Below the pieces are notes generated by a model. It ran no database searches. It was not told the DNA's origin and worked only from the letters and a program-made list of their open reading frames with translations. From positions 1 through 38,200 of the forward strand of contig JAPPIX010000257.1 in NCBI GenBank assembly GCA_028820495.1: DNA of 38,200 bases, given 5' to 3'. The position numbers were made by a program, and so were the translations under genes. Source of the stretch: Gammaproteobacteria bacterium. GTDB taxonomy: Bacteria > Pseudomonadota > Gammaproteobacteria > Pseudomonadales > Azotimanducaceae. Below, piece after piece: positions 1 to 38,200 of this stretch (position 1 is the stretch's first letter; every line of letters begins with the position of its first letter).

Positions 1-774
1 GGGCCCTTGGTGGTCATGATTCACGGCTTCCCGGACTACTGGTACTCATGGCGGCACCAGATGAACGCTTTGCAGGATCGCTTCAAGGTGGCTGCCATCG
101 ACCAGCGCGGCTACAACCGAAGCGGGCAGCCCCAGGGGGTTGACAACTATGCCATGCCGCTGCTGGTCGGCGATGTGGCGGCGGTCATCGCCGCCGAAGG
201 TGCGGAGAAAGCCATCGTCGTCGGCCATGACTGGGGTGGCGCCGTGGCTTGGAACATCGCCATGGCCCGCCCGGAACTGGTGGACTTGCTCGTCATCCTC
301 AACCTGCCGCATCCGAACGGGCTGGCCCGTGAACTGATGAACAATCCAGCCCAGCAGGCCAACAGCCAATACGCCCGTGACTTCCAGCAACCCGGTGCCC
401 ACAAGATGCTGACCGCCGAAGGCTTGGCCGGGTGGGTGTCCGATGAGGACGCCCGCGCCCACTATGTCAAGGCCTTTGAGCGCTCAGACTTTGAAGCCAT
501 GCTCAACTACTACAAGGCCAACTATCCGCGGGCTGACTCTGGCGAGGCAGGCTTGACGCCTCCGTCGCCGCCAAAAGTGCAAATGCCGGTGCTCATGTTC
601 CACGGGCTGGACGACCAAGCGCTGCTGCCAGCGGCCTTGAACGGCACTTGGAACTGGCTGGAACGCGACCTGACCTTGGTGACCGTTCCCGGTGCCGGCC
701 ACTTCGTCCAGCAGGACGCGGCCGACTTGGTGTCGGCATCCCTGCGTAGCTGGCTGCTGCAGCGCCGCGGCTAG
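1..774 (+). CDS. Alpha/beta hydrolase, epoxide hydrolase or dehalogenase type (5' end outside window)
   Basis: The reading frame is open from base 1, so the N-terminus lies outside the window; TTG at 7 and ATG at 16 are inside the conserved fold and are not convincing starts. Visible motifs are [11 protein letters not shown] (the HGxP oxyanion-hole motif), the nucleophile elbow [12 protein letters not shown], the acid-loop segment FHGLDDQ and the catalytic histidine in GAGHFVQQD. Asp rather than Ser in the elbow (GHDWGG) is typical of soluble epoxide hydrolases and fluoroacetate or haloalkane dehalogenases, which form an alkyl-enzyme ester. A pair of Tyr residues (LNYYKANY) in the cap could activate an epoxide ring. 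The substrate cannot be told from the sequence. The next gene follows 63 bp later on the same strand. Confidence 0.85.
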
Positions 775-837
775 AGTGACCGATCAACGCGGCGGGATGG
801 CCATCGGCGTGAATTCCGCTCCAAGGATGTCCGTCCA

Positions 838-1368
838 GTGAATTGGGCGAACGTCCTGACCGCCCTGCGCCTGGCCGCGGCCCCGGCGGCGGGGTGGTCC
901 GCCGCAGGAGAGCATTGGCTGGCCGCGTTGCTGCTGTGGCTTCTGGCCATCGTCACCGACGTCTTCGATGGCATCTTGGCTCGGCGCTTTGGTGCCGCGT
1001 CGAGTGGTGGCGGCTTGTTCGACCACGGCACCGACTGCGCCTTCGTCACCTTCACCTTAGGCGGGCTCGCGAGCGCGGGCTGGATTCCGTGGTTGCTGCC
1101 GATCCTGGTTCCCTTGGCCTTTCTCCAGTATGCGCTCGACTCCCGCGCCCTCGCCGGCCAGCCCCTGCGCACCAATCGCATCGGCAAGTCCAATGGCATT
1201 GGCTACTTCGCCGTCGCTGGCGTGGTCATCGTGCCGAACGCCTTGGCTTGGGGGGAATGGCTGCCGGTGGTGCTGGGCGAAGCCCTCGCTTGGCTGCTGG
1301 TGGCCACCACCCTGCTGTCGATGGGTGAACGGCTGCTATTGACGCTCAGGGCCCACTTCGCGAAGTAA
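838..1368 (+). CDS. CDP-alcohol phosphatidyltransferase family protein
   Basis: A membrane enzyme of 176 residues expected to transfer a phosphoalcohol from a CDP-activated donor, a lipid head-group step at the inner membrane. The family motif is complete: D41-x2-D44-G45-x2-A48-R49-x8-G58-x3-D62-x3-D66, whose aspartates bind two metal ions and the CDP group. Several hydrophobic stretches follow, with helices around residues 28-40, 80-95 and 120-150. It starts at GTG 838; no in-frame ATG lies before the motif, and starting later would remove the first helix. The acceptor alcohol (glycerol phosphate, inositol phosphate or other) is not evident. It is short for a phosphatidylglycerophosphate synthase but within the range of the family. 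Confidence 0.85.
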   Translation: MNWANVLTALRLAAAPAAGWSAAGEHWLAALLLWLLAIVTDVFDGILARRFGAASSGGGLFDHGTDCAFVTFTLGGLASAGWIPWLLPILVPLAFLQYALDSRALAGQPLRTNRIGKSNGIGYFAVAGVVIVPNALAWGEWLPVVLGEALAWLLVATTLLSMGERLLLTLRAHFAK

Positions 1369-1390
1369 GCCAGCAGCAGTTCTCATTTGG

Positions 1391-1459
1391 CGGAGCGAGG
1401 GCATCTTGCCCTCGAAATGAAACGAGGGATCCTATCGAGGGCGGGACGCCCTCGCTCCG
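1391..1459. repeat. Paired REP-like palindromic repeat, copy A
   Basis: Two inverted 24-base arms, 1391-1414 and 1436-1459, flank a 21-base spacer. The left arm is CGGAGCGAGGGCATCTTGCC followed by CTCG; the reverse complement of the right arm differs at only three positions. Each arm is itself a small hairpin (GAGGGCA, loop, TGCCCTC), so the element can fold as one large or two small stems. The same 24-mer occurs exactly in the element at 4502-4571, which shows it is a dispersed family and not simply a terminator. It lies between the converging phosphatidyltransferase and universal stress genes, where it could also stop transcription. Confidence 0.85.
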
Positions 1460-1506
1460 GGAGTGCCGCTGGAGGCGAACGATAAAGCCGAAACGAGAAC
1501 TGCAGC

Positions 1507-1959
1507 TTAGCCCGTCAACGGATGGATCTTCACCGCCAGCACGTCGCAGGGCACGCCATGCAGCACGGCATTGGCCGTCGATCCAAGCAACAGCCCCAAG
1601 CCGTGCTTGCCGTGGGTGCCTATGACGATCAGATCAGCTTCGCTTTCCGCCGCAAGAGCGCGTATCTCGTGGGCTGGCGAGCCAAGGCGCACCAAGGCGT
1701 CATCTGCCCCGATGCCGTACTCGGCGGATAGCTCCAGGAGTTGATCCCGCGCTTGTCGCAGGGCCTCCTCCTCAAAGGACACCGCGTCGCTGGCCATGGG
1801 CGCCATGTCCAAGCCGCCGTACGCTTGGGTCAGGGGCTTGACCACGGTGACGCTGCGCAGCCGGGCGTCCTGCTGATCCGCCACTGAATGGGCCGTGGCC
1901 AATACTTCGTCCGCCTCCTCCGTCAAGTCAACTGCCACCAATATCTGCTTGTAGGCCAT
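1507..1959 (-). CDS. Universal stress protein, UspA family
   Basis: A 150-residue protein with the single Usp fold. It opens with MAYKQILVAVDLTEEA, the usual first strand and Asp-containing loop, and ends with the nucleotide-binding signature GTHGKHGLGLLLGSTANAVL (G-x2-G-x9-G-S/T), so it probably binds ATP. Such proteins are cytoplasmic, usually dimeric, and support survival under stress or starvation. The frame extends 17 codons upstream to 2010, but those residues do not resemble the family, so ATG at 1959 is taken as the start. It converges on the REP-like repeat at 1391-1459 and lies 64 bp downstream of the MMPL gene stop on the same strand. Confidence 0.9.
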   Translation of the reverse strand: MAYKQILVAVDLTEEADEVLATAHSVADQQDARLRSVTVVKPLTQAYGGLDMAPMASDAVSFEEEALRQARDQLLELSAEYGIGADDALVRLGSPAHEIRALAAESEADLIVIGTHGKHGLGLLLGSTANAVLHGVPCDVLAVKIHPLTG

Positions 1960-2023
1960 GATGAAGATCCGGTTCACACGTGCTGAATCGAGCATACACT
2001 TGGGCGGCAAGCCCCTTCAACAC

Positions 2024-4438
2024 TCAGGCGGAGCGGGCGTGGACCCAGCGGTCGGTCAGCGTCAGCAGGCTGGGCAGCAGGGTCAGGTTGGCCAGGAAGG
2101 CCAGTGCCATGGCCAAGGCGACCAGCAGGCCAAACAGGATGGTGGGCACGAAGTTCGAGAAGCAGAGCACCGAGAAGCCCACCATGATGGTCACGCCGGT
2201 CAGAAAGAGGGCCCGGCCAATGGCGCCGTGGGTGCGTACGATGGCAGTGCCGGCGTCCGGCGCCTGGGCCCGTTCCACTCGGTAGCGGTGCAGGTAATGA
2301 ATGGCGAAATCGACGCCGATGCCCACCGAGACGGCGGCGATGGCGGTGGTCATCATGTCCAGGGAGATGCCGGCAAAGCCCATGACGGCGAGCACTGCGG
2401 CGGCGGCCAGCACGTTGGGAACCAAGCCCAGCAGGGCGAACAGGGGGGAGCGCAACAGCACTAGGAACATGGCGAAGGTGGCTAGCAACACGTAGCCCAA
2501 GGTGTCCACCTGCGAGGTGACCAGCTTTTGCACCATGGCGTTGAACAGCACCACCATGCCGGCCACCGCCACGTTGTCCTCGCCGAAGCCCACTTCCCCG
2601 GCGGCATGGCGCTTGATGTCCGTGACCAGCGCCTCGCGGTCGAAGTAGGGGCCGCTTTCGATCACGCGCGCCCAGAGCCTCGCTTGGCCGATGGCCGGAG
2701 CGGCATAGGGACGAATGATCTCCTCGCGGAGATCCGGCGGCAGCGCTGCCAGGATGGCGGCAATCTGCACATTGTTCAGGGGCTCGCCGCCGGTGAATTC
2801 CATGGCCAAGTCATCCAGTGATGCCAGCGATACCACCTTGCCGACCTCCGGCCGGGCTTCGAGGTAACGATGCACCGCCCTGATCCGGTCGAGCTTGTCC
2901 CGGGTGAACCAATAGCGTTCCGGGAAGGGGTCTGCCTCGGCCTCATCGGCAAACAGGTCCCCGTCTTCGAAGTCATCGAAGAAATCGTCGGCGGATGCCT
3001 GCCAAGGTTCAAAGTTGAGAACCACGTCGAAAGGCGCGGTGCCGCCCAAATGCTGGTCGATGTAGACCATGCCCTGATTGATGTCGGTGTCGTCCTTGAA
3101 GTAGTCGATGAAGCGGTTGTCCACGGATAACTGGGCCACACCCGCAGCGGTCAGAACCAGCGCCGCGACGGCCACTGCCCCCACGGTGCCGGACCGCTGC
3201 ACGGCGAGCCGGCTCAAGCCCGCCACCAACCCGGCCGAGAACCGGCGCCCGCCCTGGGGTGCGCCCCTCGGCAACAGCATGAGCACGGCGGGAAACAAGG
3301 TGAAGGCAATCAGCAGCGCGAACAGCACGCCGATGCACATCATCAGGCCGAAGTCTTCGACCGGTACGATGTCGCTGGCCGTCAACGAACCGAAGGCAGC
3401 CATGGTGGTGAGCGCCGTGTACAGGCAGGGGGAGAACTTGCTGGTCATGGTGGCGGCGACGATTTCCCGAACGCTGCGCGCGCCTTGCGCCTGCGCCAAC
3501 TCCCGGTAGCGCACGATGAGATGGATGTTCAGGGAGATGGTCATGATGGCCAGCAGGGCCACGAAGTTGGAGGAGATGACAGTGGCCGGCTTGTACAGGA
3601 AGCCGAGCGCGCCCATGGTGGCGACGATGCTGGCGGCGGCTGCGCCCAAGGGCAGAACCACCCAGCGAATCTGCCGGAAGGCGGCGTAGAGCACGCCCAT
3701 CACCAACACCAAAACCAAGCCGCCAAAGACAGCTAGGTCGCTTTTGACAAAGGCGATCATGTCGGCGGCGATCATGGGCACCCCACCCAAGTGCAGCGTG
3801 GCCCGGCTGGCAAACTCCCCCCGAACCCTGCGCACGGCTTCAATGAGCGCCGCCCGGTCCGCCAGTTGGCGGCGGCGTTCGGCGGTGTTCTCGCGTTCGA
3901 GGGCGGGCAGGGGGATGAGCTCCACCCGCAAGGCCGCAGTTCGGCCATCGGCTGATATGAGCAGTTCGCGGAAGAACGGGCTGCCGGACAGCTCCTCGAC
4001 CGCCAGCGCCCGATCCGTATCCGGCGACAACAGCGTGCGGAAGCCTTCGGCCAGTTCATCGAGCGGCACCGGGGGGCTTTTCAGCAAGGGCGCATCCAGC
4101 ACTGAAAACACCGACGTGACGCCTTCGATCGCCCCCAAGCGGTCTTGCAGCTCCGCGAGCAGGCGCACATTGGCCATCGACAGCAGAGGCCCCTCGTGGG
4201 GCGTGAACGTGACCAGCAGGAAGTCGTCGCCACCAAAGACCGCGGAGATTTCCCGATAGAGGGCGAGGTCCGGATCGTCCTGCACCACCAAGGTGTCGGC
4301 CGAAGCGTCAAAGCTGAATCGGGACGCATAGCCCGCCGCCAGCAGCAATGCGCCGGTCAGGCCAACGATCAGCCAGCCTGGCCGATTGAGCAGCCGCACA
4401 TAGGCTTGTTCGGCCTTCCGGACTAGGCGCTGCAGCAC
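2024..4438 (-). CDS. MMPL/RND superfamily exporter (HpnN-like)
   Basis: A large inner-membrane transporter with the duplicated RND layout: a first membrane helix (GWLIVGLTGALLLAAGYA), a long periplasmic loop, a bundle of about five helices, then a second helix, loop and bundle. Relatives such as HpnN and MmpL proteins move hydrophobic lipids outward using the proton gradient; the lipid here is unknown and no hopanoid genes are in the window. The frame is open to ATG 4561, but that extension reads through the REP-like repeat (residues RSEGILPS). I therefore prefer GTG 4438, giving 804 residues; GTG/ATG choice is uncertain. An unusually acidic segment (ADDFFDDFEDGDLFADEAEA) sits in the second periplasmic loop near residues 480-505. 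Confidence 0.85.
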   Translation of the reverse strand: MLQRLVRKAEQAYVRLLNRPGWLIVGLTGALLLAAGYASRFSFDASADTLVVQDDPDLALYREISAVFGGDDFLLVTFTPHEGPLLSMANVRLLAELQDRLGAIEGVTSVFSVLDAPLLKSPPVPLDELAEGFRTLLSPDTDRALAVEELSGSPFFRELLISADGRTAALRVELIPLPALERENTAERRRQLADRAALIEAVRRVRGEFASRATLHLGGVPMIAADMIAFVKSDLAVFGGLVLVLVMGVLYAAFRQIRWVVLPLGAAAASIVATMGALGFLYKPATVISSNFVALLAIMTISLNIHLIVRYRELAQAQGARSVREIVAATMTSKFSPCLYTALTTMAAFGSLTASDIVPVEDFGLMMCIGVLFALLIAFTLFPAVLMLLPRGAPQGGRRFSAGLVAGLSRLAVQRSGTVGAVAVAALVLTAAGVAQLSVDNRFIDYFKDDTDINQGMVYIDQHLGGTAPFDVVLNFEPWQASADDFFDDFEDGDLFADEAEADPFPERYWFTRDKLDRIRAVHRYLEARPEVGKVVSLASLDDLAMEFTGGEPLNNVQIAAILAALPPDLREEIIRPYAAPAIGQARLWARVIESGPYFDREALVTDIKRHAAGEVGFGEDNVAVAGMVVLFNAMVQKLVTSQVDTLGYVLLATFAMFLVLLRSPLFALLGLVPNVLAAAAVLAVMGFAGISLDMMTTAIAAVSVGIGVDFAIHYLHRYRVERAQAPDAGTAIVRTHGAIGRALFLTGVTIMVGFSVLCFSNFVPTILFGLLVALAMALAFLANLTLLPSLLTLTDRWVHARSA

Positions 4439-4501
4439 GGGATGCCGCTCAGAACCAGTCAACTGCGCTGCGCTGGGGACCGAATTCGGCCCCCAGAAGT
4501 T

Positions 4502-4571
4502 CGAGGGCAAGATGCCCTCGCTCCGACCTTCGTTCAAGGCTGTTTCCCGGAGCGAGGGCATCTTGCCCTCG
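4502..4571. repeat. Paired REP-like palindromic repeat, copy B
   Basis: Two perfectly complementary 24-base arms, 4502-4525 and 4548-4571, are separated by a 22-base spacer. The right arm is identical, base for base, to 1391-1414 of copy A. Each arm also folds on itself (GAGGGCA/TGCCCTC). The element lies between the glpV stop and the MMPL gene; both genes read leftward, so it sits between two co-directional genes. It supplies an in-frame ATG that artificially lengthens the MMPL reading frame. The family resembles REP/BIME elements, which are mobilised by RAYT transposases; no such transposase is in the window. Confidence 0.88.
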
Positions 4572-4597
4572 ATTGCACCATTGGAATGCGCTCTCCA

Positions 4598-6334
<1,737 letters not shown>

Positions 6335-6406
6335 GTCGGTTTCCTAGTGCTGGCGAGTGAAAAAACGGTGGGCAAGTATAGAGAGAATGCGCTGGTGGTG
6401 GCCACC

Positions 6407-6435
6407 GCGACACCCCCGCTCGGGGCGGTTACAAT
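6407..6435 (+). promoter_or_regulatory. Possible sigma70-type promoter for the Rieske oxygenase gene
   Basis: GCGACA (6407-6412) and TACAAT (6430-6435) are separated by exactly 17 bases and lie about 30 bases before the oxygenase start. The -10 matches the consensus at five of six positions, the -35 only weakly. The 134-bp gap also has to hold the glpV promoter; TATACT on the minus strand at 6375-6380 is a possible -10 for it, without a good -35. Confidence 0.35.
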
Positions 6436-6468
6436 CTTCTTCGGGAACGGCGACATCGGGGAGGCGTG

Positions 6469-7818
6469 ATGAACGGCATCGTAAAGCACCCGCTGGCGAT
6501 GGATGGCAAGGATCCGAGCCTTCTGCGGGGTGATCCCATCACCCAGGAGCGCTACTACTGCCGCGACTTCATGCAGCGTGAGTGGGATCATCTGTGGACC
6601 AAGATCTGGCACATCGCCGGGCGGGTGAATCAGCTTGAGCAGCCCGGCGACACCATCGTCCACGACTTCATGCGCGAGTCCGTCATCGTCGTGAAGCAGG
6701 CCGACGGTTCGCTGAAGGGGTTCTACAACGTCTGCGGCCACCGCGCCCAGCGGCTGGTCTGGGACCATGGCCCCCGCGATTGCTTCCACTGCCCCTACCA
6801 CGGCTGGCGGTGGGGCAAGGACGGCGTGCTGCAGGACTGCCCCGACCGGGACGACTTTCCCCAAGGCGACCCGGTGGGCAAGCTAAAGCTTAAGGAGGTG
6901 CGGGTGGCCACCTGGGCTGGCCTGGTCTGGTACACCATGGACGAGCAAGCGCCGCCGCTGATGGACTACCTGGCCCCGCTGCCGGAAATCTACCGCAACT
7001 TCCAGTTCGAGAAGACCGTGCGCGCCCGCTGGATGCGCGTTGCCCTCGACTGCAACTGGAAATTCTGGTCAGACAACTTCAACGAGTCCTACCACACCCG
7101 CACCGCCCACCCGCAGGTGCCGCCGGTGATCGACCAGGACCACTTCACGTCCCGCTTCGAGATGTTCCCCATGGGCCACGCCCGCATCATCCAGATGGGC
7201 CGCCCGTCGCTGCGCGACCGGCTGCCAGACGGCGAGCCGCACCCTTGGGACGGCGAGCTCAAGCGCTGGGGCCTCGACCCGGACGGCTACCCGGACTTCG
7301 AAACCAAGGTGATGCAGGGCTGGCGCGACCTCAAGGCGGCCAAGCGCAAGCTGTGGAAGAAGATGGGCTACTTGCACTACGAGCATCTGACCGATGAGGA
7401 GCTGACCGAAAGCCCCTTCTCAACCATCTTCCCCAACATCGCCTTTGGCGCATCATCCGACAACTTCGGCCTGTTTCGCTGGGAGCCCCACCCCACCGAC
7501 CCGGAGAAGTGCTACTTCGATCTGTGGTCGATGATCTATCCGGTCGAGGGCCAGAACGAGATCATCAACCGCACGGCCCGCAATCCCCTGAAGTTCGAGG
7601 AAGCGGAGTTCGACTTTCGCGAGTACGACAACGGCCAGGGCGTGCTCGACCTGTCTGACCAAGTGGTGTTCCAAGATTGGCAATTGAATGCCGGCCAGTA
7701 CACCGGCTGGCGCTCAAGGGGCTACCAGGAACCTTATCTGGCAGCCCAAGAAACCCGGGTGCGCCGCTTCCACGAGACGCTGCACGACTATCTGGCAGAC
7801 AACCCGCCGGGGCGGTAG
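6469..7818 (+). CDS. Rieske [2Fe-2S] aromatic-ring-hydroxylating oxygenase, alpha subunit
   Basis: A 449-residue terminal oxygenase. The Rieske cluster ligands are C89-x-H91 and C108-x2-H111 (CGHRAQRL, CPYHGWRW). The mononuclear iron site reads DNFNESYHTRTAH, giving H209 and H214, with the third ligand probably the Asp in VVFQDWQLNAGQ. The residue that bridges electron transfer is Glu206, where many ring-hydroxylating oxygenases have Asp; Glu is known at this place in the CntA/GbcA quaternary-amine group. GTG 6466 and ATG 6469 are both possible; GGGGAGG ends four bases before the ATG. No ferredoxin or reductase lies nearby. The gene runs against the flanking transporter genes and ends 10 bp from the converging glpU, as if inserted into that operon. 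Confidence 0.9.
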   Translation: MNGIVKHPLAMDGKDPSLLRGDPITQERYYCRDFMQREWDHLWTKIWHIAGRVNQLEQPGDTIVHDFMRESVIVVKQADGSLKGFYNVCGHRAQRLVWDHGPRDCFHCPYHGWRWGKDGVLQDCPDRDDFPQGDPVGKLKLKEVRVATWAGLVWYTMDEQAPPLMDYLAPLPEIYRNFQFEKTVRARWMRVALDCNWKFWSDNFNESYHTRTAHPQVPPVIDQDHFTSRFEMFPMGHARIIQMGRPSLRDRLPDGEPHPWDGELKRWGLDPDGYPDFETKVMQGWRDLKAAKRKLWKKMGYLHYEHLTDEELTESPFSTIFPNIAFGASSDNFGLFRWEPHPTDPEKCYFDLWSMIYPVEGQNEIINRTARNPLKFEEAEFDFREYDNGQGVLDLSDQVVFQDWQLNAGQYTGWRSRGYQEPYLAAQETRVRRFHETLHDYLADNPPGR

Positions 7819-7828
7819 ATAGGCCAAG

Positions 7829-8100
7829 CTACCCCTTGCTCAACACCAGCGCGGCATAGGCCAAGCTCAGCAGGCCCGCCAAGGCGATCGGCAGATCGGT
7901 TGCCGAAAGCCAGGCGATGTGAATGAAGGCGCTGCCCAGCAGGCTGATGAAGAAGCGGTCGCCGCGGGTGGTGGCCATGGGCAGGAAGCCGCGCCTGGAT
8001 TGAGTCGGCCAGCGAATTTCCGCCAGCGTCATCACCGCCAGCCCAAGCCCCACCGCGCCGAAGAACAGGGCGGTCTGCCAAGTCCACGCCATCCAGGCCA

Positions 8101-8101
<1 letters not shown>
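7829..8101 (-). CDS. glpU: Small membrane protein GlpU, DUF2160 family
   Basis: A protein of 90 residues with about three hydrophobic helices (residues 6-24, 45-62, 66-85) and the conserved segment RRGFLPMATTRGDRFFISLLGS. It matches my memory of the DUF2160 family found in glycerol ABC transporter operons, where the gene is called glpU; its biochemical role is not established. The start ATG at 8101 overlaps the glpQ stop by one base (TGATG), a sign of translational coupling. A longer frame to 8209 lies inside glpQ and is rejected. Its expected downstream partner glpV is displaced by the Rieske oxygenase gene. Confidence 0.85.
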
Positions 8102-8910
<809 letters not shown>

Positions 8911-8925
8911 GGGACCTGCCGCCTG

Positions 8926-9792
8926 CTAGGCCGCTTCATCGCCGCGCTTCATCACGCTGGTGTAGAACAGCCAGCACAGCAACAGGATCAACAGGAAGTA
9001 CAGCACCGAGAAGGCCGCTGCCGGGCCGAGATCAAACTGGCCGACCGCCATGCCGGTCAGGTACTGGCTCAAGAAGGTAGTGCTCGCACCGGGCCCGCCG
9101 CCGGTCAGCACGAAGGGTTCGGTGTAGATCATCAGGCTGTCCATCAGCCGCAGCAGCACGGCGATGGTGAGCACCGACTTCAAGTGCGGCAGCTCCACGT
9201 GGCGAAACACCTGCCAACGGCTCGCCCCGTCGAGTTCGGCGGCTTGGTAGTAGGCCGGCGGAATGGCCGCCAAGCCTGCAAAGCAGAGCAGCGCCACCAA
9301 CGACGTCCAATGCCACATGTCCATCAACACCAAGGTGATCCAGGCATCGAGGGCAGAACTCGTGTAGTTGTACGACACCCCGAGGGCCGTCACCGCCGCG
9401 CCCAGCAGCCCGATGTCGGGGCGGGCGAAAATCTGCCAGATGACGCCCACCACGTTCCATGGAATCAGCAGCGGCACCGCCAGGACGATGAGGAAGGCCA
9501 CCGTCATCCGGCCTTGCAAGGGCATGCAGCGGGCAATCCAGATGCCCAAGGGAATCTCCAAGGCCAATACCAGAGCGCTGAAGCCCAACTGCCGCGCCAA
9601 CGCCTCCAGGAAACGGGAATCGCGCAAGGTCTCCCGATACCAGTCGAGGCCAACAAAGAGGCGCGTGTGCACATCGAAGATGTCCTGCACGGAGTAGTTG
9701 ACCACGGTCATCAAGGGGGCGATGGCGGTGAAGGCGACCACCAGCACCACCGGCGCCACCGCCAGCCAAGCCTTGTTGTTAGCCCGCTGCAT
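8926..9792 (-). CDS. glpP: Glycerol-type ABC transporter permease GlpP
   Basis: A 288-residue inner-membrane permease of the MalF-like type with six predicted helices starting at residue 9. Its EAA loop is YYQAAELDGASRWQVFRHVE followed by LP. A conserved stretch TEPFVLTGGGPGASTTFLSQ follows, common in sugar and polyol permeases. The start ATG at 9792 lies inside the 3' end of glpT (14 bp overlap), and glpQ follows after 15 bp. This tight packing says glpT, glpP, glpQ and glpU are still one transcription unit. Confidence 0.9.
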   Translation of the reverse strand: MQRANNKAWLAVAPVVLVVAFTAIAPLMTVVNYSVQDIFDVHTRLFVGLDWYRETLRDSRFLEALARQLGFSALVLALEIPLGIWIARCMPLQGRMTVAFLIVLAVPLLIPWNVVGVIWQIFARPDIGLLGAAVTALGVSYNYTSSALDAWITLVLMDMWHWTSLVALLCFAGLAAIPPAYYQAAELDGASRWQVFRHVELPHLKSVLTIAVLLRLMDSLMIYTEPFVLTGGGPGASTTFLSQYLTGMAVGQFDLGPAAAFSVLYFLLILLLCWLFYTSVMKRGDEAA

Positions 9793-10843
9793 CGTTCACC
9801 AGCCAGCCGTCGCGGTAAAGCAGGATTCGGGACGGGTCAATGTGCAGGCGGGCCTGGTCCCCAACCGAGCCATCCAGGCGTTGCTGCACATGGATCGCCT
9901 TGCCGCCCAATTCCGCGGTTACCAGCCCGGTGGCCGCGCCGCTGAGGGTGCCGAGCGCCCGGGTGCTGCGCACGGTCACGGGAACCCCTCGGTCGCCAAC
10001 TGCCGCCCATTCAGGACGAAAGCCCAACACGCAGCGTCCGTCCGCTGCCGCCGTCGTGCCAAGCGCTTGGCCGTTGCAGCGGATGCTTCCCGCCGCGACC
10101 TCTCCGTCAATCAGGTTCATGCCCGGCGAGCCGATGAAGCGGGCCACCGCCTCGTGGGCTGGCTGTTGGTAAAGCGCTTCAGGGCTGCCCGTTTGCAGCA
10201 CCTTGCCGTGGTGCAGCAGCGTGATGCGTTCGGCGAAGGTCAGCGCCTCGGTCTGGTCGTGGGTGACGTAGATCATGGTCAGCCCGAGTTCGTCCTGCAC
10301 CGCCTTCAGGGCTTGGCGCAACCGCCACTTGGCGGCAGGCTCCACGGCAGTGAGCGGCTCATCGAGCAGCACCAAGGCCACGTCCGGGCGCACCAACGCC
10401 CGGCCGATGGCGGTCAACTGCTTTTCGAACAACGATAGCCGCTTGGGCTTGCGCGTCAGCAGTGCGGCAATGGACAGCAGTTCCGCCACCTCGCCAACGC
10501 GGCGGCGAACCGCAGCGGCGCTCCAGCCACGATTGACCAGCGGAAAGCCGAGATTGCCCGCCACTTCCAAGGCGGGGTAGAGCACTGGAAACTGGAACAC
10601 CTGCGCCACGTGGCGCTCGGCGGGGCTGGCCCCGGTGACGTCGCGTCCGTCGAACTCGATGGTCCCGGCGCTCGGGCGCAAAAGGCCGGCCAGCAGATGC
10701 AGCAGCGTCGTTTTCCCGGCCCCGGAGCCGCCTAGAACCGCATGGGCCTCGCCGTCGCCGAGTTCAAGGTCAACGCCCTCAAGCACCGGCGCGGCGCCTG
10801 GTTCATAGCGATGGTGCAACCCGGATATGCGGATGCTGGCCAA
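9779..10843 (-). CDS. glpT: Glycerol-type ABC transporter ATP-binding protein GlpT
   Basis: A 354-residue ATPase subunit with a C-terminal regulatory-type beta domain. Walker A is canonical (GGSGAGKT, 38-45), the Q-loop Gln is residue 84, Walker B is ALVLLDE (156-162) and the H-loop is VTHD (His195). The ABC signature is degenerate: LSLFEKQ at 136-142 instead of LSGGQ. This is expected for GlpT, which works as a heterodimer with GlpS. The start is uncertain; TTG 10843 gives MASIRISGLHHRYEP, the usual family N-terminus, while TTG 10900 adds 19 unlike residues. The normal upstream partner glpS is 13 kb away, so a promoter is needed in the 99 bp before this start. Confidence 0.88.
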   Translation of the reverse strand: MASIRISGLHHRYEPGAAPVLEGVDLELGDGEAHAVLGGSGAGKTTLLHLLAGLLRPSAGTIEFDGRDVTGASPAERHVAQVFQFPVLYPALEVAGNLGFPLVNRGWSAAAVRRRVGEVAELLSIAALLTRKPKRLSLFEKQLTAIGRALVRPDVALVLLDEPLTAVEPAAKWRLRQALKAVQDELGLTMIYVTHDQTEALTFAERITLLHHGKVLQTGSPEALYQQPAHEAVARFIGSPGMNLIDGEVAAGSIRCNGQALGTTAAADGRCVLGFRPEWAAVGDRGVPVTVRSTRALGTLSGAATGLVTAELGGKAIHVQQRLDGSVGDQARLHIDPSRILLYRDGWLVNDAAG

Positions 10844-10942
10844 GACAACAGCCCTTGGGGTGTTTGAGTCACTTTGGCCCAAGCGCGGGAAGCGAATCAA
10901 GTGCGAGGATTGATCGGTCCCGATGCGTTCGGGTTGCCCTAC

Positions 10943-11809
10943 TCAGTCATCGGTTCCCTTGGCATCCTGCTCGGCCCACCAGTCACCCCCTAGGGCGACG
11001 CGGCGAACGGCGACTGTGTCCGTCGGGTCGTGCCCCACATCGTGCGCCGGGGCCGGAACGTCCTGTACGGTGTTGGTCAAGCGGCCGAGGCCCGTAACCT
11101 CCACTTCCACCACGTCGCCGGGCTGCATCGGTCGTGAGTTTGCGGGCGTGCCGGTCAGTATGATGTCGCCGGGCAGCAAGGTGATGTGGCGGGAGAGATC
11201 CGCCAACTGGTAGTCGATGCCGAAGGTCATCTCGCTGACGTCGCCCTGCTGAACGACAGCGCCGTTCAGATAAGTGCGCAGGGTCGATTCGCGGATGTCC
11301 ACACCACGCACGATGCCGGGACCGAGGGGGCAGAACCCGTCCATGCCCTTCACCCGGGTCATGCCGCCCGCATCGGTGTCGCGGAAGTCCTGCGCGCCGA
11401 CATCGTTGGCCGGGGCGAACCCGGCGATGTAGTTCCACGCCTCCTCCCGTGGCACGTTTTTCATCGGGGCGCCGATGATCGCCGCCACCTCCCCCTCGTA
11501 GTTGAGGTACTGGCAATTGTCGGGGCGGTTGAGCATGCCGCGATGGGCGTTGACCGCCGTGACCGGCTTCTGGAAATAGGTTGGGGTGACCAGGTCGGGT
11601 GCCCGGAACTCGATGCGGCGCGACTCATAGTTCAGGTGGATGCAGATGATCTTGGTGGGATCGCACGGGGGCAGATAGACGGCTTCGGCTTCGATCATCC
11701 GGCGGCCGTCCATCAACACGAGTTCCTCGCCGTCCACCGTTGTCCATTCCGGCCGGCCTTGGACTAGGATGCGCCGCTGTTCGAGTCGGTCGCCCTTCAA
11801 TACGCTCAT
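10943..11809 (-). CDS. Fumarylacetoacetate hydrolase family protein (HpaG/HpcE-like isomerase or decarboxylase)
   Basis: A 288-residue enzyme of the FAH fold, resembling the C-terminal halves of HpaG/HpcE, which isomerise and decarboxylate the oxidised ring-cleavage product in the homoprotocatechuate pathway. The metal-binding signature is YLNYEGEVAAIIG (Glu-Gly-Glu), followed by the typical GFAPANDVGAQDF and the loop PGDIILTGTP. It is the last gene of the leftward catabolic unit, 18 bp after the aldehyde dehydrogenase, with GGAG six bases before ATG 11809. It is single-domain; bifunctional HpaG proteins have two such domains. It might also be a 4-oxalocrotonate-type decarboxylase or an acylpyruvate hydrolase. 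Confidence 0.85.
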   Translation of the reverse strand: MSVLKGDRLEQRRILVQGRPEWTTVDGEELVLMDGRRMIEAEAVYLPPCDPTKIICIHLNYESRRIEFRAPDLVTPTYFQKPVTAVNAHRGMLNRPDNCQYLNYEGEVAAIIGAPMKNVPREEAWNYIAGFAPANDVGAQDFRDTDAGGMTRVKGMDGFCPLGPGIVRGVDIRESTLRTYLNGAVVQQGDVSEMTFGIDYQLADLSRHITLLPGDIILTGTPANSRPMQPGDVVEVEVTGLGRLTNTVQDVPAPAHDVGHDPTDTVAVRRVALGGDWWAEQDAKGTDD

Positions 11810-11827
11810 GTTCTTCTCCGTTGTTCG

Positions 11828-13333
11828 TCAATGGCCCGCTGCGGGCTCACCGCCGCGAGGGGTAAGCGGGAAGGAGGCAAAGCGGGTCTCCGTGTAGAAC
11901 TCGCGGCTTAGATCCCCGCCCTCCCGGCCGAGGCCGCTGATTTTCATGCCGCCGAACGGCTGGCGCAGGTCGCGGTTGAAGCCGGAGTTGATCCAGATCA
12001 TGCCGGTCTGCAGCCGATGGCTGACGTAGTGGGCCGTATCCTGGGACCCGGTCCAAATGTACCCGGCCAGCCCGTAGTCGGAGTTGTTGGCGATGGCGAT
12101 GGCCTCGTCCGCATCCGCAAAGGGAATGACCGTGGCCACCGGGCCGAAAATCTCCTCCTGGCAGATCCGCGCATCCGGTTGCACATCAACGATCGCCGTG
12201 GGTTCAACGAAGTAGCCCTTGTCGAAACCGCCGGGGCGGCTGCCGCCGAAGAGCACTCGGCCTTCCTCGCGGGCAAGGTCCAGATAGCCCATGACCCGCT
12301 CGTACTGCGGCTTGGAGACCAGTGGCCCCAATCTCGTGCCCCGTTCCATCGGATCGCCTGGCTTCCACCCGGCGGCGGCTTTCTCGAACCGTTCGAGAAA
12401 GCGATCGTAGATCTCGTTCTGCACGAGGATGCGGGAGCCCGCCACGCAGACTTGGCCGCTGTTCATGAAGATGCCCATGGCCGCAGCAGGCACCGCCTTA
12501 TCGAGATCGGCGTCCGCGAAGACGATGTTGGCCGACTTGCCGCCCAACTCGAAGGAGGTTCGCTTCAGCCCGTGCGCAGCCCGTTTGGCAATGTCCCGCG
12601 CCGTGGCTGGCGAACCTGTAAATGAGATGCCGATGACGTCGTCGTGCTCAACCAGCGGCACCCCCGCTTCCTGGCCATAGCCGAGCACCATGTTGTACAC
12701 GCCCGGGGGCAACCCCGCCTCTTCGTAGATCTCGCACAGAACGCCAATCGACAGGGGCGAGTTTTCCGACGGCTTGTGGATCGCCGAGTTGCCGTACGCC
12801 AGGCAAGGCGCCATCTTCCACGTGGACAGCATGATCGGGGCGTTCCACGGCGTGATGAGGCCGAAAACCCCGGCCGGGTCGGTCATGGTGTAGGTCAACA
12901 ACGTATCGTCGCGATTGAAGGCGCGATCGCCCGCCTGCTCCTGCTCTTCAGCGAAGAAGCGCAGATTCCAAGCGGATCGCTCCATCAGCGGATGGGGCCG
13001 GCTGCCGAGGTCCGGGCCGATGGGGCCGCCCATCTCCAAGGTCTGCCGCTGCATGATCTCGGCGGACCGCGCCTCGATCAAGTCTGCCGCACGGAACAGC
13101 ACTTCGCGCCGGAACGACGGCTTCGCGCGCGACCAATCTCCAGCCTCGAACGCATCCTTGGCCGCGCTGACCGCTCGGTCGATATCCGCTGCTTCGCCCC
13201 GGGCGGCAGTGGCAACCGCCTCTTCCGTCGCCGGATTGACAACCTCAAAGCACCCACCGGAAGCGGCATCGACGAATCGCCCCCCGATGTAGTGCTGCGC
13301 GGAACCCGCCCGCATGACATCCGCTTCGCTCAT
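11828..13333 (-). CDS. NAD(P)-dependent aldehyde dehydrogenase, muconic-semialdehyde type
   Basis: A 501-residue ALDH. The catalytic Cys lies in NSGQVCVAGSRILV near residue 297, the general-base Glu in SFELGGKSANIVF, and the cofactor loop is GLITPWNAPIMLSTWK. In meta-cleavage pathways this enzyme oxidises the semialdehyde formed by ring opening to the diacid. The gene fits exactly between a dioxygenase that makes such an aldehyde and an FAH-family enzyme that uses the diacid. Its ATG overlaps the dioxygenase stop in an ATGA (13330-13333), pointing to coupled translation. The family is broad, so the substrate is inferred from context. Confidence 0.88.
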   Translation of the reverse strand: MSEADVMRAGSAQHYIGGRFVDAASGGCFEVVNPATEEAVATAARGEAADIDRAVSAAKDAFEAGDWSRAKPSFRREVLFRAADLIEARSAEIMQRQTLEMGGPIGPDLGSRPHPLMERSAWNLRFFAEEQEQAGDRAFNRDDTLLTYTMTDPAGVFGLITPWNAPIMLSTWKMAPCLAYGNSAIHKPSENSPLSIGVLCEIYEEAGLPPGVYNMVLGYGQEAGVPLVEHDDVIGISFTGSPATARDIAKRAAHGLKRTSFELGGKSANIVFADADLDKAVPAAAMGIFMNSGQVCVAGSRILVQNEIYDRFLERFEKAAAGWKPGDPMERGTRLGPLVSKPQYERVMGYLDLAREEGRVLFGGSRPGGFDKGYFVEPTAIVDVQPDARICQEEIFGPVATVIPFADADEAIAIANNSDYGLAGYIWTGSQDTAHYVSHRLQTGMIWINSGFNRDLRQPFGGMKISGLGREGGDLSREFYTETRFASFPLTPRGGEPAAGH

Positions 13334-14205
13334 GACGCCGCCCCCGGGTCGAATCGATGGCCGTAGGTGTCGCGAACGTAGTACTCGGACTCAAAGGTCG
13401 CCGGGCGCGCGCCGCAACCGACCTCGACCATGAATCCAGATGGCGACGCGCAGTAGAAGGAGAACATCTGGTCGTTGGCGTGCTTGCCCAGTGAAATCAC
13501 GATGGGATGGCTCTGCTTGATCCGCTCATAGGTGTGGAACACGTCATCGAAGTTATCGACCTCAAACATGACGTGGTTGATCCGGCCCCTCGGAGGCATC
13601 CCGAAGGCGAGCGAGTGGTCGCGGGTGCCGCAATCCATGAACATGATCTCCATCGGCTGGCCGTCCGGCGCTTTCATGAGGTATTCGAGGCCGCCGCGCA
13701 TGCCCAGCAGCCGGTAGAACCGCCAAACCTCCTCAAGCCCCCGGTGGGCAATGATCATGTGGCCGAGACCGCCATCGCCGGTGACGAATTTGCCGTACAT
13801 GCCGCGACCCGGATGGAACGGCAGGTGGGTATCGACCCGGGGGCCGTGGAAGAGCTCGATGGGGTTGCCCGCGGGGTCCTCGAAGCACATGAGCTCAAGC
13901 ACGCACCGCTGCCGGGCCAGTTCGGTCGGGGCGATTTCGTAGCTGATGCCGTTCTCGTCAAGGATTGAACGCAGGCCCCGAAACTCCTCGGCGCCCGCCA
14001 CCCGCAGCCCGATGCCGGTCAGGTCGTCAGCCCCGTCCTGCTCCAGGATGACCCGGTGGTGCCAGAGGTCCATCCTCAGAAAAAGCGTGTTGTCATCGCT
14101 GTCCGGATGAACCTGAAGGCCGATTCCCTCACTGGCGAACGTTCGCCACGCATCGAGATCCGAAACCCCGAATCTCGCATAGCCCAGTTCGATTACTGCG
14201 GTCAT
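13330..14205 (-). CDS. Type I extradiol ring-cleavage dioxygenase, BphC class
   Basis: A two-domain VOC-fold enzyme of 291 residues that opens a catechol ring using Fe(II) and O2. Ligands are H149 (GLGHM), H211 (RINHVMF) and E261 (GFMVEVG). The acid-base residues H197, H242 and Y251 are also present, almost at the same spacing as in BphC of Burkholderia LB400 (H146, H210, E260, H195, H241, Y250). ATG 14205 is preferred over an upstream start at 14235 because GGAGGT lies seven bases before it. It overlaps the HpaB-like gene and the aldehyde dehydrogenase by ATGA. No C-C hydrolase of BphD type is nearby, so the product is more likely an aldehyde than a ketone. Confidence 0.92.
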   Translation of the reverse strand: MTAVIELGYARFGVSDLDAWRTFASEGIGLQVHPDSDDNTLFLRMDLWHHRVILEQDGADDLTGIGLRVAGAEEFRGLRSILDENGISYEIAPTELARQRCVLELMCFEDPAGNPIELFHGPRVDTHLPFHPGRGMYGKFVTGDGGLGHMIIAHRGLEEVWRFYRLLGMRGGLEYLMKAPDGQPMEIMFMDCGTRDHSLAFGMPPRGRINHVMFEVDNFDDVFHTYERIKQSHPIVISLGKHANDQMFSFYCASPSGFMVEVGCGARPATFESEYYVRDTYGHRFDPGAAS

Positions 14206-15701
14206 TTCCTGTACCTCCGTGTTTCTTGATTGCAACCGTCCCCGAGATCATAGCGGGCGGCCATTTCGTCCGTTGCCCGCCAGAACTCGGGCACGGCCTC
14301 CCACTCAGCGGTTTGCTGGGCGCGCATGTGCGCGAGCGCGTAGTTTCTCGGCGCGGAGGCCAGATAGAAGCGCTCGTAGAGTTCCATCCGGCCGCCTAGG
14401 CCGGAGCCCACCATGTCCCAAGCCGTGCGGAACAGGCGGGCGCGTTCGGCCGCCGGGATTCCGTCGGCGCCACCGAGGTAGTTCTCCAGCAATGGCTCGA
14501 GCGCTTCGTCGTCGAAGTCGGCGCTGGCCGGCGTGGCCAGCAGGTTGTGCGAGCCAAGCGTCTTGAGGATGTCGTTCACCCGGACCATCCAGCCGGGCAT
14601 GGTGGGGCGCAGTGCGAAGAACGGACGTTCGTCGCAAATCCAAGTGCCATCGCCATAGTCCGAGGCGCCGTCCTCGGCAGCTTTGAGCGCCGCCCGGGTC
14701 AGTTCGGCGTAGGACCAGAGCTCACCGAGCATGTGGGTGACTTCGCCGCGTTTCTGCTGTCCGGTCACTTTGGCGATGCGGTTGGCCAAGTCGTAGGCGA
14801 ACTCCAGCTTGACCAGCGCCCGAATCACCGTCTGCTGCATGATGTTGCCCGTCCAGCCGTTGCGCATGGCGGTATTGAAAACGGTTGGATTGGCGTTGCA
14901 GAACACGCGGTGCTTCGGCACTTCGACTTGATCGAACACGATGAAGGCGTCCTGCTCGTCGAAGCGGCTGGAGAACGGATGATCGAAAACGTTGCGGCTG
15001 ACGCCGTAGTGGTCCCGGCAGAGCACTTTCAGGCCCGGCGCATCCATGGGCACGGAGAAGGCGATGGCAACGTCGGGTTGATCCTCGGGTATGGGGTGCC
15101 CCGGATAGACGGCCAGTTCATCGGCAAACGGCCCCAGCGTCGCCAGAATGCGGGCGCCGGACACCACGATCGAATCGGCGGTCTCGTCCACTTTGCGCAG
15201 CGCCAGTTGCCCATTGACGCCTTCGTAGTCCGGAATTCGCTTGTCAAGGACGGGGTGCACGATGGTGTGGGTGAGGGCTAGGTCCTTGGCGGCGATCTCC
15301 TTCTGGAAGGCGCAGAGATTCTCCTGCCACTCTTCGTTGCCCGCTTGCCGCCAGATGCTCGGCTGGCCGGCAAATCCGGCAAAGGTCACGTTCAGGTAGT
15401 CGGGGGTCCTGCCCAGCATCCCAACGCTGTACTTCGCCAAGGTGTGGAGGCACTCATGCCGGCGGGCCAGATCTTCTCGGCACCGGGGGATGAGGTGGCT
15501 GACGCTCGCAACCCCGCCTTCATGCGCCATCAGGCAAGCGTCGGCGTGGTCGTTCTGCCAGTCGAAGTACCCGGCCATGCCGGCCAGGGAGCCCTTGAAC
15601 AGCTCATGGGAGGTGACATCGCGCACCGCCTCGCCATTCACCCAGACCGAGCGGTTGTCGCGCAATCCGCTGAGGTACTGGTTACCGGTTCTTGCAGACA
15701 T
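14202..15701 (-). CDS. HpaB-family FADH2-dependent phenol monooxygenase
   Basis: A 499-residue oxygenase of the 4-hydroxyphenylacetate 3-hydroxylase (HpaB) family, close to the usual length of about 520. It should hydroxylate a phenol next to the hydroxyl group, making the catechol for the next gene. Recognisable are the N-terminal TGNQYLSGLRDNRSVWVNGE, the central HPFSSRFDEQDAFIVFDQV followed by EVPKHRVF, and LGSHNLLATPASADFD near the C-terminus. These two-component enzymes need reduced flavin from a separate reductase; no HpaC-like gene is present, so the azoreductase at 21184 is a candidate. AGGAAA lies six bases before ATG 15701. The stop overlaps the dioxygenase start. Confidence 0.9.
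   Translation of the reverse strand: MSARTGNQYLSGLRDNRSVWVNGEAVRDVTSHELFKGSLAGMAGYFDWQNDHADACLMAHEGGVASVSHLIPRCREDLARRHECLHTLAKYSVGMLGRTPDYLNVTFAGFAGQPSIWRQAGNEEWQENLCAFQKEIAAKDLALTHTIVHPVLDKRIPDYEGVNGQLALRKVDETADSIVVSGARILATLGPFADELAVYPGHPIPEDQPDVAIAFSVPMDAPGLKVLCRDHYGVSRNVFDHPFSSRFDEQDAFIVFDQVEVPKHRVFCNANPTVFNTAMRNGWTGNIMQQTVIRALVKLEFAYDLANRIAKVTGQQKRGEVTHMLGELWSYAELTRAALKAAEDGASDYGDGTWICDERPFFALRPTMPGWMVRVNDILKTLGSHNLLATPASADFDDEALEPLLENYLGGADGIPAAERARLFRTAWDMVGSGLGGRMELYERFYLASAPRNYALAHMRAQQTAEWEAVPEFWRATDEMAARYDLGDGCNQETRRYRK
14213..14218 (-). promoter_or_regulatory. Shine-Dalgarno site that sets the dioxygenase start
   Basis: GGAGGT on the minus strand, seven bases before ATG 14205. 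It lies within the last codons of the HpaB-like gene and decides for 14205 over the upstream in-frame start at 14235, which has no such site. Confidence 0.75.
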
Positions 15702-15734
15702 TAGTTTCCTTTTTTAGGTTGCGGCACAGGACGA

Positions 15735-16553
15735 CTAGTTTCCTTGATCGCGGGTCAAGGTTGCCATCTGAATCGGGATAAATCCGACGTCGACGATTGA
15801 TTGACCGTTATCCGCCATCAGAATGGTCCCTGTGACACAGGCAGAAGCATCCGTTGCCAGGAACTCGATGCAACGTGCAACGTCATCGGGCGCTGCCATG
15901 CCGCTGATGGGATTGAACTGCGTCAGCTTGTTCTGCGCCTCTTCACGAGAAAGGCCATGCGCGCGCATCAGCAGCCCTACAGCCGGATCGGTCATTGGTG
16001 TATCGACCCAGCCCGGGCAAATGGTGTTCACTCGAATGCCGTCGGGTCCGTAGTCCCGTGCCATGGACCGCGTCAGCCCGAGCAGCGCCGCCTTGGTCGT
16101 ACCGTAGGCCGCTGCTTCAAGCGCGCCGAACAGGCCGCCAATGGAGGAAACGTTTACGATTGCTCCACCGCCACGCTGCCTGAGGTAGGGCACGGCTTCG
16201 CGGGCAATGCGAAACGCACCATTCAAGTTGACCTCAACCATCCGATTCCAGCTATCGTCATCAAGCTCGTCAACACGCCCCCGATCACTAATCGCTGCAT
16301 TGTTGACCACGACATCCAAGCCACCGCACTTCGACACAAGTTCCTCAACCGCCTGTTTCACAGCCGCCGAATCGGCGACGTCACAGGGTAAGGGAATGGC
16401 GCCTGTTTCGTTCCCCAGTGCATCCAACAGGTCGGCGCGCCGGCCAACTATGCCGACGGCGGCGCCCTGCGACCTGAACCGGCGGGTGACCGCTTCCCCG
16501 ATGCCGGACCCTGCCCCGGTAACCAGGGCAATCTTTCCGGTCATGTCAGTCAT
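15735..16553 (-). CDS. Short-chain dehydrogenase/reductase (SDR)
   Basis: A 272-residue classical SDR. The cofactor motif is TGAGSGIG (12-19), followed by DVAD (58-61), NNAA (84-87) and the catalytic S137, Y150 and K154 (YGTTK). The segment IVGRRADLL shows Arg residues after the second strand, where an acidic residue would mark NAD preference, so NADP(H) is more likely. It sits 10 bp after the luciferase-like gene and 33 bp before the HpaB-like gene, in one unit. It probably oxidises an alcohol or reduces a ketone on the side chain of the aromatic substrate before or after hydroxylation; the exact step is unknown. Confidence 0.9.
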   Translation of the reverse strand: MTDMTGKIALVTGAGSGIGEAVTRRFRSQGAAVGIVGRRADLLDALGNETGAIPLPCDVADSAAVKQAVEELVSKCGGLDVVVNNAAISDRGRVDELDDDSWNRMVEVNLNGAFRIAREAVPYLRQRGGGAIVNVSSIGGLFGALEAAAYGTTKAALLGLTRSMARDYGPDGIRVNTICPGWVDTPMTDPAVGLLMRAHGLSREEAQNKLTQFNPISGMAAPDDVARCIEFLATDASACVTGTILMADNGQSIVDVGFIPIQMATLTRDQGN

Positions 16554-16563
16554 GCTTGCGTGC

Positions 16564-17505
16564 CTAGAACCCCTCGGCGACCCGGCTGGTCTTTTCGACT
16601 ACCTCAGCCAGAAACTCTGGGAGCCTCGCCAAGTCATCCAGAAACTGGCTCGGCTTGATCACAAAGCTCCGGACACCCCTAACCAACTGCCGCTCAAGCG
16701 TGCTGAGCGCACCATCGAGGTCGGCTACGGAGTCCGGCGATTCGAATCGTCCGACAAGCCCACCGATAAACTCCAGTTCCGACAGGTCCCGGCCCGCTGC
16801 CCTCATGGCGTCGGCGATCCTCGCGAGGTCTTCGGGGCTGGTCGGCCCCGTGCCCATGAACCCCGATCCATACTCCACAAGTCGTCGAAGCATGTTGTCG
16901 TTGACTGCACCCCCCCCAAACCAGAGCGTCGGTCCCCCGGCGCGATAGGGGCCGGGCTCCAGCCAGACGTTCTCGAATTCATAGAAGTCACCCCGGAAGC
17001 TGGCTGGAGACCCAGCCCAAACCGTCCGCATCACCTTGAGCTGTTCGTCGAGAATCCGGCCCCGCCGTCGAAAAGGCACCTGCAGTGCCTGGTACTCGCT
17101 TTCGTGCCAGCTTACGGTCGGCAGCACCACCAGTCTCCCCTGTGCCAGCAGGTCCAGCGTCGCGAGTTCCTTGGCGAGCAACAACGGATGCCTGAGCGGG
17201 GCAATCATCGCTGTGCTGAGTATTCGAATCCGCGAAGTTCTCGCTGCTATGCCTGACATGAGCACAATATTGCTTGGCCATGCCGTCGAAGGGTGCTGGG
17301 TTCCGGGTCCGACAAACTCGCGGATGTTGAAGGGTTCGCCGTTCGAATCCGCGCCCTGACCCAGCACGATGTGGTCACTGATGATCACGCCATCAAAGCC
17401 GGCCTGTTCAGCCGCCACCGCCATCTGGACCTGACCCGGCAAGTCGCGCGGGTCGATCAATGTCCAGTTCTCGCTCAGTGTGAGCAGGAGTTTGATATCT
17501 GCCAT
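16564..17505 (-). CDS. Luciferase-like (LLM) flavin-dependent oxidoreductase
   Basis: A 313-residue TIM-barrel protein of the bacterial luciferase superfamily, whose members use FMNH2 or F420. Family landmarks are AEQAGFDGVIISDHIV near residues 32-47, the segment ARTSRIRILSTAMIAPLRHP in the middle, and GGPTLWFGG. It most resembles the group usually annotated as F420-dependent or alkanal-type monooxygenases, but no F420 synthesis gene is seen and the cofactor is open. It might perform a Baeyer-Villiger-type or side-chain oxidation. It lies 81 bp after the Rieske gene and just before the SDR. A weak AAAGGG precedes ATG 17505. Confidence 0.85.
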   Translation of the reverse strand: MADIKLLLTLSENWTLIDPRDLPGQVQMAVAAEQAGFDGVIISDHIVLGQGADSNGEPFNIREFVGPGTQHPSTAWPSNIVLMSGIAARTSRIRILSTAMIAPLRHPLLLAKELATLDLLAQGRLVVLPTVSWHESEYQALQVPFRRRGRILDEQLKVMRTVWAGSPASFRGDFYEFENVWLEPGPYRAGGPTLWFGGGAVNDNMLRRLVEYGSGFMGTGPTSPEDLARIADAMRAAGRDLSELEFIGGLVGRFESPDSVADLDGALSTLERQLVRGVRSFVIKPSQFLDDLARLPEFLAEVVEKTSRVAEGF

Positions 17506-17586
17506 CGCCCTTTACCTGAATTGCTTGGATTCCAATGCGTCTGCCACGTCAATTTCGACGCTCTCGGTGGCGTGCGGGTCTCCGCC

Positions 17587-18618
17587 TCATCCACCGGACA
17601 GCTTGTGCTGCAATCCGTGAAAGTAGGTGATCGCCCAGTCATGGGAGGAAGGCATGACGTCCGGTCGCGTCGATTCAATGATCTTCTGTTGCGCCTCGAT
17701 CATGGCTTTGTCTTCGAGAAACGCCTGCATCGCAACCGCCGCCTGCCGTTCGCGTTCCTGCTCGTCGCCGCATGACCGATGAGGGCCGGCTGAAAAGAAG
17801 TACCTCGATCTCCCTCGGGACAGGGGCGTCACCGCCTGACTGCTGCCGCTGACTCCCCCGATGGCGGCACTGCGATCGGGTTGGGCGTACTCGAGGTGTT
17901 CCGCCGTTCCCGCTTCGAACAAGCCGGTCCACAGCACCAGCACGCCTGGCACCAGGAAGTCGTAGGTCAAGAGCACGTCCACGGCGCTGTTCTGCCCTGC
18001 CTGCCCAGGCGGTGAACGGGTGCCGGTTGTCCATTTCGAGTAGCGCAATCCACGGGGCAGCGTTTCCCAGCGGGGATGGGAGTAGGCGAATTCCGACCCC
18101 GAACCAAAGCTCTCCGAATGAACATAGGTGAGGTGGCTGAAGTCGAGCAAGTTGTCGAGGATCAGCGAGGCTTCGGCCTCGTAGTCCAGTTGGCCAGGCA
18201 CCAGCAGGTAGTCGGGGTCGTCCAGATCGAAGACATCAGGAATCAAGTCGAGATCGGCCGCTTCGGTGTCCCCCATCCACAACCATATCCATCCAGAGCG
18301 ACTTGCGACGGGGTAGGTTTTCACGCGCGCATGGTCGGGCACCGAGTCCTGCCCCGGAATTTCCACTACGGACCCGGCAGCGGAGTACAGAAAGCCGTGG
18401 TACATGCACCGCAGATTGCCGCCCTCGCAGCGGCCCAGCGACAGGGGCGCCGCACGGTGGACGCAACGATCCTCGAACGCAACCAGCTCGCCGTTCGATC
18501 GCCAGAGCGCAATCGGCTCGCCCATGACCTCGACCGGCAGGGGCTTGCCCGATGCCTGATCAAGGTCCTTCGACCAAGCGGCCACATACCATGCGTTGCG
18601 CGGATACCCTGTTTCCAT
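17587..18618 (-). CDS. Rieske oxygenase, vanillate O-demethylase (VanA)-like
   Basis: A 343-residue Rieske oxygenase of the VanA/toluenesulfonate monooxygenase size class. Rieske ligands are C52-x-H54 and C71-x2-H74. The mononuclear iron site is DNLLDFSHLTYVH, with N153, bridging D156, H159 and H164, and the third ligand probably Asp in FLEDKAMIEAQQK, a segment shared with VanA. Such enzymes remove O-methyl or N-methyl groups or hydroxylate side chains, often exposing a phenol. This fits a step before the HpaB-like hydroxylase. No VanB-type reductase is in the window. The start is ATG 18618, 17 bp after the TonB receptor stop. Confidence 0.9.
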   Translation of the reverse strand: METGYPRNAWYVAAWSKDLDQASGKPLPVEVMGEPIALWRSNGELVAFEDRCVHRAAPLSLGRCEGGNLRCMYHGFLYSAAGSVVEIPGQDSVPDHARVKTYPVASRSGWIWLWMGDTEAADLDLIPDVFDLDDPDYLLVPGQLDYEAEASLILDNLLDFSHLTYVHSESFGSGSEFAYSHPRWETLPRGLRYSKWTTGTRSPPGQAGQNSAVDVLLTYDFLVPGVLVLWTGLFEAGTAEHLEYAQPDRSAAIGGVSGSSQAVTPLSRGRSRYFFSAGPHRSCGDEQERERQAAVAMQAFLEDKAMIEAQQKIIESTRPDVMPSSHDWAITYFHGLQHKLSGG

Positions 18619-18635
18619 GCATGCATCGCCAGCCG

Positions 18636-20870
18636 CTAGAACGAGAACTTGAGTTCCGCGCCATACGCGCGGCCGCGCCCGACGTTCAACTCCTGAATTC
18701 CGACTGTGCCACCATTGGCGAAGTCGGTGCCTCCGAGAAAATAGACCTCGTCAGTCAGGTTGTTGCCGTACAACGCCAGTGACACGAATTCCGTAATGTC
18801 CAACTGCGCGCGCGCACCCAGTAGCCCGTATGAATCGAGGGTAATCGCACCATGCTCTTGCAAGAACGAGCGGTGCCTGTCGATCCAGGAATAGTCGAGA
18901 CTGACACTGAGCCTCATGCCATTGTCTAACCTGTGCGTGTAGTTGCCGCCGAGAGTGAACTTGAAATCCGGCAGGGCGGGAAGGTCGGCGTCGGTCGTCA
19001 GGCCACCCGAAGCCACAATGTTCGGATACAGTTTTTTGTACTTGCCTTCCATCAGGGCGGCCGAAAGGTAGAGCGTCAAGACTTCCGATGCGGCCCACTC
19101 CGTCTCAAGCTCCAGACCATAGATTTCGGTATCCCCTACGTTTTGCGTGGTGGCCACCGGTGCGGGGGTGAATACGATGATCACGGACTGGGCGTCGCTC
19201 CAGTCCGTGAGGAACAGGGTCGGATTGAAGCGAAACACGCCGCCAAATGTGGTCCGGGCGCCGATCTCATAGGTCCAGGCTTCCTCCGGATCGAATGAAA
19301 GCCCGAAATTTGGCAAATCGGTGCTGGCAGTGTTGCCACCCGCACGGAAGCCCTTTGAGGCCTTCGCGTAAAGCATCACGTCTTCGCCAGCTTGATACTG
19401 AACGCCGATGTGCGGCGACCAGTCATCATATTTGAAATCCAAGTTCGAGCCGGGTATGTCTTCGAGCGATGAGGTGACCTTCTCGTCGGTGTAACGAATG
19501 CCCAGGCTGAGCGAAAAGGCACCAGTTAAGTCAAGCGTACCTTGGCCGTAAACCGCAATCGACTCAGTGTCGATGCCGGCCCGCACCCCGCCGGGCGGCA
19601 GCAGGTTGCCAATGCCAACAAGGCTCGACGCAGTGCCAACATCGCTGGAATCGTAGTAGTACAAACCCGTGACGAACGATAATGAGTCGCTGAACGCGGT
19701 GCCTGAAAGCTGGAGTTCCTGCGAAAAGGCCTCGAGATCTCCGATCGTCTCCGTGGCCAGAATGTTGTACGGGGTGAGGTCAAAGTCCTGTGAGAACGTG
19801 GCATCGCTTTCCACTTGGGCCGTGATCGACTTCAGTGTCAGCTTGTCGGTCAGATCCCACTCGATCGTGCCCTGATACACATCGTATTCAAAGTCAAGGA
19901 AGTCCGGGTAGTTCAGGCCACGAATGGTGAAGTCGCTCGGATCGCCAAGCGGGGATATCAGAGTGTCATCAAAACCGGTCAGGTCCTCCGGCGGAATCAA
20001 CATGTTCAGCGGTGGCGGCAGCCATACGCCGGGGTTCGCCGCAAGGAACGCAAACTGTGCAAACGGGTTGACGGCGCCGATGACGTTGGTGCGGCCGTTG
20101 GTTTCAACCCGGATCAGTTCCGTTTTCAAATCCACTGTCAAACGGTCGGATGGCTCCCAGCGCGCGCGGATGCGTCCTGCCTTGACCTCTTCTGCGCCTC
20201 TATCAATGTCGTTCAATTGATCGTAGACATACCCGTCCTGATCTTCATACATTGCGGCCAAGCGTACATTGAACTGCTCGTGAATTGGCAGGGTCATTGC
20301 GCCTTCACCGCCCTTGCGGTCGAAGTTGCCGAACGTACCTTTCAGGTAGCTTGAGAATTCGTTCTCCGGGGCGACCGAGACGTATTGAATCGCCCCAGCG
20401 ATCGTGTTCCGGCCAAACAAAGTCCCCTGAGGCCCGCGAAGCACTTCGACGCGTTCCACGTCCAGTAGTCCGAGCACGTTGCCAAAGCCCGAAGGAAAGT
20501 AGACTTCGTCGATATAGGTGCCTACTGAAGCTTGAGACTCCTGGGCGTCGGTACCAATTCCGCGAATGGAAACGTTGCTGCCCGCTCCACCGCCACGCCC
20601 CGCCAGGCCAATGATTTGCAGCCCCGGCGTGTATTTCGCCACATCCTGCAAGTCCTCGGCGTTACGCTGCTCAAGAGCTTGGGAGCCCAAAGCAGTCAGA
20701 GCGATGGGAGTTTCCTGCAAACCGGTTTCGCGCCGGGTTGCCGTTACAACGACTTCTTCTATCCAGCCGTCTGATAGCCCTTGTCTTGTCTCAGAATCCT
20801 GCGCGGCGACAGCGCCGCTCAAAACGATGATCGACGCGGCAGCGCTGCTCAGCTTTTGAATTGTCCCCAT
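18636..20870 (-). CDS. TonB-dependent outer-membrane receptor
   Basis: A 744-residue receptor with a signal peptide of about 23 residues (cleavage after AVAA), a TonB box-like segment IEEVVVTATRRETGLQETPI, a plug domain (EDLQDVAKYTPGLQIIG, SIRGIG, VEVLRGPQGTLFGRNTIAGA) and a long beta-barrel ending in an aromatic residue (AYGAELKFSF), as outer-membrane proteins do. It imports a large or scarce ligand using the proton-motive force. As first gene of the leftward catabolic unit it probably takes up the substrate of the island rather than iron, and no siderophore gene is seen. GGGGGGA precedes ATG 20870. The plug sequence resembles the receptors often found with steroid, terpene and aromatic catabolism genes. 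Confidence 0.92.
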   Translation of the reverse strand: MGTIQKLSSAAASIIVLSGAVAAQDSETRQGLSDGWIEEVVVTATRRETGLQETPIALTALGSQALEQRNAEDLQDVAKYTPGLQIIGLAGRGGGAGSNVSIRGIGTDAQESQASVGTYIDEVYFPSGFGNVLGLLDVERVEVLRGPQGTLFGRNTIAGAIQYVSVAPENEFSSYLKGTFGNFDRKGGEGAMTLPIHEQFNVRLAAMYEDQDGYVYDQLNDIDRGAEEVKAGRIRARWEPSDRLTVDLKTELIRVETNGRTNVIGAVNPFAQFAFLAANPGVWLPPPLNMLIPPEDLTGFDDTLISPLGDPSDFTIRGLNYPDFLDFEYDVYQGTIEWDLTDKLTLKSITAQVESDATFSQDFDLTPYNILATETIGDLEAFSQELQLSGTAFSDSLSFVTGLYYYDSSDVGTASSLVGIGNLLPPGGVRAGIDTESIAVYGQGTLDLTGAFSLSLGIRYTDEKVTSSLEDIPGSNLDFKYDDWSPHIGVQYQAGEDVMLYAKASKGFRAGGNTASTDLPNFGLSFDPEEAWTYEIGARTTFGGVFRFNPTLFLTDWSDAQSVIIVFTPAPVATTQNVGDTEIYGLELETEWAASEVLTLYLSAALMEGKYKKLYPNIVASGGLTTDADLPALPDFKFTLGGNYTHRLDNGMRLSVSLDYSWIDRHRSFLQEHGAITLDSYGLLGARAQLDITEFVSLALYGNNLTDEVYFLGGTDFANGGTVGIQELNVGRGRAYGAELKFSF

Positions 20871-20944
20871 GGTTCCCCCCTATCACCCTGCTTCGCCGTC
20901 TGCCTTAGGAATGCTAAGTCAAGCGCAATCATCCAACCAGTCGA

Positions 20945-20975
20945 TATTTGTGAACCCTTGCATAAGTATTTGTGA
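20945..20975. repeat. Direct repeat TATTTGTGA spaced by two helical turns
   Basis: TATTTGTGA occurs at 20945-20953 and 20967-20975, 22 bp apart from start to start, so both copies face the same side of the helix. It lies 75-105 bp before the receptor start. The arrangement suits a dimeric regulator, but no factor can be named. Confidence 0.45.
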
Positions 20976-21120
20976 TGTTTGTCCGATGAGCGCTCCGATT
21001 GACCGCATCAACCAACCGATTGCCGAAGTGCTTAAGGCAACCCAATCGCACTGCGTTCAGCCTCTGACATCTCGCAGCGAATAACATCTGTTTTCTCGAT
21101 GCGTGACTTAACAAATATTG

Positions 21121-21138
21121 ATTAATTGGATGATTAAT
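21121..21138. promoter_or_regulatory. Possible operator: ATTAAT-N6-ATTAAT dyad
   Basis: Two ATTAAT half-sites (21121-21126 and 21133-21138) form an 18-bp symmetric element 46 bp before the azoreductase start. LysR-type regulators bind short AT-rich dyads with a T-N11-A core, and this site contains that spacing. The link to the LysR gene at 23025 is inferred. Confidence 0.35.
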
Positions 21139-21183
21139 GCTTGGTGTATGCTCCCCAAAACGACATTTGTAACGGTCGAGCAC

Positions 21184-21798
21184 ATGCCTAAACTGCTGCA
21201 CATTCAGTCGAGTCCGAATCTCGAAAATTCGGTGACGCGCACCCTGTCCGAGCAATTCGTCCGCAAGTGGACGGAGAGCCACCGCAACGTCGAAGTCGAG
21301 GTGCTTGACCTCGCCACCGAACCGCTGCCGCACTTCGGCCCGGAGATTCTTCAGGCCGCCACCACGCCCCCCGCAGAGATGAGCGATGAAACCCAAACTG
21401 CGGTCGCCGTCTCGGACCGCCTCATTGCCCAGTTGGAAGCGGCGAACGTGCTCGTCATCGGCTCCCCGATGATCAACTTCAGCATCTGCACCCAGCTCAA
21501 GGCTTGGTTCGACCATGTGACAATCGCGGGCAAGACCTTCGAGTACGCAGCACCCGGGGTCGCGCGCGGGCTGCTGTTCGCCAAGCGGGCCATCGTCATC
21601 GAAGCGCGTGGCGGCGACTATGCCGATCTGCCGTTCAGCGCGTTCGATTTCCAGGAGCCGTTGTTGAAGGCGCTGCTGATGTTCTTGGGAATATTCGACG
21701 TGACCTTCATTCGCGCTGAGGGGATGCGCATGAACGAAGAGGAGGCGGAAGACATCATTCGCAATGCGCAAGGCGTTGTCGCTAGGGTGGCCGCATGA
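21184..21798 (+). CDS. FMN-dependent NADH:flavin reductase, AzoR (azoreductase) family
   Basis: A 204-residue flavodoxin-like protein. The N-terminus (MPKLLHIQSSPNLENSVTR) is the FMN phosphate loop of AzoR proteins, and PMINFSICTQLKAWFDHVTI followed by AGKTF matches the family's second flavin loop. ATG 21184 is chosen since the upstream extension to 21118 is unlike the family; no good ribosome site is seen. AzoR proteins reduce quinones and azo dyes with NADH through bound FMN. The stop overlaps the start of the next flavin monooxygenase by four bases, which suggests that it supplies reduced flavin to that enzyme, or clears quinones made from catechols. Confidence 0.88.
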   Translation: MPKLLHIQSSPNLENSVTRTLSEQFVRKWTESHRNVEVEVLDLATEPLPHFGPEILQAATTPPAEMSDETQTAVAVSDRLIAQLEAANVLVIGSPMINFSICTQLKAWFDHVTIAGKTFEYAAPGVARGLLFAKRAIVIEARGGDYADLPFSAFDFQEPLLKALLMFLGIFDVTFIRAEGMRMNEEEAEDIIRNAQGVVARVAA

Positions 21799-23024
21799 GC
21801 GCCCAGCCGCACTGGGAGTTCTCCAACCAACAACGCATCGAGCGATACGAGGGCGATACGCTTGCCGATCGCATCCGGCCCCACATTGAGGAAATCGCCG
21901 CCAGAGCCGCGGAAACCGAGACAGCCCGAACCGTACCAGCCGAGAACATGCGTCACATCGTCAATGCGGGCTTCATCCGAGCGCTGGTGCCTAGGGCGTG
22001 GGGCGGCGACCACATTGACCTGTCGGAGTACTGCGACGGGGTCAGGACGCTGACCAAGGCGTGCCCATCCACCGGCTGGGTGGCCTCGGTGCTCGGCATC
22101 CATCCACCAGCCCTGCCGCACTTTCATCCCGACGTTCAGGAAAAGGTCTGGTCAGGGGGAGCCGACACTGTCATTGGCTCCTCCGGAACCGCCTTGATGA
22201 AGGCCAAGCTCGTTGATGGCGGCGTGTTGATTTCCGGGCGGGGCCGCTGGTCGAGCGGTTGCGACTACGCCGACTGGATCATGGTGGGCGTTCGGGTTCC
22301 GAATGCCGCGGACCCGCACTATCCGGAGCGCAGCTACAGGGACCACATGTTCTTCGCGCACCACAGCCAGTACGACATCGACGACACCTGGTACTCCACC
22401 GGCATGCGCGGGACCGGGTCCAAGGATCTGGTTTTCCGCGAGCTGTTCGTACCCACCGAGCACCTGGAACCGATTGACGGATTGAATTTTGGCTGGACGC
22501 GCGGAGAGGGCACCGTGGATGGCTGGATGTGCAGCGCGCCCTTCTCCGCCATTTTCACGACGTTCCTCCCTGCCGTGGCTCTCGGCTGCGCAGACGGCAT
22601 GCTCGAACAGTTTCAGAAGCGGCAGCGAATGCGAAAGAATGCCTACACCCGTGCCAAGGGCATCCTCAACCCGGCAGGCCACATGCGCTTGGCGGAGTCC
22701 GTTCACGAACTCGAATCGCTCTCGGTTTACTTCAAGCACCTTCTCGACGAATTGCAGGAATACGGAGAGCGCAAGGAACGTCTCACCCAGAGCGCCTTCA
22801 TGGAATTGCAATCCAAGTGGCCCTTCATTACCGACCGCGCCGTCAATGTCATCGACCGGTTGTTCAAGGGCGCGGGGTCGAGCGCCATCGCGGACTTCAA
22901 TGCCATGCAACGCTACTGGCGTGACGGCACCACCTGCAGGCTGCACACGGGCTCGGACTACGACATCAATCTGCAGCAGCACGGTCGCAGCCTGTTGGGA
23001 TTGATGCCGACGCCGGATCTGTAG
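21795..23024 (+). CDS. Group D flavin-dependent monooxygenase (acyl-CoA dehydrogenase fold, HsaA-like)
   Basis: A 409-residue oxygenase with the acyl-CoA dehydrogenase fold. It carries features of the HsaA / p-hydroxyphenylacetate hydroxylase C2 group rather than true dehydrogenases: PSTGWVASVLGIHPPALPHF near residue 90, SGRGRWSSGCDYADWIMVGV in the middle, and DTWYSTGMRGTGSKDL. These enzymes use reduced flavin from a separate reductase to hydroxylate a phenol. It would be the second phenol hydroxylase in the island, after the HpaB-like protein; the two could act on different ring positions or intermediates. The four-base overlap with the azoreductase gene and the direct abutment of the LysR gene mark one operon. 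Confidence 0.88.
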   Translation: MSAQPHWEFSNQQRIERYEGDTLADRIRPHIEEIAARAAETETARTVPAENMRHIVNAGFIRALVPRAWGGDHIDLSEYCDGVRTLTKACPSTGWVASVLGIHPPALPHFHPDVQEKVWSGGADTVIGSSGTALMKAKLVDGGVLISGRGRWSSGCDYADWIMVGVRVPNAADPHYPERSYRDHMFFAHHSQYDIDDTWYSTGMRGTGSKDLVFRELFVPTEHLEPIDGLNFGWTRGEGTVDGWMCSAPFSAIFTTFLPAVALGCADGMLEQFQKRQRMRKNAYTRAKGILNPAGHMRLAESVHELESLSVYFKHLLDELQEYGERKERLTQSAFMELQSKWPFITDRAVNVIDRLFKGAGSSAIADFNAMQRYWRDGTTCRLHTGSDYDINLQQHGRSLLGLMPTPDL

Positions 23025-23945
23025 ATGGCGTTGAGAACCAGGAATCTCAATCTGATTCCGCTGCTGCAAGCCCTGTTGGAGGAGGAAAGCGTGGCTGGCG
23101 CAGCAAGGAAAATGAACCTCTCCCAACCAGCCATGAGCGGAGCGCTGGCGCGGCTGCGTGAAGCGTTGAACGACCCCTTGCTGCTGCGGCAGGGTCGCTC
23201 CATGCGCCTTTCCCCACGGGCCGAGGAGTTGCGTGCGCGCGTGAACCGGCTTTGTGCGGAAATTGAGGACCTTTTCGAACCGGTGGCATTTGACCCGGCA
23301 ACGGCGGAGCACAAGTTCGTTGTCGCAACCCCCGATTACTTGGCGTACATGATCAGCAAGGAACTGCTCCCGCGCCTCGCCGGTGAGGCACCGAGAATCA
23401 AGCTGAGATTCGTGGACGTACCCGTCGATCTGCCCGAGTGGCTCAAGAACGGTGATATCGACCTGGCGGTGTGCGGGAACTTCGGGACCTGGCCCGAACT
23501 CGAGTACCAGCCCATATTCAAGGATCCCGTGGTGGCCGCCATGTCTTCGAACCATCCGTTGAGCGAGGACCAACAACTCTCAATGGAGCAGCTACTCAAA
23601 TACCCTTTCCTGGCGTTCGACCCGAGCATCGGTCGTTTCAAGCACCAGAGGCGCGTCCAGACCGGCATCGCGAGCTTCGATCTCGCCCCGCAGGTCACCA
23701 TTGGACAGATTACGGATGCGGTACTGCTGACGCTTGGCACGAGTTTCGTCACCGCGGCGCCGAAGTCGCTGGTTGAAGCGATGTCCCGCAGCCTGCCTCT
23801 CAGGCAACTCGATTTGGCTGGAGACGATCCGCCCATTGATACAGGCATGTTCTGGATGAAGGCCTTGGGAGAAGGCCCTGCCATAGAGTGGCTGAGGAAT
23901 GTCCTGAGAGAGAGCTTGGCCCAGTTTGCGCCTATATCTGAATAA
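23025..23945 (+). CDS. LysR-type transcriptional regulator
   Basis: A 306-residue LTTR. The winged helix-turn-helix covers residues 6-65 (ESVAGAARKMNLSQPAMSGA followed by LARLREALNDPLLLRQGR), followed by a periplasmic-binding-like effector domain. The N-terminus (RNLNLIPLLQALLEEESVAG) resembles the NodD/LinR-type subgroup, which often responds to aromatic ligands. The ATG follows the monooxygenase stop without a gap, so the regulator is made with the rightward unit and probably controls the divergent region 20871-21183. Its 3' end overlaps the 3' end of the oppositely oriented glpS by 14 bp. Confidence 0.92.
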   Translation: MALRTRNLNLIPLLQALLEEESVAGAARKMNLSQPAMSGALARLREALNDPLLLRQGRSMRLSPRAEELRARVNRLCAEIEDLFEPVAFDPATAEHKFVVATPDYLAYMISKELLPRLAGEAPRIKLRFVDVPVDLPEWLKNGDIDLAVCGNFGTWPELEYQPIFKDPVVAAMSSNHPLSEDQQLSMEQLLKYPFLAFDPSIGRFKHQRRVQTGIASFDLAPQVTIGQITDAVLLTLGTSFVTAAPKSLVEAMSRSLPLRQLDLAGDDPPIDTGMFWMKALGEGPAIEWLRNVLRESLAQFAPISE

Positions 23946-24882
23946 GGTCGTCCTCGGCAACATACAAGCGTACCCGGGCGCCCGCCTTCACATCCGCCAT
24001 GCCCGGCAGGCGGGCCACCCAGTCCACGCCGCCCACGCGGCAGTGCAGGAAGGTCTCCGCGCCGCTGGTCTCCACGCTGTTGACTTTGGCTTCGAAGACC
24101 GCGTCGCCGTCGGCCAACGGGGCCAGGCGCAGATGCTCCGGGCGAACCAGGGTTTGCTCGCCGAGGCGGTTGACGCCGGGATCGCTCATCAGGTCCGCAG
24201 CCGCTGCGGAAACGGGCGCGTTGTACACCTCAAGGGGCGTGCCGCTCTGCAGCTTGGCGCGGTCCTGAAGCAACAGGACTTCGTCGCCCAAGGTGAACGC
24301 ATCCTTCGGGTCCGAGGTGAGATAGAGCACCGTCGGGCCGTCGGATTGGACGATCTCCCGAAGCTGCAGGCTCAACTCCTCACGCAGCTTGTAGTCGAGG
24401 TTGACCAAGGGCTCATCCATGACCAGCACGTCCCCCTGCTGGGCTAGGGCGCGGGCGATGGCCACCCGTTGCTGCTGCCCCCCCGACAAGGCTTCGGGAA
24501 GGCGGTCTAGAAGATCGCCGATCTGCAGGCGGCCGGCCAAGGCTTCGACCGTGCGGGCCATCTCGATCCCATCATCCCTGTCTCGCCCCATTCCCGCCGC
24601 CTTCATGGGTGAGGCGATGTTGTCGAACACGCTCCAGTTGGGGTAGTTGACAAAGGCCTGATAGACCAAGCCCACTCGACGCCGCCGAGCGCTGAGCGTG
24701 CTGACATCGGCGCCGTTGATGAAAACGGTGCCGGGCGGGGAGGGGTCGAGCCCGGCGACAGCCCGCGCCAACCGCGTCTTGCCGGCGTTGTTGCGGCCCA
24801 GCACGACGGTGATGGCGCCTTCGGCGAAGTGGTGGCTGAAGGCGTGCGGACCGCCCAGATCGAGAGCGCGGATGTTCAGCAT
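23932..24882 (-). CDS. glpS: Glycerol-type ABC transporter ATP-binding protein GlpS, displaced from its operon
   Basis: A 316-residue ATPase subunit with a C-terminal beta domain. The signature is canonical (LSGGQ, 132-136) and so is Walker B (VLVMDE, 152-157), but Walker A is atypical (GRNNAGKT, 29-36) and the H-loop His is replaced (LTSDP, Ser190). GlpS proteins of glpSTPQUV operons show this pattern as I recall it, and its partner GlpT has the complementary defects. In such operons glpS directly precedes glpT; here the two are 13.1 kb apart with the whole catabolic island between. It starts at ATG 24882 only 23 bp from a divergent gene, so its promoter probably overlaps that gene. Confidence 0.85.
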   Translation of the reverse strand: MLNIRALDLGGPHAFSHHFAEGAITVVLGRNNAGKTRLARAVAGLDPSPPGTVFINGADVSTLSARRRRVGLVYQAFVNYPNWSVFDNIASPMKAAGMGRDRDDGIEMARTVEALAGRLQIGDLLDRLPEALSGGQQQRVAIARALAQQGDVLVMDEPLVNLDYKLREELSLQLREIVQSDGPTVLYLTSDPKDAFTLGDEVLLLQDRAKLQSGTPLEVYNAPVSAAAADLMSDPGVNRLGEQTLVRPEHLRLAPLADGDAVFEAKVNSVETSGAETFLHCRVGGVDWVARLPGMADVKAGARVRLYVAEDDLIQI

Positions 24883-24905
24883 GAGCCCATGCTACACTGC
24901 CAAGC

Positions 24906-25436
24906 GTGATTCGAAGCCTGTCAGCTTTGGCGCTGTGCGCCTCGCTATCGTTCGCCGCCAGTGCCGAGGAACTCGCCTTGGTGGGCGCTTGGACATTGAA
25001 CGTCGAGCGCACGCAGGCCATTGCGCCAGATAATTCAACCAGCCGCTGGTGGGAGGGCCTCGGCGGCAACTTCAGCACCAGCGTCAGCGTGGGCGGCATT
25101 CCCGTGCCCACCGGCTCGCCGGGCCCCGCTCCGGAGCTCGGCACCCCGGGGCCGCCGCAAATGCTGCGCTGCCAAGCCTTCACCATCAAGAAGCTTGACG
25201 ACGGCTTGCTGATCACTTATCAAGGGGTCGGCAGCGAAGAACTCAGGCCGGGCGCCTATCGCGGCATGCGCAGCCAGTGGTCCCGGCGAAAACTGACGTC
25301 GAATTACGAATCGACCACGCGCAAGGTCAAGCGCAGCTTGGAGGTGGGCAGGGACGGACGCCTGTTGATGTCCGTGACGATCAACCCGCGCAAGGGCAAG
25401 ACCTTGCGCTACAAGCGGGTGTTTGACCGCGCTTAG
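24906..25436 (+). CDS. Small secreted protein of unknown function
   Basis: A 176-residue protein beginning at GTG 24906 with a clear Sec signal peptide (MIRSLSALALCASLSFAASA, cleavage near residue 20). The mature part opens with LVGAWTLNVERTQAIAPDNS, which resembles the start of small lipocalin-like periplasmic proteins, has a Gly/Pro-rich middle (residues 60-80) and a basic C-terminal half with TTRKVKRSLEV and RKGKTLRYKR. No catalytic motif is seen and I do not recognise a named family. It diverges from glpS across 23 bp and converges on the DUF3604 gene with a four-base overlap of stop codons. Confidence 0.7.
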   Translation: MIRSLSALALCASLSFAASAEELALVGAWTLNVERTQAIAPDNSTSRWWEGLGGNFSTSVSVGGIPVPTGSPGPAPELGTPGPPQMLRCQAFTIKKLDDGLLITYQGVGSEELRPGAYRGMRSQWSRRKLTSNYESTTRKVKRSLEVGRDGRLLMSVTINPRKGKTLRYKRVFDRA

Positions 25437-27340
25437 TCCGGCTGATACCAAATCGGCGAGGTGTAGGCGCGTTCCTGAATGACAGTGGCCCCGTAGTTCG
25501 GCACTGCCATGCCCAATGCCAAGGCATCGAAGTGGCTATGCCGGGGGGTGGGAATCTCCAGTACGCGAACGTAGTAGAACGCTGGCCGCTCCAGATTGAA
25601 ATCAGGATCCCGCCACAGCGTGGACAGTTCGGCGGCGCCGATCCGATTGCTGTATCGGGCGGTCGTGAGATTCACCGTGTTGCCCACCGGTGGCAACCTG
25701 CCGTCGGCGGTTGCCTGCCGCTCGCCGGACCAAGCGGCATTGAAAACCCTCTCTTGGGACTCCCCGTTGGCGTCGAGCCAGCCCTTGACGACTTGCACAC
25801 GGTCCAGATTCGCCCCCCGCGCATCCTTGTGGGCGGCGATCAGGAAGATCGGCGGCCCCTCGCTGGCGGCGCCGGCCAGCGTACCGCCCATGGGAACGCC
25901 CTTATCGTAGGCAACGCCGGTATCAACCGCCTGCAGGTCGGCCTCCGTGTAGCCCCAACCGCCAAAAAAGCGCACCCGGATGCGCGGCCCGGTGGTGGCG
26001 TAGGTCTCGCGCCGGCGCATGGCGCTAAGAATGGCTTCGCGGGTGTTCTCCTCGGCCCAGACCGCAGCCATGCCCGAAGCGGACATGGTCCAGCCCCTTG
26101 ACCCGCCAGCGATCACCGGATTGATCTTGGTTTCCGGCGTGGAATCCGTGGCCATCTTGCCCCCGAAATTGTTCTCATCCGCGGTGGACAGGCCGGTGTG
26201 GGCATCGGTGGAGCCGATCAGGCCGAATTGGAAGGGGTTGACGCCCAGCGCCGTGCCGAGTTGCAAGCCCGTCTTCAACGCCGGACGAACATAGTCGCCG
26301 GTTTCGGCCACATAGGTTTGCACATCCTGCTGGATGTAGAACGGATAGGGCTCAAAGTCCGCGAATTCGTCGTTGGGGGCCAGCAGCGGGTGGGTTTCCG
26401 AATCGCCCTTGATCTGGGTCACCTCCACCAGCCGCTCCCACCGCACGCGCCGCTCGGCGTAATCGGTGTCCATCGGATCGCCGCGCAACGTGGTGTCGGA
26501 GAACATCAGCCCCTTGGAAATGTTGGAGTTGTGCGGAATGGCCAGGAAACGGGCGCCGGTCGCCTCGCTGGTCTGTTCCAGCCATTGCCAAAGGTCTTCC
26601 GGAAAGGGGCTGTCGAGGGATGAGAACGGCTGGAACGCGCGGGCTTGGTCACCACCGGCATCCGTGACCACGATGCGATGCAGGTTGGCGCCGCCGGGCA
26701 CTGAGCTCCACTCCCAGCCGATGAGACTGGTGAAGCGCCCCGGCTCATAGTGCGCCTCGGCGGCGTCTATGATTTCCCCCCAAGCGGTGCGCATCACCGA
26801 TGGCGATGGCCGCATGGCGCTTGCATCGGCGTCTTCCTGCCAGTTCCGAGCCGCTGCGCGCGGATCGCCGCTGACCGGCAGCACGTCGCGAAACAGGGTC
26901 ACGCCCTCTCCTTCGTCAATCGCATTGCGAATGGTGCGCGTCACGAACCAGTTGCGGATCGATCTCCAGAGTCCGGCATCGTCGTGGTTGATCCCGTTGC
27001 GGTAAATGTCGCGCAACCCGCCGATGAACTCCGCATGGTCGGAGACCACCAGAAAGTCCAGCGGCACGCGGCGCTGCATGCGCGCCCGATGGTAAGGATG
27101 GATGACCGGTGCGCCCTTGGCGAAGCGGTAAGCGGTATCGGGGTCGGCGCTCAGGTTGTTGTTGAGGAAGGCGTCGAAGGAGTAGGAGGTGTGCAGGTGG
27201 GTGTCCCCCCAGAGCAGTTTCTTTCGGGCCGCAGGCGCTTTGGGGGCTGCCGTCGCCTTTGCGGCTGCGGGCGCATTTTCGACGGCCAACGCAGCGCCGG
27301 GCAAACTGACGGCCAAGGCTAGGATCATCAGGGCTTTCAT
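25433..27340 (-). CDS. Secreted DUF3604 protein, PHP-like metallohydrolase fold
   Basis: A 635-residue protein with a signal peptide (MKALMILALAVSLPGAALA). The mature part carries PHP-type metal-site motifs: GDTHLHTSYSFDA near residue 46, VVSDHAEFIGG near residue 100, IPHNSNISKG, and GSTDAHTGLS. DUF3604 members are annotated as uncharacterised and I know of no proven reaction; metal-dependent hydrolysis in the periplasm is a reasonable guess. ATG 27340 is preferred over 27394 because the signal peptide begins there and GGAG lies 10 bases upstream. It reads in the same direction as the helicase gene 57 bp upstream, though a functional link is not obvious. Confidence 0.82.
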   Translation of the reverse strand: MKALMILALAVSLPGAALAVENAPAAAKATAAPKAPAARKKLLWGDTHLHTSYSFDAFLNNNLSADPDTAYRFAKGAPVIHPYHRARMQRRVPLDFLVVSDHAEFIGGLRDIYRNGINHDDAGLWRSIRNWFVTRTIRNAIDEGEGVTLFRDVLPVSGDPRAAARNWQEDADASAMRPSPSVMRTAWGEIIDAAEAHYEPGRFTSLIGWEWSSVPGGANLHRIVVTDAGGDQARAFQPFSSLDSPFPEDLWQWLEQTSEATGARFLAIPHNSNISKGLMFSDTTLRGDPMDTDYAERRVRWERLVEVTQIKGDSETHPLLAPNDEFADFEPYPFYIQQDVQTYVAETGDYVRPALKTGLQLGTALGVNPFQFGLIGSTDAHTGLSTADENNFGGKMATDSTPETKINPVIAGGSRGWTMSASGMAAVWAEENTREAILSAMRRRETYATTGPRIRVRFFGGWGYTEADLQAVDTGVAYDKGVPMGGTLAGAASEGPPIFLIAAHKDARGANLDRVQVVKGWLDANGESQERVFNAAWSGERQATADGRLPPVGNTVNLTTARYSNRIGAAELSTLWRDPDFNLERPAFYYVRVLEIPTPRHSHFDALALGMAVPNYGATVIQERAYTSPIWYQPD

Positions 27341-27397
27341 CAACTGCTTTCTCCGTTGGCGGCTCATCAAGCTGGCGGAAACTGCCGCCTGCAAGGC

Positions 27398-30304
27398 TCA
27401 ACGGCCGGAAGTCGTCTGGGCACTTAGGTCATCTGTGTCGAACAGCGCCAATTGCTGGTTGGATGTGGACGATCCCCCGGCAATGAGCGCCAGAAAACGC
27501 CGTCGGGCTTCCTCGTGTTCCCGCAGGACAAAGTCCTTGCCGAGCAGGCGAACGATGCGTTCATCGTGTGCGTCGAAGTTGAAGAAAGCCTGGGGGTCGA
27601 GGAGCTTGTACACCGGAAACCACTCATCGCTGATGCGAAAGCTCATCCTCGGATTGAGGATGTAAACCCCATGGCTGGTGCGCCGAAAGATGCGGCGGTT
27701 GTAGGCGTAGTCCCGGTCCACCTCGTTCCTGGCCAGCACACCGCTGATGTAAGCCCGCTTGGTTAGCCGTTCCGGCACCGCTGAGCGCGGTAGGAGGCTA
27801 AGCAACTCAGCAAGATCCGCTGCCTTGAAGCCCGGTTGCCAGCACATCACATTGAATGGCAGCCGTGTGTGAAAGAGCGCCACCATGAGTTGCACGAACA
27901 GAAACTCCACTTTGTGGCTGTCTAGCTTCAACAATCTGTTGTCAACCATCACTGTGGTGCTGGCTGGTGCCAACAGTCGGTGGAGCCCGGGCGCTGCGCG
28001 TTTCGCGTAGCGCTCGTCCACCGTCGCCTCCTGCAGCATGATCTGAAAGGCGTTTAGCCCGGCGCTGTTGACCAACTCGGGGTTGGCGCCCATTTCCATC
28101 AGCATGGCCGCCACATCCAAGTTGCCGAAACGTGCCGCCAGCATCAGCGGGGTGAAATTGAAGGCGTCGCGATAGTCCACGCCGTAACGCTCAACCAGCT
28201 TGCGCACATGGTCGGCGCGTTTCATTGAATACGGCATGAAGTGGTGCTGCGCCAGCGTTTGCAGGTGTTGCGGCGCGCGCTTGGCCGCCCGGAAGCCGGC
28301 ATACGCCAGCCTGGCGATACGGGACTCATCGTGGCTCAACAGGGCGTATATGAACAGTTGCAGCGCCTTCTTCTTGTTTACCACGGCACGGCCATTGGTT
28401 GCCCCGCCGCTCAGTGCCTCAAGGCGCTGGCCAGTCAGCGGCTGCCAGGAGATCGGCTGAATGCCCAGTATTCTGCTGCGGATTTCCTCCGCCTGCTCGG
28501 TCTTCCCTTGGCGTTCCAGCACCAGCGCTTCCCGTTGCCATTCCGCCAGGCTCGACTGCTGCTGCGCCAGATCAAGCCGGGCCTTGAGAACTTCGATGCC
28601 GAGCAGATCGAACAGCCGTTGCCTCGGCTTCGATTCCACCAGATAGACGTTGGCGATGGCCCGAGTCACCGCCACGTACAACGCATTGATATGGAACTTG
28701 AAGATCTCCAGGGATTTGTCGCTCTTGTCCCGCGCCCGGGCGTATCTCAGTTCGCCGTCGCTCAGGCTCTCGGGGGCGACATCCCGCACAATCTCCCGAA
28801 AACGCGCCTCGTCGCCGGAGGCGAAGTCGTACAGAATGATGTTGTCGTACTCCAAGCCCTTGGCTTCCTGAATGGAGAAGATGAGCGGCGTGTGGAACTG
28901 CCTCTTCGCCGCCGCCTTCTGCTCATCGTGCATGACGATGACGGCGAAGCGGGTGGACTGCCGGGTTTTGTCGTCAAATTCTCGGATGGCGTCGGCCTCG
29001 TTGGCCAGCAGCGTCACCGTCCCTGCCGCATCGCTGTTGCTGCTGACCAGGAAGTTGCTTTCTCGGTCCACGGACCCGAACCGGGCGTGCTTCAGCCGCA
29101 GGATGCGATTGGCCGTCTCGGTGACTTGAAGGGAATTGCGGTAGTTGGTGGTGAGAATGCGCAGCAGGTCCACCGGCGCTTCCGCACCGGTCTCGCCATG
29201 CTTCCCATGAAAGTATCTTTTGATGCCCGTCCAGGAAAAGAAGTTGGGGTGAACGATCTGATTGGCGTCGCCGCACAGAATGAACCGCTGCTGGTCCTTG
29301 AGGGAGCGCATGACCAGATCGAGCTGCACGTTCGTGAAGTCCTGCACTTCATCGACCACTACGAAATCCCAAGTTGACGTCGCCAGCTCCTGGTGTTCAT
29401 GGCTCAGGACGTTCACGTCATGGCAGCCGGATTCCGCGATTTGGGCAAGGTATTTGACGAACAGATCGTAAACCTTCGCCCGCTCCTCCCGCGAGTAGAT
29501 GGATTGGCGCACGCCGAGCGCCAGATACTCGCTTTTCGACAGGCAACCCTGCGCCGAGGAGCCAGCGATGACGCCGTTGATCTCCTCGAAGAGTTGGTAA
29601 GGGTCCTTAAGGCCGCTGGCCACCCGATGACGGGCGAACCAGCGGGTAAAATCCACAAATCCGACCTCCCGGGTCTTTGGTACGCGGATGCTTTCGAGGA
29701 ACTCGCGGAAGGAAAGAAAGCTCACCTCCTGCTTATCGTTCTCGTAGTTCATCCCGTAGTACAGCGCCCGGGAATTGTCCACCAAGTGGGAGGAGCGCGT
29801 GACGTACAGCACGTTGCCCTCGGCTTCCTTCATCTTCTCCAGCGTCAGCACGGTCTTGCCGCTGCCTGCGGACCCCACGACCACCAAGGGGGGCGACAGG
29901 GCGAAAATATCCCCCTGCTCATCGTCGAAGGAGATGATCTTGTCCAGAACGTTGAACGCGGGGCGAACGGGATTGATGTAGGCGAGCTCGACCGCCTCGA
30001 CGGGCGCGTCGCCTTCCAGAGGTGGCAGCTTGCTTTCGTCCACCGTCACTCCCCGGTTGAGGAAGCGGGACTTCTCATAGGCGTGCCGGACGATGTGCTC
30101 CAACACCAGGATGCAGGTGCGGCCACCGTGCCGGCCAAAGCAGAACAGAAGACGGTCGGAGCGATTGAGGCGGGCTCGGTAGAGGTTGTCGCCCACCTTC
30201 TTGACCTCCGCCGAACGGAAGTCGCCAGCCTCAAGCAACAGCTTCATCTTCGCGAAGTTGGGAATGCCGGCGGTGTCGAGTTGGTTGTAGAGCAGAACGC
30301 GCAT
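27398..30304 (-). CDS. RelE-like region / SF1 (UvrD-type) helicase / ankyrin fusion protein
   Basis: A 968-residue multidomain protein. Residues 1-85 resemble a RelE/ParE-type toxin fold (LYRARLNRSDRLLFCFGR then a strand and HIVRHAYEKSRFL). A superfamily 1 helicase follows: Walker A GSAGSGKT (144-151), Walker B DEVQDF (318-323), motif III GDANQIVHP (345-353), motif IV NYRNS (387-391), motif V QEAKGLEYDNII (479-490), motif VI ALYVAVTRA (541-549). Residues about 706-760 form one or two ankyrin repeats (NFTPLMLAARFGNLDVAAML). The last 200 residues are unassigned. No nuclease motif is seen. It starts four bases after the DUF4143 ATPase stop, so the two are probably co-expressed. The RelE assignment is by eye. 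Confidence 0.85.
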   Translation of the reverse strand: MRVLLYNQLDTAGIPNFAKMKLLLEAGDFRSAEVKKVGDNLYRARLNRSDRLLFCFGRHGGRTCILVLEHIVRHAYEKSRFLNRGVTVDESKLPPLEGDAPVEAVELAYINPVRPAFNVLDKIISFDDEQGDIFALSPPLVVVGSAGSGKTVLTLEKMKEAEGNVLYVTRSSHLVDNSRALYYGMNYENDKQEVSFLSFREFLESIRVPKTREVGFVDFTRWFARHRVASGLKDPYQLFEEINGVIAGSSAQGCLSKSEYLALGVRQSIYSREERAKVYDLFVKYLAQIAESGCHDVNVLSHEHQELATSTWDFVVVDEVQDFTNVQLDLVMRSLKDQQRFILCGDANQIVHPNFFSWTGIKRYFHGKHGETGAEAPVDLLRILTTNYRNSLQVTETANRILRLKHARFGSVDRESNFLVSSNSDAAGTVTLLANEADAIREFDDKTRQSTRFAVIVMHDEQKAAAKRQFHTPLIFSIQEAKGLEYDNIILYDFASGDEARFREIVRDVAPESLSDGELRYARARDKSDKSLEIFKFHINALYVAVTRAIANVYLVESKPRQRLFDLLGIEVLKARLDLAQQQSSLAEWQREALVLERQGKTEQAEEIRSRILGIQPISWQPLTGQRLEALSGGATNGRAVVNKKKALQLFIYALLSHDESRIARLAYAGFRAAKRAPQHLQTLAQHHFMPYSMKRADHVRKLVERYGVDYRDAFNFTPLMLAARFGNLDVAAMLMEMGANPELVNSAGLNAFQIMLQEATVDERYAKRAAPGLHRLLAPASTTVMVDNRLLKLDSHKVEFLFVQLMVALFHTRLPFNVMCWQPGFKAADLAELLSLLPRSAVPERLTKRAYISGVLARNEVDRDYAYNRRIFRRTSHGVYILNPRMSFRISDEWFPVYKLLDPQAFFNFDAHDERIVRLLGKDFVLREHEEARRRFLALIAGGSSTSNQQLALFDTDDLSAQTTSGR

Positions 30305-30308
30305 CGAG

Positions 30309-31511
30309 TTAGTCGGGAATTGCAGCAGGATGGGAAGGATGACGATCGGCCTTTTGGAGTGTTTCTTCTACTCTGTTGGGCAGTTCGGGGCAGTCAAAAA
30401 TGGAGAGGATGCTGATGCGCTCCTGTACCGGATAGGAATTCGGCGTGGGGCAGACCACGAATAGGTGGTCGAGATTGAGGGTGTCAATGACGTTGTGCAT
30501 GCTGCGCGTTAGATCTGGCGCTTCGCTGAATTTCACTTCAAAGCCAATGCGGCGGCCCCGTTCCAGAACCAGAAGATCGACTTCGCCGCCGCTGTGGGAG
30601 CCCCAGAACCAGGCTTGTGCGGGGCGCAGCGCGCGCAACACCTGCTCAATGGCAAAGCCTTCCCATGAGGCGCCGACGCGCGGATGGGACAGCAGTGAGC
30701 CTTCGTCTGCGATGCCGAGCAGGGTATGCAGGATGCCGGGGTCACGTAGATAAACCTTCGGCGCTTTCACTTGACGCTTGGCAGTGTTCTCGAACCAGGG
30801 TTGCAATTGGCGGACCATGTAGGTGCCGGTCAGCACATCCAAATAGCTACGCACTGTCTTGTCGCTGGTGGACATGGCCCGTCCGAGTTCCGAGGCATTC
30901 CAAGTCTGGCCGTGCCAGTGCGCCAGCATGGTCCAGAATCGGCGCATTGCGGCTGCGGGAATGGTGATGCCGAGTTGCGGGATGTCGCGCTCCAGGAAGG
31001 TGCGCACAAAGCCGTCCCGCCAAGCCATGCTGTCACCATCCGACGCGGCCAAGTATGAAGGCGGCAGGCCCCCGCGCAACCAAAGGTTCCGCCAAGCATC
31101 CGTCGTCGTTTCGGCCAGGTCGAAACCGGCTAGTTCAACGAATTCCACCCGTCCGGCTAGTGATTCGGATACTCCGCGCACCAAGTCTGGCGACGCACTG
31201 CCCAAAATGAGATAGCGGCATGGCGCTTGGGGGCGGTCCACCAATACCCTCAGTACGTTGAACAGATGGGGTGCGCGTTGGATTTCGTCCAGTACAACCA
31301 AGCCATCGAGCCCGCCCAACACCAGCTCGGGATTGGCAAGCCGGCGAAGGTCCGGCTCGGACTCGAGATCGAAGCAGGTTGCCTCCCGAGGCGCCGCGAA
31401 CTCCCGCGCTAGCGTAGTCTTGCCGCATTGACGCGACCCGAGCAGGGCAGTTATGGGGGATCGGCCAACGGCGACTTCAAGCTGATGGAGGTAGGTGGCA
31501 CGATGAAGCAT
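30309..31511 (-). CDS. AAA ATPase with DUF4143 and nuclease-like C-terminal domain
   Basis: A 400-residue protein of a widespread accessory ATPase family. Walker A is GSRQCGKT (25-32), Walker B LVVLDE (71-76), sensor region YLILGSASPDLVRG. The middle has a winged-helix segment (NASELGRAMSTSDKTVRSYL), and the C-terminal DUF4143 part has a PD-(D/E)xK-like pattern, D312-x12-E325-V-K327 (GGEVDLLVLE, GFEVKFSE). Family members are often linked to mobile DNA or toxin-antitoxin-like roles, but their function is not settled. The helicase fusion follows after four bases. No Shine-Dalgarno is seen; a -10-like TAGAAT lies six bases before the ATG, which suggests a leaderless message, and a palindrome covers the promoter. 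Confidence 0.87.
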   Translation of the reverse strand: MLHRATYLHQLEVAVGRSPITALLGSRQCGKTTLAREFAAPREATCFDLESEPDLRRLANPELVLGGLDGLVVLDEIQRAPHLFNVLRVLVDRPQAPCRYLILGSASPDLVRGVSESLAGRVEFVELAGFDLAETTTDAWRNLWLRGGLPPSYLAASDGDSMAWRDGFVRTFLERDIPQLGITIPAAAMRRFWTMLAHWHGQTWNASELGRAMSTSDKTVRSYLDVLTGTYMVRQLQPWFENTAKRQVKAPKVYLRDPGILHTLLGIADEGSLLSHPRVGASWEGFAIEQVLRALRPAQAWFWGSHSGGEVDLLVLERGRRIGFEVKFSEAPDLTRSMHNVIDTLNLDHLFVVCPTPNSYPVQERISILSIFDCPELPNRVEETLQKADRHPSHPAAIPD

Positions 31512-31517
31512 CGCTGC

Positions 31518-31568
31518 ATTCTAATGTGAAAATTCGGAACTTGCATCCGAATTTTCACGAATTTTCAC
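31518..31568 (-). promoter_or_regulatory. Promoter and palindromic operator of the DUF4143 ATPase gene
   Basis: GTGAAAATTCGG (31526-31537) and its exact reverse complement CCGAATTTTCAC (31547-31558) flank nine bases. A third half-site GAATTTTCAC follows directly (31559-31568). On the minus strand TAGAAT (31518-31523) is a good -10 six bases before the ATG. The palindrome covers the position of the -35, so a bound protein would block transcription. The ATPase has a winged helix and might act on its own promoter. Confidence 0.6.
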
Positions 31569-31646
31569 GCTTGTGTCCGTGCCGGATCGACCCTATCGAC
31601 GGATTGGACCAACTACGATGGCTTGGGCTAATACGCCCCGCCACAT

Positions 31647-31655
31647 TGGTATACT
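31647..31655 (+). promoter_or_regulatory. Extended -10 promoter of the NicX-like operon
   Basis: TGGTATACT (TG-n-TATACT) is an extended -10 with five of six bases matching TATAAT. Transcription from about seven bases downstream would give a leader of some 20 bases that contains GGGGGAGG (31671-31678) before ATG 31682. No good -35 is present, as is common with extended -10 promoters. Confidence 0.45.
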
Positions 31656-31681
31656 GCGCCGCAATCGAACGGGGGAGGCTC

Positions 31682-32728
31682 ATGCTGCAGGGACGGATCG
31701 AGGGCAAGTGGATCGATTGCTTCGCCCGGGTCTTCAGCCGTTGCAAGGTGCAGGCGGGGGAGGAGGTCGCCATTCTCTCGGAGACCCAGTCCCGCAGCAT
31801 CAATCGAGAGCTGGCGGAGCTGGCGCTGCTGCGCTTGTGCGCCAAGCCCTTTCACCTGATGATTCCCACGCCGCCGCAGACCGCACCGGTGCCGGTTCGC
31901 TCGACCGGCGCATCGGACGTGATCCAAGGCGGGGAAGCGGTGATCAAGGGGCTGGCGGCGGCGGGATTCGTGGTGGACTGCACCGTGGAAGGGCTGTTGC
32001 ACGCGCCCGAACTGCCGCGGATTCTGGGCGGCGGCGCCCGTGTGCTCATGATCTCCAACGAACATCCGGAGGCGCTTGAGCGGCTGGAGCCCGATGCGGC
32101 GCTGGAAGCCAAGGTGAAGGCGGGCATGCGCAAGTTCCGCGCCGCGCAAGGCTTGCGCGTGACCTCCAAGGCGGGCACCGATTTGGCCGTCAACCTGGCG
32201 GGCGCGGTGGTGGGCGGCGGTTGGGGCACCGTGTCGCGCCCCGGACTGATCAGCCATTGGCCGGGGGGGCTTTGCCTATGCTTTCCCGCTGCCGGCACCG
32301 TCAACGGCACCTTGGTCCTCGACCGGGGCGACGTCAACCTGACCTTCAAGCGCTACGCGGACCAGCCGATTGCGCTGACCATTGAAGACGACTACGTCAC
32401 GCGCATCGAGGGCGAGGGCGTCGATGCGGACCTCATGCGCGTCTACTTCGAGGCTTGGCAGGACCAGGACGCCTACGCCACCAGCCACCTCGGCTGGGGC
32501 ATGAACCCGGCGGCGCGCTGGGACGCGATGACGATGTACGGCAAGAACGACTTCAACGGCACCGAACTGCGCGCCTTCGCCGGCAACTTCCTATACTCCA
32601 CCGGCGCCAACGAGGTGGCGGGCCGGCATACGCTCGGCCACTTCGACCTGCCGCTGCGCGGCTGCACCCTCACCTTGGACGGTGACGCGGTGGTGCTCGG
32701 CGGCCAACTGCAGGGCGAGCTTGCTTGA
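31682..32728 (+). CDS. NicX-like (2,5-dihydroxypyridine 5,6-dioxygenase / M29-like) protein
   Basis: A 348-residue protein of the family that contains NicX, the Fe(II) enzyme opening 2,5-dihydroxypyridine to N-formylmaleamate, and that is related in fold to M29 aminopeptidases. The likely iron ligands are H269 (TSHLGWGMNP), H320 and D322 (LGHFDLPLRG). Their spacing is close to His265, His318 and Asp320, which I recall for Pseudomonas putida NicX, and the length is similar. ATG 31682 is chosen because GGGGGAGG lies just upstream; an open frame reaching back to 31526 runs through the palindromic operator. The next gene, an alpha/beta hydrolase, overlaps the stop codon, just the type of enzyme that follows NicX in nicotinate breakdown. 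Confidence 0.78.
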   Translation: MLQGRIEGKWIDCFARVFSRCKVQAGEEVAILSETQSRSINRELAELALLRLCAKPFHLMIPTPPQTAPVPVRSTGASDVIQGGEAVIKGLAAAGFVVDCTVEGLLHAPELPRILGGGARVLMISNEHPEALERLEPDAALEAKVKAGMRKFRAAQGLRVTSKAGTDLAVNLAGAVVGGGWGTVSRPGLISHWPGGLCLCFPAAGTVNGTLVLDRGDVNLTFKRYADQPIALTIEDDYVTRIEGEGVDADLMRVYFEAWQDQDAYATSHLGWGMNPAARWDAMTMYGKNDFNGTELRAFAGNFLYSTGANEVAGRHTLGHFDLPLRGCTLTLDGDAVVLGGQLQGELA

Positions 32729-33492
32729 CTCCGCCTATTCCCTCGTACAAGGAACGCGGCAGCGGCCCGCTGCTTCTCTTCCTGCACGGCTTGGGCGGCA
32801 ACCGCCACTCGTTCGACCATCAGTTGGAGGCCCTGTCGGACCGCTATCGCTGCGTGGCTTGGGACGTTCCCGGCTACGGCGGGTCGGCATCGATGGCGGC
32901 CATGAGCTTCCCGGCCTTGGCGGCGCGATTGGATCGATTGGTCAATGCGCTCGGCAGCGAGCCCCACGCCGTCATAGGGCACTCCTTCGGCGGCATGGTT
33001 GCCCAGACTTGGCTGCGCCGTGGCGGTGCCTGCGGCAAGCTGATCCTGGCCCACACCAGCGCGGCCTTTGGCAAGCCGGGCAGCCGGTGGAACGAGGACT
33101 TCCTCAAAGCTCGCCTGGCGCCGATCGACGAAGGCTTGGCGCCGTGCGACTTCGCCCGTCAACTGATCACATCCATGTTCTTCGACCGCAGCAAGGCCGC
33201 AGCCATAGAGGCGGCGGTGCGGACCATGGCACCGCTTCCGGCGACCACCTACCGGCAAGTGATCGAGTGCTTGGTGGCATTCGATGAGCGCGTCCATTTG
33301 GAGCGCATCCGTGCGCCCACGCTTTGTCTCGCCGCCCAGCATGACCGGACCGCGCCCCCGCAGAGCGTGGCCGAGATGGCGCAGCGCATTCCTGGCGCCA
33401 AGTATCAGTGCCTGCCGGATGTCGGCCACTTGGCTTACGTCGAGACACCCGACGCTTTCACCGCAGCCATCGCGGCGTTTGTAGCGCACTGA
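32725..33492 (+). CDS. Alpha/beta hydrolase (NicD-like deformylase candidate)
   Basis: A 255-residue serine hydrolase. The oxyanion motif is LFLHGLGGNRHSF, the nucleophile S87 lies in GHSFGG, and D207 (AAQHDRTAPP) and H235 (PDVGHLAYVE) complete the triad. It begins at TTG 32725, overlapping the stop of the NicX-like gene (TTGA). In the nicotinate pathway the hydrolase after NicX is NicD, which removes formate from N-formylmaleamate. The present protein has the right fold, size and position, but the same fold includes enol-lactone and C-C bond hydrolases, so the reaction is inferred from context only. Confidence 0.85.
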   Translation: MTPPIPSYKERGSGPLLLFLHGLGGNRHSFDHQLEALSDRYRCVAWDVPGYGGSASMAAMSFPALAARLDRLVNALGSEPHAVIGHSFGGMVAQTWLRRGGACGKLILAHTSAAFGKPGSRWNEDFLKARLAPIDEGLAPCDFARQLITSMFFDRSKAAAIEAAVRTMAPLPATTYRQVIECLVAFDERVHLERIRAPTLCLAAQHDRTAPPQSVAEMAQRIPGAKYQCLPDVGHLAYVETPDAFTAAIAAFVAH

Positions 33493-33493
33493 C

Positions 33494-34690
33494 GTGGCTT
33501 CCTTGGAGGAACTGCTCGGTATCACCCGCGAATTGGGACGGGACAAGTTCCTTGGCCGGGCAGCGCAATACGATGCCTCGGCGCGATTTCCGACCGAAAA
33601 TTACGCCGACCTGCGCGCCGCGGGCTTTCTCGGCCTTGTGATTCCCGAAGCCTACGGCGGCTTGGGGGTGGACTACACGGGCTATGCGCAGATATCGGCG
33701 GAGTTGGGCTTCTGGTGCGGCGCCACCGCGCTCACCTTCAACATGCACACCTGCTCCATGCTCTGGTCCGGCCGGCTGGCTGATGACTTGCCGATGAGCG
33801 GGGAGCAGCGCCGAGCCCACGAGGCGCGTCGGGCGGCCATATATGGCGGCGTGATCGAGGAGGGCCACCTGTTCGCGCAGCCCTTTTCCGAACCCAACAG
33901 CGCCGCGGCCGCCGGCAAGGCACCCTTCGGCACGGAGGCCGCGCCGGTGGAGGGCGGCTTCGTGATCAACGGACGCAAGCACTTCGCCTCCCTGTCCGGG
34001 CACGCGGACTACTATGGGGTGCTTTGCACCCTGACCGGGGAGAGTGCGCCGAACGCCGCCAACACTCTCTACTTGGCCATTCCCGGAGACGCGCCCGGAT
34101 TTTCGATCAGCGGCGACTGGAACGTGCTTGGCATGCGCGGCACGGTTTCCAACAACCTCGAATTCAATGACGTGTTCGTGCCGGCCAGCGCGGAGCTTCT
34201 GCCGACTGGCCTGTACTACTTGGCGGCGCGGGATTGGCCGCACATGTTTCTTACCCTGTGCCCCACCTACATGGGCATCGCCCGCGCCGCCTTCAGCTTC
34301 ACCTGCCAGTATCTGCGCGGCGAAGTGGCGGGTGGACCGCCGGCTGGCGCGAGCCTCGCGAGCCCCGTTAAGCAACTCGCCGTGGCCAACATGCGCATCC
34401 GGCTGGAGCAAACCGAGGCACTGTTCCAAAGGGCCATACGTGAGGCCAAGCACCAGCCGAGCAAAGCCGAGCGGCTGCGCGCCTATGCCGCCCAGTACAC
34501 GGTGATGGAGAACGCCAACGCCCTGTGCGTGGAGGCCATTCGGGTGTGCGGCGGACGCGCCATCTTCAAGAACCTGCGCTTGGAGCAACTCTACCGCGAC
34601 TCTCGCTGCGGCTCCCTGATGCTGCCTTGGACGCCGGACATTTGCGTCGAGCGGTTGGGAGCGGAGAGCCTCGAAGCGCCGTTGGAATGA
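33494..34690 (+). CDS. Acyl-CoA dehydrogenase family protein, atypical active site
   Basis: A 398-residue flavoprotein of the acyl-CoA dehydrogenase superfamily. N-terminal helices end in LRAAGFLGLVIPEAYGGLGV, the middle has AQPFSEPNSAAAA and GGFVINGRKHFASLSGHADY, and the beta domain has GDWNVLGMRGTVSNNLEF. The C-terminal VCGGRAIFKNLRLEQLYRDS followed by RCGSLMLPW lacks the usual YEG segment that gives the catalytic Glu in short- and medium-chain enzymes. It may therefore use another base or act as a flavin monooxygenase. GTG 33494 directly follows the hydrolase stop. An acyl-CoA ligase follows, so a CoA-thioester substrate is plausible. Confidence 0.85.
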   Translation: MASLEELLGITRELGRDKFLGRAAQYDASARFPTENYADLRAAGFLGLVIPEAYGGLGVDYTGYAQISAELGFWCGATALTFNMHTCSMLWSGRLADDLPMSGEQRRAHEARRAAIYGGVIEEGHLFAQPFSEPNSAAAAGKAPFGTEAAPVEGGFVINGRKHFASLSGHADYYGVLCTLTGESAPNAANTLYLAIPGDAPGFSISGDWNVLGMRGTVSNNLEFNDVFVPASAELLPTGLYYLAARDWPHMFLTLCPTYMGIARAAFSFTCQYLRGEVAGGPPAGASLASPVKQLAVANMRIRLEQTEALFQRAIREAKHQPSKAERLRAYAAQYTVMENANALCVEAIRVCGGRAIFKNLRLEQLYRDSRCGSLMLPWTPDICVERLGAESLEAPLE

Positions 34691-34727
34691 CTTGGCTCAG
34701 CAATCCCTGTCAAGGCGCTAACCTTCA

Positions 34728-36233
34728 ATGAAGAGCCTAGGTGACTGGATTCGCCACAACGCCGAGTGGGCGGGCGAACGCCTCGCGTTGGGCCTCGGCG
34801 AGGAGCGCTACACGTATTGGCAAATGGACCGGGCGGTGGCGCAGCGGCGCAACCTGCTGGTAGAGGTGCTCGGTGCCGAGCCCGGCGACCGGATCGCCTT
34901 TCTCGACTTCAACGCCTGCGAAGTGCCGCTGCTGCTGTTTGCCTGCGCTCGCGCCGGATGCGTGTTCATGCCGCTCAACAACCGCCTCGCGGTGCCGGAG
35001 CTGCGGGCGATCGTGGCCCACAGCGAAGTGCGGTATCTGTGCGTTGGGGGGGAGTTCGCCCCGGTGGCCGCCGAGATTCAGCAGGCCCTTCCCAAGTTGC
35101 AGTGTTTCAACATGGACACCGACTATCCCGGCTTGCTCGCCCGCGCCGAAGAGCGCGACAACGACGACCTTGGCGCCTTGGATGATCCGGCGCTGCTGAT
35201 CTACACATCGGGAACCACGGGCCAGGCGAAAGGTGTGCTGCACACGCAGCGGGCCCTGTTCTACAACGCGCTCAATGCCATTCACGCCCAGGAAATGAGC
35301 GTGCGCGACCATGTGCTGAGCGTCCTGCCGCTGTTCCACTCTGGGGGCCTCAACATCCAAACTTCCCCGGCCTTCTATGCTGGAGCCCGCGTCAGCCTGT
35401 TGCGCCGTTTTGACGCCGGGGAGACCTTGAGGGCCATCGAGACCCTGCGACCGACGTTGTTCCTGGCTGTTCCGGCGGTAATTCAAGCCTTGGTCGATCA
35501 CCCCCGCTGGATGGACACCGACCTGTCCTGCCTGCGCATGGTGGGCACCGGTTCATCCACGGTGCCGGACGCCCTGCTGAACGCTTGGCACGACCGGGGG
35601 GTGCCGGCGACGCAGATCTATGGCTTGACCGAAAGCGCCCCGACCGCCATCTGCCTGCCCATCGCGGACGCCCAAGCCAAGCAGGGCTCAGCCGGCAAGC
35701 CCGCCATGCACTGCGAAGCCCGCATCGTCGATGATGACGGACGGATCGTCGAGGGTTCCGAGCCTGGCGAAATCCAGCTTCGGGGCCCCAATCTCTTTTC
35801 GGCGTACTTCAAGGAACCTGAACTCACGGCAAGCGCTTTCGACGGCAGCTGGTTCCGAACCGGCGACATCGGCCACCGCGACGCGGACGGCTTCTACACC
35901 ATCGACGACCGCAAGAAGGACGTGATCATCTCCGGCGGCGAGAACATCTACCCCGCAGAGATCGAGAACATCCTGGCCGACATGCCCGAACTCGCCGAGT
36001 ACGCCGTGGTGGGCGCTCCGAGCGAGCGCTGGGGCCAGGCGCCGGTGGCCTGCATCGTGCTCCGGGAAGGCGAATCGCTCGACGAGCGCCAACTGCTGGC
36101 CCGCTTCAACGGCTTGCTGGCCCGCTACAAGCATCCCCGGTCGGTGCTGTTCCTCCCCGCGCTGCCCCGCAACGCCATGGGCAAGGTGCTGAAGTACCAA
36201 TTGCGGGAGCAGTTCAACGAAGTCGGTCCATAA
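34728..36233 (+). CDS. Class I AMP-dependent acyl-CoA ligase
   Basis: A 501-residue adenylate-forming enzyme that activates a carboxylic acid with ATP and joins it to CoA. The phosphate-binding A3 loop is YTSGTTGQAKG (159-169), the A5 region YGLTESAPTA, the hinge motif SWFRTGDIGHRDADGF followed by the DRKKD hinge, then GGENIYPAEIE, and the catalytic lysine K486 in NAMGKVLKY. The size fits medium-chain fatty acid, aromatic acid or malonyl-CoA-type ligases. It ends the rightward NicX-like operon, 37 bp after the dehydrogenase. It converges on the permease gene with six bases between stops. Confidence 0.9.
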   Translation: MKSLGDWIRHNAEWAGERLALGLGEERYTYWQMDRAVAQRRNLLVEVLGAEPGDRIAFLDFNACEVPLLLFACARAGCVFMPLNNRLAVPELRAIVAHSEVRYLCVGGEFAPVAAEIQQALPKLQCFNMDTDYPGLLARAEERDNDDLGALDDPALLIYTSGTTGQAKGVLHTQRALFYNALNAIHAQEMSVRDHVLSVLPLFHSGGLNIQTSPAFYAGARVSLLRRFDAGETLRAIETLRPTLFLAVPAVIQALVDHPRWMDTDLSCLRMVGTGSSTVPDALLNAWHDRGVPATQIYGLTESAPTAICLPIADAQAKQGSAGKPAMHCEARIVDDDGRIVEGSEPGEIQLRGPNLFSAYFKEPELTASAFDGSWFRTGDIGHRDADGFYTIDDRKKDVIISGGENIYPAEIENILADMPELAEYAVVGAPSERWGQAPVACIVLREGESLDERQLLARFNGLLARYKHPRSVLFLPALPRNAMGKVLKYQLREQFNEVGP

Positions 36234-36239
36234 AGCCCA

Positions 36240-37706
36240 TCACCCAAGCTCCCGCTCCGCTAAGGCGATGGCTTCGAACTCCTCTTCCGGCGCGTTGGCC
36301 ACGAGGTGGTGGCGGCTGTAGAAGAAGAAGTAGGCGACCATGGCGAGGTAGAACGCCGCGCTCCAGATCGCCGCGTCCTGGTTGGCCAGGAAGGTGGACA
36401 GGAAGGCCACCACGGACAGTGCCAGCGCTACCCCTGCGGTGAGGGTGCCGCCGGGCGTGCGGTAGGGACGCTCCAAATCCGGTTCGGTACGGCGCAGCAC
36501 GATGTGGGAGAAGGTCATCAGGGCGTAGGAGATGGTGGCGCCGAACACCGCCATGGTCAGCATCAGGTCGCCTTCGCCGGTGAGCGACAGCAGGAAGCCC
36601 AGCAGGCCGGGCACCACCAAGGCCAGCACCGGGGCCTTGCGGCGGTTGGTCACCGACAGCGCTCTTGGCAGGTAGCCCGCCCGGGACAGCGCGAACACCT
36701 GCCGCGAATAAGCGTAGATGATCGAGAAGAAGCTGGCGATCAGCCCGCTCAAGCCCACCCAGTTCACGAAGGCCGCCAAAGCCGAGCCTTCGCCGTACAC
36801 GGCCTCCAAGGCCCCAACCAACGGGGCGCCGTGGTCCTTCATGAAGTCAGCTCCGGCGCTGCCCGGCGCCAGCGCCAGCACCAAGGCACCGAACAGAATC
36901 AGCACCAGCATGGCAGTGATGATGCCCCGGGGCATGTCCCGGGCCGGATCAGCTGCCTCCTCTGCTGCCAAGGGCACGCCCTCGACGGCCAGAAACAGCC
37001 AGATGGCGAACGGCAGCGCCGCCCAAACGCCGATGTAGCCCTCGGGCAAAAAGGCGCTGGCGCCGGTGGCGCGCTCGTTGACGGCGATGTCGAAGAGGTT
37101 GGCGGCATCGAAGTGGGGGGCCATGCCAACCGCGAAGACGCCAATGGCCAGCACCGCCAAGAGCGAGATGACGAACATCGTCTTCAGCGCTTCGCCAACG
37201 CCCCACAGATGGATGCCTACGAAAATCAGGTAGCTGCCCAGGTAAACCACCCATCCGTCGATGCCGACCAAGGCATTGACGTAGCCGCCGATGAACACCG
37301 CGATGGCGGCGGGGGCCAGCGCGTACTCCAGCAGGATGGCGGTGCCGGTCAGGTAGCCGCCCCAAGGGCCGAGCGCCCGGCGGGCGAAGCTGTAGCCGCC
37401 ACCGGCGGTCGGCAACGCGGCGGAGAGTTCCGCCAGGGTCAGCACCATGCACAGGTACATCGCGCCCATGACCAAGGTGGCGATCAGCATGCCGCCGAAG
37501 CCCCCTTGGGCCAGCCCTAGGTTCCAGCCCGCGTAGTCCCCTGAAATGACATAAGACACGCCAAGGCCAGCGAGCAGCACCCAGCCCGCAGCGCCCTTCT
37601 TGAGTTGGCGAGCCGCCAGGTAGTCGGCAGGCACCGATTCGTAATCCACCCCGCCGGCGGGGCCAGCAGGTGTATCCGTGGTGCGTTGATCCGATTCGAT
37701 TGCCAT
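36240..37706 (-). CDS. APC-family permease, ethanolamine permease type
   Basis: A 488-residue permease with about twelve membrane helices. The N-terminal part (DYLAARQLKKGAAGWVLLAG, VSYVISGDYAGWNLGLAQGG, ALPTAGGGYSFARRALGPWG) strongly recalls the ethanolamine permeases of Pseudomonas-type organisms (TIGR00908-like), secondary transporters that import ethanolamine or similar small amines. No ethanolamine ammonia-lyase or amine-oxidising gene is in the window, so the substrate is inferred from family alone. It starts at ATG 37706. A 125-bp gap separates it from the acyl-CoA dehydrogenase fragment upstream; nothing specific is seen there. Confidence 0.88.
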   Translation of the reverse strand: MAIESDQRTTDTPAGPAGGVDYESVPADYLAARQLKKGAAGWVLLAGLGVSYVISGDYAGWNLGLAQGGFGGMLIATLVMGAMYLCMVLTLAELSAALPTAGGGYSFARRALGPWGGYLTGTAILLEYALAPAAIAVFIGGYVNALVGIDGWVVYLGSYLIFVGIHLWGVGEALKTMFVISLLAVLAIGVFAVGMAPHFDAANLFDIAVNERATGASAFLPEGYIGVWAALPFAIWLFLAVEGVPLAAEEAADPARDMPRGIITAMLVLILFGALVLALAPGSAGADFMKDHGAPLVGALEAVYGEGSALAAFVNWVGLSGLIASFFSIIYAYSRQVFALSRAGYLPRALSVTNRRKAPVLALVVPGLLGFLLSLTGEGDLMLTMAVFGATISYALMTFSHIVLRRTEPDLERPYRTPGGTLTAGVALALSVVAFLSTFLANQDAAIWSAAFYLAMVAYFFFYSRHHLVANAPEEEFEAIALAERELG

Positions 37707-37831
37707 GGCCGTTTCCCCTACTCAGCGATTCTCCGGGGCTTGGGCGCAGATGGCGGAAGAGCAGCTAGGCTTGCTGGGGCCATTAAACTTGGTCGCGTAG
37801 CTGCCCTTGCAGCGCAGTTGATCAGGACGCC

Positions 37832-38200
37832 CTACTCGAACAGCTCACCGCCGCAGGCCGAGGCCGTGGTGCCGTGCTTCTCGAACGCCTTGATCACGTT
37901 GGCGCCGGCTCGCCAGCGATGCACCTCATCGGGGCCGTCCACCAGGCGTTGCGAGCGAATGCCGGTGTACCAGCGGGCCAAGGGGGTGTCGTGGCTGTAG
38001 CCGAGGGCGCCGTGCAACTGGATGGCGGTGTCCACCACCTGGTGCACCATGTTGGCCAGGAACACCTTGGCGATGCCGTTCTCCTGGCGTAGGTCCATGC
38101 CATTCTCCGCCTTGTAGGCGATGTGCAGCAGCATCAGGCGCGCCTTGTAGATTTCCGCGGCGCAGTCCGCGAGCATCCAGCGCACGCCTTGGCGGTCGGC
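37832..38200 (-). CDS. Acyl-CoA dehydrogenase, C-terminal part (cut by window edge)
   Basis: The last 122 residues of an acyl-CoA dehydrogenase; the frame stays open to base 38200 (ADRQG before VRWMLADCAAEI), so the gene begins outside the window. The visible part is the C-terminal helical domain with QVVDTAIQLHGALGYSHDTP and RSQRLVDGPDEVHRW, the FAD- and CoA-contacting segments of the subgroup that includes the FadE-like and choline-kinase-associated dehydrogenases. It reads in the same direction as the permease but with a 125-bp gap, so co-transcription is uncertain. Confidence 0.88.
   Translation of the reverse strand, partial: ADRQGVRWMLADCAAEIYKARLMLLHIAYKAENGMDLRQENGIAKVFLANMVHQVVDTAIQLHGALGYSHDTPLARWYTGIRSQRLVDGPDEVHRWRAGANVIKAFEKHGTTASACGGELFE

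Follow-up and report, generated by a model that had tools for sequence, protein, structure and literature searches.

A candidate LysR-controlled catabolic block for a phenolic aromatic compound in an uncultured gammaproteobacterial family

Our study describes eleven genes within a 38,200-nucleotide stretch of gammaproteobacterial DNA (the window) that form one unit, beyond chance, since a second species keeps their order and a third has an empty site that marks the ends of the block holding them. Under our best explanation, to which we give somewhat better than an even chance, the cluster moved horizontally as a catabolic unit controlled by LysR, and its products import and degrade a phenolic aromatic that is probably methoxylated and is not 4-hydroxyphenylacetate (HPA). 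Each enzyme type is familiar, but the combination is not. In agreement with the initial annotation, no published description of the gene set was found in the open-licence literature other than preprints, judged mostly by title and the start of the abstract. The cluster is a catabolic unit with defined ends, open to testing, in an uncultured bacterial family, and its candidate operator allows members to be recognized in relatives.

The block and its site of insertion

The inserted block comprises 13,036 bp (10904-23939) and falls exactly between two ABC-transporter ATPase genes of an interrupted operon, both on the minus strand. One of these (9779-10900) now lies directly downstream of the gene for the FAH-superfamily protein, and the final codons of the other (23932-24882) are altered at the junction. 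In five of the eight other genomes of the genus (G001, G002, G003, G005 and G006), these ATPase genes are direct neighbors; they are split over different contigs in G004, and their best matches are far apart in G007 and G008. The empty site was found in G002, where window positions 4595-10903 align with L086 7098-13399 (94.6%) and positions 23940-25436 align with L086 13432-14925 (93.9%), with the loss of 32 bp of spacer. To the right of 25436, the window has no alignment to the G002 stretch read (L086). Inspection by eye of the junctions printed revealed no target-site duplication or transposase at the block ends. An assembly chimera was rejected because both block ends meet halves of a single operon whose genes run on uninterrupted in relatives. 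Sigma-70 promoter and terminator scans, run on two intergenic regions, gave no matches against shuffle means of 0 to 0.4, and therefore say little.

All eleven block genes are intact at the coordinates first given. In a second species (G006), all eleven are syntenic at a different locus, and Ka/Ks between this genome (G000) and G006 is 0.07-0.15 across all of them. The initial view of a single catabolic system, equipped with an uptake receptor, a ring-cleavage module and a regulator of its own, is supported.

Predicted phenol hydroxylation and ring cleavage

No NCBIfam equivalog cut-off was reached by any of the ten block proteins scanned, among the families shown, so gene names are given at family level only. 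The HpaB-type protein, a putative FADH2-dependent phenol hydroxylase (14202-15701, minus strand), possesses HpaB_N and HpaB domains and scored 299.2 bits, below the equivalog cut-off of 480.2. According to PMC10537072, an Arg-Tyr-His triad of HpaB binds the phenol and Ser197-Thr198 of the T. thermophilus enzyme holds the substrate carboxylate. The triad (R98, Y102 and H145) is kept in our protein and in all 17 aligned relatives, an alignment from which the split HpaB of L022 was excluded. The carboxylate-binding Ser-Thr, in contrast, is replaced by Gly-His; this position is Ala/Gly-His in 14 of the 17 relatives, Ser-Thr in one (L104) and something else in two (L063 and L103). An HpaB subclass with such an altered pocket points to a phenolic substrate other than the assigned ones.

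The second hydroxylase, of the reduced-flavin HsaA/HPAH-C2 type (21795-23024, plus strand), overlaps the stop of an AzoR-like flavin/quinone reductase with a flavodoxin fold (21118-21798, plus strand). For the latter, the listed TTG start at 21118 is probably wrong, and an ATG near 21184, read by eye, is the likely one. HsaA and HPAH-C2 hydroxylases usually neighbor a flavin reductase, whereas the partner here is AzoR-like. The hydroxylase scored 272.6 bits with the HPAH-C2 profile, slightly above its 259.3 bits with HsaA, and lies below both cut-offs (450 for HsaA). It shares with these systems the phenol-binding His and Ser and the catalytic His columns, but the column of the Arg that holds the HPA carboxylate is occupied by Ser (roles of the columns taken from PMC10537072). 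As aligned, both hydroxylases keep the predicted phenol-binding residues without those predicted to hold the HPA carboxylate.

These residues bear on the suggestion that the cluster is an ordinary HPA (homoprotocatechuate, hpa) pathway with a swapped dioxygenase. Like the hpa pathway, the block encodes HpaB-, HpaE- and HpaG-like proteins from a single operon. However, the carboxylate-binding residues are replaced in both hydroxylase types, a BphC-type enzyme takes the place of HpaD, the three Hpa-like proteins are all under cut-off, and the genome offers no HpaH match above 209.7 bits, against a cut-off of 351.5. The block also differs in its additional TonB, Rieske, LLM, SDR and HsaA-like genes. 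We regard this suggestion as highly improbable, and the canonical pathway was disfavored on profile scores and residues.

An ATG near 14205, read by eye, is the probable start of the BphC-type extradiol dioxygenase (13330-14235, minus strand), whose gene would then overlap the HpaB stop. Numbered from the TTG start, residues H159, H207 and E271, which we take to be the 2-His-1-Glu iron ligands of BphC-class dioxygenases, are conserved in the 10 relatives for which a match was obtained. The protein scored 299 bits with TIGR03213 (299.4 against the biphenyl-2,3-diol 1,2-dioxygenase equivalog cut-off of 366.45), 176 with HsaC and only 57 with HpaD. It lies nearest to dihydroxynaphthalene/catechol dioxygenases, with 2wl3 and 1,2-dihydroxynaphthalene dioxygenase closest.

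A steroid or oestrogen pathway (9,10-seco or 4,5-seco), in which the HsaA-like protein would hydroxylate the A ring and the BphC-like protein would act as its dioxygenase, would fit the 259 bits obtained with the HsaA profile, and steroid degraders, including gammaproteobacterial ones, are reported from sponges (PMC5790920). We consider it improbable, however, given that the HsaA-like protein scored slightly higher with HPAH-C2, that the dioxygenase fits TIGR03213 far better than HsaC, and that the eleven genes include an HpaE-like aldehyde dehydrogenase (ALDH) and lack an HsaD-type hydrolase. Genes named by eye as hydrolase-like do occur at 7-774 and 32725-33492, beyond the ends of the block. 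The "steroid-like" substrate proposed initially is thus disfavored. The 9,10-seco pathway was likewise set aside on profile scores (HsaA 259.3 and HsaC 176.3, both with cut-offs of 450).

Returning to the degradation of a phenolic other than HPA, we predict that HpaB and/or the AzoR-HsaA pair would convert the phenol to a catechol, the catalytic and phenol-binding residues being present, and that the BphC-type enzyme, with its metal ligands present, would cleave the ring, as part of a meta-cleavage pathway. The ALDH (11828-13333, minus strand), for which HpaE gave the top NCBIfam score, under cut-off, may then oxidize the semialdehyde. By profile and domain match, the last gene (10943-11809, minus strand) encodes an HpaG-like FAH-superfamily protein that corresponds to the N-terminal half of PRK12764, and its product may isomerize, decarboxylate or hydrolyze the diacid. 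A DmpE-like hydratase on contig C274 (342 bits with the DmpE profile, cut-off 409) could finish the conversion to central metabolites. Its neighbors there, judged by eye, look like genes for acetaldehyde dehydrogenase and aldolase.

Predicted uptake and early steps

The TonB-dependent outer-membrane receptor (18636-20870, minus strand), recognized by domain match, would bring the compound across the outer membrane. Downstream of it, the candidate O-demethylase (17587-18618, minus strand) is a VanA/DdmC-type Rieske oxygenase. It has Rieske and VanA_C domains, and dicamba O-demethylase (DdmC) is the closest among solved sequences, through a match that spans residues 5-169 only, that is, the Rieske half and part of the catalytic domain. 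It differs from the VanA system in that a VanB-type reductase is absent from the eleven genes, which also do not include any gene for a Rieske reductase, a ferredoxin or HpaC.

In G003, VanA gave no match at E <= 1e-40; the loci read hold no VanA or LLM match and an SDR match of only 30%. The G003 regulon instead encodes a P450 closest to CYP199, where G000 and G006 encode the VanA-type Rieske enzyme. CYP199A4 demethylates 4-methoxybenzoate (PMC6021390), and the P450 GcoAB and the Rieske enzyme GdmAB are described as alternative guaiacol demethylases (PMC12997858). From the families and this difference between genomes, we predict that the VanA-type enzyme strips an O-alkyl group to leave a free phenol, and that the CYP199-like P450 may take the Rieske slot in G003. 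The Rieske/P450 difference lends moderate support to O-demethylation as a plausible early step, where the initial annotation had placed it, and within one regulon it amounts to a natural experiment in which one O-demethylase has been exchanged for another. Rieske and P450 enzymes of these kinds are also capable of hydroxylation.

Between the Rieske and HpaB genes lie those for an LLM oxidoreductase (16564-17505, minus strand) and a short-chain dehydrogenase/reductase (SDR; 15735-16553, minus strand; profile/domain match). The LLM protein passes TIGR03619, a family named F420-dependent (171.2 bits, cut-off 166.9), and may use F420 or FMN; the genome has a match to the F420 synthesis gene cofD (290.4 bits, cut-off 257.45). 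The LLM protein therefore need not be an oxygenase, and the "four oxygenase types" first listed are a loose description. The SDR and LLM proteins might conceivably work on a side chain, although side-chain oxidation stays unsupported. The full order proposed (import, O-demethylation, side-chain oxidation, hydroxylation, cleavage, later steps) is one that we infer from these assignments.

The substrate could also be a stilbenoid or lignin-dimer fragment, with an RPE65-family oxygenase, whose gene may be close by or in another part of the genome, splitting the dimer. In L021 and, as judged by clustering, in L020, a related HpaB gene adjoins one of the RPE65 family, and a fragment at a G006 contig end, about 2.4 kb past LysR, matches carotenoid/lignostilbene dioxygenases below cut-offs; resveratrol is accepted by HpaB enzymes (PMC10537072). 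Nevertheless, the block has no RPE65-family gene, and the HpaB genes of L020 and L021 sit with LigB-type and other genes rather than the block set, so that we think this origin quite unlikely.

Predicted regulation, and modularity in relatives

The LysR regulator (23025-23945, plus strand) has HTH_1 and LysR_substrate domains, and its nearest solved sequences are 2esn and the 2uye/1uth LysR-type group, with PcpR weaker. A 28-bp motif with an ATC-N9-GAT core occurs twice, in opposite orientations, in the single intergenic region between the TonB and AzoR genes, once upstream of the TonB operon (20927-20954, plus strand) and once upstream of the AzoR operon (21108-21135, minus strand). The inverted pair had a mean of 0.00 in 100 shuffles, with a pattern built from these very sites, and the motif occurs nowhere else in the G000 genome at up to 3 mismatches. 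The same pattern finds two sites on L110 of G003, with 5 and 7 mismatches of 28, before AzoR and between TonB and LysR; this level was reached 0 times in 100 shuffles. A broader consensus was built from seven sites of G000, G003 and G006, where its exact matches are by construction, and it gave no further site at 0 mismatches in the nine genus genomes (reversed control, 0). Based on the conserved sites at the divergent promoter, we predict that LysR controls both operons by binding these candidate operators. A comparable arrangement is described for the tetralin (thn) system, in which the LysR activator ThnR has sites at two close divergent degradation promoters (PMC4834489); the gene set of the block, however, is not that of thn.

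In G003, the regulon (L110) and the HpaB-BphC core (L111) are on separate contigs, and L111 has no operator at up to 7 mismatches of 28, so the regulon and the ring-cleavage module are separable. The Ks values between G000 and G006 are uneven (0.07-0.25 for VanA, LLM, TonB and SDR, and 0.54-0.84 for the other genes), which indicates that parts of the cluster did not always move together. Conserved co-occurrence, expected by the initial annotation, holds for G006, but the complete set is found in just two of 206 family genomes, by VanA and HsaA searches that scored part of the first-look candidates (at most 10, 8, 5 or 4 per genome, by search). Scattered occurrence, named in advance as evidence against a cluster, was seen in part: the HpaB-BphC core is commoner, and an HpaB-BphC(-ALDH)-FAH core can stand apart from the other genes, in other genera without TonB, VanA, LLM or SDR (the samples of the taxonomic order comprised 390 genomes drawn from a larger group).

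Two independent operons might lie side by side, a TonB/LysR/AzoR-HsaA regulon and an HpaB-BphC-ALDH-FAH operon serving different compounds. The separate contigs of G003 and the stand-alone core, which has a TetR gene upstream in four loci, are in keeping with this. We judge it unlikely, however, because the fused order is kept under purifying selection at different loci in two species, the two parts moved as a single block, and the gap between SDR and HpaB is only 33 bp, on a strand led by the operator-side TonB gene.

Beyond the single catabolic unit, we offer a tentative and rather doubtful extension, namely a mobile modular regulon that serves a phenolic natural product of marine origin, methoxylated and perhaps linked to sponges. 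O-demethylases that are unrelated to one another (a Rieske enzyme in two species, a CYP199-like P450 in a third) would share this operator-controlled regulon. Here it would lie inside an ABC-importer operon, the importer genes trailing the catabolic operon without a predicted terminator between them, which would couple outer- and inner-membrane uptake to degradation.

Relatives of VanA (53-54%, best 54%) and of HpaB (about 49%) occur in the same three Novosphingobium records of a plasmid collection. The stretches opened (two from one of these records and one from strain THN1, all unannotated) showed no syntenic cluster. Plasmid pLA3 of Novosphingobium pentaromativorans US6-1 differs from the block in showing no synteny and identities of only about 26-46%, but it likewise holds VanA-type, TonB, ALDH, FAH, BphC-type and LLM homologues within about 60 kb.

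Gene content and insertion into an ABC transporter operon

The eleven genes listed in the initial annotation were all present as stated, with a leftward run on the minus strand (TonB-VanA-LLM-SDR-HpaB-BphC-ALDH-FAH) and a rightward run on the plus strand (AzoR-HsaA-LysR). Reading frames overlap at HpaB/BphC and BphC/ALDH in the leftward run and at AzoR/HsaA in the rightward run, where LysR abuts HsaA. In a profile scan, none of ten block proteins reached an equivalog cut-off among the families listed, and LysR likewise did not. The LLM protein passed the subfamily cut-off of TIGR03619, a family named F420-dependent, and F420 is a possible cofactor because a cofD match above cut-off is present in the genome. 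Its annotation as a monooxygenase is therefore not certain.

The block lies between two ABC ATPase genes (9779-10900 on the left and 23932-24882 on the right). These are adjacent in five of the eight other genomes of the genus; they lie on separate contigs in one, and their best matches are far apart in two. The block is missing from one genome (G002) with 94.6% and 93.9% identity to the window flanks. Alignment to this empty site (L086) equated window position 10903 with 13399 and 23940 with 13432, and the window holds 13,036 bp extra with 32 bp of spacer gone. The eleven genes moved as one block. Examination of the junctions by eye indicated that the final residues of one ATPase were changed, and LysR appears to take its stop codon from the target sequence. 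GC content is 0.612 in the block, compared with 0.648 and 0.639 for its two flanks. Since the insertion, the genes for the ABC ATPase, permease and binding protein come after FAH on the same strand (window 9779-10942), and no terminator is predicted in between, so transcription from the catabolic operon may run into them. To the right of 25436, the window showed no alignment with the part of G002 that was compared (L086). A DUF3604 protein (759 bits) is encoded near the insertion site, at 25433-27394.

Distribution and mosaic history

A pattern-based scan of 84,980 species genomes identified 14 loci with a close HpaB relative. One of these (L009, in G006) carries the eleven genes in the same order as the window, and its isolate name suggests a sponge as its source. 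HpaB and BphC adjoin in 9 of the 14 loci, together with FAH in eight and with both ALDH and FAH in five. BphC was absent from L018, L020, L021 and L022, for which at least 9 kb downstream of HpaB was read; it was also absent from L019, but that contig stops just after HpaB. A TetR gene is found upstream on the opposite strand in L010 and L012 (Pfam), as well as in L014 and L017 by clustering with the L012 TetR. In L022 (G190), which has no BphC match, HpaB is split into two pieces in different frames. The related HpaB genes of L020 and L021 are accompanied by LigB-type dioxygenase, MOSC, DUF2255, aminotransferase, ALDH and RPE65-family genes (Pfam for L021, clusters for L020), which form a further unassigned cluster.

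Family and order counts rest on the scored part of the first-look candidates. HpaB occurs in 29 of 206 family genomes at E <= 1e-60, 14 of them at >=70% identity (one in two pieces). VanA was found in at least 6 of the 206 at E <= 1e-40, exceeding 40% identity only in G000 (the window's genome) and G006 among scored candidates, and HsaA in at least three (G000, G003 and G006), again among scored candidates. Across even samples of 390 order genomes, VanA at >=43% identity was present in at least five, counting G000, and HsaA in at least one, G000 itself.

All eleven genes had Ka/Ks values of 0.07-0.15 between G000 and G006. Ks was 0.07 for VanA, 0.11 for LLM, 0.16 for TonB and 0.25 for SDR, against 0.54-0.84 for FAH, ALDH, BphC, HpaB, AzoR, HsaA and LysR; five ABC-operon genes treated as orthologues gave 0.56-1.24. 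Because their Ks is lower than that of the other genes, we infer that the TonB/VanA/LLM/SDR import-and-tailoring block was swapped between the two lineages more recently. For the other seven block genes, a transfer later than vertical descent is not clearly indicated.

AAA ATPase genes, alike by eye and presumably of the DUF4143 kind, occur close to the cluster, or to a variant of it, in three genomes (window 30309-31511, G003 L110 7219-8439 and G006 L087 2278-2613), which may be coincidence.

A candidate LysR operator

Between TonB and AzoR, a 28-bp motif that we take to resemble a nod box is present twice in inverted orientation, with an ATC-N9-GAT core in the first copy. The pattern derived from these two sites did not occur in 100 window shuffles, and no further site was found in the G000 genome at <=3 mismatches. 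Both sites are kept in G006 (0 and 1 mismatch), where a third operator-like site, at 5 mismatches, lies between HsaA and LysR (L087 4453-4480); in the window, where these two genes abut directly, no such site was found. Two sites occur in L110 of G003, at 5 and 7 mismatches, one of them ahead of AzoR and the other between TonB and LysR. Shuffling L110 and L087 (100 times each) gave no sites at <=7 mismatches. A broader consensus was built from seven sites of G000, G003 and G006, which it matches exactly by construction; it had no other exact match in the nine genus genomes (reversed control, 0), and four further matches at 2 mismatches look like one other conserved sequence. ThnR, a LysR activator that acts on closely spaced divergent promoters (PMC4834489), is a precedent for the arrangement in the window.

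Predicted chemistry and possible O-dealkylation

The HpaB Arg-Tyr-His triad is kept in the block protein and in all 17 relatives aligned, a set that leaves out the split gene of L022. According to PMC10537072, from which the residue roles are taken, a Ser-Thr pair holds the 4-hydroxyphenylacetate carboxylate. The block protein has Gly-His in its place; Ala/Gly-His occurs in 14 of the 17 relatives, Ser-Thr in L104 and other residues in L063 and L103. This shows a predicted pocket different from that of the 4-hydroxyphenylacetate enzyme, and not a neutral substrate, since an acid could still be bound by a His. The HsaA-like protein aligns at the catalytic His and at the His and Ser that bind the phenol, and Ser occupies the column of HPA-binding Arg263 (columns by eye; roles again from PMC10537072).

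The three iron ligands of BphC are in place, and the enzymes nearest to it are 2wl3 and 1,2-dihydroxynaphthalene dioxygenase. The HpaE-like ALDH suggests that the ring-cleavage product would be an aldehyde. FAH corresponds to the N-terminal half of PRK12764. A gene matching the C-terminal, RraA-like half follows TonB-HpaB-BphC-ALDH in G111 (L102 7317-14925). A RidA-like gene (by eye) also follows in this core variant, which lies beside its own TonB receptor gene. A DmpE-like hydratase is encoded on contig C274, adjoined by acetaldehyde dehydrogenase and aldolase genes (by eye). A Rieske reductase and an HpaC-type flavin reductase are absent from the cluster, and AzoR may be a source of reduced flavin.

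In G003, AzoR (76%), HsaA (72%), a P450, TonB (45%) and LysR (69%) share a contig, and HpaB-BphC (86%) is located on a different one. The solved sequence closest to the P450 is CYP199, and that closest to the VanA-type protein is dicamba O-demethylase (match over residues 5-169). CYP199A4 demethylates 4-methoxybenzoate (PMC6021390), and guaiacol is known to be demethylated by either a P450 or a Rieske enzyme (PMC12997858). Taken together, these likenesses give moderate support to O-dealkylation as the function of the VanA-type protein and the G003 P450. Three points speak against it: Rieske and P450 enzymes of such types can also hydroxylate; the P450 comes after HsaA and not after TonB, a different operon position from that of VanA; and the G003 HpaB locus has no operator within the mismatch limit used.

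A literature search, mostly at title and abstract level, found no published description of the eleven-gene set. Every part belongs to a known family, and the set follows the same logic as known catabolic clusters. What appears to be new is the combination, together with the candidate operator, the difference in demethylases and the insertion.

The G000 genome has 18 PF00848 matches. A second Rieske oxygenase of the window (6466-7818) is matched by a paralogue at 76% identity on contig C337 (L053 2615-3952).
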